Below, in pieces: positions 1 to 64,000 of a DNA stretch of 64,000 bases. This DNA comes from an uncultured Roseovarius sp. (GTDB taxonomy: Bacteria > Pseudomonadota > Alphaproteobacteria > Rhodobacterales > Rhodobacteraceae). Where the stretch lies: the NCBI GenBank assembly GCA_947497295.1, contig CANMFU010000005.1, forward strand, positions 1 through 64,000. Reading direction: 5' to 3'. The translations under genes and the position numbers were made by a program. Position 1 is the stretch's first letter, and each line of letters opens with the position of its first letter. The notes beneath the pieces were generated by a model. It was not told the DNA's origin and did not search any database. It saw nothing but the letters and a program-made list of their open reading frames with translations.

Positions 1-259
1 GCATAACCCCGTCACTGACCCTGGGCCAGGCAAAGCCGCCCTGTTCCAACCGCTTGTAGATCATCACAACTCCGCTGCCGTCCCAAAAGAGAACCTTGAT
101 CCGACCACCACGCTTGGAGCGGAACACCACCATCACCCCCGCCTTGGGCGAAAACCCCAACTCGGCATGCGCCAAAGCGGCAAGTCCGTCGTGCCCCTTG
201 CGGAAGTCCACCGGCTTGGTCGCGATCACGATCCGAACTGCTTGATCCGGAAAGATCAC
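1..259 (-). CDS. tnpB: IS66-family accessory protein TnpB, partial (C-terminus off the window edge)
   Basis: Reading leftward from a GTG at 259, the frame gives IFPDQAVRIVIATKPVDFRK, then GHDGLAAL, and stays open to the window edge (about 86 residues seen). VATKPVDFRKGHDGLAAL-type sequence is typical of IS66 Orf2/TnpB, a small protein needed with TnpA and TnpC for transposition. The GTG start overlaps the TGA stop of the upstream tnpA (GTGA), the normal translational coupling of this family. The start was chosen by that overlap. The TnpC transposase would lie outside the window, so the state of the whole element cannot be judged. Confidence 0.85.
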   Translation of the reverse strand, partial: MIFPDQAVRIVIATKPVDFRKGHDGLAALAHAELGFSPKAGVMVVFRSKRGGRIKVLFWDGSGVVMIYKRLEQGGFAWPRVSDGVM

Positions 260-688
260 AGCACCTTCCTCAAGGCCGCCGCCAAAGCGGCCGCGCGGTC
301 CGGGCTGCAGTCCGGTGTCACATGCAAAACGGCACCGCAGATATCAACCCTGATCACGCCTGTGCCCGCGAGTGCGGCAGCGGCTGTGTCTGGAGCCGAT
401 GGCTCAATCACCTGCGGCACGAAAGTCGGGGCCGCGTCAATTGGCAGGACCAGTTCGCCCCTTGCGTGCGAGGGCACGCCATCCGGAAAGGTGCCGGGCA
501 ATCAATCCATACTTCGCAGCAACATCGCAAACCCGTGCGCCCGGCAGAAAACTCTCCGCCACGATCCGCGCCTTGACGTCATCCGGCCAGCGCCGCCGCC
601 CCGTCGGGCCATCAAGGACCTCGATCCGTGATACTCCCTTCGCCCCGCGCACCTCCATCCGGTGCTCGTTTTGGTGCTCCACTGCCAA
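256..688 (-). pseudogene. tnpA: IS66-family TnpA, frameshifted
   Basis: Two overlapping frames together make one IS66 Orf1/TnpA. The first (688 to 437) carries an IS3/IS66-type helix-turn-helix with WPDDVKARIVAESFLPGA and HLSGWRALARKG. The second (ending at 256) continues GELVLPIDAAPTFVPQVIEP and ends AALAAALRKVL. The switch falls in a run of four G (minus strand, 458-461). Three G would restore RKGELVLPI. The frame break predicts a product cut short 84 residues in, so TnpA is probably inactive. IS66 tnpA is not known to use programmed frameshifting, so a mutation or a base error is the simplest reading. Confidence 0.8.
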
Positions 689-872
689 ACTCCTGCAAAC
701 TCAACTGCAGGACGGCATCCCTCAAACGTAAAAAAGCCGAAACCACGGGCCTGACGCACCGCCTACGGTGGGCCGGAGAAAGCCGTAAGTTCAATTTCAG
801 GCCGGGTGCTGAAACAAAACGCCAGACTACAAGCGGCGGCCGTGCCCTGACATAACCGATCTACAAATCCCG
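689..872. other. Non-coding remnant between IS66 tnpA and the first lactate-permease fragment
   Basis: No coding frame here resembles a known protein. It should contain the outer end of the IS66-like element, but no convincing terminal inverted repeat or target duplication could be placed, so the element's boundary is left open. Confidence 0.4.
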
Positions 873-1596
873 TTTGATCTATTCGGGTGGGGCCTCGCTC
901 TGCTACCGATCCTTGTTCTTATGGTCCTGAGGTCATGTTGCGCTGGACGGCGCCGCAGGCAGGGATGCTAGGCATGTTTACGCTCGCCCGCGTCGCCCTG
1001 TTCATTTTTCAGACCCCGATAGAGACGCTTGCCGTTGGCGGGGCCAAGGGTGTTCGGGACGTAGTGTTCGCCCTCTATGCCGTGTGGCCTGCGCTGCTGC
1101 TGTATCAGGTGACCGACACGGCGGGCGGGTATGAGGCGCTGCGTCATGGTATCACCCGGTTCAGCGGGAACGAGCCGTTCGTCGTGCTGGCGCTTGGCTG
1201 GGTGTTTCGTCTTTTCTTCAGGGTATTGCGGGTTTAGGTACACCGACTGCCGTAGTCGCGCCGCTGCTCGTGGCGTTTGTCGTGCGCCCTGTCTATGCGG
1301 TTGCCATCCCCATCATCGCCCATGTCTGGGGCAAAATTCTTTGGCACGCTCGCCGTTGGCTGGCTGGCCACATTGCAGGTCGTGGATCTAACGGACCCGA
1401 CCGCAGTGGCGTTTCAGACCGGTCTGCTGCTGATCATCGCGGCCCGGTCTGCGGGCCGGCCATTCTGTGGTGGGTCGGCCTTGCTTCGCTGATCATCGGC
1501 GGCATCCTTCCGCCCCTGCGCCGGGTGCTGGGTCCCAGTCAGCAGATGCCAGAGCCGACAAAGGTCGGCCTGCCCGAGGATGACCGGGTTTCCTGA
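873..1596 (+). pseudogene. L-lactate permease (LldP family) remnant, copy 1
   Basis: Fragments in all three forward frames match an LctP/LldP lactate permease in order. The first is LFGWGLALLPILVLMVL near 880. Next come LRWTAPQAGM and ETLAVGGAKG in another frame, and LLLYQVTDTAGGYEALRHGI with NEPFVVLALGWVF. Then come SSFLQGIAGLGTPTAVVAPL, RPVYAVAIPIIAHVWGK and FGTLAVGWLATLQVVDLTDP. At least three frameshifts separate them. The last piece, around 1,480-1,596 (LASLIIGGILPPLRRVL), may be a displaced C-terminus. The total is far shorter than a full permease (about 550 residues). It is clearly a dead gene. A second, independent remnant lies near 9,350. Confidence 0.8.
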
Positions 1597-1604
1597 CATG
1601 CCTG

Positions 1605-4600
1605 CTATGCGGAGGTTTTGCTGATGTCGACGCGAAAGAAGATCGCGTAAAGCGTCGGTACGATGATCAGTGTCCGGATAGTCGCAAAGCTGAGACCGCA
1701 GATTATCACCACCGCCAGCGAGTGAAAGAACGGATCCCAAAGCAGCGGCACCACGCCCAGAACCGTCGTCACCACGCCCAGTGTTACCGAGCGGGCGCGG
1801 CTGACGGCTGCGTCGATCACCGCCTGCATCCGCTCGCGATCTGGCTGTCCGTTTCATCAATCAGGACAATCGCGTTCTTGATCAACATACCCGCCAGCGA
1901 CAAGATGCCCAGTGTCGCCATGAATTCCAGTGCGGTCTGCGTCAAAACCAGCCCCCAAACGACACCGATGAACGCCAGCGGCACGGTCAGCCAGATGATC
2001 AAGGGCTGGCGCACAGCGTTAAATAGCAAGATCACAACGATGATCATCGCGCCAATCACCAGCGGCATCGTAGCCGCCAGACCGGCGTTGGCCTCGGCGC
2101 TGCTGCCAAACTCGCCCTCCCATTCCAGCGTGTAGCAGTGGGGCAGATCAATCGCCTTTCGGGCGCGCGCACGGCGTCAAAGAGATCACCCGACAGCACG
2201 CCGGGGGCGTTGTCGGCCCGCGCGGTAATCGCAAGGTTGCGATCCACACGGCGCAGATTGCTGGCCTCATAGACCAGATCGAACCGGCTCACGACCTGCG
2301 CAATAGAGATGTAGCCGCCGATGATCTGGCTGAAATCCTGCACATCGCGCAGTTTTGCCACATCATCGCGGCTGACCTTATCGGGGCGCATTATGATGGG
2401 GCGCAGCTCGCCTGCCTTGGGATAGACGCCGATCCGGATGCCCTCCAGATGGCTGTAAAATGCGTTTGAAATCTCGCCCTGCGTCAGGCCCAGGCGGCGC
2501 GCGTTTTCGGTGTCGATCACCGGGCGCAGGATGGGTTTGAGATTGCCCCAATCGTCCTGAATACCAATGCCGCCCGCGTCCGCCATGATATCCTTGGCGT
2601 GTTCGGACAGGGCGCAGGACGCTGGGATCAGGACCAAAGAACCGCGCTTCGATCTTGGCGACGCCGCCGGGGCCTGGGGCGAATTTCGACACTTTCGCAT
2701 TGGCATTGGGATAGCGCGCGTCGATCCATTGCTGGATGTTGGCGCGCAAGGTGTCGATCCGCTTGTATTTCTCAACATCGATAAGGATCTGACTGTAAGC
2801 CGCGCTGGCATCGGCGGCCGCATAGGTCAGCATGAACCGTGCATGACCGACGCCAATGACGGTGTTTGCGCCGGTAACGCCGTCCAGGGTGCGGACATGA
2901 TCAGCGATTTGCAGGACATCCGCTTCGGTCGTCTGGATGTCCGTGCCCTCCGCCAGGGAGTAATCGACGATAAACTGAGCCCGCGTGGAGCCGGGAAAGA
3001 ACCCCGCCGGCACCATGGAAAAGCCAAGGATCGACGAGGCAAAAAGCGCGACGACCACAAGGACTGTCACATACCGGCGGCGAATGGCCAGCGTCAGCAG
3101 GCCGCGATACCAGCGCAGGATGATGTTTTCAGGTTTGGCTGTGGCCTCCGTAGGCTTCAGCAGCAGGGTGCAGAAATAGGGGGGCAACCAGACAGCGACC
3201 AGCCACGAGAACAGCAGTGCGATCGAGATCGTCCAGAACAGGCTGCCAGCGTATTCGCCGGTATTGTCCGGCGAAAACCCGATGGGGGAGAACGCCAGAA
3301 AACCGACAATCGTGCCGCCCAGCAGCGGCCACCTGGTCTGCGCGACCACAGCCTTTGCCGCCGTGGCGGTATCCTCGTCCTTCTGGACGCGCACCAGCGT
3401 TCCGTCCACGACCACAATCGCATTATCGGCCAGTATCCCGAGGCCAATAATCAGCGCACCCGGCGACACGCGCTGCATGTTCAGCCCATAGAGATACATC
3501 CCCAAGAGCGTCCCCGCGATGGTCACCAACAATATGCCACCCATCAAGATACCCGAGCGCAGACCCATGAAGACCAGAGCGTGCCGACCACGATCGCCAG
3601 CGCCGCGACCACATTCACCACAAAGTCGGAAACCGACTGTTGCACCGTTGCCGCCTAGCCGGAGATTGAGGCGACTTGGATGCCGACCGGACGGTCCTTG
3701 ATCAGCGTCTCCATTCTGGTTTTGACCGCCGCGCTCATCTCGACGACGTTGCCGCCGATGGTGTTGGATACGCCCAGTCCGATGGCAGGTGCGCCGTCAC
3801 GAAAGAGCAGCAGGGACGCAGGTTCTGTCACGCCGCGGCGTATGGTTGCGATATCGGCCAGTCGAAAGGACGCGCCGGTTTGCGGATTGGCCAGCACCAG
3901 ATCGCCTATGGCCGCCAAGGACTCCACCGCATTGGTTGCGCGCACCGTCAGCCGCACATCGTCCGCGCGCAGTGATCCGCCGGGCATGACGAGGGTCTGG
4001 CCTTCCAGAACGTTGGCTATCTGGCTGGTGGAAATGCCCATTTTGGTCAGTCTGGCAGGGGCCTATTCGACGTAAATGACCTCGTCCTGCTCGCCGGTCA
4101 GCACGACCTTGTAAACCCCGTCGACCAACACCAGCTTGCGCTGCAAATCCGTGGTGTATTGATGCAGTTCGGGCAGGGTGTAGCCTTCGCCGGTGACAGC
4201 ATAATACAGCGCATAAACATCGCCGTAGTTCTCATAAACCTGCGATGTCAGCGCGTTCATCGGCAGGCTGGCTTGCTCGTCCTGTATCTTGGACCGCATC
4301 TGCGTGAATTTCTGTGCCAGCGCATCGCGGGTCTTTGTCTCGGCAATCTCGAATTCGACCGTTACGGTGCTGACGCCGGGGGACGAGACCGATTTTATTT
4401 CCTTTACCCGGCCAGTTCCTGCAACGTGTTTTCAACAACGTCAGTGACTTCCTCGGCCACCTCGTCGGCGCTGGCGCCGGGACAGGGGGTGATGATCTGC
4501 GCCTGCCGGATAATAAATTCGGGGTCCTCGAAACGTGGCAGCGCGGTATAGGCAAAGTATCCGCCGATCAGGATGAGCAGGGTCGCAAGCGCCGAAATCA

Positions 4601-4634
4601 GGCGCTTTTCAATGGCGAAGCGGGCCAGATCCAT
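1605..4634 (-). pseudogene. RND-family efflux permease (AcrB/MexB-like), multiply frameshifted
   Basis: Read right to left, seven frame segments (4634-4404, 4299-4063, 4041-3655, 3568-2378, 2823-2056, 2068-1817, 1829-1605) rebuild an inner-membrane RND proton/drug antiporter. It starts MDLARFAIEKRLISALATLL and ends FATIRTLIIVPTLYAIFF. The 3.0-kb span matches a normal RND permease of about 1,020-1,040 residues, so the gene is decayed by small indels and not by large deletion. Transmembrane motifs such as GLGILADNAIVVVDGTL and SLAGMLIKNAIVLIDE remain readable. It follows the adaptor remnant by a few bases, so the two were an operon. No outer-membrane TolC partner is seen. Confidence 0.9.
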
Positions 4635-4637
4635 GGG

Positions 4638-5869
4638 CTATTCTCCAACCTCTGACATGGGCCGGATAACCGCCCCTTCGCGCAAGTAAGTCACGCCTGC
4701 GGTGACAATCATATCGCCCGGCTGAAGGCCCTGCGTGACAACCACGCTGCACCCTGCGACATGCCCAAGCGTGACATTACGCGCCGACACTGCGTTGGTT
4801 TCAGGGGCGACAATCCAAACAAATGCGCCGCCCTGCGGGTTGGCCGCGATTCCCGTTAACGGTACTTCGATGTGCGGCGTGGCGGCGGCGTCGCTGGACA
4901 CGATCACACTGCCGACCATGCCGGGCAGGACCTGCGCGCCCTCCGGCACCTTGATCGACACGCGAGCGCGGTAGGTCTGCGTGCCCCGATCCGCCTGACT
5001 GGAAAATTCAACCAGTTTCGACGGAATCTGGACGCCGGGACGTGTGTCAAGTTCGACGACCGCATCTGCATCCTCGGAGCCGCTCCAGATCAACACATCT
5101 GGTCCGAGCACATCAAATCCCAGATCAACAGACTTCAATGCTTGCAACAAAACGATGCTTTGCCCGGCCTGAATGTTTGAGAAATTTTTAATATCCCGCC
5201 GCGCGATAACACCGTCAAAAGGCGCCCGCAGGGTCGCATCGTCCAAGTGTCCAGCGCACGGTGCACTTGGCTGTCAAGTCCGCGTAGCGCCGCCTCGACC
5301 GCTGCAATTTCGTCGATCCGCGCGCCTGCGCGGCCCAGCGCCAGATCTTCGCCGGCCGCGTCCAATTGGGCAAATGCGACACTTGCCGCAGCTTTGCTCT
5401 GTTCCAGCTGCGCTTGGGCAACGACACCGCGATTCGCCAGCTTCCGGGTCCGCTGGACCTGATCTTTGGCTTGGTTGGCTTGGGCTTGCGCCGCTGTCAC
5501 AGCGGCCTTGAGCGCGGCGATCTCTTCGTCGCGGGCGCCATTGTGCAACGCTTCCAACTGCGCTTGGGCCTGATCGCGCTGACTGATCAACTGCTCAAGT
5601 GCGGCAATGAAGGGGCGTTTGTCCAGTGCCGCAATCACATCCCCAGCGGACAGGTTTGTCGATGCCCAGATTGGAAAATCCACGACCTGACAGGGCACCT
5701 TGAACGACACCTCCGCCACTTGCGAGGGCTGCACAATCACGGGATAGCGGCGCAGCACTGTGCTGACGGTTTCCTGCATCACCAGCACCTTGGCTGGGCG
5801 CGCTGTGTCCGGCGCGAGGCCCGGCGTCATTCCTGACGCAATAAACGCAGCGAGTGCGAGAAAGCGCAT
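4638..5869 (-). pseudogene. RND efflux periplasmic adaptor (HlyD/MFP family), single frameshift
   Basis: The first part (5869 to about 5240) has an N-terminal hydrophobic export segment (MRFLALAAFIASGM), a lipoyl/barrel-sandwich half and a coiled-coil hairpin (ALKAAVTAAQAQANQAKDQV). The second part (from about 5246 to 4638) has the returning lipoyl half (LRAPFDGVIARRDI), beta-barrel and membrane-proximal domains, ending IRPMSEVGE. The frames meet near 5240, where LDTW should continue DDATLRAPFDG. One base change would restore an adaptor of about 410 residues, the usual size. It would link the RND permease to an outer-membrane channel. Its broken state fits the decay of the adjoining permease. 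Confidence 0.85.
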
Positions 5870-5911
5870 GACGACATCCTGACATGAAAGTTATCCTTGA
5901 GGCGCAAGACC

Positions 5912-6530
5912 TTAAATCCGGCCCTTCGCCAGACGGACATGATCAAGCCGCGCCAGTCTGTTGCGATAACTTTCGGTCAGAGGCACCCGATAGGCGGCGC
6001 CCATTGGCAGGATATCGGGGTCGAAGACATATTCCGGATGATGCACGAATTTGGTGTCTCAATTGCCGACGAAGCAGGAGGTGCCCGTCCGGTTTTGCAG
6101 CATGACGGCGACATCTTCGGGCCCCAGAAATGTCGGCCCTTCCTTGGATACGTTATCTGGTCCGAACGCATCGTGGAATTTTTTCGGCTTTGCGGGTTTC
6201 TTCGGGATGATTGGTCAGCACGGCACCGGCCACGCCTTCGCGGATCTGCGAGGTGCAGCCGAACGATGCGCTCCGCTGTGCGATCAGGCGGCGAACGTTG
6301 CCCAGCACGGTTTTGCGGTCCTTGGGCGTTGTCGTGCGGATCGACAGGCGCAGAAGTGCGCGGTCTGCGATCACGTGGCCAGCCTCGCCGGACTGGAACG
6401 CGCCGACAGCGACCACCGCGCTGTTTGACAGGGCGACATTGCGCGCCACAATGGGATCGACCGCCAATTCGGGAAACGCGCCATGCCCGCCGACGCTGTT
6501 GATTTCGACCTTAAAGTCGCCGAAGCTTCG
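5912..6530 (-). pseudogene. M20-family amidohydrolase, C-terminal remnant
   Basis: Minus-strand frames give FGDFKVEINSVGGHGAFPEL with AVDPIVARNVALSNSAVVAV, then RLSIRTTTPKDRKTVLGNVR. In another frame they give VHHPEYVFDPDILPMGAAY and a stop at 5912. This is the dimerisation domain and C-terminal third of an M20 (hippurate/amide) hydrolase. The N-terminal catalytic half is missing, and on that side the sequence runs straight into the C-terminus of an MFS transporter near 6,510-6,530. There is at least one frameshift inside. It cannot make a working enzyme. Confidence 0.75.
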
Positions 6531-7142
6531 CAAAGTTGATGCCCCCCTCCAGCCACAGCACATTCTCGCCCACGCTGAGAGCGGTGAAGATCGCCGCCGA
6601 AATGACCACACCAAAAGACGCGCCCAGCGATGAGGCCATCTTGTCGATGCCCGCGCCGGTGCCCGATTGATCCTTGGGCAGGATTGACAACGCAGCATCG
6701 GTGGAGGGCGTGGCTTAAAGCTCAAGACCCACACCAAACAGCGTGAAGGCCACAACCGTCAGCGGCCTGTAGGCATCCAGCGTCAGCAGCCCCACCATCA
6801 GGACCGTCGCGCCCAGTGCGCCGCTGCGCGCAAACCCCACCAGCAGCGATCCCGCAATGCTGAGGGCGAGGCCCCATTGTGTGATTTTCACCCGTTCGAT
6901 CCGACCGACCAAACCGCCCATCACGGCGATAAAACGCCCGAGAACAGCGCGGCGATCGACGCCGCGATGTTCAGTATGCTCTGCTCGACAGCCAAGTCGG
7001 CGCCCATCACCGGCCATATGTTACGCGTCGTTTGAGAAAACAGCCAAAAGGCCAGAACGCCCGGTATGATGCCAAAGAGAAACTTGTCGTCCTCTTTGAG
7101 TGTTGCGGCGGAAGCGACAATTACAGTGGTTGTCCCGTTCAA
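6510..7142 (-). pseudogene. MFS transporter remnant with internal deletion
   Basis: The start (TTG at 7142) reads LKEDDKFLFGIIPGVLAFWL and LNIAASIAALFSGV, a typical first two helices of an MFS drug/metabolite exporter. A second frame (7017-6715) continues VMGGLVGRIERVKITQWGLA and then jumps to VAFTLFGVGLEL. After a TAA at about 6,716 the same frame continues ATPSTDAALSILPKDQSG, GAGIDKMASSLGASFGVVIS and AAIFTALS. That is the C-terminal region, so the central helices are deleted. The C-terminal end abuts the M20 remnant. About 210 residues remain of an expected 450. Confidence 0.7.
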
Positions 7143-7182
7143 AATTTGTATTCAGATGCGCGGGATCACCGCCCCGGCAAAA

Positions 7183-7785
7183 TCAGGGGCGTACCGCGAC
7201 AACCTCGATCTCGACCAGCCATGCCCGATTGGCGAGGCCCGCGACCTCAAAGACCGAGCGCACCGGCATATTGGGCTGATCAGCAGTGGCAAAATACTGG
7301 GTGTAGCCGTTCATAAAACCATCAAAGTCCATGGCATCGCTACCCTCTGGCCGGACGAGATAGGCCTGCATTTTGACAATGTCGCCAATCCCCAGATCCA
7401 GTTCGGCCAGCTTGCCCTCAATCGCGGCCAGTACGCTGGCGGTTTGCGCCGCCGTGTCGCCATAGCGCGCCGCCGCGCCCTCGGGTGCGGTGTCGTCGAT
7501 CACCTGTGGCACGGTCCCGCTGAGATAAACGAGCGTGGCATCGGCCAGTATCTCGACCGCCTGAAGGATCGGAAAATCCGAATCCGGGATGGGATGACGC
7601 ACAATGCCGGAGGATTCAGCCTGAGCAGGCGCCGCCAAAAGGGCGGCAACAGCGATTGCGGCGAAAAAAGCGGTGTTGATGGCACGTCTTGCACGGTCGG
7701 GCAAAGTCGCCCTATCAGGCAGGGAGGGGCTGCAAAACGCAGTTCCAGTCACGCCCGGCAGGGCATCGCGTGTAAAATTGTGCAT
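7183..7785 (-). CDS. RidA/YjgF-family protein with an N-terminal export signal
   Basis: The 200-residue product has a RidA/YjgF core (about residues 60-200). It includes LVYLSGTVPQVIDDTAPEGA, YGDTAAQTASVLAAIEGKLA and a C-terminal PNMPVRSVFEVAGLANRAWL. RidA proteins commonly deaminate reactive enamines or imines made by amino-acid enzymes. The conserved arginine (PVRS) is present. Ahead of the core, residues about 36-56 (INTAFFAAIAVAALLAAPAQA) look like a signal segment with an AQA cleavage site, which suggests a periplasmic location. The ATG at 7785 has a GGAGA eight bases upstream. It is the only clearly intact gene in the first 10 kb. The exact substrate is unknown. Confidence 0.8.
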   Translation of the reverse strand: MHNFTRDALPGVTGTAFCSPSLPDRATLPDRARRAINTAFFAAIAVAALLAAPAQAESSGIVRHPIPDSDFPILQAVEILADATLVYLSGTVPQVIDDTAPEGAAARYGDTAAQTASVLAAIEGKLAELDLGIGDIVKMQAYLVRPEGSDAMDFDGFMNGYTQYFATADQPNMPVRSVFEVAGLANRAWLVEIEVVAVRP

Positions 7786-7923
7786 TGTCAGGGTCTCCTT
7801 TTATATCCGTTTGCCGCGCCGGTCAGTTTTGGGAGTGGGCCAGTGCGGGTCTGATGTGTCAACGACCCAAACCTGCGTGGGGTTCGATCAATTCGTATGT
7901 CGCGCGCGATCTGACTTCACAAC

Positions 7924-8160
7924 TCACGGCCCCGCCACCGAATTCTTTCCCACTAAAATCCGGTTGATCAAGTCCGCTACCGCGGCGTGATGGCGCGGAT
8001 CATCATCCGTCTCGGACATTTCCGCATGGGCCGGGGCCGCGTCTTGCAGGATGCCGACGAGTTCGTGCTCTGGCAGGATTTTACGATCTTTCAGCGTCAG
8101 AAGAAGCTATTCAATGATGGCCAGTGAGGCGGCCCCGAAAACATCCTCGACCTGTGTCAT
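7924..8160 (-). pseudogene. Small hypothetical protein interrupted by an amber codon
   Basis: From an ATG at 8160 the frame reads MTQVEDVFGAASLAIIE, then TAG at codon 18, then LLLTLKDRKILPEHELVGIL and QDAAPAHAEMSETD with an ending KNSVAGP (79 codons in all). The part after the stop keeps a protein-like helical pattern in the same frame, which supports a single nonsense mutation in a real small gene. No domain was recognised. It lies directly upstream of the RidA-like gene on the same strand, with a 138-base gap. Confidence 0.5.
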
Positions 8161-8363
8161 CGGGTAACCTTTCCTAAACAGACCGCGTTGGGGCGTCAAA
8201 ATACGCCAGCGGCATCGTCAGTGGGTATCATCCCAGGAAACTGGTAGCCTGCACTGATCCAGATTAGGACTGCCCCTCCCACGATGAGCCAGAGCATGTC
8301 CGCGCTGCGGCGACACGTCTTGAGATTGACGCAGAAAGCGACCATAGGGCGACACGCGCACAG

Positions 8364-8972
8364 CCCTGTCCGCTGTCCCGCAAATTGGCGGCCTTTTCTA
8401 CGCTACCCGAGGCTAATTGGCTATTCTGACGGATCTGCACGCACGGCGCCGGATGTATCCGGCAGGCGCCGACATGATTTTCGAAGGGCGGGCCAAACGT
8501 CCAGTCCATATTTTTTGCGATGGCTGGGCCAGTTCGTACAAACTGCTGCCGAACGGGACGCGGCAGATCCTCGATTTTCGGATAGCGGGCGATTTCATTG
8601 GCCCGAGCAGTGTGTTCCGTACCGCCGACCACAATATCGAACCTCTAACCGACGTCGCAGCAGCCGAGATCGTCGCCAGCGATCTGACCGACTGCTTCAC
8701 TCGGTCCCCACAGCTTGCGATCGCAGTGCTGTGGGCGGCAGCCCGCGCTCAGCGATGGTGGTCGAACATATGAGCAATATTGGCCGCCGTGATGCGCCCA
8801 AGCGTACGCCGCATTTCCTTCCGGGGCTGGGCGCACGTCTTATGCTGGACGGCCTTGGTACGAGGGAAGGCTATGGCTGCCCGCTGTCGCAATACCTGCT
8901 TTCCGATGCGCTTGGTCTCAGTGCGGTGCACGTTAACTGAGTGCTGCAGCAGCTGCGCGAGGACGGGCTGCT
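8364..8972 (+). pseudogene. Crp/Fnr-family transcription regulator remnant
   Basis: The remnant starts with CPLSRKLAAFSTLPEANWLF in one frame. A second frame gives the cyclic-nucleotide-binding-like beta barrel (LHARRRMYPAGADMIFEGRA, then VHIFCDGWASSYKLLPNGTR and ILDFRIAGDFIGPSSVF). A third frame gives the dimer helix and helix-turn-helix region (MVVEHMSNIGRRDA, CPLSQYLLSDALGLSAVHVN, then an in-frame TGA where R is expected, then VLQQLREDGLL). At least two frameshifts and a stop show that it is dead. Just after REDGLL the sequence changes into a DUF1275 protein, so the C-terminus is lost. Confidence 0.8.
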
Positions 8973-9350
8973 TTGTGCTTGGGGCGCTGGTGGGGACGTT
9001 TTTGGACAGTGCCCGACGGGCGTTCGGCGGCGTATTGGCTCTCGTAGGTGTGACCGGAACGCTGATCGCGGTTTTCTGCTTTATCGAGACTACGAGGTCG
9101 AGGCGTTGACGATAGGATTGCGGGCGGCAGCGATGGGGATGCAGAATACCGCTATGCGGGGGGTGGCGGGACATGCTGTTGGCTTGACCTATCTCACCGG
9201 TAATCTGACCAAGCTGGGGCAGAACCTTGCCCAGCGATAATGGGGCAGCCCGTGGGCCGAAAATGTCTGCTCTTCGCCGGTATGTGGACCGCCCTGATCA
9301 GCGGCGCGGTAGCCGGCACATTTACCTATTCACAGGCGGAAATGGGCACG
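8973..9350 (+). pseudogene. DUF1275 (YoaK-like) membrane protein remnant
   Basis: One frame gives VLGALVGTFLDSARRAFGGV and LALVGVTGTLIAVFCF. After a frameshift near 9,085 the next gives EALTIGLRAAAMGMQNTAMR, GVAGHAVGLTYLTGNLTKLG and QNLAQR, then a stop. The alternate frame after it (FAGMWTALISGAVAGTF) fits the last helices. TYLTGNLTKLG in this context is characteristic of DUF1275 proteins. The N-terminal third is absent because the segment is joined to the Crp/Fnr remnant, and the C-terminus runs into lactate permease sequence. The function of the family is not established. Confidence 0.65.
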
Positions 9351-10120
9351 CTGGCTGCTGCGGGCGCCAAGGACTGTGGGATTCTGCCGCGATCCTGTTC
9401 GTCATCTGGACGGCGCTGTTGCTGTATCACGTGATGAACAAGGCCGGCGGGTACGAGGCGCTGCGCCAGGGCATCGTCAGTTTCAGCTGCAACGAGCTGT
9501 TTATCGTCGTCGCGCTTGGCTGAGTGTTCACGTCGTTTCTGCAAGGCATCGACGGGTTCGGCACGTCCATCGTCGTCGTCGTCCCGCTGCGGGTGGCCAT
9601 CGGCATGCGGCCCGTCTATGCGGTGGCGATCCCGATCATCGCCCCATATCTGGGCCAAATATTTCGGTACGCTGCGCCGTGGCTGGATTGCCACAATGCA
9701 GGTGGTCGAACCTGACCACGCCACCGCAGCCGCAATGGGCACGCAGACGGCATGGTTCATGGTCGTTCAGGTTCTGCTGGGCGGATTTACCATCGTCTGG
9801 ATGTAACAGGCGCTGGGCCGCGGCCTGCCATGCCTGGCCGCTGATCCTGATCCTTTCGGCGGTGACGGGCGTCGGGCAGGTTTTCGTCGTGCAGTTTCAG
9901 CCGGTTCTGGCCGCGGTCATTCGGGGGGGGGTGGCGATGCTGGCTCTTTATCCGCTGTCGCGCTGGCGTCGCTGTGCCGAGCCTTTCGACGACATGCCGG
10001 ACCGCCCGGCAATGCGCGGCGACATGATCGGCGACATCGCGGACGAAACGGCGCCAATCGGGCTTGCCATGTCCTTCATGCCTTACGGCGTATTGACCGT
10101 GATTGCCCTTGGCTCGGTGC
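9351..10120 (+). pseudogene. L-lactate permease (LldP family) remnant, copy 2
   Basis: The order matches copy 1. WDSAAILFVIWTALLLYHVM, NKAGGYEALRQGIVSFSCNE and LFIVVALG are followed by a TGA, then VFTSFLQGIDGFGTSIVVVV and RPVYAVAIPIIAPYLGQIF. Later come AWPLILILSAVTGVGQVFVV, MRGDMIGDIADETAPIGLAM and SFMPYGVLTVIAL. Several frameshifts and stops are present. The N-terminal part is missing (joined to the DUF1275 remnant), and the C-terminus is cut off by the gamma-glutamyltransferase fragment at about 10,120. It differs from copy 1 at many residues, so it is a diverged paralogue and not a recent duplicate. Confidence 0.75.
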
Positions 10121-10610
10121 CTGCGTCATGGGCGGCGATACCGGTATCATCATGCAGAACCGTGGCAGCGTCTTCTCGCCGGATGAAAATCACCCCAACC
10201 GTCTGGAGCGGACGAAGAACTCCTTCCACACCATCACCCCGGCGCTGGCGGTGAAGGACGGCAAACCGGCGATTGCCTATGGCGCGATGGGCGGCGAAAG
10301 CCAGTCGCAAACGCAGGCCGCGATGCTGACGCGGGTGGTTGATTTCGGCTATGACGTGCAGCAATCCATCGAAGCGCCGCGCCGGTTGTTCGGACGGACA
10401 TGCGGCATGGACCCCAGTGATCTGTGGATCGAATCCGACGTGCCGGACAACGTCCTGCGCGAGCTGAAACGGCGGGCCCAGCCGGTGAAACTGCTTGGGC
10501 GCTGGTACAGCATCGTCGGCCACGCACAGACGATCCGCTGGAACGCGGACACTGGATTCTACGAGGGCGGCGCCGATCCGCGCGGCGATGGCAGCGCGGC
10601 CGGCTACTGA
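10121..10610 (+). pseudogene. Gamma-glutamyltransferase C-terminal remnant
   Basis: An open frame to 10,610 reads GIIMQNRGSVFSPDENHPNR, KNSFHTITPALAVKDGKPAI, YGAMGGESQSQTQAAMLTRV and VDFGYDVQQSIEAPR. This is the C-terminal quarter of a gamma-glutamyltransferase small subunit. The autoprocessing threonine and all of the large subunit are absent. The 5' side changes abruptly into lactate permease sequence near 10,120. There is an internal ATG at 10,128, but a working enzyme (about 550 residues) is not possible. The frame itself is intact, which suggests that truncation was the inactivating event. Confidence 0.85.
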
Positions 10611-10687
10611 TCCTTTCGCGCAATTGCAACGGGCGCATCACGCATCGGCCGTTGCATAATCCGCCCCGGTAAAGTGTTATCCAACCG

Positions 10688-11959
10688 ATGACACAAAACG
10701 TGCGCGAGGTTCTTTCCTCGGTCAAATCCCTGCTGGTCGGCACTGCCGCCTTTACCATTGGCAACAGCCTGCTGGGCGTTGTCCTGCCGCTTCGCATGGA
10801 GGCGGCAGGCTATCCGGTGGCGTTGACCGGGGCGATCATGGCGGCCTATTATTTCGGTCTCGCGCTGGGCGGGTGGCGCGGCAAGAGGGTGATCCTGCGC
10901 ATCGGGCATATCCGCGCCTTTGCAGTTTTCGCGGCGCTGACGGCGGCAACCACGCTGGCATACGCCAGCTTTTTCGATCCGGCCGCCTGGTTGATCTTTC
11001 GCATCGTCAACGGGTTCTGCATCGCTGGTATGACGGCCACCATTGAGAGCTGGCTGAACACCCGCAGCAGTAATCAAACGCGTGGGCGGGTTCTGGGGTT
11101 CTACATGCTGACCTTCTATCTGGCGATTGCCTCGGGTCAGACCATGGTCAACCTTGCCGATGTGGGCGGGCCGGACCTGTTCATGCTGGCCGCAGGGCTG
11201 ATCGGGTTGGCGCTGATCCCGGTCGCCATGACCCGTCTGGGCGAGCCGAATCTGAGCGACAGCCGCGTGCTGAAGGTCTGGGATCTTTATGCCGCGTCAC
11301 AGGTGGGCGTCATCGGCGCCGCCGTTGCGGGGCTGATGGTGGGATCATTCTACGCACTCGGGGTCGTGTTCGCCCGCCGCATCGGGCTGAGCGTGTCCGA
11401 GGCCGCCATGTTTATGAGCGTCGTGGTGCTGGGCGGTCTGGCCGCGCAGGTGCCGATGGGGATGCTGGCGGACCGGTTCGACCGGCGCATCGTCATGGCC
11501 GGCGCGCTGCTGGCGGTTGGCGCGGCATGGATGGCGCTGGCCGGGTTTGTCGCGTCGGGCCTGCCGCTGATCGCGTTGCTGATCGTGGCGCTTGCCTTTG
11601 GCGGCGCGATGAGCAGTGTTTATCCGCTGTGTGTGGCGCAGACCTTTGACCGGCTGGAGCGGCAGTACTACATCGCGGCAGCGGGGCGTCTGCTGATGGT
11701 CTATTCCATCGGCGCAACAATTGGCCCGGTTTTAGCGGCGGCGCTGATGGCGGTTTATGGGCCGTCCAGCTTCTTCTTGTTCGAATCCACGGTGGCGATC
11801 CTATACGCTATGTTCGTTCTGTATCAGGTCTCACGCAAGCCTTGTGTGCCGGCCGATCAGCGCGAGCCTTACGTGACGCTTCCCGACGTCACATCCGTCG
11901 CGATGGCCCTTGACCCGCGTACGGATCCCGAGGGCGAAGGCGCGCGCGCGCGGGATTGA
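10688..11959 (+). CDS. MFS transporter (YcaD-like, 12 helices)
   Basis: The 423-residue product has about twelve hydrophobic segments. The first helix region reads LLVGTAAFTIGNSLLGVVLP. The loop between helices 2 and 3 carries GKRVILRIGHIRAF, and the middle loop has ADRFDRRIVMAGALLAVGAA, a form of the MFS G-x-x-x-D-R motif. GFCIAGMTATIESWLNTRSS is typical of YcaD-type MFS permeases. The substrate is unknown. The hydrophilic C-terminal tail (last about 45 residues) is rich in charged residues. It is the first intact gene after the pseudogene block and stands alone. Confidence 0.85.
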   Translation: MTQNVREVLSSVKSLLVGTAAFTIGNSLLGVVLPLRMEAAGYPVALTGAIMAAYYFGLALGGWRGKRVILRIGHIRAFAVFAALTAATTLAYASFFDPAAWLIFRIVNGFCIAGMTATIESWLNTRSSNQTRGRVLGFYMLTFYLAIASGQTMVNLADVGGPDLFMLAAGLIGLALIPVAMTRLGEPNLSDSRVLKVWDLYAASQVGVIGAAVAGLMVGSFYALGVVFARRIGLSVSEAAMFMSVVVLGGLAAQVPMGMLADRFDRRIVMAGALLAVGAAWMALAGFVASGLPLIALLIVALAFGGAMSSVYPLCVAQTFDRLERQYYIAAAGRLLMVYSIGATIGPVLAAALMAVYGPSSFFLFESTVAILYAMFVLYQVSRKPCVPADQREPYVTLPDVTSVAMALDPRTDPEGEGARARD

Positions 11960-12014
11960 CACCGGGGCCATTTGCACGCTGGGGCGTTTGTTTTACATGA
12001 TATTAGAGGATGCT

Positions 12015-12176
12015 ATGACAACTCGTAACAATCCCGCCCGCTATGGCCCGGCAATAAATGTCACCCCGCAAGAGGCCGAGCTGAACAAGCGTAAGATGGG
12101 TAAAAAAGGGGCGGCGGAAAGCGATGCGCGCGGCGACGATCCCTTTGGCCACGACCAAACCAGTGAGAAGCAGTAG
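12015..12176 (+). CDS. Small hypothetical protein
   Basis: This 53-residue, very hydrophilic and lysine-rich protein starts MTTRNNPARYGPAINVTPQE and ends GHDQTSEKQ. The ATG at 12015 has AGAGGA upstream at a plausible distance. An earlier in-frame ATG at 11997 lacks a comparable site. It has no signal, membrane segment or domain that I recognise. It follows the MFS gene by 55 bases on the same strand, so it may share its transcript. Confidence 0.5.
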   Translation: MTTRNNPARYGPAINVTPQEAELNKRKMGKKGAAESDARGDDPFGHDQTSEKQ

Positions 12177-12272
12177 GCGGACGCCCCAAAGCACGACAGC
12201 GGGACAAGCTGAGCCACATATCGGTACGGCTTGTGCCACAACGCAGAAGCCGTTGCTTTATCCGGGCCAAGC

Positions 12273-13763
12273 TCAAGACAGGCCCGTACTGTCCTGTTTG
12301 CGATCTCGCAAGTCCTTGATGGAGACGAATAGCGCCAACAAAACCACACCTGCGATCAGGCCGAATCCGACGACCATTGCCGTCGGCCATGACGTCACCG
12401 CAAGCGTAGAAAACGTTGCCGCGGTGATAACAGCAATCCCTACGGCCGTGCCAATCCGCTGGCCCGTCTGCATGATCGCCCCCGAACTGCCCGCATAATC
12501 CAAAGGCACCTGCGCCAGCGTCAGCGTCTGATTTGGGCTGATGACTGCGCCCTGCGCGACCCCAACGAAGGCCAGCGATGCCATAAGCCACCAGATGCTG
12601 AGATGGTCTGCCTCATGCAACAGAACGACAGCGATGCTGAGCCCGAGCCCGAAGAGCGCCAGAAGCAGACCGCCGATGACCAGCTTTCGGCCCAGTTTCA
12701 AAACCCGGCTACCGGCCCAATAGGCGGCATAGGCCGACAACAAGGCCGCTGGGATTCCGAACATTCCCGATTGCAGTGCCGTCTTGCCGTCGCTTTCCTG
12801 TACATATAGAGCGACCAGCACCCAAACGCTGGTGATGCCCATGAAATAGAGCGTCATGATTGCGATGCCGTTGGTAAAGCTGAGGGTCGAGAATATCTTG
12901 AGATCCACCATCGGGCTGAAGCCGAGGCGCACGTAACGTTTCTCCCATAGCACCCAAAGCCAAAGCAGCAAGCCACCCACCGGCAGAAGCAGCCAGACCA
13001 GCGCGCCGCCGCTCCCCTCAACAAAAGGATAAAGCGTGGCCAGCACGGCCAGTCCCAGAAGGGCCGCGCCGATTGGATCAAGCGAGCGCAGGCCGCTTCC
13101 GGTGCGCGGAAGGCGGATGATCAGAGGGCGTGGGAACCACATCAGCCCCAGAATGATAACCAAGACGCCGATGGGGACATTGACCAGAAACGTCAGCCGC
13201 CAGCCCAGCTCGGGGCCTCCAAGCTGGATCAGAACCCCGCCAAGAACGGGGCCGATGGCCACCGAGAAACCTACCGCTGTTCCAAAATATCCAAAGGCAC
13301 GCCCGCGCGCGTCGCCGCGGAAATAGTGCTGGATCATCCCAAGGCCCTGCGGGTTCAGCAAGCCAGAGCCGACACCCTGAACAAATCGAGCGGCATTGAG
13401 CCATTCCGCGTTGGGCGCAAGACCCGCCGCGACAGATGAGGCCGTAAAGATTCCGACGCCAATCAGGAACAGCCCGCCCCGGCCCATGATATCGCCCGCC
13501 CGACCGGCGGCCACCAAAATCACGCCAAAGGTCAGCGCATAGCCCGATAGCACCCATTGCAGATCAGATTGTGACGCGCCAAGGCCCTGCCGGATCGATG
13601 GCAAGGCCACGTTCACGATACTGACACCGATCAGCGTCATGAAAATCGTGATCAGCAGCACGAAAAGGATACGCCACCTGACCGGATCCGTCGTCGGATC
13701 GATCTCAGGCGGCGAAGATTTGGCCTCTTTCGTCTCAGGCACAACCATCACCGTGACTTTCAT
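12273..13763 (-). CDS. MFS drug-type transporter, DHA2 family (14 helices)
   Basis: The 496-residue protein opens with a cytosolic leader. It then reads FMTLIGVSIVNVALPSIRQG, LQWVLSGYALTFGVILVAAG and RAGDIMGRGGLFLIGVGIFT, the motif A/D1 region of DHA2 exporters. GPVLGGVLIQLGGPELGWRL and TFLVNVPIGVLVI carry motif C and the WRW-like segment after helix 5. Length and helix number fit the 14-helix DHA2 subgroup, which mostly exports drugs or metabolites by proton antiport. The substrate cannot be told. No strong ribosome site precedes the ATG at 13763, so a GTG a few codons later is possible. Confidence 0.85.
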   Translation of the reverse strand: MKVTVMVVPETKEAKSSPPEIDPTTDPVRWRILFVLLITIFMTLIGVSIVNVALPSIRQGLGASQSDLQWVLSGYALTFGVILVAAGRAGDIMGRGGLFLIGVGIFTASSVAAGLAPNAEWLNAARFVQGVGSGLLNPQGLGMIQHYFRGDARGRAFGYFGTAVGFSVAIGPVLGGVLIQLGGPELGWRLTFLVNVPIGVLVIILGLMWFPRPLIIRLPRTGSGLRSLDPIGAALLGLAVLATLYPFVEGSGGALVWLLLPVGGLLLWLWVLWEKRYVRLGFSPMVDLKIFSTLSFTNGIAIMTLYFMGITSVWVLVALYVQESDGKTALQSGMFGIPAALLSAYAAYWAGSRVLKLGRKLVIGGLLLALFGLGLSIAVVLLHEADHLSIWWLMASLAFVGVAQGAVISPNQTLTLAQVPLDYAGSSGAIMQTGQRIGTAVGIAVITAATFSTLAVTSWPTAMVVGFGLIAGVVLLALFVSIKDLRDRKQDSTGLS

Positions 13764-13893
13764 TTCAGCAACAAAAAGGCCGTATAGCCCTTGCGTTGCG
13801 CAATTACAAACTGCCGGGATGGGGCAGTTTCACTGACAGCACCAGGGCCGCCTTGGAACGCAAGATATCGCCGGTAACCGTGCCAGAATTGGC

Positions 13894-15192
13894 TCAGTCC
13901 TTGATCTCGTGCAGGCCTTTTGTCACTCCGAATGCGGCCAGCGACATCGCGGCAAAGATCATGAGCGTGACGTTGGCACCGGCAAGGGACGCCAAAGCGC
14001 CGAACAGGCCCGAGCCCAGCAATAGAACCCCGATCACCGTATTGGACACGGCCGTATAGGCGGCGCGCCTGTCTCTGGGTGCCATATCGACCAGATAAAT
14101 CGAGCGGCCTTGCCGCACGCCGTGATAGGCGATCATCAGCACAAACAGAACCAGCGGCAACGCCCAGACCGTGCCGGACGCGCCCGCCAGATCCAGCAGC
14201 ACTGCCGCCGACAATGCCGCAGCCCCCGCCAGCGCCGACAGCATCAGCACCCGGCGGCTGGACCTGTCCGCCATGCGCCCCCAGACCCATGAGCTGAGCA
14301 ATGACGCAATGGAAGAGGCCAGCACCAGCGCGCCCAGCCGGTCAAAGGTGCCCTGACCTGCCTGTGCACCCAAAAGCACGATGTAGGGCGGTGCCAGCGC
14401 CGTTGCCGTCAACAGCCCGCGCGCCCATATGAAACGCCGCAATTGTGCATCTTCGCGTAGCAGTTTTAGCTGTCCAAGCGCCGCCGATCCTGCCTGTCCC
14501 GGGGCTGGCTCCTCCCACAGCGTCGAGAAGATGAGGCCGGCCGCCAGAAACAGCAGTGACGACAGCGTGATCGCCACCAACACCAGCGCCGCGCGGTCCA
14601 GCAAACCAGTCATCAGGACCAGCGCAAAGATCACCACCGCGCCCGCCCCCAGCGAACTGGCCAGCCCCGTTGCCGACCCTCGCCGCGAGCTGCCAACGGT
14701 CTTGCCCAATATATCGCTGTAGCTGACCGAACAGACAGATCGCGATACTGCCAGCACTGCCAGAAGGGCGCAGATTACGGCCCCCGCCGTCGCCCCCGAC
14801 AGCGTCAGTGCGGTCAGGACGATGCCTGCCGCAGACACCCCTTGCCCGACGCTGCCTGCAACCCATGCCCATTTCCGCCGGGCCATGGCCTGCACACGCG
14901 GCGCGGTGAACAGCTGTGGCAGCAAAGCGCCCGCCTCGCGGATCGGGACCAGCAAGCCGACAAAGAGGGACGGCGCGCCCAGATGAGCCAGCAGCCAGGC
15001 CAGCACCAGTTTCGGGTCGATCAGCCCGTCGGCGATCTTGCTCATCGAAAGCGACGCAGCATGGCGCAGGAAATTCCCCGGCTCATGTTGTGATTGCGCC
15101 TGCGTCAGACCGCCGGTGCCGCTGGTATCGTCAACCAGTGCCTCGAACAGAGTTTTCTCAAATCTGGTCGTCCGAGCGGAGGTATCGGGCAT
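13894..15192 (-). CDS. MFS transporter
   Basis: From the ATG at 15192 (AGAGGA about eight bases upstream) the product has 432 residues. A soluble N-terminal stretch of about 55 residues is followed by MFS helices. Recognisable parts are SLFVGLLVPIREAGALLPQL, SYSDILGKTVGSSRRGSATG and VWGRMADRSSRRVLMLSALA (a G-x-x-D-R-x-x-R loop). The frame is open upstream to 15429, but that part lacks a good start and ribosome site. The substrate is unknown. It is 130 bases from the DHA2 gene on the same strand and could be co-transcribed. Confidence 0.8.
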   Translation of the reverse strand: MPDTSARTTRFEKTLFEALVDDTSGTGGLTQAQSQHEPGNFLRHAASLSMSKIADGLIDPKLVLAWLLAHLGAPSLFVGLLVPIREAGALLPQLFTAPRVQAMARRKWAWVAGSVGQGVSAAGIVLTALTLSGATAGAVICALLAVLAVSRSVCSVSYSDILGKTVGSSRRGSATGLASSLGAGAVVIFALVLMTGLLDRAALVLVAITLSSLLFLAAGLIFSTLWEEPAPGQAGSAALGQLKLLREDAQLRRFIWARGLLTATALAPPYIVLLGAQAGQGTFDRLGALVLASSIASLLSSWVWGRMADRSSRRVLMLSALAGAAALSAAVLLDLAGASGTVWALPLVLFVLMIAYHGVRQGRSIYLVDMAPRDRRAAYTAVSNTVIGVLLLGSGLFGALASLAGANVTLMIFAAMSLAAFGVTKGLHEIKD

Positions 15193-15611
15193 CAGGAATG
15201 TCCTCTTCAGGGTGTTCTGCCAATATAACGGCAAAAGGATATTTTCACTTTCAATGCCATACATCCGTAGACTTTGCAGTTCCAGTTTCGCTATCCACGC
15301 TGGTGCGCCGCCACACCTTACTGCGGCCGGACGTGCAACTAAAGCGGCATACCTGCGACCATCATACCAATGATGCGCCGCAGCTTTGGCGCGGGACCTA
15401 TATAAAAACGCACCGAACGTTATCTGCAAATTCTACTTTCCGGTCAGCCAGAGGCTGGGGCACATACTGTTGCGCGCTGTTGTGCCGGGTCTGCACGGGG
15501 CCAGGCGAAATCCAGTGCAATACCGCTTTTGCGTCTGGTCCGGGCGATGTTGTTGATCACTTCGTCAATTCACTGTCTGATGCCGGATGACACGGCCTGC
15601 GAGGATAAATC
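15193..15611. other. Divergent intergenic region between the MFS gene and phoR
   Basis: About 420 bases lie between two divergent genes. The minus frame of the MFS gene stays open through part of it but lacks start signals. Promoters for both genes should lie here. I see no convincing Pho box, hairpin or small gene in it. Confidence 0.5.
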
Positions 15612-16673
15612 ATGCCCCACGACGACCTGGACGAAATGCTGACCGTCCAAGGTCTGATTGCAGCACTGCCGTTGCCAACGCTGATCATCGGCCAGTCGGA
15701 AAAGGTTGAGATCCTGAACGACGCCGCCGAAATGCTGCTGGGCAAGAACATTACCGGCAGGCATTTCACCACCGCCCTGCGCCATCCCAGACTGGTCGAA
15801 GCGGTTGAACATAGCCTGCAGGACCGGGCAGCGCGCAAAGTATCGTTTCAGATCGTCGAGCATGGTCGCGATACGTCCTACGACGTGGATATGCATGCAA
15901 TTGCGGCCACCAGTCTGCTGTTGCTCAGTTTTCGAAACGCGACAGATATCGCCCAAGCCGAGCAGATGCGCCGCGATTTCGTCGCGAATGTCAGCCATGA
16001 ATTACGGACCCCCCTCACAGCGGTCATGGGGTTTATTGAAACCCTTCGCAGCTCTGCCCGGGACGATGTCGCGGCGCGGGATCGTTTCTTGGATATCATG
16101 GCAGGCGAAGCGGACCGCATGAACCGTCTTGTCGGAGGTCTGCTGTCGCTGAGCCGGGTCGAGGCGGACGAACGTGTGCGCCCTACGCAGCACCTGGATC
16201 TGCGGCACGTTTTGCATACAACACTGGGCAATCTTGCGCCGGTGGCAAGGGGCAGTGGTGTGGCCTTGCACTACGATCCGGGGCAAGTGCCGCGGCACGT
16301 GATTGGCGATGCCGACCAGTTGGTTCAGGTCTTCACCAATCTGGTGGAGAACGCGATAAAATACGGTGGCGCGGATCGTCCTGTAGAGATTTGCACGCAG
16401 GAAACTGCGCATGATCCGGTCCTGCGCGGACCGGCAATCGAAGTTACTGTTACCGATCATGGGCCGGGGATTGACGCCATCCACCTGCCACGCCTGACCG
16501 AGCGGTTCTATCGCGGCGACACGCACCGCAGCCGTGATCTTGGCGGGACCGGGTTGGGCCTGGCGATTGTAAAGCACATTCTCAACCGTCATCGCGGCCG
16601 ACTGAAAGTTGCCAGCCAGCCGGGGCAGGGATCACAATTTACCGTTGTTCTGCCGCCATGTCCCGCGCCTTAG
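15612..16673 (+). CDS. phoR: Phosphate-regulon sensor histidine kinase PhoR, no membrane segment
   Basis: The 353-residue kinase has a PAS-like N-terminus (residues about 15-110), a HisKA domain with the phospho-acceptor in FVANVSHELRTPLTAV (His129), and a HATPase_c domain. The ATPase boxes are NLVENAIKYGG, DHGPGID and GGTGLGLAIVK. It should autophosphorylate and pass phosphate to PhoB under phosphate limitation. Unlike the enterobacterial PhoR, no hydrophobic membrane anchor is visible, so it is probably cytosolic and may be governed through PhoU and the Pst complex. It heads the pst-phoU-phoB cluster, with Pho-box-like sites just after its stop. Confidence 0.92.
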   Translation: MPHDDLDEMLTVQGLIAALPLPTLIIGQSEKVEILNDAAEMLLGKNITGRHFTTALRHPRLVEAVEHSLQDRAARKVSFQIVEHGRDTSYDVDMHAIAATSLLLLSFRNATDIAQAEQMRRDFVANVSHELRTPLTAVMGFIETLRSSARDDVAARDRFLDIMAGEADRMNRLVGGLLSLSRVEADERVRPTQHLDLRHVLHTTLGNLAPVARGSGVALHYDPGQVPRHVIGDADQLVQVFTNLVENAIKYGGADRPVEICTQETAHDPVLRGPAIEVTVTDHGPGIDAIHLPRLTERFYRGDTHRSRDLGGTGLGLAIVKHILNRHRGRLKVASQPGQGSQFTVVLPPCPAP

Positions 16674-16690
16674 CACGGCGATCAGCTGAC

Positions 16691-16730
16691 CTGTCATAAA
16701 ACTGTAACTTGCCTGTCGCAAAACCGAAAC
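16691..16730 (+). promoter_or_regulatory. Two tandem Pho boxes upstream of pstS
   Basis: CTGTCATAAAACTGTAAC (16691-16708) is nearly identical to the PhoB-binding consensus CTGTCATAAATCTGTCAC. A second, weaker unit, CTGTCGCAAAACCGAAAC (16713-16730), begins 22 bases later, two helical turns on and on the same face. They lie 70-110 bases before the pstS start. PhoB, encoded at the end of this cluster, should bind here and switch on pstSCAB-phoU-phoB, giving positive autoregulation. Confidence 0.85.
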
Positions 16731-16800
16731 ATGCGGCGCCGATAAGCGCGGCAGGGTCGCCAAGGGGGCGATTCTTGATCCGGATATGACAGGAGTTTTC

Positions 16801-17838
16801 ATGTCACTCGTAAATCTGACGACTTCCACGCTGACAATCGCAGCGCTGACAGCCACCGCCGCTGCGGCCCGCGATAACGTGCAGATCGCAGGGTCGTCCA
16901 CCGTGCTGCCCTACGGTGCCATCGTCGCCGAAGCCTTTGGTGAAAATTTCGACTACCCCACGCCGGTGGTTGAATCGGGCGGCTCGTCCGCCGGGCTCAA
17001 GCGGTTCTGCTCGGGCGTTGGCGAAAACACCATCGACATTGCCAATTCCAGCCGCCCCATCAAGGCGTCCGAACGGGACATCTGCGCCGAAAACGGCGTG
17101 ACGGACATTGTCGAGGTGCGCATCGGCTATGACGGGATCGTGTTCGCCAGCGATATCGCGGGTAACACCTTCGCCTTTACGCCGGCAGACTGGTATCGGG
17201 CGCTGGCCGCCGAATTGCCGATTGCCGGCGCCATAGCGGCGAACCCCAATACTAACTGGAGCGCGGTCAATGCAGGCCTGCCGGACCAGCCCATTCAGGC
17301 ATTCATCCCCGGTACCAAACATGGCACCCGCGAAGTTTTCGAAGAAAAAGTGCTTCTGGCTGGGTGCAAGGACAGCGGCGCGCTGGACGCGATTATTGCG
17401 CTGAATGGCGGTGACGAAGACGCCGCCGAAGCCGCTTGCATGGCCGTGCGCACCGACGGGCTGTCGGTCGATATCGACGGCGACTATACCGAAACGCTGG
17501 CCCGGATCGACGCGGATGCAAATGGCATCGGCGTGTTTGGCCTGTCATTTTATGAGAACAATACCAATCGGTTGCAGGTCGCGACCATGTCAGGTGTTGT
17601 TCCCACTTCCGAAAGCATCGCCGCCGGAGCGTACCCCGTGTCGCGCCCGTTGTACTTCTACATCAAAGCGGCCCATCTGGACGCAATTCCCGGCTTGCAG
17701 GAGTTTGCGGAATTTTTTGTGAGCGATGACATCGCCGGCCCGGATGGCCCTTTGGCCGAATATGGTCTGGTGTCTGATCCGGATCTTGCCAGCACGCAGG
17801 ATGCGGTGGCCAATCGCACGCTTTTGGGCGGCATGTAA
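16801..17838 (+). CDS. pstS: Phosphate ABC transporter substrate-binding protein PstS
   Basis: The 345-residue periplasmic protein has a signal peptide (MSLVNLTTSTLTIAALTATA, then AAARDNVQ). The phosphate-binding loop follows as IAGSSTVLPY, with GGSSAGLKRFCSG and IDIANSSRPIK. It captures phosphate for the PstCAB permease. The ATG at 16801 has AGGAG at good spacing. The ATG five codons earlier does not. It is the first gene after the tandem Pho boxes and should be the most strongly induced gene of the operon. Confidence 0.93.
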   Translation: MSLVNLTTSTLTIAALTATAAAARDNVQIAGSSTVLPYGAIVAEAFGENFDYPTPVVESGGSSAGLKRFCSGVGENTIDIANSSRPIKASERDICAENGVTDIVEVRIGYDGIVFASDIAGNTFAFTPADWYRALAAELPIAGAIAANPNTNWSAVNAGLPDQPIQAFIPGTKHGTREVFEEKVLLAGCKDSGALDAIIALNGGDEDAAEAACMAVRTDGLSVDIDGDYTETLARIDADANGIGVFGLSFYENNTNRLQVATMSGVVPTSESIAAGAYPVSRPLYFYIKAAHLDAIPGLQEFAEFFVSDDIAGPDGPLAEYGLVSDPDLASTQDAVANRTLLGGM

Positions 17839-17869
17839 TGCAGGTCAGCAAACGCAAGGGGCGGGCCTG

Positions 17870-19096
17870 ATGTGGTTTTATAAAACCATCTTGTCCTTGC
17901 CGGTCCTGGTCTTCGCCGTGGCCCTTCTGGGCCTGATCGGTGCCCAGGCCCGCGCCCGTCTGGCAGCGGGCGGGGATGTGCGCAGTCTGGCCGCCCTGCC
18001 GAGGGCGCATGGGATGAATGCCGCTCTGAGCGTGCTCATACCTGTGATCGCCAGCTATGCAATCTTGTCTTTTGCACGGATGATCGGGCGTCATCAGGGG
18101 GTTGAATTCCTGACGGATCGCACCCTGTTCTGGGCGGTGCTGGCGGTTGCGCTGATAGGATGCATGGGCGCAATCCTGCGTTTCTCTGCCCGGTTTCGCG
18201 CGCGAGCGGCGTCCGAGGCATGGATCAACGCAATGCTCATTGCGGCATCCGCCGTGGCGATCATGACGACCGTGGGCATCGTGTTTTCTATGGTGTTCGA
18301 GGCGGCCAGTTTTTTCAAACAATACGGCTGGCGCAATTTTTTCCTCTCCACCGAATGGGCGCCCAATTTCCGCGGCAACAGCGCGCTGGGCATCCTGCCG
18401 CTGCTGTGGGGCACGCTTTATGTCAGCTTTATCGCGCTGGTGTTTGCGGTGCCGGTGGGTCTTTTTGCCGCGATCTACATGTCCGAATATGCCGGGCCAC
18501 GGATGCGCAGCATTGCCAAGCCGCTGATCGAAATCCTCGCCGGTATTCCGACCATTGTTTACGGGCTGTTCGCGCTGATCACCATCGGCCCGATGCTGCG
18601 CGATTACCTCGCACAGCCGCTGGGTCTGGGCGACAGCGCGTCATCGGTGATGACCGCCGGGCTGGTGATGGGCATCATGCTGATCCCGTTCGTGTCGTCG
18701 CTGTCCGATGACGCGATGGGCGCCGTGCCGCAGGCGATGCGCGACGGATCATCGGCGCTGGGCGCCACCCGGTCGGAAACCATCCGCCGGGTGGTCATTC
18801 CCGCCGCGCTGCCGGGCATCATGGGCGCCGTTCTGCTGGCCGCCAGCCGCGCCATTGGCGAGACGATGATCGTCGTTCTGGGCGCCGGGGCCGCCGCGCG
18901 GCTGTCGCTGAACCCATTTGAGGCGATGACAACCATCACGGTCAAGATCGTCAGCCAGCTGACCGGCGACACCGATTTTGCCAGCGCCGAAACGCTGGTG
19001 GCCTTTGCGCTGGGCCTGACGCTGTTCACGCTGACGCTGTGCCTGAACGTGGTCGCGCTGATGATCGTGCGCAAATACCGGGAGCAATACGAATGA
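17870..19096 (+). CDS. pstC: Phosphate ABC transporter permease PstC
   Basis: The start at 17870 gives 408 residues. An N-terminal domain of about 160 residues with three hydrophobic segments precedes the usual six-helix permease. The EAA-type loop reads DDAMGAVPQAMRDGSSALGA, and AGIPTIVYGLFALITIGPML is a PstC hallmark. The extended N-terminus is usual for alphaproteobacterial PstC. It forms the membrane channel with PstA. Its TGA stop overlaps the pstA ATG (ATGA). The open frame extends upstream into pstS, but that part is not PstC-like. Confidence 0.92.
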   Translation: MWFYKTILSLPVLVFAVALLGLIGAQARARLAAGGDVRSLAALPRAHGMNAALSVLIPVIASYAILSFARMIGRHQGVEFLTDRTLFWAVLAVALIGCMGAILRFSARFRARAASEAWINAMLIAASAVAIMTTVGIVFSMVFEAASFFKQYGWRNFFLSTEWAPNFRGNSALGILPLLWGTLYVSFIALVFAVPVGLFAAIYMSEYAGPRMRSIAKPLIEILAGIPTIVYGLFALITIGPMLRDYLAQPLGLGDSASSVMTAGLVMGIMLIPFVSSLSDDAMGAVPQAMRDGSSALGATRSETIRRVVIPAALPGIMGAVLLAASRAIGETMIVVLGAGAAARLSLNPFEAMTTITVKIVSQLTGDTDFASAETLVAFALGLTLFTLTLCLNVVALMIVRKYREQYE

Positions 19097-20421
19097 GCGA
19101 CACGGCAAATTCCCTGTTGGTGCAAGGCGCACGCACCCGGCGCCGCCGCGCGGCGGAGGCGCGGTTCCGCGCCGGCGGGCTAGCCGCCATCGGCATCGCG
19201 GCGCTGGCGCTGAACGTGCTTTTGACGTCCGTGATCTCCAACGGGGTTGGCGCGTTCAAACAGACCTATATCACGCTGGAGATCGCGCTGCCCGAGGCCA
19301 AGCTGGACAAAACCGGCCAGCGCGATCCGGCGCAAATGGCCAAGGTTACCACATTCGGCTACGCCCCCCTCGTGCGCGATGCGCTGCTGGCGCAGGTGGA
19401 CGTCGCAGGCATCACCACGTCCCTGCCAACCAAAGAGATCGCCAGCATGATCAGCAAGGAGGCGGTCGCAACCTTGCGCGATCATGTGCTGGCAAATCCC
19501 GGGCTGGTCGGTGGCACCGTGACGCTGGACGTCCTGGCAGACGGGCGGATCGACGGGTATTTCAAGGGCCGCGTGACCCTGCAAAGCGCCGCGCTGGACG
19601 GCAACACCTCGCCCGAGGCGCTGCGCGTGGCGCAGGCGTTGGCCGATGAGGGGGTGATTGGAACGCGGCTGAACTGGCGGTTCCTGACCGCCCCCGACGC
19701 CAGCGACCAGCGCCCCGAGGCGGCGGGGCTGGGCGTGGCCATTCTGGGATCGCTTTACATGATGGCGGTCGTGCTGGTTCTGGCGCTGCCCATCGGCGTG
19801 GCCGCGTCGATCTATCTGGAGGAGTTTGCGCCCAAAAACCGCATATCGGATCTGATCGAGGTGAATATCAGCAATCTGGCGGCGGTGCCGTCGATTGTGT
19901 ACGGCATCCTTGGCCTTGCAATTTTCATCAACTTTGCGGGCCTGCGGCAATCCTCGCCATTGGTCGGCGGTCTGGTGCTGACGCTGATGACGTTGCCGAC
20001 GATCATCATCTCAACCCGCGCGGCGCTGAAATCGGTGCCACCCTCGATCCGCGATGCGGCGCTGGGCGTCGGGGCCAGCAAGATGCAGTCGGTGTTCCAC
20101 CACGTCCTGCCGCTGGCCGCGCCCGGTATCCTGACCGGCACCATCATCGGCCTGGCGCAGGCGCTGGGGGAAACCGCGCCGCTTTTGCTGATCGGCATGG
20201 TCGCCTTTGTGCGTGACTATCCGGCCGCCTACAGCGAAAGCGCCGGCCTGTTCGGCGAGGCGGCAACGGCGCTGCCCGTGCAGGTATTCAACTGGACCCA
20301 GCGGGCCGATCCCGGTTTTGCCGAACGCGCATCGGGCGCGATCATCACGCTGCTGATCTTCCTTGCGGTGATGAATATCGCCGCGGTCCTGCTGCGCCGC
20401 CGGTTCGAGCGGCGCTGGTGA
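19093..20421 (+). CDS. pstA: Phosphate ABC transporter permease PstA with a large periplasmic insert
   Basis: The 442-residue permease has its first helix at about residues 28-48 ([20 protein letters not shown]). A soluble stretch of about 160 residues follows (the DUF3333-type insert of alphaproteobacterial PstA), and then five helices. [20 protein letters not shown] and the EAA loop region [20 protein letters not shown] are conserved. The start is fixed by the ATGA overlap with pstC. Its own stop overlaps the GTG start of pstB. It pairs with PstC as the phosphate channel. Confidence 0.92.
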
Positions 20422-21218
20422 GCAAGGACATTAACATGAAAGAGGTATCTATGACTAAAGGCGGCCAGAAAATCTCTGCCAGAAACGTGCAGGTCTGCTA
20501 TGGCGGTAGCCCCGCGATCCGGGGCGTATCGGTGGATATCGCGCCGAATACCGTGACCGCCTTTATCGGCCCGTCGGGCTGCGGCAAATCCACGTTTCTG
20601 CGTTGCCTGAACCGGATGAACGACACGATAGACATCTGCCGCGTTTCCGGCGATATCCGCATCGACGGCGAGGATATCTATGACCGGCGCGTCGATCCGG
20701 TGCAGCTGCGCGCCAAGGTCGGCATGGTGTTTCAAAAGCCCAATCCGTTTCCCAAATCCATCTTTGATAATGTCGCCTATGGCCCGAAAATTCACGGGCT
20801 GACGCGCAGCAAGGCCGAACTAGCGGGCGTCGTCGAAAACGCCCTGAGGAAGGCGGCACTATGGGACGAGGTAAAGGACAGGCTTGGCAGCGCAGGCACC
20901 GCGCTGTCAGGCGGGCAGCAACAGCGACTTTGCATCGCGCGCGCGATTGCAACATCGCCCGAGGTGCTGCTGATGGACGAGCCGTGCTCGGCGCTGGACC
21001 CGATAGCGACCGCACAGATCGAGGAATTGATCGACGACCTGCGGCAGAATTTTTGTGTCGTGATCGTGACCCATTCGATGCAGCAGGCTGCACGGATCAG
21101 TCAGAAAACGGCGTTCTTTCATCTGGGATCTTTGGTGGAATATGGCGATACTGACCAAATATTCACCGCGCCCAGCGATCCGCGCACCGAAAGCTATATC
21201 ACCGGCAGGATTGGATAA
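20418..21218 (+). CDS. pstB: Phosphate ABC transporter ATP-binding protein PstB
   Basis: This ATPase of up to 266 residues has Walker [10 protein letters not shown] (residues 51-59 from the GTG), the Q-loop in [17 protein letters not shown], the signature [14 protein letters not shown], Walker [13 protein letters not shown] and the H-loop VTHSM. All are diagnostic of PstB. The GTG at 20418 overlaps the pstA stop. ATGs at 20436 and 20451 are also possible, the latter preceded by AGAGG. It powers phosphate uptake by PstCA. Confidence 0.93.
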
Positions 21219-21221
21219 ATC

Positions 21222-21929
21222 ATGACAGACGCGCATATATCATCGGCGTTCGACAGCGATCTGGAGGCCGTTCAGGCGCAGATCATGAAAATGGGCGGGC
21301 TGGTCGAGGATGCCATCCGCCTTGGCATGCAGGCGCTGGAGACGCGCGATGCGGAGCTGGCCTTGCAGGTGCGCCGGGCCGACGCGGCCATCGACACGCT
21401 GGAGGAGACGATCAACGAGGGCGCCGCGCGCATCATCGCCCTGCGCGCGCCCACGGCGATTGATCTGCGGCTGGTGCTGAGCGTGATCAAGATCAGCGGC
21501 AATCTGGAACGCATCGGCGATTATGCAAAAAATATGGCAAAACGCTGCGAGGTGCTGGCGCAGGCCGCGCCGATCAGTGACAGCACCGGCACCTTGCGCC
21601 GCATGACACGCGCCGTCGAGGGGATGCTGAAGGACGCGCTGGACGCCTATATCCACCGCGATGCGGCGCTTGCGGCGGATGTGATCGCGCGCGATGTCGA
21701 TATCGATCAGATGTATAATGCGTTGTTCCGCGAATTGCTGACCTTTATGATGGAGGATCCGCGCAACATCACCGCCTGCCTGCATCTGCATTTCATCTCG
21801 AAAAATACCGAACGTATGGGCGATCACGTGACCTCGATCGCCGAACAGGTGATTTATCTTTCGACCGGCAAACAACCCGGCGAGGATCGCCCGAAGGCAG
21901 ATACGACAACCACCGTCACCGGCGCATAG
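21222..21929 (+). CDS. phoU: Phosphate signalling protein PhoU
   Basis: The 235-residue all-helical protein has two PhoU repeats: FDSDLEAVQAQIMKMGGLVE through ISGNLERIGDYAKNMAKR, and a second half ending NTERMGDHVTSIAEQVIYL. E/D-R-x-G-D-x-x-x-N/S motifs at the repeat ends bind metal in this family. It links the Pst transporter to PhoR and represses the regulon when phosphate is plentiful. It sits three bases after pstB, in the usual order. Confidence 0.93.
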   Translation: MTDAHISSAFDSDLEAVQAQIMKMGGLVEDAIRLGMQALETRDAELALQVRRADAAIDTLEETINEGAARIIALRAPTAIDLRLVLSVIKISGNLERIGDYAKNMAKRCEVLAQAAPISDSTGTLRRMTRAVEGMLKDALDAYIHRDAALAADVIARDVDIDQMYNALFRELLTFMMEDPRNITACLHLHFISKNTERMGDHVTSIAEQVIYLSTGKQPGEDRPKADTTTTVTGA

Positions 21930-21939
21930 GGCGGTGGCC

Positions 21940-22620
21940 ATGCAACCCCAAGTGCTGCTTGTCGAGGATGAGGCGGCCCAGCGCGCGGTGCTGGCCTATA
22001 ATCTGGAAGCCGAAGGATACGCCGTGCGCTGCGCCGAAAATGGCGAAGAGGCATTACTGATGATCGCCGAGGCGCCGCCCGATCTGGCAATTCTTGACTG
22101 GATGATGCCGCTGATGAGCGGGATCGAACTGTGCCGCCAGATGAAGGCCCGCGATGACACGCGGCATATCCCGATCATCATGCTGTCCGCCCGGTCCGAG
22201 GAGGTCGATACCGTGCGCGGGCTTGAGACGGGGGCGGATGATTATGTGATCAAGCCCTATTCGGTGAAGGAACTGATGGCACGCGTTCGCACCCAACTGC
22301 GCCGTACGCGCCCGGCACTGGCGGGGCAGGCGCTGCGCTTCGAGGATATCACTCTGGACCCGCTGCGCCACCGGGTCACGCGCGGCGATAACGAGGTTAA
22401 ACTGGGACCGACCGAATTTCGCCTGCTGATCAAGCTGATGGAGCGGCAGGGCCGCGTATTCAGCCGCGAACAGCTGCTGGATCTGGTTTGGGGGCGCGAT
22501 ATTTTCGTGGATACGCGCACGGTGGACGTGCATGTGGCGCGGCTGCGCAAGGCGCTGACGCGCTCGGGCGGCAGCGATCCGATCCGCACCATCCGCGGCG
22601 CGGGCTACGCGCTGGGATAA
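21940..22620 (+). CDS. phoB: Phosphate-regulon response regulator PhoB
   Basis: The OmpR-family regulator (226 residues from the ATG at 21940; a GTG two codons earlier is possible) has a receiver domain with phospho-acceptor Asp53 in LAILDWMMPLMSG and the conserved lysine in DDYVIKPYS. The winged helix carries VDTRTVDVHVARLRKALTRS and ends TIRGAGYALG. It should bind the Pho boxes before pstS once phosphorylated by PhoR. Placing phoB last in the operon it activates gives positive feedback. Confidence 0.93.
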   Translation: MQPQVLLVEDEAAQRAVLAYNLEAEGYAVRCAENGEEALLMIAEAPPDLAILDWMMPLMSGIELCRQMKARDDTRHIPIIMLSARSEEVDTVRGLETGADDYVIKPYSVKELMARVRTQLRRTRPALAGQALRFEDITLDPLRHRVTRGDNEVKLGPTEFRLLIKLMERQGRVFSREQLLDLVWGRDIFVDTRTVDVHVARLRKALTRSGGSDPIRTIRGAGYALG

Positions 22621-22626
22621 GTGCGC

Positions 22627-23694
22627 TCACCCGCTGCGGCGCGCGCTTTCGGTATCGCCCGATTGCTCGGACGGGACCAGCGCCTTGACCAGATTACGCA
22701 TGTTCAAAACGCCCACCGGCGCGCCGTTCTTCATCACGCGGTAGCTGCGCAGCGTGTCGCCCTCAGACCGGGCGATGACCGACTCCAGCGTATCGTCGTG
22801 GTCAATCTCGCCCGCGTGATCGCCGCTGCCCGCGTTGCGGCGGTCCATGACCGAGCGGACGCGCAGCACGCGGGCGCGGTTGATATCACTGACAAAATCC
22901 TCGATATAGGGATCCGCCGGGTTCAGCAGGATGTGCTGCGGCTCTCCTTGCTGGACCACCAGCCCGTCCTTCAAGACCACCAGATGATCGGCCAGCTTCA
23001 GCGCCTCGTCCAGATCGTGAGTGATGAACACCACCGTTTTTTGCAGCTCGGCCTGCAATTCGATCAGCAGGTTCTGCATGTCGGTGCGGATCAGCGGATC
23101 GAGCGCCGAAAATGCCTCGTCCATCAGCATGATGTCCGAATTGCTGGTCAGCGCACGCGCGATGCCAACGCGCTGCTGCATTCCGCCAGACAGCTGATGC
23201 GGATACTGATCGCCCTGCCCATGCAGGCCGACACGGTCCAGCCATTTGCGCGCCTCATCGGCATAGTTGCGCTCCTTTTCGCCCTCGACCGATGGAGCAA
23301 GACCCGCGTTCTGCAAAACCGTGCGGTGCGGGAACAGCGCGAATTTCTGGAACACCATCGACATTTTATGTTGCCGCAGATGACGTAACTGCTTGTCGTT
23401 ATACTCAAGGATATTCTCACCATCGACCCAGACTTCGCCCGCTGTCGGTTCGATCAGGCGGTTGAGGTGACGGATCAGGGTGGATTTGCCCGACCCCGAC
23501 AGGCCCATGATGACCGTCGTCTTGCCCGCCGGGATATCGACGTTGATATCATTGAGGCCCAGCACATGACCATGCGCCTGCAACAGCTCGGTCTTGCCCA
23601 TGCCGTCCTTGACATGTTGCAGGGCGGGCAGGGGCTTGTCGCCGAAAATCTTGTAGAGGTTACGGATCGAAATCTTGATGTCTGTCTCTGTCAT
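22627..23694 (-). CDS. proV: Glycine betaine/proline ABC transporter ATP-binding protein ProV
   Basis: The 355-residue ATPase of the quaternary-amine (QAT) family has Walker A GLSGSGKST, the signature LSGGMQQRVGIARA, Walker B IMLMDEAFSALDP and the H-loop FITHDLDEA. A C-terminal regulatory region of CBS type (about residues 270-350) includes SYRVMKNGAPVGVLNMRNLV. It drives import of compatible solutes such as betaine or related quaternary amines. It is the last gene of the minus-strand proXWV set and converges on phoB with only six bases between the stops. Confidence 0.92.
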   Translation of the reverse strand: MTETDIKISIRNLYKIFGDKPLPALQHVKDGMGKTELLQAHGHVLGLNDINVDIPAGKTTVIMGLSGSGKSTLIRHLNRLIEPTAGEVWVDGENILEYNDKQLRHLRQHKMSMVFQKFALFPHRTVLQNAGLAPSVEGEKERNYADEARKWLDRVGLHGQGDQYPHQLSGGMQQRVGIARALTSNSDIMLMDEAFSALDPLIRTDMQNLLIELQAELQKTVVFITHDLDEALKLADHLVVLKDGLVVQQGEPQHILLNPADPYIEDFVSDINRARVLRVRSVMDRRNAGSGDHAGEIDHDDTLESVIARSEGDTLRSYRVMKNGAPVGVLNMRNLVKALVPSEQSGDTESARRSG

Positions 23695-23703
23695 ATCCGC
23701 CTC

Positions 23704-24738
23704 TTACGATTGGCTGGTGTTGATGCGGGCCAGCGCGGCCTTGGTCACGCGGTCCAGAATGATCGCGAGCAGGACGATGCCCAGACCCGACAGCAGGCCA
23801 ACGCCCAGCTCCAGCGACCGGATACCGCGCAGCACCAGAACGCCCAGACCGGGGGCCGATACCAGCGACGCGATGACGACCATCGCAAGGCTCATCATGA
23901 TGGTCTGGTTGACGCCCGCCATGATGTTCGGCAGCGCCAGAGGGATCTGCACGTTGAACAGTTTCTGCCGCTGCGTCATGCCAAAGGCGTCTGCCGCCTC
24001 GATCACGTCCTTGTCGACCAGACGGATGCCCAGATCGGTCAGGCGCACCACCGGCACGATGGCGTAAAGGATGATGGCGATACCGTATAGCTTTGGTTCC
24101 GTTACAGAAAAAAGGAAGATCAGCGGGATCAGATAGACAAAGGGCGGCAGCGTTTGCAGCATGTCCAGAATGGGGATCATCGAACGCTGCACCCTGTCAT
24201 TGCGCGCCATGGCAATGCCGATGGGCACCCCGAACAGCACGCATATGAAGGCGCAGACGAATATGATCGCCAGCGTCTGCATGGTGTAATCATAATAATC
24301 GACAAAGGCCAGAAAGCCGAAGCAAAGCACGATCAGCGCGACCAGTTTCGCCGAGCGGCTGACAGCGTATGCGACCAGCATCAACAGCGGGATCATGATG
24401 AACCACGGCGTGGCCTGCATCATCCAAAGCGCGTTGTTCAGCGCCCAGCTCAGCGGTTGCGTCAGAGGATCGACAACGATTTTCAGCACGTCCTTGATCG
24501 ACAGGAAGCCTTCCTCCAGCCCCGAGGTCAGCTCGCGCGATTGGGGGAAAGAGGGGCACGCCTCGTGCAGGGCGTCCATCGATGGGAATGGCGTCTCCCA
24601 AACCGATTTTTCCACCTCCTCGCCCGATGCCTGTGCCAGAAGCTGCGCCATGGAGGTCATGCCGCCTGCGGCATCGCCGCTGTCACCGCACCAGCCGCGC
24701 AATCCGAGATTGTCGAAAATGAAGTCGTAAGTCGCCAT
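23704..24738 (-). CDS. proW: Glycine betaine/proline ABC transporter permease ProW
   Basis: From the ATG at 24738 (GAGGGA just upstream) the permease has 344 residues. A long soluble N-terminal part (about 110 residues) is followed by six to seven helices. TLPPFVYLIPLIFLFSVTEP and the EAA-like loop IEAADAFGMTQRQKLFNVQI are ProW hallmarks. The frame is open 13 codons further upstream, but that start lacks a ribosome site. It forms the membrane channel with ProV. A strong hairpin separates it from proX. Confidence 0.92.
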   Translation of the reverse strand: MATYDFIFDNLGLRGWCGDSGDAAGGMTSMAQLLAQASGEEVEKSVWETPFPSMDALHEACPSFPQSRELTSGLEEGFLSIKDVLKIVVDPLTQPLSWALNNALWMMQATPWFIMIPLLMLVAYAVSRSAKLVALIVLCFGFLAFVDYYDYTMQTLAIIFVCAFICVLFGVPIGIAMARNDRVQRSMIPILDMLQTLPPFVYLIPLIFLFSVTEPKLYGIAIILYAIVPVVRLTDLGIRLVDKDVIEAADAFGMTQRQKLFNVQIPLALPNIMAGVNQTIMMSLAMVVIASLVSAPGLGVLVLRGIRSLELGVGLLSGLGIVLLAIILDRVTKAALARINTSQS

Positions 24739-24792
24739 GCATCCCTCAATCGGACCGCCGTGGCGGGCCATTTTCATCGGTTAAATCGGGAA

Positions 24793-24816
24793 GGGCCGGA
24801 TCATTGGATCCGGCCC
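24793..24816 (-). terminator. Perfect hairpin between proX and proW
   Basis: GGGCCGGATC, a four-base loop ATTG, and GATCCGGCCC form a perfect 10-bp stem in the proX-proW gap. There is no long T run on the minus-strand side, so it is more likely a partial terminator or 3'-end stabiliser of the proX message. That would give more binding protein than permease. Confidence 0.65.
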
Positions 24817-24879
24817 TGCCGTTTATCTGCGCGCCTGCGATTGCTGTGGCGCGTTATGCGCAGGCCTCCGCCCGGCGGA

Positions 24880-25851
24880 TTACTTCAGCAGCGGCGCCAG
24901 CTTTTCGGCAGCGGCGTCGTTGATCCAGTTTTTCCACTCATCGGGGTTGTTTTGCAAGAAATACACCGCCGCTTCTTCGTTCGAGGCGTTGTTGTCTTCC
25001 TTCCATGCCAGAACCTGGCTCATCGTGTCTGTCTTGAAGCTGACCTTGCTCATCAGTTCGGCAATCTCGGGCTTTTCCTCCATGAAATCCTTGGTCACGA
25101 TGGTCAGTACCGGCGCGGAGGGGAAGGCGGACGGTTTGGGGTCCGGCGTTTCGACGTTCTGGTTGGCTGCATGGGCCGCCTCGTCAAATTCGCCCAGATC
25201 GATGCTGGTCATGTCGAATTTGCCCAGCGGCGTTGTCGGGCCCCAGTAATAGCCGAACCACGGCTCTTCGTTCTGATAGGCCGACGCCATCGACGTGCCC
25301 AGCGTTTCGCCCGAGCCATGGTTGAAGATCTCGATCCCGGCATCCTCCATGCCGAAGGCGCGGATCAGGTTGTCATTGGCGATGCGGCAGCCCCAGCCAT
25401 CGGGGCAATTGTTGAACATGCCGCCGACCAGGTCGGGGTTATCCAAGACGCCCTGAATGGTGGCCAGTTCGGGATGCGCCTCGACCAGATAGGTGGGCAG
25501 CCACCAGCCTTCGACCCCGCCGGGGTCCAGCACGCTGCCGACTTCCTCGATCTTGCCGTCTTCTTTCAGCTTTTTGTAAACGTCGCCGGTGGAGTTGGTC
25601 CAAAGCTCGGTCACGATGTCCGGTTCGTTGTTTTCAGACAGCGATGTCACCGCAGGCGTCGTGTCGGACGGAACCGCTGTGACGTTGCACCCGTAACCCT
25701 GTTCCATCAGGAATTTCGAAACGGCCGTGACGATTGCGGACGAATCCCAGTTCATCTGCGTGATCGTGACATCGCCGCACTGATCCTGCGCCAAGGCCGC
25801 CGTGGGCGCGGCGAGGGCCGCAAAGGCGGCGCCGTAAAGAATGCGTTTCAT
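24880..25851 (-). CDS. proX: Glycine betaine/proline-type ABC transporter substrate-binding protein ProX
   Basis: The 323-residue protein has a clear signal peptide (MKRILYGAAFAALAAPTAAL, cleavage near ALA-QDQ). The OpuAC/ProX-type fold shows VTITQMNWDSSAIVTAVSKF, DIVTELWTN, EGWWLPTYLVEAHPELATI and PWFGYYWGPTTPLGKFDMT. The aromatic residues (Trp/Tyr) in these stretches could form the cage that binds quaternary ammonium groups. It delivers substrate to ProWV. It is first in the operon, upstream of the 24,793 hairpin. Confidence 0.92.
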   Translation of the reverse strand: MKRILYGAAFAALAAPTAALAQDQCGDVTITQMNWDSSAIVTAVSKFLMEQGYGCNVTAVPSDTTPAVTSLSENNEPDIVTELWTNSTGDVYKKLKEDGKIEEVGSVLDPGGVEGWWLPTYLVEAHPELATIQGVLDNPDLVGGMFNNCPDGWGCRIANDNLIRAFGMEDAGIEIFNHGSGETLGTSMASAYQNEEPWFGYYWGPTTPLGKFDMTSIDLGEFDEAAHAANQNVETPDPKPSAFPSAPVLTIVTKDFMEEKPEIAELMSKVSFKTDTMSQVLAWKEDNNASNEEAAVYFLQNNPDEWKNWINDAAAEKLAPLLK

Positions 25852-26175
25852 AGTGTAATTCTCCTCTGTTCATTCTGGAATGGCGGGCACGCTGAGATGC
25901 CGAACCACCCAAAGCCCTCATCGTCTGAAATCTATGCCTTTAATCATCATGCCTATGTGGCAGATCGCTGAAAAAGGGCTGCTTCACGCCGTGATGTCGC
26001 TTTCCGGCGCAACACTAAACGGCTGCTTGAGGAGATCAACCGGCTAAATGCCTGTTTGCGACATTTTAAAGGTCGCATTTGAGCGACTGCTGCGCTGGAA
26101 TTGATTGGACATCGATCCGGTGCAGTATCTGCGCGCAGCGCTCCAATCGTCGGCGGACTTAACGGTCAATATCGT
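25852..26175. other. Intergenic region upstream of proX
   Basis: These 324 bases lie between the end of one minus-strand ABC operon and the start of another. They should hold the proX promoter. A short plus-strand frame (about 25,975-26,083, containing KRLLEEINRLNACLRHFKGR) has no start or ribosome site and was not called. A small hairpin lies at 26,057-26,077. Confidence 0.5.
26057..26077 (-). terminator. Small hairpin downstream of the polyamine-type permease operon
   Basis: TGCGAC and GTCGCA arms flank a nine-base A/T-rich loop, about 100 bases beyond the stop of the second permease gene. It is a possible terminator for the 30,075-26,176 operon. The stem is only six pairs, so this is tentative. 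Confidence 0.35.
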
Positions 26176-26985
26176 TTATACATTTCGCGCCCTGACCGCC
26201 GTTATCACCGCGCGGCCTATCACAACTGCTGCTACGATCACGATCAGCACCACTGAAATCGCGGCGATGGCCGGATCGATATTGTCGCGCAGGCCCTGCC
26301 ACATCAGGCGGGGCAGGGTGACTGCCTCGACCGAGGTGATGAAAATGGTTACGGCGATCTCTTCCCATGACAACACGAAGGTCAGGAAAAATGCGGCGAT
26401 CACGCCGAACTTGATATTCGGCAGGATCACGGTGAACACCCGCGTGGCCAGACTGGCGCCCATCGCGCGCGCGGCCAGATCCATGCGCCGGTCGACCTGC
26501 GCCAGCGATACGCTGACCAGCACGACCGCAAAGGGCACGATCATCACGGAATGTGCCAGCGCAACGCCCAGCATGGTGTCATAAGCGAACACGCCGTTAT
26601 ATTTGGTCAAGGTGATCAGGAAAAAATACAGCGTCAGCGCCGATACCACCGGCGGCGCCACCATCGGCAGCAGCGCGACGCCCATCAGCAACCCGGCAAA
26701 GCGCGGCCGGAACATCCACAGGCCAAGGCTGAAAAACGTCCCCAGCGCCGTGGCAAATCCGGCGCTCAGCAGCCCGATGCGCAGCGACAGCCAGATACCC
26801 TCGCCCCATTCGCGATCCTCATAAAGCGCGCGGTAATGGCGCAACGACAGCTCATCCGTCGGGATCGACAGGAAGCGTTTCGGCGTGAACGACACCGGCA
26901 CCACCGCCAGCAGCGGCATCAGCATGAAGATACCCACCAGCACGGCAAGGATCGTGGCAATCAGACCGGGGCGCAGGCGGATCAT
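26176..26985 (-). CDS. Polyamine-type ABC transporter permease (PotC/YdcV-like)
   Basis: The 269-residue permease has six helices. LLAVVPVSFTPKRFLSIPTD near the N-terminus and the EAA loop region MDLAARAMGASLATRVFTVI, followed by LSWEEIAVTIFITS, are typical of the PotC/YdcV side of spermidine/putrescine-type importers. Its ATG overlaps the stop of the preceding permease gene (ATGA), so the two are translated together. Substrate choice rests with the binding protein encoded upstream. Confidence 0.88.
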   Translation of the reverse strand: MIRLRPGLIATILAVLVGIFMLMPLLAVVPVSFTPKRFLSIPTDELSLRHYRALYEDREWGEGIWLSLRIGLLSAGFATALGTFFSLGLWMFRPRFAGLLMGVALLPMVAPPVVSALTLYFFLITLTKYNGVFAYDTMLGVALAHSVMIVPFAVVLVSVSLAQVDRRMDLAARAMGASLATRVFTVILPNIKFGVIAAFFLTFVLSWEEIAVTIFITSVEAVTLPRLMWQGLRDNIDPAIAAISVVLIVIVAAVVIGRAVITAVRARNV

Positions 26986-27803
26986 CGGACACCTTTGGGG
27001 CTGAGTTGCTTCAGAAGCAGCGCCAGCAGCGCCGAAATCGCGACCATCAGGATCACGCTGACCGCAGCGGCAAGGCCCCAGTCGGGCGACTGGAAAATGC
27101 GCAGATAAATCAGCTCGGCCACCATGACGCTGCGGCCACCGCCGAGGATCGCGGGCGTGATAAAGAACCCGATGGCAAAGACGAACACCAGCAGCGCCGC
27201 GCCCATCAGGCCGGCTGCCGTCATCGGCATGAACACCTGCCAGAAGGTGCGCGTGCGACTGGCGCCCATGCCGCGCGCGGCCAGCAGCACACGTTCGTCC
27301 ACGTTGCGCATGGCCGAGGCCAGCGGGAACACCGCGAACGGGATCATGAAATGCACCATGCCGACGACAACCCCGAATTCGTTGCGCACCAGTCGCAGCG
27401 GATCGTCGATCACGCCCATCGCCTCAAGCCAGCCATTAACCAGCCCGCGATGCGACAAGAGCGCAAGCCAGCCAAACGCGCGGGTTAGGACCGAAATCCA
27501 GAACGGGATCAGGATACACAGCTCGGTCAATGTGCGCACCAGCGGCGTGCCGCGCACCCAGAGCAGCGACAGGATATAGCCCATGACGACCGATGCGACC
27601 GTGACGATGACGCAGATGCGCAAGGTCCGCCAGAACACCGACAGGATCAGTGGGTCGCTGACGGCGGCCGTATAGTTCTGTACGCCCGGCTCGGGCAGGG
27701 TCACGCTCCACCCGATGACGCCGGCGAAGGGCAGCACATAGGCGAGGCTGAGGAAGGCCAGTAGCGGCGCCAGCAGGATGAGGGGGCGGGTGATCCGGGT
27801 CAT
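26982..27803 (-). CDS. Polyamine-type ABC transporter permease (PotB/YdcU-like)
   Basis: This 273-residue, six-helix permease reads LLAFLSLAYVLPFAGVIGWS at the start. The EAA loop region is DERVLLAARGMGASRTRTFW, and FFITPAILGGGRSVMVAELI is a PotB/YdcU hallmark. The ATG at 27803 has GAGGA upstream. It pairs with the overlapping PotC-like permease to form the channel of the 26,176-30,075 importer. Confidence 0.88.
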   Translation of the reverse strand: MTRITRPLILLAPLLAFLSLAYVLPFAGVIGWSVTLPEPGVQNYTAAVSDPLILSVFWRTLRICVIVTVASVVMGYILSLLWVRGTPLVRTLTELCILIPFWISVLTRAFGWLALLSHRGLVNGWLEAMGVIDDPLRLVRNEFGVVVGMVHFMIPFAVFPLASAMRNVDERVLLAARGMGASRTRTFWQVFMPMTAAGLMGAALLVFVFAIGFFITPAILGGGRSVMVAELIYLRIFQSPDWGLAAAVSVILMVAISALLALLLKQLSPKGVR

Positions 27804-27856
27804 GCTTTATCCTCTTGGGGTGCCGCCCCCGCCGGTGCAGGGGCGGCGCAGGGATG

Positions 27857-28978
27857 TCAGGCCGAAACGATGGCGAGGTATTCGTCCAGCGCGGGGCCGT
27901 AGTTTTCCTCGTACCACGCCACATCCAGCGGCACCTGCACCGCGAAGTTATCCGGCGCCACCGGGTTGAACCGGCGCTCGTCCTCGGGGATCAGATCGTC
28001 GGCGGCGGGGTTGGCCGGGCCTTGGGACAGCATGTTGAACATGACCAGCTGACGTTCGGGGTCCTGGGCCGACGCGATGAACTTCATCGCAGCCTCGGCG
28101 CCGCCCGGATTGCCCTTGATCACCGCCATCGCGCCGGGCGAGATGACGCCGTCTTGCCAGGTAAAGCTGACATCGCCATCTGTATCCTGCTCCAGCAGGC
28201 GCGCGCGGGTGGACCAGATCAGTGCCATCGACGCCTCGCCGTTCAGCATCAGCGTCTGGCTTTCGGCGCCATTGCCCCAGAAGCTGATGACGTGCTGTTT
28301 GAAATCCTTCAGCTTGTTATGCGCGCGCTCCAGATCCAGCGGATAGAGATCCGCCTGCGCCACGCCGTCACCCATGAGCAGCGCCTCCCACATGCCCGCG
28401 CCCCATTTATACATCGAGCGTTTGCCGGGGAATGTGTCGGTGTCAAAGAAATCGGCCATGGTTTTCGGGGGATTGTCGCCAAACTTGGTGGCGTCATAGG
28501 CGATGATGTAGCTGAAGAAATAGGACGAGGCCGAATATTCCCAGCCAAAGCCCTCGCGCATCTTGGATTTATCAACGATATCATAATCAATCGGCTCGAT
28601 CATGCCCTTCTTGCCGAGCGATTCAGCGGAAAAGGCGTCGGCGTCCATGATGTCCCATGTGGGGGTGCCGCTTTCGAATTGGGCCTGGATCGCGCCTTCG
28701 GTCGGTCCAGATCCGTCCTGACGCACGCGGATGCCTGTTTCATCCTCGAACGGTTTGCCGTAAGCCTCCCCGTAGGCATCCACCGCGTCGCCGCCCCAGC
28801 TGACGAAGACCAGCTGGCCGTCATCGGCCAGCACCGGCGCGCCGCGCGTGGCAACCACGGTGGCGCCCAGCAATGCCATGCCCAGCTGGGTGAATTTGCG
28901 GCGGCTGATCTTGCCCTGTCGGGCCTTGTCGGCCAGCAGCTGCAGTTGGTCGTCGGTGAAATTATCTGTTGGTTTCAT
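27857..28978 (-). CDS. Polyamine-type ABC transporter substrate-binding protein with a Tat-like signal
   Basis: The 373-residue protein has an N-terminal soluble stretch, then SRRKFTQLGMALLGATVVAT and ending VLADDG. This twin-arginine pattern suggests Tat export. The mature part is a PotD/YdcS-type fold (LVFVSWGGDAVDAYGEAYGK, PTWDIMDADAFSAESLGKKG, MYKWGAGMWEALLMGDGV). It should bind a cationic solute in the periplasm and hand it to the two permeases. The start has GGGAGA upstream. The ligand cannot be told from sequence. The enzymes encoded next door suggest an amine or guanidino compound. Confidence 0.88.
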   Translation of the reverse strand: MKPTDNFTDDQLQLLADKARQGKISRRKFTQLGMALLGATVVATRGAPVLADDGQLVFVSWGGDAVDAYGEAYGKPFEDETGIRVRQDGSGPTEGAIQAQFESGTPTWDIMDADAFSAESLGKKGMIEPIDYDIVDKSKMREGFGWEYSASSYFFSYIIAYDATKFGDNPPKTMADFFDTDTFPGKRSMYKWGAGMWEALLMGDGVAQADLYPLDLERAHNKLKDFKQHVISFWGNGAESQTLMLNGEASMALIWSTRARLLEQDTDGDVSFTWQDGVISPGAMAVIKGNPGGAEAAMKFIASAQDPERQLVMFNMLSQGPANPAADDLIPEDERRFNPVAPDNFAVQVPLDVAWYEENYGPALDEYLAIVSA

Positions 28979-29007
28979 TATTGTTATCTCCCTTGTTGGT
29001 GGTCGCG

Positions 29008-30075
29008 CTACAGAAGGAACCCCTTCTGCTCGGGCCAGCTGGCCCAGATATCGCTGCCGGGCGCGAGGCCCACGGGCAGATCGTCGGTGGGGTGGTTCAG
29101 CGTGATTTGCGTATCCTCTGGCCCGATCAGATCAATGCGCGTGGCGGCGCCCAGATAGGTCAGGTCCAGCACTTTGGCCGGGATGGCATTTCCACTGCCG
29201 GGTTCGGTATGGCCAAGGCTCATATATTCGGGGCGCACGGCAAGGGTATGGCCGTTTTCATGGCCGGGCGCGCGCAGACTGCGCCCGCCGATCGTGCCGC
29301 GTAGCATGTCGCCGTCGCGCGTGGTGCTGCTGAGAGGCAAAAGGTTGATGTCGCCCAGAAACTCGGCGACGAACCGGTTTTCAGGACGCTCATAGATTTC
29401 GCGTGGCGGCGCGATCTGTTGCAGCTTGCCCTTTTCAAAAATCGCAACGCGGCTGGACAGCGCCAGCGCTTCGGATTGGTCGTGGGTGACGAAGATGAAT
29501 GTCGTTCCCGTCTCGCGGTGCAGGCGGCGGACCTCGTCCTGCATCTGGCCGCGCAGGTTCTTGTCCAGCGCCGAAAACGGCTCGTCCAGCAGCATCACGG
29601 GCGGCTCGCAGGCCAGCGCGCGGGCCAGCGCGACGCGCTGTTGTTGCCCGCCGGACAGCGCATCGGGGCGTTTGTGGCCGTGGCCGCCAAGGCCGACCAT
29701 CTCGATAATCTCGGACACGCGCGCCTTGATCTCGCGCGAGGCGCGTTTCTGCACCTTCAGCGGGAAGGCGATGTTCTGCTCGACAGTCATGTGCGGGAAC
29801 AGCGCATAGCCCTGAAACACCATGCCAAAACCGCGCCGTTCGGCCGGCACATCTGTCATGTCCTTGCCGTCCAGCGTCATCGTGCCGCGCGTTGCCTCTT
29901 CAAAGCCGGCGGTCAGCATGAGGAAGGTGGATTTGCCGGATCCCGACGGTCCCAGCAACGTCAGAAACTCGCCCCGCCCGATGGTCAGCGAAATATCGTC
30001 CAGCGCGGTGAAGGTTCCGAAATCCTTGCCGATGCCCTTTACCCCGATTTCGGCGGCGCGGGTTTTTATGGTCAT
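29008..30075 (-). CDS. Polyamine-type ABC transporter ATP-binding protein (PotA-like)
   Basis: From the ATG at 30075 (GGGAGGA upstream) the ATPase has 355 residues, with Walker A LLGPSGSGKST, Q-loop GMVFQGYALFPHM, signature [14 protein letters not shown], Walker B MLLDEPFSALDK and H-loop FVTHDQSEA. A C-terminal TOBE-like domain (from about residue 270) includes AVRPEYMSLG. The frame is open 26 codons further upstream without a good start. It energises the downstream binding protein and permeases. It is the first gene of the operon and follows the LysR gene by 100 bases on the same strand. Confidence 0.9.
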   Translation of the reverse strand: MTIKTRAAEIGVKGIGKDFGTFTALDDISLTIGRGEFLTLLGPSGSGKSTFLMLTAGFEEATRGTMTLDGKDMTDVPAERRGFGMVFQGYALFPHMTVEQNIAFPLKVQKRASREIKARVSEIIEMVGLGGHGHKRPDALSGGQQQRVALARALACEPPVMLLDEPFSALDKNLRGQMQDEVRRLHRETGTTFIFVTHDQSEALALSSRVAIFEKGKLQQIAPPREIYERPENRFVAEFLGDINLLPLSSTTRDGDMLRGTIGGRSLRAPGHENGHTLAVRPEYMSLGHTEPGSGNAIPAKVLDLTYLGAATRIDLIGPEDTQITLNHPTDDLPVGLAPGSDIWASWPEQKGFLL

Positions 30076-30175
30076 GGCGTCCTCCCTTTGAGCCCTGAGC
30101 GTAGTGGCGGGCGGCAATGCGGCGCAATCGAATTGTTTTCCCAGTACGGACAAATTTCATTTGCCATTGCCCGGC

Positions 30176-31066
30176 TCATCGCTTGCGCTGCGGCAGTGAG
30201 GCGATGATCCAGCGGCGAAAGGCGAGGGCTGGCGCAAGCCCTGCCTTTTGCGGTGGTGTGCACAGATAATAGGCATCCGGCGAGGTGATCCGCACGTCAC
30301 CGACCCGGATCAACTGCCCGGCCTCCATCGCCGCATTGCCAATCAGAACGTCGCCCATGGACACGCCCTGACCGGCAATCGTTGCCGCATAGACAAGATT
30401 CATGTCGGAAAAAACCGGTCCTTTGTCTGCGGCGGCTTGTGGCAGCCCGGCGGCGTCCATCCATTGGCGCCAGTCGCTGTAATCGCCCAGATGCAGCAGT
30501 TCGGCGCGCAGCAGATCGGCGGCGGTTTCGATCCCGCCAAGGCGGTTGGCCAATATGGGCGCGATGAGCGGTGCAAATTCGACCTGTTGCAGCAGTTCCA
30601 CCTCGACGCCCTGCATCGCGCCGCTACCAAAGGCGATAAAGATGTCGGCGGCAGGGCTGGACACGTCATCAAGGCGGCGGGGCGTCACGATGCGCAGATC
30701 GACCTCGGGGCAGACGGCGCGAAACTCGCCGATGCGCGGTGCCAGCCAGAAGGCGGCGAAACCGGGCGTGCAACTGACCGTCAGTGTGCCGGACAGGCTG
30801 TGCCCTGCATTGCGCGCCGCTGATCCGGCGATGGCAGAAAGCGCGCTGCGCACGTCGCCGGCATAGGCGCGCCCGCGCGGCGTCAGCTCGATCCGTGTGC
30901 CGACGCGGTTGAACAGGGCAAAGCCAAGGTCACGCTCCAGCAGGCGCAACTGATGGCTGACGGCGCTGCGCGTCAGGTTCAGCTCTTCCGCCGCGGCCCA
31001 GACCGTGCCGTGACGCGCGAAACATTCCAGCGCGCGCAGGGCTTGGGTGGACGGGATGCGGGACAT
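30176..31066 (-). CDS. LysR-family transcription regulator (GcvA-like)
   Basis: The 296-residue regulator has an N-terminal winged helix (ALRALECFARHGTVWAAAEE, then LNLTRSAVSHQLRLLERDLG and FALFNRVGTRIELTPRG). A C-terminal effector domain follows (LTVSCTPGFAAFWLAPRIGE). The pattern is that of the GcvA/AmpR subgroup. It is divergent from the M20 amidohydrolase gene and co-oriented with the ABC operon. It probably controls both from the 145-base gap. The effector is unknown. Confidence 0.88.
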   Translation of the reverse strand: MSRIPSTQALRALECFARHGTVWAAAEELNLTRSAVSHQLRLLERDLGFALFNRVGTRIELTPRGRAYAGDVRSALSAIAGSAARNAGHSLSGTLTVSCTPGFAAFWLAPRIGEFRAVCPEVDLRIVTPRRLDDVSSPAADIFIAFGSGAMQGVEVELLQQVEFAPLIAPILANRLGGIETAADLLRAELLHLGDYSDWRQWMDAAGLPQAAADKGPVFSDMNLVYAATIAGQGVSMGDVLIGNAAMEAGQLIRVGDVRITSPDAYYLCTPPQKAGLAPALAFRRWIIASLPQRKR

Positions 31067-31211
31067 GCGGCGGCTCCTTGGGATGGTTCATAATATCCGC
31101 TGCGGGCTGTGCGTCCACTCTTTAGGTGAGCAGAATTTGCTGATCGCAGGAAAAGGTTTCACTTTGATGCGGCGTCAAGCGCCGCTTAACTGCACGGCGC
31201 AGGAGGACGCC
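31067..31211. promoter_or_regulatory. Divergent promoter region, LysR gene / M20 amidohydrolase
   Basis: 145 bases separate the two divergent starts, the classic arrangement for LysR control of its neighbour. The ribosome site AGGAGGA lies just before the amidohydrolase ATG. I could not place a T-N11-A operator with confidence. Confidence 0.5.
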
Positions 31212-32792
31212 ATGACATTGACTGATGCACAGACCCACGCCCTGAAAACCGTTGACGCGCGCATGCCGGAGCTGTCCGAATGGTGCGCGACGATTTTCGA
31301 CTTTGGCGAAACGGCGTGGCGCGAATACCGCTCGGCCGAATGGTACGTGGCGCGGCTGCGCGCCGAAGGCTTCACCGTCGAAGAAGGGTCCGGCGGGATG
31401 CCGACCGCCTTTTGCGCCGAGTGGTCGAATGGCGACGGGCCGATCATCGGGATGTATGGCGAATATGATGCCATTCCGGGCAATTGCCAGGCCGCAGTGA
31501 CGCATCGCGCCCCGCGCGATGGGCTGGGATACATGGCCGGCGGCCATACCGACCCGCATTCGGGGCTGGGCATCGGCGCGCTGGGCGGGCTCTTGGCGAC
31601 CAAGGCGGCGATGGAGGCGGGCGGCATCAAGGGCGGCCTGCGATTCACTGGCGAGCCTGCGGAAAAGGTGCGCGGTTCGAAACCCATTCACGCCGCCAAA
31701 GGGTATTATGACGGGCTGGCGGCGATGCTGTCGTTTCATCCGTTCTACATGCTGCCGATGTGCAACACGGTGCGCTGGGATACTCACTGTGGCGCCGCCT
31801 ATTCGATGATCTACCGGTTTATCTGCGACACGCCCGAGGCATGGGGCGCCGGCGATGGCGCGCCGATCCCGCAATCGCACTCCGCCATCCGCGCGCCAGG
31901 CGCGTCCGAGGCGCTGGTGCAGATGTATTCGCTGTCGAAATCCCTGCGCGAGTCGATGCTGCCGCATCAGGGCGGCTGGTCCATCTCCGAGGCGATCCTG
32001 ACAGCCGGTCAGGCCACCGCCGACAACCAGCCCGCCGGGCTGGCCGAATTGCAGTACATGATGCGCACCCCGACCGTGGAGATGGCCGAGCAGGTGACAG
32101 CGGCGCTGGACCGCAACGCCGCCGCCGTCGCCGCCATGACCGGCTGCCGGTGGGAGCGGCACTGGGTCTGCAAATCGCGCCCCGGATTGGCCAATCACGC
32201 GATGGCGAATGTCGTTTGGGACGCGTTGCAAGCCGCTGGTGCGCCCGAATGGGGCGCCGAGGCGGTCAGGGTCGCACAGGACATACAGGCCAATCTGGCG
32301 CAGGCGCCCATGGCCGAGCCGTTTATTGATGAGATGAGCCGTCTGATTTCCCCGCAGGATGCCGAGGCGATTTTGCGCCGCGATCTGCCACCTTCGCAGC
32401 TCAACAGCACATCGGACGATTACACCGACATGAGCTGGCACGCCCCGCTGGCGCGGTTCTACATCGCGCGCCCGGCGCTGAAGCCGAACGGCCCGCCCTA
32501 TCCCAACTGGGTGATGAACGCGCTGGGTGGAATCCCCGCCACGATTGACCCGATGGTGCGAACAGCGGCGCGGGTCTGCGCCCTGTCAGCACTGCGCCTC
32601 TTGGAGGACAAGGCGGCGCGCGATGCCGCTATGGACGAATTCAAGGACCGCACCGGCGGCGGTGTGGGCGGGGATAAATGGCTGGCCCCGCTATGCGATT
32701 ACGAGCCGCCCATTCATTTCCGCTGGCCTGAATATATCGACACCCCGCGCGGGCGCGACTGGTGGATACCCTCTGCCATGCCCGATGCCTGA
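31212..32792 (+). CDS. M20-family metallo-amidohydrolase (AbgB-like)
   Basis: The 526-residue enzyme shows M20 metal-site motifs: GMYGEYDAIPG, GYMAGGHTDPHSGLGIGALG (His/Asp ligands), and LRFTGEPAEKVRGSKP with the catalytic/ligand Glu. A dimerisation insert follows in the middle. The size and GEYDA motif are closest to the p-aminobenzoyl-glutamate hydrolase AbgB type. It should split an amide bond. The ATG at 31212 with AGGAGGA just upstream is preferred over earlier in-frame ATGs. It is followed 18 bases later by a dimethylarginine-hydrolase-like gene, suggesting successive steps on one N-substituted compound. Confidence 0.85.
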   Translation: MTLTDAQTHALKTVDARMPELSEWCATIFDFGETAWREYRSAEWYVARLRAEGFTVEEGSGGMPTAFCAEWSNGDGPIIGMYGEYDAIPGNCQAAVTHRAPRDGLGYMAGGHTDPHSGLGIGALGGLLATKAAMEAGGIKGGLRFTGEPAEKVRGSKPIHAAKGYYDGLAAMLSFHPFYMLPMCNTVRWDTHCGAAYSMIYRFICDTPEAWGAGDGAPIPQSHSAIRAPGASEALVQMYSLSKSLRESMLPHQGGWSISEAILTAGQATADNQPAGLAELQYMMRTPTVEMAEQVTAALDRNAAAVAAMTGCRWERHWVCKSRPGLANHAMANVVWDALQAAGAPEWGAEAVRVAQDIQANLAQAPMAEPFIDEMSRLISPQDAEAILRRDLPPSQLNSTSDDYTDMSWHAPLARFYIARPALKPNGPPYPNWVMNALGGIPATIDPMVRTAARVCALSALRLLEDKAARDAAMDEFKDRTGGGVGGDKWLAPLCDYEPPIHFRWPEYIDTPRGRDWWIPSAMPDA

Positions 32793-32810
32793 CCCAAAGG
32801 AGCCTTTCCC

Positions 32811-33728
32811 ATGCTAGATAAAACCCAAAGCGAATTTACCCTCCAGCGCCGCAAGCGCGGCGGCGGCACGCCGCGCATGAAAAACTGGCACCTGCCCAAT
32901 GAGACAGACGCGCTCAGCCATGTCCTGCTGGGATCGCCCGCGCATCTGAAACACCTATCAACCTCAAGCTTGTCATCGAAGCACCTGCGCGAAAACCCCT
33001 GCAACATTCAGGTCGCGCAATCCCAACATGCCGAAATGGTGGCCGCCTACGAGCATTTCGGCGTCAAGGTTAAGATGCACGCGGCCCAGCCCGAATTGCC
33101 CATGCAAGTCTATGCGCGCGATTCGTCGGTAATGACACCTTATGGCGCGATCATTACAGCGATGTCGCAATGGTGGCGCCGGGGCGAGAATTACGCCGCC
33201 ATCCGCACCTACGAAGAACTGGGCATTCCGATCTATGACATGGTCACCGCCGGCACGTTCGAGGGCGGCGATTTCAACGTGATCGAAGAGGGCGTCCTTC
33301 TGATCGGCTGCGGCGGCGCGCGCACGAACGAGGCCGGCGCGCGTCAGGTGGCCGGATGGTTCGAGGATGAGGGCTGGGAGGTCAAGCTGGCCTTTATCGA
33401 CGAATATTATGTGCATATCGACCTGATGGTCGTGCCGATTGCCGAGAAACTGACCGCCGTTTGCCTTGATTGCACTGATCCCTGGATCGTCGACTGGCTC
33501 AAGGGCAAGGGCCATGAGATCATCGACGTGCCGTTCCGCGACACGATGAATCTGGGGTGCAACGTGATGAGCCTTGGCAATGGCAAGATCATCGCGCCCA
33601 AAGCCTCGACCGTGCTGGTCGATGCGCTGCGCGCGCGCGGATTCGAGGTGGCGGCGATTGATACGGCCGAAATCTCGAAAACCGGCGGCGGCATTCACTG
33701 CATGGCGCAAGCGCTCAATCGCGGCTGA
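32811..33728 (+). CDS. Dimethylarginine dimethylaminohydrolase-like amidinohydrolase
   Basis: The 305-residue enzyme belongs to the guanidino-group-modifying family (DDAH, arginine deiminase, amidinotransferase). Catalytic landmarks are all present: YARDSSV (Arg-Asp 103-104), EGGDFNVI (151-154), HID (His202, Asp204) and a C-terminal GGGIHC with the nucleophile Cys297. Such enzymes hydrolyse or transfer amidino groups of arginine derivatives. The exact substrate is open, and methylated arginine is only one option. It is in an operon with the M20 amidohydrolase. A hairpin lies 23 bases after its stop. Confidence 0.85.
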   Translation: MLDKTQSEFTLQRRKRGGGTPRMKNWHLPNETDALSHVLLGSPAHLKHLSTSSLSSKHLRENPCNIQVAQSQHAEMVAAYEHFGVKVKMHAAQPELPMQVYARDSSVMTPYGAIITAMSQWWRRGENYAAIRTYEELGIPIYDMVTAGTFEGGDFNVIEEGVLLIGCGGARTNEAGARQVAGWFEDEGWEVKLAFIDEYYVHIDLMVVPIAEKLTAVCLDCTDPWIVDWLKGKGHEIIDVPFRDTMNLGCNVMSLGNGKIIAPKASTVLVDALRARGFEVAAIDTAEISKTGGGIHCMAQALNRG

Positions 33729-33750
33729 CAAGCAAAGGGGAAAAACCCTG

Positions 33751-33776
33751 ACAGGGGGCGCGGCTGTGCCCCCTGT
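33751..33776. terminator. Hairpin between convergent DDAH-like and glycosyltransferase genes
   Basis: ACAGGGGGC and GCCCCCTGT form a perfect 9-bp GC-rich stem with an eight-base loop. It is centred between two converging genes (stops at 33,728 and 33,801) and could end transcripts from both sides. T runs are short. Confidence 0.6.
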
Positions 33777-33800
33777 GCTATTTGGCGTCGGCTGCGCTGC

Positions 33801-35123
33801 TCACGAAACCATTGTTCCAGCCGGCACCTCATCGCCCTTTTCGCGGCGTGCCAACGCGCCAAGGATCGCTGCAGCAGCGGCTTTGGTGCCGGGATTGCGT
33901 TGCATATCATCCGAGATTTCGGCCAGACGTCCGCGCATCGCCGTGTCGTTCAAAATGGCCATGATATCGGCGCGCAGCGATTCGATGGACCAATCGGCGC
34001 GGTTGATATGCCTGCCGACACCGACCGTCTGCGCGCGCTGGGCGTTGTCGTGCCCGTCCCAGCAATATGGCATGACCAGCGATGGCACCCCATGATACAG
34101 CGCCTCGCAAAAGCTGTTATTGCCGCCGTGATGAATGGCCAGCGCGGCCTTTTCCATGACCGAGGGTTGCGGAAACCAACTGCCCAGATGCACATTGTCG
34201 GGCACGCGGTCATAGGCTTCGATCTGGGCGCCGACATTGACCAGAAACCGCGCCGGAACGGTCTCAAAGACAGCAATCAACCGTTTGATCAGGTCCGTAT
34301 CCACCGCACCCAGCGAGCCGAAACTGACATAGACAAGCGGCCCTGCGCTTAGCGGAAAACGCGGCGGGTCAAACTGGTTTTCGCTGCGCACACAGCCTTC
34401 GAGAAAGACGAATTTATCTTCTGGTAACGGGTTCCGGCGACAGTAGCGTACAGCGGCAGGCGAAAGAATTAGGTTCAAGGTCGGGGAGGGCTCTAAAAAC
34501 TGCGCGCCGCGTAAATCGGCCAGCAGGTGCTTCTTGCGAAATCTGTTGTAGTGGCGATGCACCGCGTCTGTGGCGGCGCGATATGCGGTGTCGAAACTGG
34601 CAATCGCGCCGGTGTCTTCGGGTGTCAGGCCCGACAGATAGGGCGGGACAGCGGGATCGGGTATCTCGGTCTCGGCGCAGGACACGATGCGGATCCAGGG
34701 GCATCCGGCATTGGCGATGGCGGGAAACATGATGACGTTGTCCAGCACGATGGCGTCCGGTGCGATCTGTTGCAGCAGCCGGGCCAGATCATCTTCGGCC
34801 GCGATAACGGTGTCGACAATTGCCGCCCATGTGGGCCGGACATAGGTCTGAAGCTGCGCCAGCGGGTCCAGATTGAAATGGGGCACATGGGTGTTGGTGA
34901 ATTCCTGCCAGTAGTCGGCGATGGTTTCGGCATTGGTGGCCGGGTCTTCGGGCAGGTGGTATTCCTTGAAGCCGTAATCGGCGAACACACCGGTGAATCC
35001 CGGATGGCAGATGAACACCGGGATCGCGCCCTTTTTTTGCAGCTCCTGCGCGATGCCGACACAGTTCAGCGCGGCGCCAAAGCTGGCCTCGGGAAAAAAG
35101 GCGATCGTTTGGGGGCGGGTCAT
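33801..35123 (-). CDS. Family-1 glycosyltransferase (UGT/MGT type), paralogue A
   Basis: The 440-residue GT-B protein starts MTRPQTIAFFPEASFGAALN. The C-terminal nucleotide-sugar site carries YVSFGSLGA (about 265-273), GSWFPQPSV (314-322), HHGGNNSF (331-338) and MPYCWDGHDN (351-360). These correspond to the HGG and D-Q/D-N regions of UDP-glycosyltransferases, so it probably transfers a sugar to a small acceptor in the cytosol. The acceptor is unknown. Its ATG overlaps the stop of the GntR gene (ATGA), so regulator and enzyme share a transcript. It is co-linear with paralogue B at 40,145 across the whole length. Confidence 0.85.
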   Translation of the reverse strand: MTRPQTIAFFPEASFGAALNCVGIAQELQKKGAIPVFICHPGFTGVFADYGFKEYHLPEDPATNAETIADYWQEFTNTHVPHFNLDPLAQLQTYVRPTWAAIVDTVIAAEDDLARLLQQIAPDAIVLDNVIMFPAIANAGCPWIRIVSCAETEIPDPAVPPYLSGLTPEDTGAIASFDTAYRAATDAVHRHYNRFRKKHLLADLRGAQFLEPSPTLNLILSPAAVRYCRRNPLPEDKFVFLEGCVRSENQFDPPRFPLSAGPLVYVSFGSLGAVDTDLIKRLIAVFETVPARFLVNVGAQIEAYDRVPDNVHLGSWFPQPSVMEKAALAIHHGGNNSFCEALYHGVPSLVMPYCWDGHDNAQRAQTVGVGRHINRADWSIESLRADIMAILNDTAMRGRLAEISDDMQRNPGTKAAAAAILGALARREKGDEVPAGTMVS

Positions 35124-36052
35124 GTGCGGGGGCCTTTTGCCAGCGGGGGAATGCCGCGGTTTGCCGCCTGCGGTTTGCGAATACGTGAACGGCGCAGATG
35201 CACGACGATCTGGTCGGCGGCCAGCTGAAACTGACTGCGTTCGAGGCTATCAAGAATCTCCAGATGCTCCAACATGGCCTGCCTCAGGCGAAATTCGGGG
35301 CTGAGCGCGATCTTTTGCGAGGCTTTGCGCAGCCGGTGATGTGCCGTCAGCGTGCCGCGCAGAAAGCGGTTGCCGGAACATTCGGCGATCAATGTATGAA
35401 ACTCGACATCTATGCGCCGGAAGCCTGCCGGAGCAACGGCGCCCTCTGGTGCGTTCAGAAAACTGGTCATCCGCTCGCGCAGAAGCCCGGCGCGTTTGGT
35501 GTCCAGCGCGAAATCCGGCGCCAGGATTGCCTGCGGTTCCATGAGAATGCGAAAGTCAAAACTGTCCTCGATGGCGTTTGCGGAATCCACCATCGGCTGA
35601 AACGCCCATGCGCGACCTGGAAGTTGGCGCACAATGCCATCTTTCGTCAGTACTTTTAGCGCATTTAGTACAGAGGCGCGCGGCGCATTATACCGCCGTG
35701 CCAGTGCGCTGACGGACTGCACGGCGCCGATGCGCCGCTCTGCCCGGTCTGATAGGATCTGGTGGGCAACGGAATGTTCGCTCTCCTCAAGGGATCGGAT
35801 CGTGGCGCTGATGTCTTCGGGCGATGCGAGTGTCAGGAAGTATCCTTCCTCCGCGCGCCATTCCAGAGCATCCCTTTCTTCCAGGACCTTAAAAGCAGAC
35901 CTGATCGGCGTTCGCGAGACCCCACAAGCCTTGGAAAAGGTCTGCTCAGGCAGGTGGTCGCCAGCGGCCATGCCGGTTTCCAGCGCGACCCCGAGGATTT
36001 TCTGCGCCAGCTCCAGATGGTTTTGCCGGATGTGTCGGCGGGGTTCGGCCAC
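35120..36052 (-). CDS. GntR-family transcription regulator with two apparent winged helices
   Basis: From a GTG at 36052 with AGGAGA at good spacing the product has 310 residues. The first winged helix (about 13-73) has EQTFSKACGVSRTPIRSAFK. A second helix-turn-helix-like unit (about 97-153) has ALARRYNAPRASVLNALKVL and DGIVRQLPGRAWAF. The rest is an FCD-like all-helical ligand domain with DFRILMEPQAILAP and FHTLIAECSGNRFL. It probably senses the amine or its conjugate and controls the divergent importer operon. The frame stays open far upstream, antisense to the binding-protein gene, but that part is not GntR-like. Confidence 0.82.
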   Translation of the reverse strand: MAEPRRHIRQNHLELAQKILGVALETGMAAGDHLPEQTFSKACGVSRTPIRSAFKVLEERDALEWRAEEGYFLTLASPEDISATIRSLEESEHSVAHQILSDRAERRIGAVQSVSALARRYNAPRASVLNALKVLTKDGIVRQLPGRAWAFQPMVDSANAIEDSFDFRILMEPQAILAPDFALDTKRAGLLRERMTSFLNAPEGAVAPAGFRRIDVEFHTLIAECSGNRFLRGTLTAHHRLRKASQKIALSPEFRLRQAMLEHLEILDSLERSQFQLAADQIVVHLRRSRIRKPQAANRGIPPLAKGPRT

Positions 36053-36152
36053 TGGTCCATCTCCTGAGTAACGATTTGTCCTGCATGGATCAGGCCGGAC
36101 TGAAAAAGAACATCGAATACAGTTTGACGTATTTTTATGCATCTTAATACTG

Positions 36153-36171
36153 TGTCGGAAAGTGAACGACA
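36153..36171. promoter_or_regulatory. Possible operator in the GntR/importer divergent gap
   Basis: TGTCG, nine bases, then CGACA form an inverted repeat in the 189-base gap between the divergent GntR and binding-protein genes. Position and symmetry suit a dimeric regulator, but the match to known GntR operators is weak. Confidence 0.3.
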
Positions 36172-36241
36172 ACGTTTGCAAATAACAAAACGCACGCGCC
36201 GCCCGTTTTCGTGGGTGAGCCGTGATAACGGGAGGAACGAA

Positions 36242-37291
36242 ATGTCTGGGCAATTCAAGATATGCGGAGCGGCCATGGGCGCAGGTCTGGCAATCAGCGC
36301 AAGCATGGCGTCGGCCCAAGCGCTGGTGGTGTCCAACTGGGACGGTTACATGGCGCCCGACGCGATCACGGCGTTCAATGATGCCACCGGCAATCAGGCC
36401 GAACTGGTGCTGCACGGCACCAACGAGGAAATCATGGGCAAGCTGATCGCGTCCAAGGGCAAGGGATATGACGTTGTTTTCGTCTCCTCGCCCTTTGCCG
36501 AGGTGCTGCATAATCTGGGCCTTGCCGAAGATCTGGACCACGCCAAGATCCCCAACATCGCCAATCTTTACCCGCAGGCAACGCAGCTGAGCCATGATGA
36601 GGGCAACGCGTTTTCGCTGCCCTATGCATGGGGCACTACCGGGCTGTGCTATCGTTCGGATCTGGTGGCCGAAACGCCCGACAGCTGGATGGACCTGCTG
36701 GAGCCATCGGAGGATCTGCGCGGCAAGACCACTATGCTGGCCACCGACCGCTGGCTGCTGGGCGCGGCGATGCTGGCCAAGGGGTATTCGGTCAACACCG
36801 TGGATGAGGCCGAACTGGCCGAAGTGCGCGACCAGCTGATCCAGACCAAGGGCACGCTGCTGGCCTATGACGACACCACGTTCTACGCCAAGCTGGTGTC
36901 CGGCGAGGCCGAGCTGGTGCAGGCGTGGGATGGCTGGTGCAACTATGGCATCGCCGAAAATGCCGACATCAAATATGTCATCCCCGAGGAGGGATCGGAT
37001 CTGTGGGTGGACACGATGGTGATCCTCAAGAATTCCCAGAACAAAGATGCGGCCTATGATTTCGTCAACTTCGTACTGGAGCCGGCCAACCACGGCTGGG
37101 CCGCCGAGAATATCCTCTACAAGGTGCCAAACCAGCCCGCGATGGAAGCGCTGCCCGATGAATTCGTGACGCAATTCCCGAATATGGGCATCCAGCCGGA
37201 TCAGCTGATGGGGTATGAGCAGCTGCGCGATGTGGGGCAGGCGCAGCGCGCCTATTCGCGGATCGTGTCCGAGATCAAGGCGGCCAACTGA
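36242..37291 (+). CDS. Polyamine-type ABC transporter substrate-binding protein (PotD/PotF-like)
   Basis: The 349-residue protein has a signal peptide (MSGQFKICGAAMGAGLAISA to ASAQA). A PotD/PotF-like fold follows: LVVSNWDGYMAPDAITAFND, GYDVVFVSSPFAEVLHNLGL, LPYAWGTTGLCYRSDLV and VQAWDGWCNYGIAEN. The tryptophans and acidic residues resemble polyamine pockets. The ATG at 36242 is preceded by GGGAGGAACGAA. It opens the plus-strand operon that runs on to the cupin at 46,123. The ligand is probably a polyamine or related amine. Confidence 0.88.
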   Translation: MSGQFKICGAAMGAGLAISASMASAQALVVSNWDGYMAPDAITAFNDATGNQAELVLHGTNEEIMGKLIASKGKGYDVVFVSSPFAEVLHNLGLAEDLDHAKIPNIANLYPQATQLSHDEGNAFSLPYAWGTTGLCYRSDLVAETPDSWMDLLEPSEDLRGKTTMLATDRWLLGAAMLAKGYSVNTVDEAELAEVRDQLIQTKGTLLAYDDTTFYAKLVSGEAELVQAWDGWCNYGIAENADIKYVIPEEGSDLWVDTMVILKNSQNKDAAYDFVNFVLEPANHGWAAENILYKVPNQPAMEALPDEFVTQFPNMGIQPDQLMGYEQLRDVGQAQRAYSRIVSEIKAAN

Positions 37292-37384
37292 TCGCGGCAC
37301 GCGCTCTTTGATGCACTTAACACAATGGGGCGGCGCAGAAATGCCCGCCCTTCCTTCCCGGAATTTCCAGCACAGGCGGGTCCG

Positions 37385-38236
37385 ATGACCGACCGCAAAC
37401 CTCTGTATCTGATGACGCCCGCGCTGGCCTGGCTGACGGCCTTCATGGTGGTGCCGTGCCTGTTGATCCTTGCGCTGGGGTTTTTCCGGCGAGGGATTTA
37501 CGGTGGCATCGAATACACCTTTACTCTGGAGAATATCGCGCTGGTGTTCGATCCGCTTTATGCGGGAATTTTCCTGAAATCCGCGATGATTGCCGGACTG
37601 TCGGCGCTGATCGCGGTCGTCATCGGCTATGCCGCCGCCTATGCCATCGCAGCCGCGCCGCAGCGCAGGCAGGCGACGCTGCTGTTTTTCGCGGTGCTGC
37701 CGTTCTGGTCAAACTATCTGGTGCGCACCTATGCGTGGATCGTGATGCTGAATCGCGAGGGGCTGATTGCGGGCATCGCGCATGGGCTGGGCTGGGGCGG
37801 CGAATTGCCCAAGATGCTCTATACCGAAAGCGCGGTGGTTATCGGGCTGGTCTATAACTACCTTCCGTTCGTCATTCTGGCCTGTTATGCGCCTCTGTCG
37901 CGCCTCAATCCCGAAATTGCCGAGGCATCGCGCGATCTGGGGGCCAGCGGCTGGACCACGTTCCGCCGGGTGATCCTGCCTGCGACCGTGCCGGGGATTG
38001 CGACCGGGTTTGTCTTTGTCTTCGTGCTGTCGATCGGCAATTTCGTGACGCCCGCGCTGCTGGGGGGCGGTCAGTTCCAGATGATCGGCAACCTGATCTA
38101 TGCGCAGTTCCTGACGGCGAATGACTGGCCCTTTGGCGCCGCGCTTTCGATATTCCTGATCGCCATCATGATGGGTCTGCTTACCCTTCAGACCTTCGCG
38201 ACCGAGCGTGCCTCTGGCGCGCGGCGGGAGGAATAG
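37385..38236 (+). CDS. potB: Polyamine-type ABC transporter permease (PotB-like)
   Basis: The 283-residue, six-helix permease reads LPFWSNYLVRTYAWIVMLNR and YLPFVILACYAPLSRLNPEI. The EAA loop is AEASRDLGASGWTTFRRVIL, and IGNFVTPALLGGGQFQMIGN is the PotB hallmark. The start at 37385 is preferred to an open upstream extension that lacks helices. It forms the channel with the PotC-like product encoded three bases downstream. Confidence 0.88.
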   Translation: MTDRKPLYLMTPALAWLTAFMVVPCLLILALGFFRRGIYGGIEYTFTLENIALVFDPLYAGIFLKSAMIAGLSALIAVVIGYAAAYAIAAAPQRRQATLLFFAVLPFWSNYLVRTYAWIVMLNREGLIAGIAHGLGWGGELPKMLYTESAVVIGLVYNYLPFVILACYAPLSRLNPEIAEASRDLGASGWTTFRRVILPATVPGIATGFVFVFVLSIGNFVTPALLGGGQFQMIGNLIYAQFLTANDWPFGAALSIFLIAIMMGLLTLQTFATERASGARREE

Positions 38237-38239
38237 GAT

Positions 38240-39031
38240 ATGCGCGGCACCGCCAATCCCCGCCTGATGCTGATGATCCTGTCGGCGGTCTTTGCGTTCC
38301 TCTACATCCCGATTTCGGTGCTGTTCGCGTTGTCCTTTAACGAGGGCGGGTTGCCAACGGCATGGACCGGATTTTCGGTGAAATGGTATGGCGCGCTGTT
38401 TCGCAATGGCGACATCATGGGCGCCGCGCTGAACACGCTGATCGTGGCGGTGGTTTCGACGATCATGGCCACCATCCTCGGGACGCTCTTGGCCGTCGGG
38501 GTGGAAATCAGGCGCCGCAAGGGCCGTTTCCTTGAGACGATCATCTTTGCCCCGATGATCATTCCCGACATCGTGCTGGCCATCGCGCTGCTCAGCTTTT
38601 TCTCGCTGCTGAATGTCACGATGGGGTTGCATACGGTGATCGTCAGTCATGTGGTGTTCAATCTTGCCTTTGTCTGCTCGGTCGTGCGGGCGCGGTTGAA
38701 GACCTTTGACTGGTCCATTGTCGAGGCATCCACAGATCTGGGCGCGCCGATGCCAGTGACCCTGTGGCGCGTTGTCCTGCCGGTGATGATGCCGGCGGTG
38801 ATCGCGGGGGCATTGCTGGCGTTTACCCTGTCGCTGGACGAATTCATCATCGCGTTCTTCACCGCCGGTGCCGGGCGCGATTCCATCACCTTGCCCATGC
38901 AGATTTTTGCGATGATCCGCTTTGGCGTGACCCCTGAAATCAACGCGCTGGCCGCCATCGTGATGACCGTATCGGTCGTCATTCTGGCGATATCGCAGCG
39001 CCTGAACCGTGGAGGGCTTCCGGGACAATGA
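38240..39031 (+). CDS. potC: Polyamine-type ABC transporter permease (PotC-like)
   Basis: The 263-residue permease has six helices. It shows YIPISVLFALSFNEGGLPTA near the N-terminus, the EAA loop IVEASTDLGAPMPVTLWRVV, and FTLSLDEFIIAFFTAGAG, all PotC features. It starts four bases after the PotB-like stop, and its own stop overlaps the ATPase ATG (ATGA), so the importer genes are tightly coupled. Confidence 0.88.
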   Translation: MRGTANPRLMLMILSAVFAFLYIPISVLFALSFNEGGLPTAWTGFSVKWYGALFRNGDIMGAALNTLIVAVVSTIMATILGTLLAVGVEIRRRKGRFLETIIFAPMIIPDIVLAIALLSFFSLLNVTMGLHTVIVSHVVFNLAFVCSVVRARLKTFDWSIVEASTDLGAPMPVTLWRVVLPVMMPAVIAGALLAFTLSLDEFIIAFFTAGAGRDSITLPMQIFAMIRFGVTPEINALAAIVMTVSVVILAISQRLNRGGLPGQ

Positions 39032-40086
39032 CCCAGCCTTTGCTGACCATCCGGGGGGTCGAAAAGCGCTTCGGCGCCGTCCAGGCCATTGACGGGATCG
39101 ACCTCGACATTCAGGAGAACGAGTTTTTCGCGCTTCTGGGCGCATCGGGCAGTGGCAAGACCACGCTTTTGCGCATGTTGGCAGGGTTTGAATTGCCCGA
39201 TGGCGGCCAGATCATCCTTGACGGCAAGGATGTCAGTCGCGTGCCGCCAAACCACCGGCCGGTGAACCTGATGTTTCAATCCTACGCCCTGTTTCCGCAT
39301 ATGAGCGTGGCGCAGAACATCGCCTACGGGCTGGAGATGGAGAAGCTGCCCAAGGCGCAGATCAAAAGCCGCGTCGATGAAATCCTCGAGGTGATCCAGC
39401 TGGCGCATCTGGCGGCGCGCAAGCCCGATCAGCTGTCCGGCGGTCAAAGGCAGCGGGTTGCGCTGGCGCGCGCCTTGGTCAAACGCCCGCGTCTGCTCCT
39501 GCTGGACGAGCCGCTGGGTGCGCTGGACAAGAAACTGCGCGGCGAAATGCAGCTGGAGCTGAAACGCATCCAGCACGAATTTGGCATCACCTTCATCATC
39601 GTCACCCACGATCAGGAAGAGGCGCTGGTGATGGCCGACCGGGTGGCGATCTTGCAGGATGGCAAGCTGCTGCAATGCGGCACCCCGCACGAGATTTACG
39701 AACAGCCGCAAAGCCGCTTTGCCGCCGATTTCATCGGCGTGATGAATTTCATCCCGGTGCGCGAGGAGGGCGGTAAATTGCGGGCCGCTGACGGCAGCAT
39801 CATCGCAGCGGCTGCATCGCTTGAGCCCGGACAGGCTGGCGTTGCCGCCGTGCGGCCCGAACGGCTGCGCATCGGTGGCGCAGCGGGCGAGAACAGTCTC
39901 ATCGGCACGGTCACCGCGACCGCCTATCACGGGCTGGATCTGCAGGTGCATCTGAAAAGCCCCGCATCGCCCGATCCGGTGCTGATGCGCCTGACCGCCG
40001 ATGCCGCCGAGGCGCGCCCGCTGAAGGCGGGCGACAGCGTCACCATTCACTGGACGGCCCGCGATACGCGCGCCTTCCCGGTGTGA
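39028..40086 (+). CDS. potA: Polyamine-type ABC transporter ATP-binding protein (PotA-like)
   Basis: The 352-residue ATPase has Walker A LLGASGSGKTT, Q-loop LMFQSYALFPHM, signature LSGGQRQRVALARA, Walker B LLLDEPLGALDK and H-loop IVTHDQEEA. A C-terminal TOBE-like domain carries AAVRPERLRIGG. It powers the importer encoded at 36,242-39,031. A glycosyltransferase gene follows after 58 bases, with GGAGATG before its ATG, so it is probably co-transcribed. Confidence 0.9.
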   Translation: MTQPLLTIRGVEKRFGAVQAIDGIDLDIQENEFFALLGASGSGKTTLLRMLAGFELPDGGQIILDGKDVSRVPPNHRPVNLMFQSYALFPHMSVAQNIAYGLEMEKLPKAQIKSRVDEILEVIQLAHLAARKPDQLSGGQRQRVALARALVKRPRLLLLDEPLGALDKKLRGEMQLELKRIQHEFGITFIIVTHDQEEALVMADRVAILQDGKLLQCGTPHEIYEQPQSRFAADFIGVMNFIPVREEGGKLRAADGSIIAAAASLEPGQAGVAAVRPERLRIGGAAGENSLIGTVTATAYHGLDLQVHLKSPASPDPVLMRLTADAAEARPLKAGDSVTIHWTARDTRAFPV

Positions 40087-40144
40087 AACCCACACAAAAA
40101 GACCGCGCTCAAGCGGCAGCAGTCACTTACAAGGAGATGATCTT

Positions 40145-41431
40145 ATGACCCAGAAAACCTTCGCCTTTTTCCCCGAAGCGGCCTTTGGTCCCGCGTTGAA
40201 CTCTGTCGGTATCGCGCAGGCGGTCGAGCGTAAGGGCCACAAGGTGGTGTTCCTGTCCGACCCCGGATTTGTCGATGTTTACAAGGGCTATGGGTTTGAG
40301 GCCCATCCCGTGAACCTGTCCGAACCGATGCCGCCTGAACAGATGGCGAAATTCTGGGAGGATTTCATCAACGGTCACATCCCGAACTTTCGCAAGGCGC
40401 CGATCGACCAGATCGACAACTACGTCAAGGAATGCTGGGAGGCGATCGTGGACAGTGCTAAATGGGCGCAAAAGGATCTGCCCGCCATTCTGGACAAGAT
40501 AAAGCCGGACGTGATCGCCACCGACAACGTGATCCTGTTCCCGGCCATCAAGCAATACGGCGTGCCATGGGTGCGCGTGATTTCCTGTTCCGAAAATGAG
40601 ATCGAGGATGACGCGATCCCGCCGCATCTGTCCGGCATGTCGGTCAATGACAGCGAAGGTCACGCTGCGTTTCGCCAGAAATTCAACGAGATGATCAAAC
40701 CGATTCACGATGATTTCAATGCGTTCCTGAAAACCACTGGCGAAGATCCTTACCCGTTGGGCGAATTTTTCGAGCGCTCCCCATGGCTGAACCTGTTGCT
40801 GTATCCTGAGCAAATGAAATACAAGCGCGCCGTCCCGCTGGACCCGGAGCGGTTTCAGTATCTGGAGGGCTGCGTGCGGCAGGACAAACCCTACGATTTG
40901 CCGACATTCAAGAAGAACAACGACGGCCCGCTGCTTTATGTCTCGTTCGGCTCGCTGGGGGCCGGCGATACCGACCTGCTGAAACGCATCATTCAGATGA
41001 TCGGGCGCAGCCGCTATCGTGCGCTGGTCAATGTCGGCGATTACGAGGCCGAATACAGCGACATCCCGGACAATGTCATCATCGGCAGCTGGTTTCCGCA
41101 GCCTTCGGTCATCCCGCAGGTCGATGCGGTGATCCATCACGGCGGCAATAATTCATTCACCGAATGTCTCTACTTCGGCAAGCCGGCGATCATCATGCCC
41201 TATGTCTGGGATGGCCACGACAACGCGATGCGCGTGCAGGAAACCGGCCACGGCTTCCGCTCGGACCGCTATGATTGGACCGATGAGGAGTTGACGGCCA
41301 AGATCGAGGCGTGTCTGACAGATGCCGACATGGCCGCCCGGCTGAAGAAGACGTCCGCTCATATGCAATCTCAAAACGGTCAGGAAAAGGCAGCGACGCT
41401 GCTGGCCAAACTGGCGGAGAAACAGAAATGA
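40145..41431 (+). CDS. Family-1 glycosyltransferase (UGT/MGT type), paralogue B
   Basis: The 428-residue GT-B protein starts MTQKTFAFFPEAAFGPALNS. Its motifs fall at exactly the same positions as in paralogue A: YVSFGSLGA (265-273), GSWFPQPSV (314-322), HHGGNNSF (331-338) and WDGHDN (355-360). The N-terminal acceptor half is more diverged than the C-terminal donor half, which suggests the same sugar donor with different acceptors. It lies between the importer genes and a cupin whose ATG overlaps its stop. A role in modifying the imported compound is inferred from that context only. Confidence 0.85.
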   Translation: MTQKTFAFFPEAAFGPALNSVGIAQAVERKGHKVVFLSDPGFVDVYKGYGFEAHPVNLSEPMPPEQMAKFWEDFINGHIPNFRKAPIDQIDNYVKECWEAIVDSAKWAQKDLPAILDKIKPDVIATDNVILFPAIKQYGVPWVRVISCSENEIEDDAIPPHLSGMSVNDSEGHAAFRQKFNEMIKPIHDDFNAFLKTTGEDPYPLGEFFERSPWLNLLLYPEQMKYKRAVPLDPERFQYLEGCVRQDKPYDLPTFKKNNDGPLLYVSFGSLGAGDTDLLKRIIQMIGRSRYRALVNVGDYEAEYSDIPDNVIIGSWFPQPSVIPQVDAVIHHGGNNSFTECLYFGKPAIIMPYVWDGHDNAMRVQETGHGFRSDRYDWTDEELTAKIEACLTDADMAARLKKTSAHMQSQNGQEKAATLLAKLAEKQK

Positions 41432-41790
41432 CCAACCTCACTTGCTCGGCGCCGCATATCCATGGGGCCACCACTTATGACGATCTGCTCGACTGGGGGC
41501 CGCAGCCCGACATGATCGAAGGGCAGTCGCATTCGACAGGCCGGTTGCTACACAAGGGGCCGGGCAATTCGCCCGAAACCGGTGTATGGGTCTGCACGCC
41601 GGGCACCCGGAAAATCTCGGTGCCGCGCAACGAATTTTGTCATTTCGTCGCAGGCCGCGTCACCTATCGCCGTGGCGGCGGCGATGAGGTAATCGAGGCC
41701 GGACCGGGCACTTGCGTCATGTTTCCGGCAGGCTGGGAAGGCACCGCCGAGATCACCGAAACCCTGCGCAACATTTACATGCTGGTTTGA
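41428..41790 (+). CDS. Small cupin protein (DUF861-like), 1 of 3
   Basis: The 120-residue single-domain cupin reads ETGVWVCTPGTRKISVPRNE, then FCHFVAGRVTYRRGGGDEVI and a final TLRNIYMLV. This is the cupin_3/DUF861 pattern, with few metal-binding histidines. Its ATG overlaps the stop of glycosyltransferase B. Such small cupins often accompany amine oxidase and aldehyde dehydrogenase genes, but their catalytic role is not clear. It could be a sugar-binding or isomerase-like partner. Confidence 0.8.
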   Translation: MTNLTCSAPHIHGATTYDDLLDWGPQPDMIEGQSHSTGRLLHKGPGNSPETGVWVCTPGTRKISVPRNEFCHFVAGRVTYRRGGGDEVIEAGPGTCVMFPAGWEGTAEITETLRNIYMLV

Positions 41791-41794
41791 AAGG

Positions 41795-42148
41795 ATGAAA
41801 ACCATGAAAGCACCCGTGATGAACAACCCGCTTCAGGTCACCGATCTGGCTGACTGGGGCATCATCCCGACGATGATCGAGGGCGAAAGCCACGTTTCCG
41901 GCAAGGTCCTGCACAAGGGCCCGGATGGTCAGAGCGAATGTGGCCTCTGGGTCTGCACCCCCGGCAAATGGGATTGCCATGTCACCAGCGACGAATTCTG
42001 CCACTTCCTTGAGGGGCGCTGCACATATGTGCACGAATCCGGTGATGTAATCGAAGTCACGCCCGATACCGCAGCGTTTTTCCCCAAGGACTGGAAGGGC
42101 GTCTGCACCGTCCATGAAACCATCAAGAAGGTTTACATGATCCGATGA
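41795..42148 (+). CDS. Small cupin protein (DUF861-like), 2 of 3
   Basis: The 117-residue cupin is a paralogue of the preceding one (SECGLWVCTPGKWDCHVTSD, EFCHFLEGRCTYVHESGDVI, ending KKVYMIR). The shared SGxVLHKGP and LWVCTPGK segments show a local duplication. An ATG is also possible three codons into the protein. Its stop overlaps the ATG of the kinase gene (ATGA). The function is unknown beyond the cupin fold. Confidence 0.8.
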   Translation: MKTMKAPVMNNPLQVTDLADWGIIPTMIEGESHVSGKVLHKGPDGQSECGLWVCTPGKWDCHVTSDEFCHFLEGRCTYVHESGDVIEVTPDTAAFFPKDWKGVCTVHETIKKVYMIR

Positions 42149-43167
42149 CCGGACCTGCTCAGATCCTGCCTGCCTCTGCCGACCTTCTGGCGCAGCAGGG
42201 GCAGGACGCCGCCCGGCTGACGGCCTTTAAATCCGACGCCTCGCCGCGCCGGTACTACCGGCTGGAGGGGCAGGGGATGGTGCTGATGGAGGACCCGACC
42301 GATCCGGTGGGGTTCGACGCGTTCCTGCGTCTTTCGGCGCATCTCAATGATCTGGGCCTGTCGGCGCCACGCATTCTGGCGGCCAATGAGGCGGCGGGGG
42401 TGGCGCTGATCGAGGATTTCGGCGACACCACCTATACCAACTGCCTGTCTGCCGGGCAGGATGAGGGCGCGCTGTATCGCCTCGCCGTGGATGCCCTGCT
42501 GCATCTGCACCACGACCCGCGCGGGGTAGAGGCGGCGCAGCCGCGCTATGACGTGGCACGGATGTTGGACGAGCTGGCGGTGTTTGCCGAATGGTTCGTG
42601 CCCGCCGTCGCCCCCGATGTGGACGTGGCCAGTTTCGGGCGCGACTGGCGCGCCCGTTGGCAGGACGCGCTGGCGCCGGTGGACGCGCGGTTTGATACGC
42701 TGGTGATGCGGGATTTTCACGTCGATAACCTGATGTTACTGGAGGATCGCGAGGGCGTCCGGCGCTGCGGTCTGCTGGACTTTCAGGACTGCGTGCTGGG
42801 ACCTTGCGAATATGATCTGATGTCGCTTTTGCAGGACGCGCGCCGCGATCTTTCGCCGGGGCTGGAGGAGGCGCTGCTGACGCGCTATCTGGTCGGCGCC
42901 CCCGCTCATCTGGGCCGCCCCAAGGAGATCCGCCGCCGCTATCACCTGCTGGCCGCCCAGCGCCACGCGCGCATCCTCGGCGTTTTTGTCCGGCTGTGCC
43001 AGCGCGATGGCAAGCCGCGCTATCTGGAATGGATGCCGCGTGTGCTGCGCCAGTTCCAGACCGCGCTGACGGATGCAAACCTCACCGATATTTCCGCGCT
43101 GCTTGATGCGCGCCTGCCAAACTGGCGGGAAAAGGCCGCAACGCTCGAAACCCGTTTCAAACCCTGA
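42145..43167 (+). CDS. AmgK-like sugar kinase / aminoglycoside-phosphotransferase-fold protein
   Basis: The 340-residue protein of the COG3178/APH fold has the catalytic loop MRDFHVDNLMLL (Asp190, Asn195) and the metal-binding LLDFQDCVLGPCEYDLMSLL (Asp212). LDFQD followed by GP-x-x-YDL-x-S-L is close to AmgK, the anomeric kinase for N-acetylmuramate and N-acetylglucosamine. Ordinary AmgK sits beside murU, but here the neighbours are cupins, a glycosyltransferase and an aldehyde dehydrogenase. It may phosphorylate a sugar freed from a conjugate. Other small-molecule kinase roles remain open. Confidence 0.78.
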   Translation: MTGPAQILPASADLLAQQGQDAARLTAFKSDASPRRYYRLEGQGMVLMEDPTDPVGFDAFLRLSAHLNDLGLSAPRILAANEAAGVALIEDFGDTTYTNCLSAGQDEGALYRLAVDALLHLHHDPRGVEAAQPRYDVARMLDELAVFAEWFVPAVAPDVDVASFGRDWRARWQDALAPVDARFDTLVMRDFHVDNLMLLEDREGVRRCGLLDFQDCVLGPCEYDLMSLLQDARRDLSPGLEEALLTRYLVGAPAHLGRPKEIRRRYHLLAAQRHARILGVFVRLCQRDGKPRYLEWMPRVLRQFQTALTDANLTDISALLDARLPNWREKAATLETRFKP

Positions 43168-43181
43168 AAAGGAGTGTCCGC

Positions 43182-44687
43182 ATGTCCGACATTCACGCGC
43201 CCTGCTATTATCTGGCCCCCGATTTCCATCCTTCCGAGGGTGCCGGCCAGCCCGTCATCGACCCCGCCACGCTAGAGCAGGTCGGGCAGCGCGCCATTGT
43301 GACAGGGGCCGAATTGGAGAGCGTCCTGACCCGCGTGAATGCCGCGCAGCGCAAATGGGCGAAAATCGACGCGAAAACGCGCGCCGCGATGCTGCACCAG
43401 CTGGCCAACCGGATCGAGGCGCATGACATGACCGATTGCGCCATCCTGATGAGCCGCGAGATGGGCAAACCCTATCCCGAAGCCATCGGCGAGGTTGCCA
43501 ATTGCGCGCCGATCTTTCGCTATTATGCCGAAATGGCCCGCGATGAGGCGGGCAAGGTGGCGGGGACCACGCAAGTAGGCTCTCTGCAATTTGCGCGCTA
43601 CGAGGCGCTGGGCGTGTCGGCGCATATCATGCCGTTCAATTTTCCGATCCTTTTGATGTGCTGGACCGTCGCCGCATCGCTGGCCGCGGGCAATGGCGCG
43701 GTGATCAAACCCGCAGAGGCGACGACGCTGTCGACGCTGGAATTCATGAAGGTATTTTCGGATATGCCCGAAGGCTTGATTGCCTGCGTTCCGGGCGATG
43801 CTGATGTGGGGCGCGCCTTGGTGGACAGCCCCAAATCCCACGCAGTCGCCTTTACCGGGTCGGTCAAGGCCGGGCAGGCGGTGGCCGAGGCCGCTGCGCG
43901 CCGCCTGAAACCGGCAGTAATCGAGGCGGGCGGATCGGATCCGATGATCATCACGGCGCATGCCCCCATCTCGGTGGCCGCGGCCGGCGCGGTGACGGGC
44001 GCGTTTCACATGTCGGGGCAGGTCTGCACCTCGACCGAGCGGATGTATGTTGTCGACGCGGTGCATGACGAATTCGTGCCCGCCTTTGTCTCCGAGACGA
44101 AACGCCTGCGCATCGGTAACGGGCTGAAGAAATCCGAAATCGGTCCCTTGGTCAGCGAGGCTGCGCGCGACCGGGTGGTGAAACTGGTCGCGGATGCCGT
44201 GGCCAATGGCGCCACGGTCGAATGTGGCGGGCGCATCCCCGAGGGGATGGACACCGGCTGGTTCTACGAGCCGACGATCCTGACGAACTGCACGCCCGAT
44301 ATGGCAATCCAGCGGCAGGAGGTGTTCGGCCCGGTGGTCAGCATCGTGCGCGTGCCGGATTTCGACACCGCCATCGCCATGGCGAACGACAGTGAATTCG
44401 GCCTTGGCGCGTCGGTCTTTACCACCGATCTGGCCGAGGCGCATGAGGCTTGCGAGCGGCTGGAGTCCGGGATGGTCTGGATCAACAACCCGATGATCGA
44501 CAATGACGCGCTGCCCTTTGGCGGATGGAAGAATTCCGGCATCGGGCGCGAATTGGGGCGGATGGGGCTGGACACGTTCCGCCGCACCAAGATGGTGATC
44601 ATGGACCACAATCCGGTGCACCATGACTGGTGGTATCCCTATGACGACGATTGGTTTCTGGACGAGGGCGGGCGCAAACACGTCTGA
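43182..44687 (+). CDS. NAD(P)-dependent aldehyde dehydrogenase
   Basis: The 501-residue enzyme has the aldehyde dehydrogenase catalytic set: Asn153 in PFNFP, Glu248 in VIEAGGSDP, and the nucleophile Cys282 in GQVCTSTERM. EVFGPVVSIVRV and PFGGWKNSGIGRELGRMGL mark the C-terminal part. It is related to succinate-semialdehyde and aminoaldehyde dehydrogenases. It should oxidise the aldehyde made by the FAD oxidase encoded next. GGAG precedes the ATG. The last 25 residues are rich in aromatic and acidic residues (HHDWWYPYDDDWF), an unusual tail. Confidence 0.88.
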   Translation: MSDIHAPCYYLAPDFHPSEGAGQPVIDPATLEQVGQRAIVTGAELESVLTRVNAAQRKWAKIDAKTRAAMLHQLANRIEAHDMTDCAILMSREMGKPYPEAIGEVANCAPIFRYYAEMARDEAGKVAGTTQVGSLQFARYEALGVSAHIMPFNFPILLMCWTVAASLAAGNGAVIKPAEATTLSTLEFMKVFSDMPEGLIACVPGDADVGRALVDSPKSHAVAFTGSVKAGQAVAEAAARRLKPAVIEAGGSDPMIITAHAPISVAAAGAVTGAFHMSGQVCTSTERMYVVDAVHDEFVPAFVSETKRLRIGNGLKKSEIGPLVSEAARDRVVKLVADAVANGATVECGGRIPEGMDTGWFYEPTILTNCTPDMAIQRQEVFGPVVSIVRVPDFDTAIAMANDSEFGLGASVFTTDLAEAHEACERLESGMVWINNPMIDNDALPFGGWKNSGIGRELGRMGLDTFRRTKMVIMDHNPVHHDWWYPYDDDWFLDEGGRKHV

Positions 44688-44714
44688 AACCGGTTTTTAT
44701 ATCGAGGAGCGCAC

Positions 44715-46103
44715 ATGACCCAGCAGAGTAAATTCGCAGACGCAAAACTTGCGCCCTATTGGCGCGAGACAGTGGAAAAGCCGGTGCGCGGCGCAACGCT
44801 GGCCGGGGATATCACCTGCGATTTGGCTATCATAGGTGGTGGGTTTGCGGGACTGTGGTCTGCACTGAAGGCGACCGAGCGTTTTCCCGATGCCCGGATC
44901 GTTGTTCTGGAGGGCGACACTCTGGGCAATGCCGCCAGCGGGCGCAATGGCGGGTTTTGCGCGCCCAGCATCTCGCATGGCGTATCGAACGCGGTGGAGC
45001 GCTGGCCCGATGAGGCCGAAACGCTGGTCCGGCTGGGGCGCGAAAATCTGGATGCGTTCGAACAGGATCTGGAAAGCTACGGCATTGATGGCGGGTTCGA
45101 GCGCAGCGGCAAGCTGAACGTCGCCGCAACGCCTTGGCAGGTGCAGGGGCTGCGTGCGATGCAGGCCAATTATGCTCGGTTCGGGATTGAAACCGAATAT
45201 CTGGAGGGCGCCGCGCTGGACGAACGGTTCAAGACGCCGCGATATTGCGCCGGCTTGTTCGAGCCGAATTATGCGCTGGTCAATCCCGGCCGGCTGGTCG
45301 ATGGGCTGGCACGCGCGGCAATGGCGCGCGGTGTTAAGGTTTATGAGCATTGTCTGGTCACAGGGCTCAAGAATGAAGCCGGCGGCGTGCGCCTGACGGC
45401 GCAGGGCGGCACTGTCCATGCAAAGCAGGTTATTCTCGCCACCAACGCCGCGGTCCCGTTGCTCAAACGGCTGCGCGGCGCGGTTATTCCGGTCTGGGAT
45501 TACACATTGCTGAGCGCGCCGCTGAGCGATGATCAATTGGCGGCTATCGGCTGGCAAGGGCGGTACGGCGTTGCCGATAGTGGCAATCAGTTTCACTATT
45601 TTCGCAAGACCGAGGATAACCGCATTCTCTGGGGCGGCTATGACGCCATTTATCATTATGGCAACGGCCGCGATCCGCAGTTGAGCGACAGAACTGAAAC
45701 CTATGCGAAGATCGAGCAGAACTTCTTTGATGCGTTTCCGGCGCTGGCCGGTATCGGATTCACCCATCGCTGGGGCGGGATCATTGACACTTCGGCGCGC
45801 CTGACCACCTTTGTCGGCGCGGCGATGCAGGGCCGTGTCGTCTATGCGATGGGGTTTTCGGGGCAGGGCGTGTCGGCGACGCGGTTTGCCGCGCTGACCA
45901 TGCTGGACCTTCTGGAGGGCAAGACGACAGAGCGCACGCAGCTGAAGCTGCTGAGCAGTTATGCGGTTCCGTTCCCGCCCGAACCCCTGCGCAGCATGGC
46001 GGTGAAATGGGCGCAGGCCGATCTGGCGCGCGAGGACATCACCGGCAAGCGGTCGATGCTGCTACGGACGCTGGACCGGTTCAGGATCGGTTTCGGCTCA
46101 TAG
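44715..46103 (+). CDS. FAD-dependent amine oxidase (PuuB/DadA-like)
   Basis: The 462-residue flavoenzyme has the dinucleotide fold AIIGGGFAGLWSA (GGGFAG at 41-46). GNAASGRNGGFCAP follows (the SGRNGG flavin region of the PuuB family), then VILATNAAVPLLKRLRGAVI and the C-terminal YAMGFSGQGVSATRFAALTM. It should oxidise a primary or secondary amine to an aldehyde with release of ammonia and peroxide. It lies 28 bases after the aldehyde dehydrogenase, so the pair forms a PuuB-PuuC-like step. A gamma-glutamyl donor ligase (PuuA) is not present nearby. Confidence 0.86.
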   Translation: MTQQSKFADAKLAPYWRETVEKPVRGATLAGDITCDLAIIGGGFAGLWSALKATERFPDARIVVLEGDTLGNAASGRNGGFCAPSISHGVSNAVERWPDEAETLVRLGRENLDAFEQDLESYGIDGGFERSGKLNVAATPWQVQGLRAMQANYARFGIETEYLEGAALDERFKTPRYCAGLFEPNYALVNPGRLVDGLARAAMARGVKVYEHCLVTGLKNEAGGVRLTAQGGTVHAKQVILATNAAVPLLKRLRGAVIPVWDYTLLSAPLSDDQLAAIGWQGRYGVADSGNQFHYFRKTEDNRILWGGYDAIYHYGNGRDPQLSDRTETYAKIEQNFFDAFPALAGIGFTHRWGGIIDTSARLTTFVGAAMQGRVVYAMGFSGQGVSATRFAALTMLDLLEGKTTERTQLKLLSSYAVPFPPEPLRSMAVKWAQADLAREDITGKRSMLLRTLDRFRIGFGS

Positions 46104-46122
46104 GTTCAATGGAGAAAATTAC

Positions 46123-46605
46123 ATGAAAAACCCCGAACATGTGATCGGGTTCGACACCGCAGGCATAGCGCCGTGCGAGACGGTTGTGGATGATCCCGCT
46201 GCCGTCGACACGCCCTATACCAGCCGCAGCTGGCGCCAGTTCGAGAACAGCGAAAAGGGCGCCAGCGCCGGTATCTGGGAGGCCGGGCCGCACAAGGAAC
46301 GCTGCAAATGCGACTATGACGAGCTGTGTCATATCCTTGAGGGCGACGTGCGCCTGACAGATGCCGCAGGCACATCCCGCACGTTTGGTGCGGGTGACAG
46401 TTTTGTCGTCGCGGCAGGTTTTGATGGCATTTGGGAGAACCTGACAGACGTGCGAAAGGTGTTCTTCATCCTGTCCTCAGGGCGCGCGCTCAGCGGCTGC
46501 GGGTCAGTTCCAGAAACACATCCTGAAGATCGGCCTGTTCGGTACGCACATCGCGGATGCGGATTCCCGCATCGCGCACGGCCGCCAGAACTGCCTCGGC
46601 GCTGA
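46123..46605 (+). CDS. Small cupin protein, 3 of 3, with run-on C-terminus
   Basis: The first about 120 residues are a cupin ([40 protein letters not shown], then VRKVFFIL). Cupins of this type normally end within a few residues of the KVFFIL strand. Here the frame runs on for about 43 residues ([20 protein letters not shown] to ELPRR), which are antisense to the 3' end of the ABC ATPase gene. The extension looks like accidental coding produced by loss of the native stop at a junction. The cupin core itself may still fold. Confidence 0.75.
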
Positions 46606-47419
46606 CCTGCCCGGCGCTGTAGCTGAGCGCCAGCACGCCGCCCTCGCGGCGCGTGACCTCGATGCCTGGCTTTTCAGGCAGGTCGGTCACCTCGCCTTCG
46701 GGGACGATGATCATGCTGCGGGTATCCAGCCGGGCCAGAAGGTTGGCTGTGCTATCGCGCGCTGTCATCTCGCCGTGGTTGATGATGGCGATCTGGTCGC
46801 ACATCTCTTCGGCCTCTTCCAGATAATGGGTGGTCAGGATGATGGTCATACCTTCGGCGTTCAGCTTGCGGATGTTTTCCCACAGCATCTGGCGCAGTTC
46901 GATGTCGACGCCGGCTGTCGGCTCGTCCAGCACCAGGATGTGGGGGCGGTGCACCAGCGCCTTGGCCAGAAGCAGTCGGCGGCGCATACCGCCCGACAGG
47001 GTGCGGGCGTAGGCGTTTGCCTTGTCCTCAAGGCCGACAAGGGTGAGGATCTCATCGCTGCGGCGTTGCGATTTAGGCACGCCGTAAAGGCCAGCCTGCA
47101 CCTCCAGTGCGGCGCGCGGGGTAAAGAACGGATCGAGGTTCAACTCTTGGGGCATGACCCCGATGGCGGCCCGGCTCTGACGCGGGTTCACGTCCTGATC
47201 AAAGCCCCAGATATTGACCTTGCCGCTGGTTTTCAGCACGAGCCCGGCCAGAATATTGATCAGCGTGGACTTGCCCGCGCCGTTGGGGCCAAGCAGGCCA
47301 AAGACGGAGCCCGCGGGAATATCCAGATCAACGCCTTTCAGTGCCTCCTTGGCCGGGGCGCCGCGGCTGCCTGCATAGGTCTTGCGCAGGCCGCGTATTT
47401 CGATTGCTTTGGCTGCCAT
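46490..47419 (-). CDS. ABC-2-type transporter ATP-binding protein without adjacent permease
   Basis: From the ATG at 47419 (GGGGA upstream) the ATPase has 309 residues, with Walker [13 protein letters not shown]-loop [13 protein letters not shown], signature [14 protein letters not shown], Walker [15 protein letters not shown] and H-loop LTTHYLEEA. It ends [10 protein letters not shown], as is normal for this multidrug/export subgroup. The expected ABC-2 permease is neither upstream (a divergent zinc-finger gene) nor downstream (the converging cupin). The last 116 bases overlap the cupin run-on. It may work with a permease encoded elsewhere. Confidence 0.88.
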
Positions 47420-47494
47420 GGTCCCCTTGCCCCCGCGCTGCTGTTCCATCATATATGTCGGGTAATCGAGATGCCTGCAAAAGGAAACGCCCAG

Positions 47495-47674
47495 ATGGTG
47501 ACCAAAGCGCCCGAAATCCGGATCGTGGACGACTATCGTGTATGCTGCGACGGCAGCGGGCCGGGCCTTGGCCACCCGCGTGTCTGGCTTCAGATCCCAG
47601 CGGATCGCGGTTGGGTCGAGTGCGGATACTGCGATTGCAAGATGATCCATCGCGATTTCGAGGGCAAGGTCTGA
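47495..47674 (+). CDS. Zinc-finger domain protein (NDUFS6/COG4391-like)
   Basis: The 59-residue protein has a metal-site pattern: CCDG near residue 18, GHPRVWLQI (His), and [10 protein letters not shown] (two or three Cys and a His). This is the zinc-finger domain family related to the NDUFS6 subunit of complex I. The start at 47495 follows AAGGAAA. An ATG eight codons earlier has no ribosome site. In this group it is commonly found near polA, as here. Confidence 0.75.
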
Positions 47675-47711
47675 GCCGCGAGACGCCGCGCCTGTGGGGC
47701 CGGATGGATTT

Positions 47712-47734
47712 GAGTATTTCGACCAAGATGAAGC
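47712..47734 (+). repeat. Recurrent downstream motif, copy 1
   Basis: GAGTATTTCGACCAAGATG plus AAGC, 38 bases after the zinc-finger stop. It matches two other 23-base copies in the window at 51,321 and 54,402, all on the same strand and all just after the end of a gene. Confidence 0.6.
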
Positions 47735-47761
47735 ATGAGGCCATGACGGGAGGCTGACGTT

Positions 47762-50557
47762 ATGTCATTCGGAAAAGGGTGCCATCTGCATCTGATCGAC
47801 GGTTCGGCCTTCATCTTTCGCGCCTATCACGCGCTGCCGCCGCTGACGCGTAAATCCGACGGGCTGCCGATTGGCGCGGTGTCGGGCTTTTGCAACATGC
47901 TGCAACGGTATGTCGCGGGCAATAATGGCTCGGATGCGGCGACGCATGTTGCGGTGATCTTTGACAAGGGCAGTCACACGTTCCGCAACGATCTGTTCGA
48001 GGGCTACAAGGCCAACCGCGAGGCGATGCCCGAGGATCTGCGCCCGCAGATCCCGCTGACGCGGCGCGCGACCGAGGCGTTCAATATCGCCTGCAAGGAG
48101 ATCGAGGGATACGAGGCTGACGACATCATCGCCACGCTGTCGGTGCAGGCGCGCGATGCGGGCGGGCGCGTGACGATCATCAGTTCGGACAAGGACATGA
48201 TGCAGCTGGTCGGCGGCGGCGTGGAAATGCTGGACGCGATGAAGAACCGGCGGATCGACGTCGAGGGCGTGGAGGAGAAGTTTGGCGTTGGCCCCGACCG
48301 CGTGGTGGATGTGCAGGCGCTGGCGGGGGATTCGGTGGATAACGTGCCCGGCGCTCCGGGCATCGGTGTCAAGACCGCGGCGCTGCTTATCAACGAGTTC
48401 GGCGATCTGGACACCCTTCTGGCGCGGGCGGGCGAGATCACGCAGCCCAAGCGGCGCCAGACGCTGATTGATCATGCCGACCAGATCCGCCTGTCGCGGC
48501 AGTTGGTACAGCTGGACCGCAACACGCCGCTGGATTTCGGGCTGGACGATCTGGAAGTGCGCGATCCTGACCCCGAGGTGCTGCTGGGCTTTCTGGCCGA
48601 GATGGAGTTTCGCACCCTGACCAAGCGTATTGCCGAGGCGATGGATGCCGAGGTGCCCGAGATTGACGACACGCCGCACGATCTGCCAGAGACGGACGCG
48701 CCCGAGATGCCGGAATTTGACGTTGCGATCTACGAGCATGTACAGGATCTGGCCGCGCTTGAGACGTGGATTGCGCGCATCCGCGCGCGTGGTTATGTGG
48801 CGGTCGATACCGAGACGACTTCGCTCAATGAGATGCAGGCCGAGCTGGTCGGCATTTCGCTATCTGTCGAGCCGGGTCATGCCTGCTATATCCCGCTGGC
48901 CCATAAGGGCGAGGGGGAGGGTGATCTCTTCGGCAGCGCGGCGCTGGCCGGAGGACAGATGCCGGTGCAGGATGCGCTGGACGCTTTGAAGCCGGTTCTG
49001 GAGGATCCAAGCATCCTCAAGATCGGCCAGAACATGAAATATGACGCCAAGATTCTGGCACGCCGGGGCATCGACATTGCCCCCATCGACGACACGATGC
49101 TTATCTCCTATGCGCTGCATGCCGGTCTGCATGGTCACGGCATGGACGCGCTGAGCGAGCGCTATCTGAACCACACCCCGATCCCGATCAAGACGCTGCT
49201 GGGCGGCGGCAAATCCGCCATCACCTTTGACCGGGTGCCGGTGGAGGACGCCGTCAGATACGCGTCCGAGGATGCCGATATCACGCTGCGGCTGTGGACG
49301 GTGTTGAAGCCTCAGCTGCACCGGGCCCAGGTCACCCGCGTCTACGAGACGCTGGAGCGGCCTTTGGTGCCGGTTCTGGCGCATATGGAGCGGAACGGGA
49401 TCGCGGTGGACCGCGACACGCTCAGCCGGATGTCGGGGGCCTTTGCGCAGAAGATGGCCGCGCTGGAGGAAGAAATACACCAGCTGGCGGGGCGCAAGTT
49501 CAACGTGGGCTCGCCCAAGCAACTGGGCGAGATCCTGTTCGACGAGATGAGCCTCGACGGCGGCAAGCGCGGCAAGACCGGCGCCTATGCCACCGGCGCC
49601 GACGTGCTCGAGGATCTGGCGACCGAACATGAGCTGCCCGCCCGTGTGCTGGACTGGCGCCAGATATCCAAGCTGAAATCGACCTATACCGACGCGCTTC
49701 AGGACCATATCGACCCGGACACGGGGCGCGTGCACACGTCCTATATGCAGGCCGGGGCTAACACGGGACGACTGGCCTCAAGCGATCCGAACCTGCAAAA
49801 TATCCCGGTGCGCAGCGAAGAAGGCCGCCGCATCCGCGAGGCCTTTGTCGCGCCCGAAGGCAAGGTTCTGGTCAGCCTTGACTACAGCCAGATCGAGCTG
49901 CGGATCCTGGCGCATGTGGCGGATATCGAAGCGCTGAAGCAGGCGTTTCGGGACGGGCAGGACATCCACGCGATGACAGCAAGCGAGATGTTCGGCGTTG
50001 CTATGGAAAATATGACGCCCGAGATTCGCCGTCAGGCCAAGGCGATCAATTTCGGCGTGATCTACGGCATTTCCGGCTTTGGCCTTGCGCGCAACCTGCG
50101 CATTCCACGCAGCGAGGCGCAGGGGTTTATCGACCGCTATTTCGAGCGGTTCCCCGGTATCCGGGCTTATATGGACGAAACGGTCGAGTTTGGCAAAAAG
50201 CATGGCTATGTCCAGACGCTCTTTGGCCGCAAGATCCACACGCCCGAAATCGGCGCCAAGGGTCCGCGCGCGGGGTTCGCCAAACGCGCCGCGATCAACG
50301 CGCCGATTCAGGGCACCGCCGCCGACGTGATCCGGCGCGCGATGATCCGCATGCCGGATGCCATCGCGGATCTGCCGTGCAAGATGTTGCTGCAAGTGCA
50401 TGACGAATTGCTCTTTGAGGTTGAGCAGGGCGCGACCGACGCCGTGATCAAGGCGGCCCGCGACGTGATGGAGGGCGCCGCCGAGCCGGTCGTCAAGCTC
50501 ACGGTCCCACTGACGGTCGAGGCCGGGCAGGGCGCAAACTGGGCGAAGGCACATTGA
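47762..50557 (+). CDS. polA: DNA polymerase I
   Basis: The 931-residue enzyme has three domains. The 5'-3' exonuclease (1-about 300) has FIFRAYHALPP and GDSVDNVPGAPGIG. The 3'-5' exonuclease (about 320-520) keeps VDTETTSL, so proofreading looks intact. The polymerase (about 550-931) has LVSLDYSQIELRILAHV (motif A, near 706), RQAKAINFGVIYGISGFGLA (motif B) and LLQVHDELLFEV (motif C). It fills gaps and removes RNA primers in replication and repair. Its stop overlaps the next gene's TTG. Confidence 0.97.
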   Translation: MSFGKGCHLHLIDGSAFIFRAYHALPPLTRKSDGLPIGAVSGFCNMLQRYVAGNNGSDAATHVAVIFDKGSHTFRNDLFEGYKANREAMPEDLRPQIPLTRRATEAFNIACKEIEGYEADDIIATLSVQARDAGGRVTIISSDKDMMQLVGGGVEMLDAMKNRRIDVEGVEEKFGVGPDRVVDVQALAGDSVDNVPGAPGIGVKTAALLINEFGDLDTLLARAGEITQPKRRQTLIDHADQIRLSRQLVQLDRNTPLDFGLDDLEVRDPDPEVLLGFLAEMEFRTLTKRIAEAMDAEVPEIDDTPHDLPETDAPEMPEFDVAIYEHVQDLAALETWIARIRARGYVAVDTETTSLNEMQAELVGISLSVEPGHACYIPLAHKGEGEGDLFGSAALAGGQMPVQDALDALKPVLEDPSILKIGQNMKYDAKILARRGIDIAPIDDTMLISYALHAGLHGHGMDALSERYLNHTPIPIKTLLGGGKSAITFDRVPVEDAVRYASEDADITLRLWTVLKPQLHRAQVTRVYETLERPLVPVLAHMERNGIAVDRDTLSRMSGAFAQKMAALEEEIHQLAGRKFNVGSPKQLGEILFDEMSLDGGKRGKTGAYATGADVLEDLATEHELPARVLDWRQISKLKSTYTDALQDHIDPDTGRVHTSYMQAGANTGRLASSDPNLQNIPVRSEEGRRIREAFVAPEGKVLVSLDYSQIELRILAHVADIEALKQAFRDGQDIHAMTASEMFGVAMENMTPEIRRQAKAINFGVIYGISGFGLARNLRIPRSEAQGFIDRYFERFPGIRAYMDETVEFGKKHGYVQTLFGRKIHTPEIGAKGPRAGFAKRAAINAPIQGTAADVIRRAMIRMPDAIADLPCKMLLQVHDELLFEVEQGATDAVIKAARDVMEGAAEPVVKLTVPLTVEAGQGANWAKAH

Positions 50558-51288
50558 AGCGGTTCCTGATCCTGCAGCTACGGCCCGAAGCCGATGCCTC
50601 GGATGCCGAATATGCGGCGTTTCTGGAAAAGAGTGGATTGGAGGCGGCGCGCACCCACCGGATCCGGCTGGAGCGCGAGGCGCTGCCGGACGCACTGGAT
50701 CCAACCGATTATGCAGGCATCATCGTCGGCGGCGGCCCCGGCTGCGTCAGTGATACGCCGGATGAGAAAAGCGATGAACACGCTCGGATCGAGGACGCCG
50801 TCATGTCACTTATGCCGCGCGTCACGCAGGACGACATTCCCTTTCTGGGGTGCTGCTATGGCATCGGCATTCTGGGCAAGCATCTGGGCGGCGTGGTCGG
50901 CAAAGGCCGCTACGGCGAACCTGTCGGAACCGCCGACTGCACCCTGACGGATGCGGGCCACGCCGATCCGTTGCTGGCTGGCCTGCCCGCGCGGTTTGAC
51001 GCCTTCGTCGGTCACAAGGAAGCGTTGGAAGAGTTGCCCGCTGGATGCGTGCATCTGATCGCGGCGCCCAGTTGCCCGTATCAAATGGTGCGCTACGGCA
51101 GCAACATCTATGCCACGCAGTTTCACCCCGAGGCGGATGAACGCGTGTTCGAGGACCGGATCAGGATCTATAAACACCATGGCTATTTTCCACCCGAGAC
51201 GGCGGCAGATCTGATCGCGATGTGCCGCGCGGCGGATGTGCATGCGCCACAACAGATCTTGCGGAATTTCGTCCAGCGCTACAGTTGA
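50554..51288 (+). CDS. Class I glutamine amidotransferase-like protein
   Basis: The 244-residue GMP-synthase-type GATase domain has an oxyanion/elbow region FLGCCYGIGILGKHLGG carrying the nucleophile Cys (GCCYG). The His-Glu pair appears as TQFHPEADE. IIVGGGPGCVSDTPDE marks the N-terminal part. The TTG start overlaps the polA TGA (TTGA), indicating coupling. It might free ammonia from glutamine for an unknown acceptor or hydrolyse a gamma-glutamyl compound. It is not the synthetase part of GMP synthase, and its partner is unknown. Confidence 0.85.
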   Translation: MKRFLILQLRPEADASDAEYAAFLEKSGLEAARTHRIRLEREALPDALDPTDYAGIIVGGGPGCVSDTPDEKSDEHARIEDAVMSLMPRVTQDDIPFLGCCYGIGILGKHLGGVVGKGRYGEPVGTADCTLTDAGHADPLLAGLPARFDAFVGHKEALEELPAGCVHLIAAPSCPYQMVRYGSNIYATQFHPEADERVFEDRIRIYKHHGYFPPETAADLIAMCRAADVHAPQQILRNFVQRYS

Positions 51289-51320
51289 TTCACCTGCGCA
51301 AGCTTCCCGCGGTGGATCTT

Positions 51321-51372
51321 GGGTATTTGGACCAAGAAAAAGCACCATGGTTTTTTCTTGGTAAAAATACCC
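51321..51372. terminator. Long inverted-repeat hairpin between the GATase gene and ribA, containing motif copy 2
   Basis: GGGTATTT at the left end pairs with AAATACCC at the right end. Inside, CCAAGAAAAA pairs with TTTTTTCTTGG around a GCACCATG loop. It sits between two converging genes and could terminate both transcripts. Its left half (51,321-51,343) is the second copy of the 23-base downstream motif, which here forms one arm of the hairpin. Confidence 0.7.
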
Positions 51373-51390
51373 ATTTTGCGACGGTCACGA

Positions 51391-52494
51391 TTAAAGCAAA
51401 TGGCCCGATTTGTGCGCTTTCGTCGCTAGGTATCCCTTGTTCTGATCGGTCTGTCCGACAGCCAGCGGCACACGTTCGACGACGTCGATGCCGCAGCGCT
51501 TCATCATGTCGATCTTGGCGGGGTTATTGGTCATCAGGCGCACGGACGAAAATCCCATGCGTGACAGAATACCGGCGCCGATGCGAAAATCGCGCTCGTC
51601 GTCTTCAAAGCCGAGCCTGTGGTTCGCCTCGACCGTGTCAAACCCCTGATCCTGAAGCGCATAGGCGCGCATTTTGTTGGCCAGACCGATCCCGCGCCCC
51701 TCTTGGTTGAGGTAGAGCAGGACGCCCGCGCCCTCTGCACCCATCTGGGCCAGTGCGGCGCGCAGTTGCGGGCCGCAATCGCATTTGAGGCTGCCCAGCA
51801 CGTCGCCGGTAAAGCAGGCCGAATGCAACCGGGTCAGAACCGGCAGATCGCGCGGCGGCTTGCCGATTTCGATGGCGTAATGTTCCTCGCTGCCATCCTC
51901 GGGGCGAAAGACGTGGACGCGACCGGCATGGCTGGCCTCTAGCGGGACGCGGGCGTTCACCACCGGATGAGGCGGGCTGGACAGGCGCATGGCCGCCTCG
52001 GCGGCCTCAACGGGCAGGATGGTCAGGCCGGCGTCGGCGGCATATTTTTCGGCAGTGTCCAGCGGCAAAACCAGAGCGGCGGGCAGCAAGCGCGCGGCCT
52101 TGGTCAGTGTCAGGGCGAGCCGGTGCAGGGCCGCATCGCCGCCGCGCTGTGTGGCAAAGGGGCCTTTCATCGGGCTTTTCAGATCGTCCTCGGGGTTTGC
52201 TGTGGCGGCAATCCACGCAGGGTCCGCGCCCTGCGGCACTAAGATGCGGGCCAGATCGCCGTCATAGGCCCGCGCCTTGAGCGTTTCGGCGCGGCGGGCG
52301 GTGATGGCCAGTGTCAGGTCTGCACCCGTTTCAGTGGCAAGCGCGCGCAGGCTGGCAAGGCGCGGAGCGTCCAGCGTCTCGGCCGCCGCCATCAGGGCAC
52401 TGCCGCCTGTGCCGCACAGCGCGATGGGCAGGCCCATGGCCAGATCGCCGCGCGCGCGCGACAAAAGATGGGTGACGTCGGGTCTGAGGCTCAT
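51391..52494 (-). CDS. ribA: GTP cyclohydrolase II
   Basis: From the ATG at 52494 the enzyme has 367 residues. The C-terminal half is the RibA domain, with zinc ligands in CFTGDVLGSLKCDCGPQL, the catalytic region LYLNQEGRGIGLANKM, and RMGFSSVRLMTNNPAKIDMM. The N-terminal about 160 residues resemble a RibB-related domain that has lost its catalytic motifs, common in this group. It opens GTP in the first step of riboflavin synthesis. The frame extends 39 codons upstream without a good start. Confidence 0.92.
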   Translation of the reverse strand: MSLRPDVTHLLSRARGDLAMGLPIALCGTGGSALMAAAETLDAPRLASLRALATETGADLTLAITARRAETLKARAYDGDLARILVPQGADPAWIAATANPEDDLKSPMKGPFATQRGGDAALHRLALTLTKAARLLPAALVLPLDTAEKYAADAGLTILPVEAAEAAMRLSSPPHPVVNARVPLEASHAGRVHVFRPEDGSEEHYAIEIGKPPRDLPVLTRLHSACFTGDVLGSLKCDCGPQLRAALAQMGAEGAGVLLYLNQEGRGIGLANKMRAYALQDQGFDTVEANHRLGFEDDERDFRIGAGILSRMGFSSVRLMTNNPAKIDMMKRCGIDVVERVPLAVGQTDQNKGYLATKAHKSGHLL

Positions 52495-52574
52495 CTGCGT
52501 TGGCGCTTGTATGGGGTCCGGTGGCGGGGCTGGGATCGGTTTAATCGCTTTCGTGCGGGATTGAAACAAAAGTG

Positions 52575-52591
52575 ACGTGCACAACACGTGC
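52575..52591 (+). promoter_or_regulatory. Tandem ACGTGC direct repeat before the CenR-like gene
   Basis: ACGTGC, five bases, ACGTGC gives two hexamers 11 bases apart, the spacing at which OmpR-family dimers bind head to tail. It lies about 80-95 bases before the response-regulator ATG, in the gap shared with ribA. An autoregulatory site is possible but unproven. Confidence 0.35.
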
Positions 52592-52670
52592 GCGTGATCG
52601 CCATGACGCATTCCTTGCCCTTACGTTAGCAATGCGCATCTGATGGGCACGGGAACTGGAGGATATAACG

Positions 52671-53357
52671 ATGGCGCAGTTGAAGAAAATACTGCTGGTG
52701 GATGACGACGAGGATCTTCGCGAGGCGCTGGGCGAGCAGCTGGTGATGACCGAGGATTTCGATGTGTTCGAGGCCGGTACAGGTGCCGAAGCAATGGCGC
52801 ATGCCAAGGATGCGAACTACGATCTGATCCTTCTTGACGTTGGGCTGCCCGACACCGATGGCCGTGAATTGTGCCGTCTAATGCGCAAGCAGGGCGTAAA
52901 GTGTCCGATTGTCATGCTGACCGGACATGATGGTGACGCCGACACCATTCTGGGCCTTGATGCCGGCGCCAATGATTATGTGACCAAGCCGTTCAAGTTT
53001 CCCGTCCTTCTGGCGCGCATTCGTGCGCAGCTGCGTCAGCACGAGCAGTCTGAGGATGCTGTGTTTCAGCTGGGGCCATACAGCTTCAAGCCGGCGGTCA
53101 AGATGCTGATCGCCGAAGATGGCCGCAAGGTGCGGCTGACGGAGAAAGAAACAAATATTCTCAAATACCTGTACCGCGCGCCCGACGGCGTCGTGGCACG
53201 AGAAGAATTGCTGCACGAGGTCTGGGGATACAATGCCGGCGTCACCACCCACACGCTGGAGACGCATATCTATCGCTTGCGCCAGAAGATTGAGCCGGAC
53301 CCGTCAAACGCCCGTCTGCTGGTGACTGAAAGCGGAGGGTATCGCCTTCTGTCATAG
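52671..53357 (+). CDS. cenR: OmpR-family response regulator, CenR-like
   Basis: The 228-residue regulator has a receiver domain (LVDDDEDLREAL, phospho-acceptor Asp56 in LILLDVGLPDTDG, Lys in NDYVTKPFK). A winged helix follows with VRLTEKETNILKYLYRA and TTHTLETHIYRLRQKIE. LGPYSFKPAVKMLI between the domains and the receiver sequence resemble CenR, an envelope-related regulator of alphaproteobacteria, often essential. No kinase gene is adjacent, as is usual for cenR. GGAGG precedes the ATG. The symbol is given with moderate certainty. Confidence 0.8.
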   Translation: MAQLKKILLVDDDEDLREALGEQLVMTEDFDVFEAGTGAEAMAHAKDANYDLILLDVGLPDTDGRELCRLMRKQGVKCPIVMLTGHDGDADTILGLDAGANDYVTKPFKFPVLLARIRAQLRQHEQSEDAVFQLGPYSFKPAVKMLIAEDGRKVRLTEKETNILKYLYRAPDGVVAREELLHEVWGYNAGVTTHTLETHIYRLRQKIEPDPSNARLLVTESGGYRLLS

Positions 53358-53474
53358 GGGCGCGTCTGTTGTTTGGAGCCAATGCCCACGGGCCTGGCGC
53401 GCGCTGTAATTGACGCAGTGAGGGCGTCTTATCCGTTCTCATATGCGGTTATATATGCACCTCCCTGTTGGACT

Positions 53475-53497
53475 GGCCCCGGTTTGTTCCCGGGGCC
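53475..53497 (+). terminator. GC-rich hairpin after the CenR-like gene
   Basis: GGCCCCGG and CCGGGGCC form a perfect 8-bp stem with loop TTTGTTC, followed by ATTTTCC. The position (about 120 bases after the stop and before xthA) and the following T's fit a factor-independent terminator. Confidence 0.75.
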
Positions 53498-53579
53498 ATT
53501 TTCCTGCGCCGACTGGTGCGTTGAGGGCGTGCGTGGTAGGTGCCTCAACACCCCGATCTGACCCTTGGAGATGTTTTGT

Positions 53580-54368
53580 ATGTCCTTCACGCTTGCCACC
53601 TGGAATATCAACTCGGTCCGGCTGCGCGCGCCGTTGGTGTGCAGGCTGCTGTCCGAAGAGGCGCCTGACATCCTGTGCCTTCAGGAATGCAAAAGCCCGG
53701 TCGACAAGATCCCTTTCGAGGATTTTGCAGCGCTGGGCTATACTCATATGATCGCGCGTGGCCAGAAGGGGTACAATGGCGTCGCCATCCTGTCCAAGCT
53801 GCCACTGACCGATGTGGGTGACAAGGATTTCGCGGGCCTTGGCCATGCTCGGCATGTGGCCGGGCGGCTTGAGGATGGGACGATCATTCACAATTTTTAC
53901 GTCCCCGCAGGCGGCGATGTGGCGGACAGGACTGTGAATGAAAAATTCGGGCAGAAGCTGGATTACCTGACCGAGATGCGGGATTGGTTCCGCGACGAGC
54001 GGCCGGAGCGGTCGATCTTGGTGGGTGATTTGAACATCGCACCGCGCGAGGATGATGTGTGGAGCCATAAACAGCTGCTGAAGGTGGTCAGCCACACGCC
54101 TGTTGAGGTCGAGCATCTGGAAAATGCGATGGACGCCGGAGGCTGGACCGATGTCACGCGGGCGGATATTCCCGATGGGCAGCTATACAGCTGGTGGTCG
54201 TATCGCGCCAAGGATTGGAATGCCGCCGACAAGGGACGGCGGCTGGATCATGTCTGGGCGACTGACGATATTGCCAGCGCGGGCCATTCAAGCCGGATTT
54301 TGCGCACGGCGCGCGGATGGGAAAAGCCCAGCGACCACGCGCCTGTATTCGCCAGTTTCGATTTATGA
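53580..54368 (+). CDS. xthA: Exodeoxyribonuclease III
   Basis: From the ATG at 53580 (GGAG upstream; the open frame begins slightly earlier at a TTG) the enzyme has 262 residues. ATWNINSVRLR, ILCLQECKSP (catalytic Glu), GDLNIAPREDDVW (Asp/Asn) and the terminal SDHAPVFASF (Asp-His) are the AP-endonuclease/exonuclease III motifs. It cuts DNA at abasic sites and trims 3' ends in base-excision repair. It stands alone between a terminator hairpin and a motif-containing spacer. Confidence 0.93.
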   Translation: MSFTLATWNINSVRLRAPLVCRLLSEEAPDILCLQECKSPVDKIPFEDFAALGYTHMIARGQKGYNGVAILSKLPLTDVGDKDFAGLGHARHVAGRLEDGTIIHNFYVPAGGDVADRTVNEKFGQKLDYLTEMRDWFRDERPERSILVGDLNIAPREDDVWSHKQLLKVVSHTPVEVEHLENAMDAGGWTDVTRADIPDGQLYSWWSYRAKDWNAADKGRRLDHVWATDDIASAGHSSRILRTARGWEKPSDHAPVFASFDL

Positions 54369-54401
54369 GAGCGCCTGGGGCGATGCCCCCGGACCCCCGG
54401 G

Positions 54402-54424
54402 AGTATTTTGGGGAAGATGAAAGG
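54402..54424 (+). repeat. Recurrent downstream motif, copy 3, with a small hairpin before it
   Basis: GAGTATTTTGGGGAAGATG plus AAAG, 34 bases after the xthA stop, is the least perfect of the three copies. Just upstream GGGGC-GAT-GCCCC (54,378-54,390) can fold, and CGGACCCCCGG follows. The combination may act as a transcript end. Confidence 0.5.
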
Positions 54425-54522
54425 GCAGCTGCATCTGCAGCACAAAGCGTTGCCCTTGCAAGGCGGGAGGCGCTGGGCCATTTAATTGGAAACGCGAAAT
54501 TCAGCGAGCGAGGCGAGATGAT

Positions 54523-55446
54523 ATGATAGAGTTAGGTGGCGGGGCAGCGGCCCCTGCGAAAGATTTGATCAAGGACGTGTCCGAGATCGATTTCATGCGC
54601 GATGTGGTTGAGATGTCTCAGACCGTGCCGGTGATCGTCGATTTCTGGGCGCCATGGTGCGGGCCGTGCAAGACGCTGGGCCCGGCGCTGGAAGCGGCCG
54701 TGACCAAGGCAGGCGGCGCTGTGCGTATGGCGAAGGTCAACGTGGACGAAAATCAGGCCATTGCCGGTCAGTTGCAAGTGCAGTCGATCCCGACCGTCTA
54801 TGCGTTCTGGCAGGGTCAGCCGATTGACGGGTTCCAAGGGGCGGTGCCACCGTCCGAGCTTGAGGCGTTTGTCGGGCGGGTTGTCGCGGCTGCTGGCGGG
54901 GCTGTGCCAGAAGAAGATACCGGCTTCGCCGAGGCGATTGTCGCGGCGGATGAGATGCTGGATGAGGGCGATGCGGCAGGCGCCGCGCAGACTTTTGCCG
55001 CCATTCTGGTCGAGGATCCGGGCAACGCCGCCGCGTTTGGCGGAATGGCGCGGGCGCATATCGCCTTGGGCGAATTGGAGCAGGCCGAGGCCGTCCTGAA
55101 CGGTGCGCCCGCCGAGATCAGCAACGCGCCCGAGATCGAGGCGGCACATGCGCAGCTGGCCCTTGCGCGGCAGGCCGAGAACGCCGGCCCGATCGCTGAC
55201 CTTGAGGCTGCGGTTTCAGCCGATCCGGAAGATCATCGGGCGCGCTATGATCTGGCAATGTCTTTGGCAGCCGCTGGTCGCAGCGAAGAGGCCGTCGATC
55301 ATCTGCTGGAGCTGTTCGGCCGTGATGCGGAGTGGAACGATGGCGCGGCCAAGGCGCAGCTATTCACCATTTTTGATGCGCTCAAGCCGAATGATCCGGT
55401 GGCAATGCGCGGACGGCGCAAGCTAAGCTCGATGATTTTCATGTGA
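54523..55446 (+). CDS. Thioredoxin-fold/TPR co-chaperone (CnoX/YbbN-like)
   Basis: The 307-residue protein has an N-terminal thioredoxin domain with an intact CGPC site (IVDFWAPWCGPCKTLGPALE) and IPTVYAFWQGQPIDGFQGAV. TPR-like helical repeats follow from about residue 130, including FAAILVEDPGNAAAFGGMAR and ARYDLAMSLAAAGRSEEAVD. This is the YbbN/CnoX architecture, a holdase-type chaperone that protects proteins from oxidative damage. It starts a run of three tightly spaced genes with the Lon-domain and Trm112-like proteins. Confidence 0.9.
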   Translation: MIELGGGAAAPAKDLIKDVSEIDFMRDVVEMSQTVPVIVDFWAPWCGPCKTLGPALEAAVTKAGGAVRMAKVNVDENQAIAGQLQVQSIPTVYAFWQGQPIDGFQGAVPPSELEAFVGRVVAAAGGAVPEEDTGFAEAIVAADEMLDEGDAAGAAQTFAAILVEDPGNAAAFGGMARAHIALGELEQAEAVLNGAPAEISNAPEIEAAHAQLALARQAENAGPIADLEAAVSADPEDHRARYDLAMSLAAAGRSEEAVDHLLELFGRDAEWNDGAAKAQLFTIFDALKPNDPVAMRGRRKLSSMIFM

Positions 55447-55495
55447 GGTGCCTGTTGGTGTTGCCGGCCAGTGCGGCAGAGCTAGATACCCCTGC

Positions 55496-56143
55496 ATGAC
55501 AAACAAGCCCGACCTTCCGGATACCATTCCGATATTTCCGCTCACGGGTGCGCTGCTTTTGCCGCGCGCCCGTATGCCACTGCACCTTTTTGAGCCGCGC
55601 TATCTGGCGATGCTGGACGATGCCCTGAAAACCCCCCATCGACTGATTGGAATGGTGCAGCCCAACAAGGTGCCGGGACGGTCCGGTCATGGGCTTCAGA
55701 CCATTGGCTGCGCCGGGCGCGTCACCCAGTTTTCCGAAACGGAGGACGGGCGGTATATGGTGACGCTGGCCGGCATGTCGCGGTTTCGTGTGGTCGAGGA
55801 AGTGGAGGGGTTCACCCCTTACAGGCGCGCGCGGGTGTCTTGGACCGGGTTCGAGCGGGATCGCGGCCCGGAAGAGGAAGATGCGCGTTTCAACCGAACG
55901 GCGTTCCTGACCACGCTGGCGCAGTATTTCGACAGTCAGGATTTGCAGACGGACTGGGACAGTCTGAAAGAGGCCGATGACGAATTGCTGATAAATTCGC
56001 TGTCGATGTTGCTGGGGTTCGAGCCGGAAGACAAGCAAGCCCTGCTGGAGGCGCCGTCACTGGCCACGCGGCGCGAGACTTTGATGACGCTGATCGAGTT
56101 CACCATGCGCGGCGGCGACAGCGGCGAAGGACCACTACAATGA
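55496..56143 (+). CDS. Lon substrate-binding (LON) domain protein
   Basis: The 215-residue protein is a stand-alone Lon N-terminal domain ([34 protein letters not shown], and [20 protein letters not shown]). It has no ATPase or protease part. It probably helps in substrate recognition or protein quality control, matching the upstream CnoX-like gene. The ATG at 55496 is preferred to an open upstream part. Its stop overlaps the ATG of the Trm112-like gene (ATGA). Confidence 0.88.
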
Positions 56144-56331
56144 GCACGTTAGAAGGCGTTCCGCAGTTTGACCGGCGCATGCTGGAGGCGTTGATTTGCC
56201 CGCAAACCCACCAGCGGCTGGACTATGACGCCTCGGCACAGGAGCTGATCAGTCGGTCTGCGAATTTGGCATTTCCGATTCGTGCAGGCATACCGATCCT
56301 ACTGATCAGCGAGGCGCGCGCGCTGGATTGA
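56140..56331 (+). CDS. Trm112-like small protein
   Basis: This 63-residue protein of the Trm112/YcaR family reads [20 protein letters not shown], then [20 protein letters not shown] and ISEARALD. The single CP motif and PIRAGIPIL strand are typical of bacterial members, which keep few zinc ligands. In other lineages Trm112 stabilises methyltransferases. The bacterial role is unclear. It is translationally coupled to the Lon-domain gene. Confidence 0.88.
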
Positions 56332-56517
56332 AGCGCAGTTTGGCCAAGGCGAATGGGGTTTGTTTTGTCACACTTTGTTTACGGTAAGTTGCAATTGCGG
56401 CAAATATGGGAACTTGCTGGAGACCGCGGGCGTAGTAGATTACGATGTGCGACCAAGATGCCTGAACCGCGAACGGTGGTCGGGGCAAGAGTGCACTGAT
56501 ACGAAAAGGATGCGCGC

Positions 56518-58335
56518 GTGAAGTTCAGACCGGATGTGTCGCATCTGCCAAAATCGTTGGCGATTGCTTTTTTTTCCCTGGCTGCAACCGGTGTCGGCGC
56601 GCTGGATGCCGTGAATTTCTACGTGGTCGGCGGCGATAAAGACCTGGTCAAGGCGTTCCAAAATGCGTCGCTGGTTGAGTCCGCGCGCGAAGATGGGCGC
56701 ACTGGCGCGCAGGATATCATCGCTGCGGCCAACGCTGACTATGCCAAGCTGCTGAGCGTGCTTTACGAGCAGGGATATTACAGCGGTGTCATCAGCATCT
56801 TGGTAAACGGGCGCGAGGCAGGGCAGCTGTCACCCTTTGCTAATATAAACGGCGTCGACGATGTCACCATCCGTATTGATCCGGGCCGCCCGTTCACCTT
56901 CGGGGCCGCGCGCATCGCGCCGGTTGCGCCCGGCACTGAACTGCCCGAAGAATTTGCAACGGGCAAGCCCGCGCGCGCGCCTGTCGTCGGCAAGGCGGCT
57001 GACGCTGGCATCAAAGGCTGGCGCGAGGTGGGGCGTGCCAAGGCTGAACTGGCGGACCAGTCCATCATCGCAGATCATAAGTCCGCCACGCTGGCGGCCG
57101 AGTTGGCGCTGCGGCCCGGCCCTGTGGTGCGCTTTGGCAACTTGAAGCAAACAACTGACAGCGCGGTGCGCCCTGAGCGCCTGCAACAAATCGCCGGCCT
57201 TCCTACGGGCGAGCAGTTTTCGCCTGATGAGCTTGATAAGTCGGCCAAGCGTCTGCGCCGCACGGGCGCATTCAAGTCGGTTTCTCTGACCGAGGCAGAG
57301 GAACTGCGCCAGGGCGATGTCATGGACATCGAAATGAACATCGCGGATGAAAAACCGCGCCGTTTTGGCTTTGGCGCTGAGATCAGCAGCAACGAGGGCG
57401 CGGGCGTGTCGGCGTTCTGGCTCCATCGCAATCTGCTGGGCGGGGCCGAGCGACTGCGATTCGACACCGCGATCAGCGGGATCGGCAGTCAGACGGGCGG
57501 CATCGACGGCGGCATCGACTATGAAGTCAAGGGACGCTATGAGCGGCCGGCAACCTTCGGGGCAGACACAACGCTGTTCGTATTCGGTAAAGTCGCCCGT
57601 GAGGATGAACCGAACTATCTGTCCGATCAGGTCACGTTGGGGTTCGGCTTTAGCCGAATCGTGACGGAACAGTTGACACTGGAGGCCGGTCTGGCTCTGC
57701 GTTATTCGGACGAAGAGGACAGTCTGGGCAATCGCGAGTTTTTCCATCTGCTGCTGCCGCTGAAGGCTACATATGACAGTCGCGATGTATTGCTCGACCC
57801 GGCAAAGGGTTTTTACGCTCAGGCTGAGGTGATGCCGTTCGTCGCGCTTGATGGCAACGATTCGGGCGGGCGCGTCTATCTGGATGGGCGCACCTATTAC
57901 CAACTGGACGAAGGCGGCATGTTCACGCTGGCCGGGCGCCTGCAATTTGGCAGTATTCTGGGCGCCAGTCTGGCCGACACCCCGCAGGAATTCCTTTTCT
58001 ATTCCGGCGGTGGCGACACGGTGCGCGGGCAACCCTACCAATCGCTGGGCGTACCGCAGGGCGGCGGAATTACCGGCGGGCGCACCTTTGTCGGAGCGTC
58101 TGCAGAGATGCGCGTTGATCTGGCGGGTAATTTTGATCCGGTGGCATTTTTTGATATCGGTTACGTCGGCTCGGAGAGCATTTACGACGATAGCGGGCGC
58201 TGGCACAGCGGCGCGGGGTTGGGCATTCGGTACGCAACCGGCATCGGCCCCATTCGTTTGGATGTTGGCCTGCCAGTGTCCGGCAGCACAGATGACGGCG
58301 TGCAAATCTACATCGGTATCGGGCAAGCGTTTTGA
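56518..58335 (+). CDS. tamA: Outer-membrane assembly protein TamA (BamA/Omp85 family)
   Basis: The 605-residue product starts at a GTG with an N-terminal export segment (SLAIAFFSLAATGVGALDAV). POTRA domains lie at about 30-270 (for example GRPFTFGAARIAPV). A C-terminal beta-barrel includes VRGQPYQSLGVPQGGGITGG, which carries the Omp85 VRG-Y motif, and ends IGIGQAF with a terminal Phe. With TamB it forms the translocation and assembly module for outer-membrane proteins and envelope lipid transport. Its stop overlaps the tamB start region. Confidence 0.93.
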   Translation: MKFRPDVSHLPKSLAIAFFSLAATGVGALDAVNFYVVGGDKDLVKAFQNASLVESAREDGRTGAQDIIAAANADYAKLLSVLYEQGYYSGVISILVNGREAGQLSPFANINGVDDVTIRIDPGRPFTFGAARIAPVAPGTELPEEFATGKPARAPVVGKAADAGIKGWREVGRAKAELADQSIIADHKSATLAAELALRPGPVVRFGNLKQTTDSAVRPERLQQIAGLPTGEQFSPDELDKSAKRLRRTGAFKSVSLTEAEELRQGDVMDIEMNIADEKPRRFGFGAEISSNEGAGVSAFWLHRNLLGGAERLRFDTAISGIGSQTGGIDGGIDYEVKGRYERPATFGADTTLFVFGKVAREDEPNYLSDQVTLGFGFSRIVTEQLTLEAGLALRYSDEEDSLGNREFFHLLLPLKATYDSRDVLLDPAKGFYAQAEVMPFVALDGNDSGGRVYLDGRTYYQLDEGGMFTLAGRLQFGSILGASLADTPQEFLFYSGGGDTVRGQPYQSLGVPQGGGITGGRTFVGASAEMRVDLAGNFDPVAFFDIGYVGSESIYDDSGRWHSGAGLGIRYATGIGPIRLDVGLPVSGSTDDGVQIYIGIGQAF

Positions 58336-61300
58336 GGATTCAATCAGTGTCAAATTCCATGATCGCCCGAGTCAAGCAACTGGCCCTGATGGTGCTGCTG
58401 CTGACCCTGCCATATGGCGCGGCCGCGCAGGATGATCGCGGCCTCTTGCAGGGCTTTATCGAAGACAACCTGTCCACCGAGGGCCGCGCCGTTCGGATTG
58501 AGGGGTTCGCCGGGGCGCTGTCCAGTGAGGCGTCGCTGGATCTGCTGACCATCGCGGACGAGGATGGCGTATGGCTGACGCTCAAGGATGTCACGCTGAA
58601 TTGGAGCCGCCTTTCGCTGCTGCGCGGGCGTCTGGAAGTGACCAAATTATCTGCGGGCGAAATTCTGGTGCCGCGCTTGCCAAAACCGCAGCAGAGCGTC
58701 GACATTCCCGATGCCGAAGCGACGGGGTTTTCCTTGCCGGATCTGCCGGTTGCGATAAATGTCGAAGAGATTGCGGCCCAGAAAATCGTGCTGGGCGCGC
58801 CGCTGCTGGGCGAGGAGGTCAGCCTGTCGCTGGCCGGATCGCTGCAACTGGACGACGGCGTGGGCAACGCCAAGCTGGACGTGACGCGACTGGACCGCGA
58901 GGCCGACAAACTGGTGCTGGATGTGAGTTATTCCAACGCAGATCATCAACTGGGCATTGACCTGACCGTGACCGAGGATGAAAGCGGGCTGGCGTCCAAA
59001 CTGATGGGAATTCCGGGCGCTCCGGCATTGAAGTTGACGGTGCTGGGCAACGACCCGCTCGAAGATTTTACCGCAGACATCGGACTTGATACAGATGGCG
59101 AGCGCCGGATTGGCGGCACAGTTGCAATCCAGTCGCCCGCGCCGGACCCTGAAGCGCCGGATGCGCCAACGCCGTTGAATTTCTCTGCCAATATCGGCGG
59201 GGATATCGCGCCGGTCTTTGCCCCGGAATATCGCGCCTTCTTTGGCCGCGACATTGCGCTGGTTGTGCGCGGGTCGAAGCCTGCGGGCGGGGGGCTTGGA
59301 ATTGAGACATTGTCGCTGAAATCGGCGGCGCTGATGCTGGATGGCAGCTTGCAGCTTGGGGCCGATAACTGGCCGCAGCGCTTTGATTTGACCGGTCGTC
59401 TGGCGGCGCAGGACGGCGCGCCGGTGCTGCTGCCGCTCAGCGGGCCAAAGACGACGCTGGAAGGCGTTGATCTGTCGTTGAAATTTGACCGCGCGACGGG
59501 TGATGAATGGCGTCTGACGCTGGACGCCCAAGGGCTGGAGCGGGATGATCTGACGCTTGAGACTGCACAGATCAGCGGCGGCGGCACGCTGGCACAGGGC
59601 GAAGGCAATATGCCGGGCAAGGTGGATGGTGCGCTTGACTTGACTGCCTCCGGACTTGCCCTGACGGACCCCGATCTGAAGGCGGCAGTGGGCGATGCGC
59701 TGAGCGGAGAGGTTGCTTTTGACTGGACGCAAGGCGCGCCGTTCAAACTGACGTCGCTGGCGCTGAATGGGCAAGATTTCAGTCTGGACGGCAATGCCGA
59801 AGTTACCGGCCTGTCCAAGCCGATGGCGCCCCGTCTGTCGGCATCGGTTGCACTGAAGGCGTCTGATCTGGAGCGATTTGCAGGCCTTTCTGGCGTCGAT
59901 CTCAAGGGCGCGGCAGATGTGCAGATTGACGTTGCGACCACGCCGATGGAGGGAACGTTGGAGGTGTCAGTCGGCGGCACGGCGCAGGATCTGGCCATTG
60001 GGCAGCCCCGACTGGACCCGCTGTTGGCCGGACGCACCGAATTGACGCTGGACGCGCGGCGCGGCAAGGATGGCACATTTCTGGACACACTGCGCGTAAC
60101 GTCGCCTGCCACCGATCTGACCGCGAGCGCGACGTGGAAATCGGACGGCTCGACCGCAGATTTGGCGCTGGCACTTGATGACGCGGCATTGATCGCACTT
60201 GGCTTGTCGGGTCCGGCAAAATTGACGGTGGATGCCAATCAGGACGGCAATGTCTGGACCATTCGGGCGGGTGCCTCTGGCCCAGGCGAGGCGGTTGTGA
60301 CAGCGAACGGCACGGTTGACGTGATCGGCGGCAAGCCCGGCCTGTTCGACGCCACCGCGACGATCGTGGCCAGCGATCTGGCGCGCTACTCGGATCTTGC
60401 GGGCCGCGATCTGGGCGGCGCTGCCAGCGTACTGGTCGAGGCGCGCGGCAACATCGCCGATCTGAGCGGACAGACCGAGGTTCAGGTAACCGGGCAGGAT
60501 CTGGCCGTTGGCATCGACGCGGCGGACCGCATTCTGCGCGGCGCCTCCAGCGCCCGGATCGATGCGCAGCGTAGTGCAGACGGCGCGCTGACGCTCAGCA
60601 AAGGTGTGCTGACGACACCGCAAATAAATGCAACAGCGCAAGGTTTTTACGCCGCCGATGGCGCGGGTGAGGCAACAGTCGATGTGACCGGCAATGATCT
60701 GACCATCGGGATTGCACAAGTGGACCAGCTGCTGCGCGGCGAATCCACCGCCCATGTCGAGGCGCTGCGCAGCGCAGATGGGGGGCTGTCCCTGCGAGCT
60801 GGGCGCCTGAAAACACCGCAAATTGACGCGACGGCGAGCGGATTTATGTCCGCAAATGGTGCGGCCGAGGCCAGTATTGACGTCACTGGCGACAATATTG
60901 CGATTGGTATCGCGCAGGTTGACAGCCTGCTGCGCGGTCGTTCGACCCTGAAAGCCGAAGTGGCGCGCAAGCCGGACGGAACGCTGATTATTGACCGCGC
61001 CAATCTGGATACCCCGCAGGTGGCGGCGAATGTGTCCGGAACGGTCGGAACCGAAGGAGACGCGGCGGCGAACTTCGATGTGCGGCTGGCCAATGTGGCG
61101 GTTGTGGCGCCGGGGATTTCTGGCCCCGGAACCGCGAAAGGAACCGTTCGCGGCGACGGATCTGGCTATATCATCGACGCTGATGCGACGGGCCCTGCGG
61201 GCATTGCTGCCAAGGTGACGGGCCGAATCGGCAATGACCGGAACCTGAACGTGAATGCGCGCGGCAAGGTGCCTTTGGCGCTGGCCAATTTCGCTATCAG

Positions 61301-62546
61301 CCCGCGCAGCCTGTCTGGCGTGGCCAATTTCGATCTGGCGGTGAAGGGGCCGCCTGCAATCTCATCGGTGACGGGTACGATCACGACCAATGGTGCCGGG
61401 CTGGCACTGCCCAAGCTGAAACTGGCGCTGCAAGGCATCAATGCGAACGTCCGTCTGACCGGAGGCGCCGCGCAGATTGACGTCGGCGCTGGGCTCAATA
61501 CCGGCGGGCGGATTGCAGCGAACGGCCGGATCGGCCTGACTGCGCCTTTTCAGGCGGACCTGGCGATTGATTTGCAGAATGTCGGCATCACCGATCCGGG
61601 GCTGTATACCACAACGGCGAATGGGCGGATTACGCTGAACGGGCCCATGACAGGGGGCGCAAACATTGCCGGGGCGATCAACCTTGGCGAAGTAAATGTG
61701 CAGATCCCAAGCGGCGCCATCACAGCGGGCGCGGATTTGCCGGGGCTGGAGCATATAAACGAACCGGCCGCCGTGCGGCGTACGCGCGCCTTTGCGGATA
61801 TGCTGAACACTGGCGGCAATGGCGGGCCGGGCACAGGCAATGGCGGTCCGGTTTACGGGTTGGATGTGACTGTAAATGCGCCGGCTCGGATTTTCATCCG
61901 GGGCCGGGGTCTTGACGCCGAATTGGGCGGGGCGCTGCGCCTGCGCGGCACCACCGCGCAGATCATTCCCGAAGGGCGGTTCAACCTGCTGCGCGGGCGT
62001 CTGGATATCCTTGGCAAGCGTTTGGATCTGACGGAAGGGTACTTGCAGATGCAAGGCAGCTTCGTGCCGTACCTGCATCTGGTGGCGCAGACCACCAGCG
62101 GCGATGTGCAGATCATGATTGGCATTGATGGCCCGGCAAATGAGCCTGAGATCACGTTCTCCTCGCAGCCCGAACTGCCAGAGGATCAGGTGGTGTCGCA
62201 GTTGATTTTCGGCCGCGATCTTAGCCAGATTTCGGCGTTTCAGGCGATTCAGCTTGCCTCTGCGGTGGCGACACTGGCGGGCAAGGGCGGCGGCGGCGTG
62301 GTTGGAAAACTGCGCGAGGGCGTTGGGCTCGATAACTTGGACGTGACGACCGGTGAGGGCGACACGACTGAGGTGAAGGCGGGTAAGTACCTGTCAGAGA
62401 ACATATATTCTGAGGTCGCGGTTGATTCCGATGGGCAGACGCAAATCAATCTTAATTTACAGATCAACAAGCGGCTGAAGGCCAAGGGCACTTTTGGCGC
62501 CGATGGCAATAGCGGTCTTGGTGTGTTTTTTGAGAAAGATTATTGA
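58332..62546 (+). CDS. tamB: Translocation and assembly module protein TamB
   Basis: The product has up to 1,404 residues, from a TTG overlapping the tamA stop. An ATG at 58359 giving MIARVKQLALMVLLLTLPYG with AAAQ is an equally good start with a clear signal/anchor segment. The long body is beta-rich AsmA/TamB-like repeat sequence. The C-terminal DUF490 domain contains DAELGGALRLRGTTAQIIPE, FNLLRGRLDILGKRLDLTEG and QLIFGRDLSQISAFQA, and it ends GLGVFFEKDY. TamB spans the periplasm as a hydrophobic groove and partners TamA. Three 66-residue tandem repeats are visible near residues 720-920. Confidence 0.93.
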   Translation: MRIQSVSNSMIARVKQLALMVLLLTLPYGAAAQDDRGLLQGFIEDNLSTEGRAVRIEGFAGALSSEASLDLLTIADEDGVWLTLKDVTLNWSRLSLLRGRLEVTKLSAGEILVPRLPKPQQSVDIPDAEATGFSLPDLPVAINVEEIAAQKIVLGAPLLGEEVSLSLAGSLQLDDGVGNAKLDVTRLDREADKLVLDVSYSNADHQLGIDLTVTEDESGLASKLMGIPGAPALKLTVLGNDPLEDFTADIGLDTDGERRIGGTVAIQSPAPDPEAPDAPTPLNFSANIGGDIAPVFAPEYRAFFGRDIALVVRGSKPAGGGLGIETLSLKSAALMLDGSLQLGADNWPQRFDLTGRLAAQDGAPVLLPLSGPKTTLEGVDLSLKFDRATGDEWRLTLDAQGLERDDLTLETAQISGGGTLAQGEGNMPGKVDGALDLTASGLALTDPDLKAAVGDALSGEVAFDWTQGAPFKLTSLALNGQDFSLDGNAEVTGLSKPMAPRLSASVALKASDLERFAGLSGVDLKGAADVQIDVATTPMEGTLEVSVGGTAQDLAIGQPRLDPLLAGRTELTLDARRGKDGTFLDTLRVTSPATDLTASATWKSDGSTADLALALDDAALIALGLSGPAKLTVDANQDGNVWTIRAGASGPGEAVVTANGTVDVIGGKPGLFDATATIVASDLARYSDLAGRDLGGAASVLVEARGNIADLSGQTEVQVTGQDLAVGIDAADRILRGASSARIDAQRSADGALTLSKGVLTTPQINATAQGFYAADGAGEATVDVTGNDLTIGIAQVDQLLRGESTAHVEALRSADGGLSLRAGRLKTPQIDATASGFMSANGAAEASIDVTGDNIAIGIAQVDSLLRGRSTLKAEVARKPDGTLIIDRANLDTPQVAANVSGTVGTEGDAAANFDVRLANVAVVAPGISGPGTAKGTVRGDGSGYIIDADATGPAGIAAKVTGRIGNDRNLNVNARGKVPLALANFAISPRSLSGVANFDLAVKGPPAISSVTGTITTNGAGLALPKLKLALQGINANVRLTGGAAQIDVGAGLNTGGRIAANGRIGLTAPFQADLAIDLQNVGITDPGLYTTTANGRITLNGPMTGGANIAGAINLGEVNVQIPSGAITAGADLPGLEHINEPAAVRRTRAFADMLNTGGNGGPGTGNGGPVYGLDVTVNAPARIFIRGRGLDAELGGALRLRGTTAQIIPEGRFNLLRGRLDILGKRLDLTEGYLQMQGSFVPYLHLVAQTTSGDVQIMIGIDGPANEPEITFSSQPELPEDQVVSQLIFGRDLSQISAFQAIQLASAVATLAGKGGGGVVGKLREGVGLDNLDVTTGEGDTTEVKAGKYLSENIYSEVAVDSDGQTQINLNLQINKRLKAKGTFGADGNSGLGVFFEKDY
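60498..61091 (+). repeat. Three tandem 198-base (66-residue) repeats inside tamB
   Basis: Units start at 60498 (DLAVGIDAADRILRGASSAR), 60696 (DLTIGIAQVDQLLRGESTAH) and 60894 (NIAIGIAQVDSLLRGRSTLK). Each is exactly 66 codons with no gap. Units 1 and 2 also share RSADGxL-L, TTPQINAT/KTPQIDAT and VDVTG. An older, weaker unit with DLAIGQPRLDPLLAGRTELT lies further upstream, near 59,990. Confidence 0.8.
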
Positions 62547-62643
62547 CGCTTTCAGTCCCGAGGAATGGTGCCCGCGCCAGGCGTCTTGGCGCAGCGCCGG
62601 CATTGCGCTAACCTGACGCAAATCGCCCAAGGGAGAGCGCCCG

Positions 62644-63147
62644 ATGCAAATGAGCGACACGCGCGAAATCGCCGCAGACAAGGCCACGGTCTGGGCCGCG
62701 CTGCTAAGCCCCGAAGTTCTGAAGGAATGCGTGCCCGGCGCGACCGAAGTCACCGGCAACGCCGAGGACGGGTTCGAGGCGGTCGTCACCCAGAAGGTCG
62801 GTCCGGTCAAGGCGACGTTCCGCGGCGCCGTCGTCATCAGCAACGTGGTCGAGCAAACCAGCCTGACGCTGACCGGTGAGGGCAAGGGCGGCGCAGCCGG
62901 CTTTGCCAAGGGCGCCGCCGATGTGCATCTGGATGAGGCAGACGGCGTGACAACGCTCAGCTACGACGTCGAGGCTAAGGTGGGCGGCAAGCTGGCCCAG
63001 CTGGGCAGCCGCATCGTGGACGGCTTTGCCAAGAAGATGGCAGATCAGTTTTTCACCCGGCTCGAAGAGGTGATCGAAGGGCCGCAGGAAGAGGACCCAG
63101 AGCCAGAGGCCGAGAAAAAAGGCTGGCTGAAAAAGCTGATTAGCTAA
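62644..63147 (+). CDS. CoxG-like SRPBCC-family protein
   Basis: The 167-residue protein reads MQMSDTREIAADKATVWAAL, LSPEVLKECVPGATEV, QKVGPVKATFRGAVVI and LAQLGSRIVDGFAKKMADQF, matching the CoxG/SRPBCC family named after carbon monoxide dehydrogenase subunit G. The C-terminal tail is acidic, then lysine-rich (KKGWLKKLIS). CoxG-like proteins help anchor or mature molybdenum hydroxylases, but no cox genes are in the window, so its partner is unknown. GGGAG precedes the ATG. Its last 8 bases overlap the converging FAD gene. Confidence 0.85.
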   Translation: MQMSDTREIAADKATVWAALLSPEVLKECVPGATEVTGNAEDGFEAVVTQKVGPVKATFRGAVVISNVVEQTSLTLTGEGKGGAAGFAKGAADVHLDEADGVTTLSYDVEAKVGGKLAQLGSRIVDGFAKKMADQFFTRLEEVIEGPQEEDPEPEAEKKGWLKKLIS

Positions 63148-64000
63148 GCAGTGTCGCCATGCGTCCCGCCACGCTGCGCCCGCTGGCATAGGCACCATGC
63201 GCTGTTGACTGCCAGTTGAGCGAAAACGCCTCGCCCGCGAAGGCCACGCGGCCTGTGTCGCGATTAATCATATCGCGCCGAAACTGCGCCGACCCCGGCA
63301 GCGCTTGCGAATATGACCCCAAAACAAGCGGGTCGTTGGTCCAGTTTGTCGTGGCCGTTGCGGTAATCCTGTCCAGGATCTGCGCGCCGAAGGCATCAAC
63401 CAGCGCTGCGCGCGCGTAGTCGGCCATGGCGTCCGGTCCTGCCATCACCAGCGTGTGCGCGGTTTTCCCGGCCACATGGCACAGCATCATCGGGTTCTCG
63501 CCCTGCATGATCTGGAAATTTACCGCCAGATCAAGGCCGCTCTGCTGGATCGAAAGATACCGCGTCTGCGCCATTTCCGGTGGCAGGGTATCCAGTGCAA
63601 AAGCGACTTTTTCGTAGATCCCGCAAGGCACACGGTCCAGCCCGAACGCCAGATCGGCGGCAGGGCCGGGGTTGAAATGGATACCGCCCCGTGCAAGCAC
63701 GTTGGTTGAGGCGGTCACGATCACGCCTGCCGCCTCCAGCTTGCCCTGATCTGTTGTCACGCTTGTGCCGGTGCCGCGCTGGTGAATGGCCTTCACAGCC
63801 ACGCCGGTGCGGATATTCAGCCCCTGCGCCATGGCGGCGATCAGCGCGCCATACCCGGACAGCACCGGCCAGTTATGTTCAGTATCGCGGTAATCGGCAT
63901 AGCCGGACGCCGATATGCTTTCCGCATCATTGCCCGCCATCAGCGCTATGATCATGCGCACGGAGGGCCGCCAGCGCCCGGCTTCGGGCAGAACCTGGGG
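63140..64000 (-). CDS. FAD-dependent amine oxidase/oxidoreductase, partial (N-terminus off the window edge)
   Basis: The minus-strand frame is open from the window edge to 63140 and gives the C-terminal about 285 residues. AAMAQGLNIRTGVAVKAIHQ lies in the substrate/FAD region, and GVIVTASTNVLARGGIHFNP is an ATG-type motif. GRVAFAGEAFSLNWQSTAHG with AYASGRSVAG is the typical C-terminal FAD-binding part of flavin monoamine oxidases. The FAD Rossmann motif would lie outside the window. The amine substrate is unknown. Confidence 0.82.
   Translation of the reverse strand, partial: PQVLPEAGRWRPSVRMIIALMAGNDAESISASGYADYRDTEHNWPVLSGYGALIAAMAQGLNIRTGVAVKAIHQRGTGTSVTTDQGKLEAAGVIVTASTNVLARGGIHFNPGPAADLAFGLDRVPCGIYEKVAFALDTLPPEMAQTRYLSIQQSGLDLAVNFQIMQGENPMMLCHVAGKTAHTLVMAGPDAMADYARAALVDAFGAQILDRITATATTNWTNDPLVLGSYSQALPGSAQFRRDMINRDTGRVAFAGEAFSLNWQSTAHGAYASGRSVAGRMATLLS

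Follow-up and report, generated by a model that had tools for sequence, protein, structure and literature searches.

How an operon equipped for the import and oxidation of an amine comes to carry two glycosyltransferases and a sugar kinase is the question raised by a gene cluster of an uncultured Roseovarius sp. (GCA_947497295.1, contig CANMFU010000005.1), found in a window of 64,000 nt (positions 1-64,000), which is the whole stretch of DNA analysed here. Glutamate conjugation is a textbook means to tame amines and aminoaldehydes during breakdown. The original prediction held that the transferases replace the glutamylating ligase PuuA, so that the amine would be masked by a sugar, oxidised as the conjugate, and the freed sugar rephosphorylated by the kinase. 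All the genes that it named are found at 33801-46605 in the directions described (Table 1), and in the plus-strand run from the solute-binding protein (SBP) to cupin 3 the intergenic gaps range from -4 to 58 bp.

Table 1. Features of the cluster, with positions in the window, strand and remarks.
Feature	Positions	Strand	Remarks
GT2, GT-B glycosyltransferase (EryCIII-like_C/UDPGT), paralogue of GT1	33801-35123	-	domain match
GntR/FCD regulator, divergent from importer	35120 to ~36052	-	GTG start inferred; in 54/55 loci
Conserved intergenic element ATAC-N8-GTAT containing TTGACGTA	36117-36132	.	motif count
SBP, PotD-type solute-binding protein	36242-37291	+	PotD alignment; predicted one-headed amine pocket
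ABC permease, PotB type	37325-38236	+	
ABC permease, PotC type	38240-39031	+	
ABC ATPase, PotA type	39028-40086	+	score above TIGR01187 cut-off
GT1, core GT-B glycosyltransferase	40145-41431	+	domains, structure model, alignment
Cupin 1 (Cupin_3, EutQ-like)	41428-41790	+	in 48/55 loci
Cupin 2 (Cupin_3), core	41795-42148	+	in 55/55 loci
APH/AmgK-like N-acetylhexosamine 1-kinase (predicted), accessory	42145-43167	+	
ALDH, aldehyde dehydrogenase, core	43182-44687	+	
DAO, PuuB-like FAD amine oxidoreductase, accessory	44715-46103	+	
Cupin 3 (Cupin_3), accessory	46123-46605	+	3' end overlaps opposite-strand ABC gene

Concerning conservation, 371 relatives of GT1 were obtained from one genome collection, and neighbourhoods were taken from the best 80 of these 371. 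GT2, GntR, the SBP, both permeases, the ATPase, GT1, cupin 2 and the ALDH occur together in 54 of the 55 loci of at least 21 kb, the sole exception being L049. The transferases, importer, dehydrogenase and cupin thus form a conserved unit in related genomes, as had been expected, and the co-occurrence of this core set is far above chance, counted across loci with kinship ignored. The kinase, the PuuB-like oxidase and cupin 3 are accessory parts: among 60 loci the kinase is present in 26, DAO in 25, a GS (glutamine-synthetase-fold) gene in 20 and a uridylyltransferase, which the window cluster does not have, in 11. In a plasmid collection 15 records match GT1, and the 11 in which cupin 2 reaches 55% identity or more coincide fully with the 11 that have GT1 at 57% or more. 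Haloarchaea have GT1, the cupin and the ALDH in common with the bacterial cluster, of which the accessible part of one haloarchaeal paper (PMC3102087) makes no mention. SPOA0381-0384, given in the available portions of two papers as the known roseobacter spermidine importer (PMC9870897, PMC9038784), was considered as a further instance of the cluster and rejected; the 15 plasmid records matching GT1 do not include the megaplasmid of Ruegeria pomeroyi.

The two transferases, 46% identical to each other, both show the GT-B fold and a nucleotide-sugar binding motif, and the structure model of GT1 (pLDDT 92.6) reaches a TM of 0.90 to 7mco, the spider-mite UGT203A2. With the GT1/UGT superfamily (MGT/OleD, UGT203A2, UGT202A2) they share the donor motif HHGGNN...E...D..DN, intact in 80 of 80 GT2 rows, and the donor site is retained across all 179 aligned transferases; the alignment predicts that neither window enzyme has lost its nucleotide-sugar donor site, in keeping with their proposed role. 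What sets them apart from this superfamily, besides their place in a presumed catabolic operon, is the loss of the catalytic His in 179 of 179 aligned sequences (99/99 GT1 and 80/80 GT2 rows), a Gly in place of the sugar-pocket Gln in 178 of the 179, and an acidic loop in the acceptor half, E150/E152/D155 (178, 179 and 176 of 179, respectively), which is not present in the mite enzyme aligned for comparison. In UGT enzymes a His/Asp pair serves to deprotonate the acceptor, according to the consulted portion of PMC3828253. As a point against the sugar-tag reading given below, the missing His could also mean that another acceptor is used with another base, E11 being invariant among the aligned cluster transferases, or that activity has been lost.

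All four importer subunits are homologous to PotABCD. When 87 cluster SBPs were aligned to E. coli PotD, its W34, Y37, W229, W255, D257 and Y293 were found to be kept (W229, W255 and D257 each in 86 or 87 of the 87), whereas E36, D168 and E171 are replaced by Gly (86/87), Thr (87/87) and Trp (87/87). One residue is left of the four that we take to be the acidic ligand contacts of E. coli PotD, so that acidic contacts for both ends of a polyamine are not retained. With three of the four lost, the SBP probably binds an amine with a single head.

The kinase has the AmgK models as its best curated matches, and since it scores 224 bits against NF045698, whose cut-off is 500, we call it AmgK-like and not AmgK proper. 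Seven genomes with the cluster kinase are informative for its role. In three of them, the window genome and two relatives, the interval between tsaE and murU lacks amgK (gaps of 414, 206 and 11 bp) and murU is retained; in the other four, all members of the genus and holding both kinases, amgK is kept there (883-955 bp). The window genome has no AmgK-type kinase other than that of the cluster, and in G079, one of the two relatives without the usual amgK, this kinase stands alone at the syntenic site in the absence of the cluster. From this genetic pattern, the cluster kinase evidently stands in for amgK beside murU in the three genomes. In a kinase tree the four AmgKs of the housekeeping type group together, apart from the cluster kinases (support 100/100), and the cluster kinase of L049 falls beside this group with weak support (91/61). 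The likeness to AmgK-MurU cell-wall sugar recycling lies in the kinase family and its replacement of amgK; the differences are the setting in an amine operon, the position apart from the housekeeping clade, and an operon uridylyltransferase that, where present, is of GlmU type.

This stand-alone enzyme, found in 11 related loci (GlmU domain E=1.4e-81), matches E. coli GlmU in all 11 cases at 17 of the 17 positions that we take to make up the UDP-GlcNAc pyrophosphorylase active site. The Ancylobacter protein (L058) has 240 residues. The enzyme is additional to a full GlmU in 4/4 genomes searched and is confined to loci with the kinase (11 of 26, versus none of 34 without it). In 2/2 haloarchaeal records a ROK kinase and a GlmM-like mutase lie beside the GT-cupin-ALDH genes. 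The predicted rephosphorylation of the sugar draws strong support from the amgK replacement, the GlmU-type partner and the haloarchaeal pair, and on the same genes the tag sugar is probably N-acetylglucosamine. The salvage genes, together with the remodelled sugar pocket, are indirect pointers to UDP-GlcNAc as the putative donor of GT1 and GT2.

The relation to the Puu pathway was examined with the E. coli proteins (tblastn, E<=1e-5, window and 87 loci). In the window PuuA, PuuD, PuuR, PuuE and PuuP have no match, which bears out the noted absence of PuuA and PuuD from the cluster. For PuuA this holds for the window only, since the rest of the genome carries seven genes of the glutamine-synthetase fold, and for that reason a simple Puu variant with PuuA encoded at one of them may still apply; against it, none of the 27 loci that match E. 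coli PuuA has the kinase or DAO. PuuB matches the window DAO at 31% identity and PuuC the ALDH at 32.5%, a likeness at the superfamily level only, and the ALDH scores higher with betaine-/aminobutyraldehyde dehydrogenase (BADH/ABALDH) models than with the PuuC model. Oxidation by a PuuB-like enzyme, which the original prediction counted among the parts of the pathway, falls outside the core, since DAO is accessory. Among the 87 loci a PuuA match occurs in 27, from 25 Mesorhizobium and kin, one Defluviimonas and one haloarchaeon; a close GS is found in 25 rows, directly after GT2 and on the same strand in 23 of them. PuuD matched none of the 87; in N. magadii a gene annotated as a type 1 glutamine amidotransferase lies near the cluster. 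The idea that the transferases replace PuuA is thus consistent with the window and fails in the Mesorhizobium clade, where the pair adjoins a PuuA-like ligase and PuuB, so that in that clade conjugation with a sugar does not stand in for conjugation with glutamate; such a ligase does not generally accompany the cluster.

The reading that we tentatively favour, with confidence somewhat short of even, is that the operon serves to break down an imported amine, which receives a reusable tag of N-acetylglucosamine or a close hexosamine. The PotABCD-type importer would bring in a compound of which one ammonium group is recognised, as the pocket residues suggest, and GT1 and GT2 would transfer the sugar from UDP-GlcNAc to this amine. 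Nitrogen would be the likeliest acceptor atom, since the transferases lack the base that a hydroxyl acceptor requires. The amine end would be oxidised by DAO in window-type clusters and by PuuA with PuuB in Mesorhizobium, and the aldehyde then by the core ALDH, an order proposed from the observed enzyme families. Release of the tag might, speculatively, occur by spontaneous glycosylamine hydrolysis or with help from the cupins; going by annotation rather than a systematic search, no glycosidase is among the cluster genes. The AmgK-like kinase would put a phosphate on C1 of free GlcNAc, a role well supported by the gene replacement, and GlmU would remake UDP-GlcNAc; 11 relatives could use the operon enzyme for this last step, as its active-site identity indicates. 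Against the tag reading, the kinase, the oxidase and the uridylyltransferase are each missing from more than half of the 60 loci. The PuuA-like ligases beside the transferases in one clade, the kinase score below the AmgK cut-off and the place of the L049 kinase in the tree also count against it. Moreover, glycosylamines of the aliphatic kind are labile and arise even without enzymes, which leaves the need for a dedicated transferase to be explained. It is possible, with considerable doubt, that GlcNAc serves as a recyclable amine-protecting group, in which the His-less transferases make an N-conjugate that is converted to the acid and sheds its sugar, to be returned to UDP-GlcNAc by the operon 1-kinase and GlmU-type enzyme. 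If true, this would be a sugar counterpart of gamma-glutamylation common to Proteobacteria and haloarchaea.

Somewhat unlikely, and still to be given weight, is that the transferases modify a different group of the amine compound or an intermediate further along the route (a hydroxyl, a carboxylate or an aldehyde adduct), with DAO or PuuA plus PuuB oxidising independently, which would make theirs an O- or ester-glycoside step without masking of the amine. The same pair does occur together with PuuA and PuuB, the ligase following GT2 immediately in 23 rows; DAO (25) and GS (20) never share a locus among the 60, which, with the lack of kinase and DAO from PuuA loci, looks as if they were two options for one step and the transferases another; and the substrate could be something other than a di- or polyamine. 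The loss of His in all 179 aligned sequences and the acidic acceptor-half loop, however, better fit a cationic nitrogen acceptor. Detoxification or biosynthesis, in which an imported amine would become a glycosylated end product as antibiotics do with macrolide-inactivating relatives, seems rather improbable: the best curated family of the transferases is indeed that of macrolide glycosyltransferases, with a score below the cut-off, and their nearest solved relatives are the spider-mite UGTs, which we take to be detoxification enzymes, but an ABC importer, a core ALDH, an amine oxidase among the accessory parts and a regulator of FCD type suit catabolism, and genes for sugar salvage would have no purpose unless the sugar were set free again.

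We consider it improbable that the kinase is a cell-wall recycling amgK moved into an unrelated amine operon, the remainder being Puu-like and the use of the transferases unexplained. Its status as the only such kinase of the window genome and its stand-alone copy in G079 would agree with a move; its presence in 26 of 60 loci, its coexistence with amgK in four genus members, the separate housekeeping clade and the GlmU-type partner speak against it. Very improbable, finally, is that the transferases run backwards and release an imported GlcNAc conjugate as UDP-GlcNAc. GT-B transferases of the UGT superfamily can be reversible, and the lack of an annotated glycosidase would be accounted for, but the kinase or uridylyltransferase would be superfluous, and the nearest solved relatives of the SBP bind polyamines, not sugars. 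In the choline/CDP-choline route a kinase and a nucleotidyltransferase act together, as in LicA/LicC; this route was rejected because the kinase is nearest to AmgK models and the nucleotidyltransferase is GlmU-like.

The favoured tagging scheme would share with the Puu pathway of E. coli a PuuB-like oxidase, an ALDH of the PuuC superfamily and, if it holds, the logic of conjugation, oxidation and release; the window cluster differs by its ABC importer, two glycosyltransferases, cupins and kinase for sugar salvage. If true, a sugar tag that is recycled by dedicated genes would introduce a new principle into nitrogen metabolism. It would also assign a function to the cluster, for whose importer the annotation says no more than spermidine/putrescine transport. 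The literature searched, which covered few subscription papers and preprints, yielded nothing on the cluster or on sugar-tagging of amines. We know of no earlier catabolic role for histidine-less UGT-like enzymes, and the cluster would then be the first.

Two further parts of the locus deserve mention. The model of cupin 2 (pLDDT 95.6) has its nearest fold in 3bcw (DUF861), and its top Foldseek matches are uncharacterised DUF861 proteins and EutQ. In G079 the end of cupin 3 finds a match of 23 residues, which is no proof of a cupin 3 remnant because cupin 3 and the ABC gene overlap in that part. The intergenic element is strongly localised: TTGACGTA occurs in 66 of 74 GntR-SBP intergenic regions (66 matches in 19.4 kb), with only 34 further matches in 1.67 Mb elsewhere in the same loci, and ATAC-N8-GTAT is a probable GntR operator and/or -35 box.

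The amine cluster of the window contains all the genes named in the original prediction, as established by gene calls and Pfam and NCBIfam scans, and neighbouring plus-strand genes overlap by at most 4 bp or are separated by gaps of at most 58 bp. It encodes two paralogous GT-B glycosyltransferases (GT1, GT2), a GntR/FCD regulator (GntR), an importer with a PotD-type solute-binding protein (SBP), three Cupin_3 proteins (cupins 1-3), an AmgK-like kinase, an aldehyde dehydrogenase (ALDH) and a PuuB-like FAD oxidase (DAO). GT1 matches were obtained in 21 of 146 relatives, in 8 of 398 phylum-wide genomes (the window's own among the 8) and in 371 stretches from a collection of species genomes. The 80 best loci of this collection were kept and, being the nearest ones, are biased to similar loci. 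The 55 of them that are 21 kb or longer all have GT1, cupin 2 and ALDH, and 54 have GT2, GntR, SBP, both permeases and the ATPase, one locus (L049) being the sole exception each time; cupin 1, kinase, DAO and cupin 3 are found in 48, 22, 21 and 12, respectively. The core is also present in 10 of 12 additional, mostly more distant, stretches, although two of these ten (L134, L138) showed no GT2 or GntR; the remaining two of the 12 (L135, L136) hold little besides GT1 and a cupin. In a plasmid collection 15 records have a GT1 homologue; GT1 reaches 57% identity or more in 11 of them, and exactly these 11 also have cupin 2 at 55% or more. GT1-cupin-ALDH occurs in Natrialba magadii and Natronorubrum aibiense too, adjoined by a ROK kinase and a phosphoglucomutase. 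With its core in 54 of 55 loci, the cluster is a real and conserved unit, which we take to be a catabolic system, undescribed in the literature as far as we could search.

Coordinates of the features discussed, in the window and in the compared stretches (L numbers)
Feature	Stretch	Positions	Strand
Amine cluster	window	33801-46605	
GT2	window	33801-35123	-
GntR	window	35120-36052	-
GT1	window	40145-41431	+
AmgK-like kinase	window	42145-43167	+
Region upstream of cluster	window	22627-33728	
amgK-less tsaE-murU site / syntenic kinase site	L158 (window genome)	4721-6312	
amgK-less tsaE-murU site / syntenic kinase site	L153	7679-10682	
amgK-less tsaE-murU site / syntenic kinase site	L159, L160		
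GlmU-type gene	L034, L035, L043, L046, L051, L055-L058, L060, L063		
P450 gene	L140 (G016)	2179-4602	
Cluster without ABC importer	L049 (Halieaceae MAG)	3166-18623	
Fragmented GT1 homologue	L116 (Pseudomonas plasmid)	about 9001-9965	
Saccharopine-dehydrogenase-like gene	L114	13650-14837	

It had been proposed that the transferases take the place of PuuA, the amine being masked by N-glycosylation. With E. coli Puu proteins as probes (E<=1e-5), PuuB and PuuC match DAO (31%) and ALDH (32.5%), and the window gave no PuuA or PuuD match, as the proposal would have it; however, in Mesorhizobium and its kin the pair adjoins a PuuA-like ligase of the glutamine-synthetase fold (GS). In 23 of 25 GS-bearing rows GS lies directly after GT2 on the same strand, at 14-92 bp in 15 (in 8 the measure is spoiled by the probe's upstream read-through), with a PuuB homologue next in line (in L091, 41% to the E. 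coli protein); two MAGs (L083, L088) have GS downstream of ALDH, not behind GT2. Among 60 loci of at least 18 kb, 25 have DAO, 26 the kinase, 23 both and 20 a close GS, which never shares a locus with DAO or kinase, and the E. coli PuuA probe matches 27 of 87 loci, none of them with kinase or DAO. Fisher values for these associations go down to 3e-11, ignoring kinship and thus being descriptive only, with most GS loci from one genus. The pair is found both with and without PuuA and is therefore not simply its substitute, which is the main result against the original reading: one clade contradicts replacement, which elsewhere stays a proposal. Beside its GT2 homologue, genome G016 encodes an 808-residue P450 whose C-terminal part is 2Fe-2S/DmmA-like and which may represent an oxidative form of the amine step; L139 (G045) has an ORF of similar size.

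The idea that the freed sugar is rephosphorylated by the kinase fared better, being strengthened well past the window's own evidence by amgK replacement, a GlmU-type partner and the haloarchaeal ROK kinase and mutase. The cluster kinase is the only AmgK-type kinase of the window's genome. It finds a match in 128 of 146 relatives, of cluster type (at least 66% identity) in 7 and of housekeeping type (30-47%) in 125, and the housekeeping gene lies between tsaE and murU in all four same-genus genomes examined that have it. When 45 kinases are placed in a tree, the four housekeeping rows group together (100/100), apart from the cluster kinases. The one departure is the kinase of L049, which attaches at the base of the housekeeping clade, weakly supported (91/61) and on a long branch (L039 and L051 are also long). 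Seven of 84 genus genomes have the cluster type: four (G042, G051, G059, G066) keep amgK between tsaE and murU, spaced 883-955 bp, and in three murU is kept and amgK is gone, the spacing being 414 (G000), 206 (G079) and 11 bp (G076). Among the other 77, just two, 65% and 73% complete, have no match (Fisher p = 0.003, kinship ignored). Judged from the genomes, this is a natural gene replacement, and the cluster kinase most likely carries out AmgK's reaction. In the kinase tree G059, one of the four that keep amgK, is nearer to the window and G079 than G076 is; provided that this tree mirrors the species history, amgK probably disappeared on two occasions. The window's flanks recur in G079 (DDAH 91%, ABC gene 89% identical DNA), but of the cluster genes only the kinase lies between them, and its whole genome gives no GT1 match; since its kinase is the sister of the window's (98/87), within the same flanks, the simplest reading is that it lost the rest of the cluster.

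Eleven loci have an additional gene, some 240 residues long, that resembles the uridylyltransferase half of GlmU (for L058, E = 1.4e-81 over model positions 5-242 of 453), with all 11 copies identical at the 17 positions that we take to be E. coli GlmU active-site residues. It occurs only with the kinase, in 11 of 26 kinase loci versus 0 of 34 kinase-less loci, and a separate GlmU-like open frame of 460-465 residues was found in all four such genomes searched, so that the operon gene is a dedicated copy. The window cluster has no uridylyltransferase, and the genome's own GlmU would supply this step. Neither of the N. magadii neighbours reaches its model cut-off: the ROK kinase scores best against glucokinase, and the mutase, GlmM-like and of archaeal type, has 288 bits. 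Together they make up a predicted second route to sugar 1-phosphate. That such unlike enzymes, apparently for one task, lie beside the same transferase argues most strongly for the sugar being freed and reused.

The AlphaFold2 model of GT1 (pLDDT 92.6) has spider-mite UGT203A2 (TM 0.90) and UGT202A2 as nearest solved folds; this kinship fits the idea that mite UGT genes came from bacteria. We aligned 99 GT1 and 80 GT2 rows with mite UGT203A2 as sole reference, omitting one short row of each and, on the basis of score, assigning the genes at the GT2 position in L139 and L140 to GT1. All 179 transferases have Pro, Ala or Ser where the mite enzyme has its His. Asp127, the partner of that His, never varies, nor do the donor residues H332, N335, N336, E340, D356, D359 and N360; H331 is kept in 178. 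E11 is invariant, and the loop residues E150 (178/179), E152 (179/179) and D155 (176/179) are conserved where the mite enzyme has P, N and G. In plant UGTs the His/Asp pair deprotonates the acceptor (extract of PMC3828253), and UGT3A1 is a UGT using UDP-GlcNAc (extract of PMC9688768). The sugar-pocket F-G-D-Q of the mite enzyme becomes (V/C)-W-D-G, with Q to G in 178 of 179, and the lost Gln would make room for a 2-acetamido group.

For the importer, 87 cluster SBPs were aligned to E. coli PotD and compared at what are presumably its ligand contacts. E36 is replaced by G in 86, and D168 and E171 by T and W in all 87; D257, W229 and Y293 are kept in all, and W255, W34 and Y37 in 86. The 15 other SBPs within the same loci have a different residue pattern. 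A ligand with one recognised ammonium group would fit better than putrescine or spermidine, and an Asp at position 35 (85/87) might add a second contact.

The sequences show the family to which each protein belongs, the co-conservation, the kinase replacement and the active-site identities. Regarding donor, acceptor, order of steps and release, we infer the following mechanism: the importer would take up the amine, GT1/GT2 would transfer GlcNAc, DAO or PuuA/PuuB would oxidise the amine and the core ALDH the aldehyde, and GlcNAc would then be released, phosphorylated at C1 and the sugar phosphate uridylylated. In 66 of 74 loci the region separating GntR from SBP contains the element TTGACGTA, inside ATAC-N8-GTAT, which has 34 more matches in 1.67 Mb; regulation therefore seems conserved as well, kinship being one reason. 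By eye, the regulator seems to have an additional winged-helix-like stretch that separates the N-terminal HTH from FCD; Pfam finds one HTH only.

Some variants and neighbours of the cluster deserve mention. L049 has GT1, DAO, cupins, kinase and ALDH together with a TonB receptor, a flavin amine oxidase, a sulfotransferase and an MFS_2 sugar-transporter-like gene. The fragmented GT1 homologue of the Pseudomonas plasmid has a type VI secretion gene nearby, as well as a DAO match at 50% identity. A saccharopine-dehydrogenase-like gene directly follows the core ALDH in L114 and also in L066, L067, L069, L105 and L137, its hosts being some Rhizobiaceae, Ancylobacter lacus and a Rubellimicrobium MAG. 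Upstream of the window's cluster lie an OpuAC-type (glycine-betaine family) importer, a second Pot-like importer, a LysR gene, a dimethylarginine-hydrolase-like gene and a conserved 581-residue ORF with no Pfam match, M20-hydrolase-like by eye, for which 115 of 168 differences between window and G079 fall at third codon positions.
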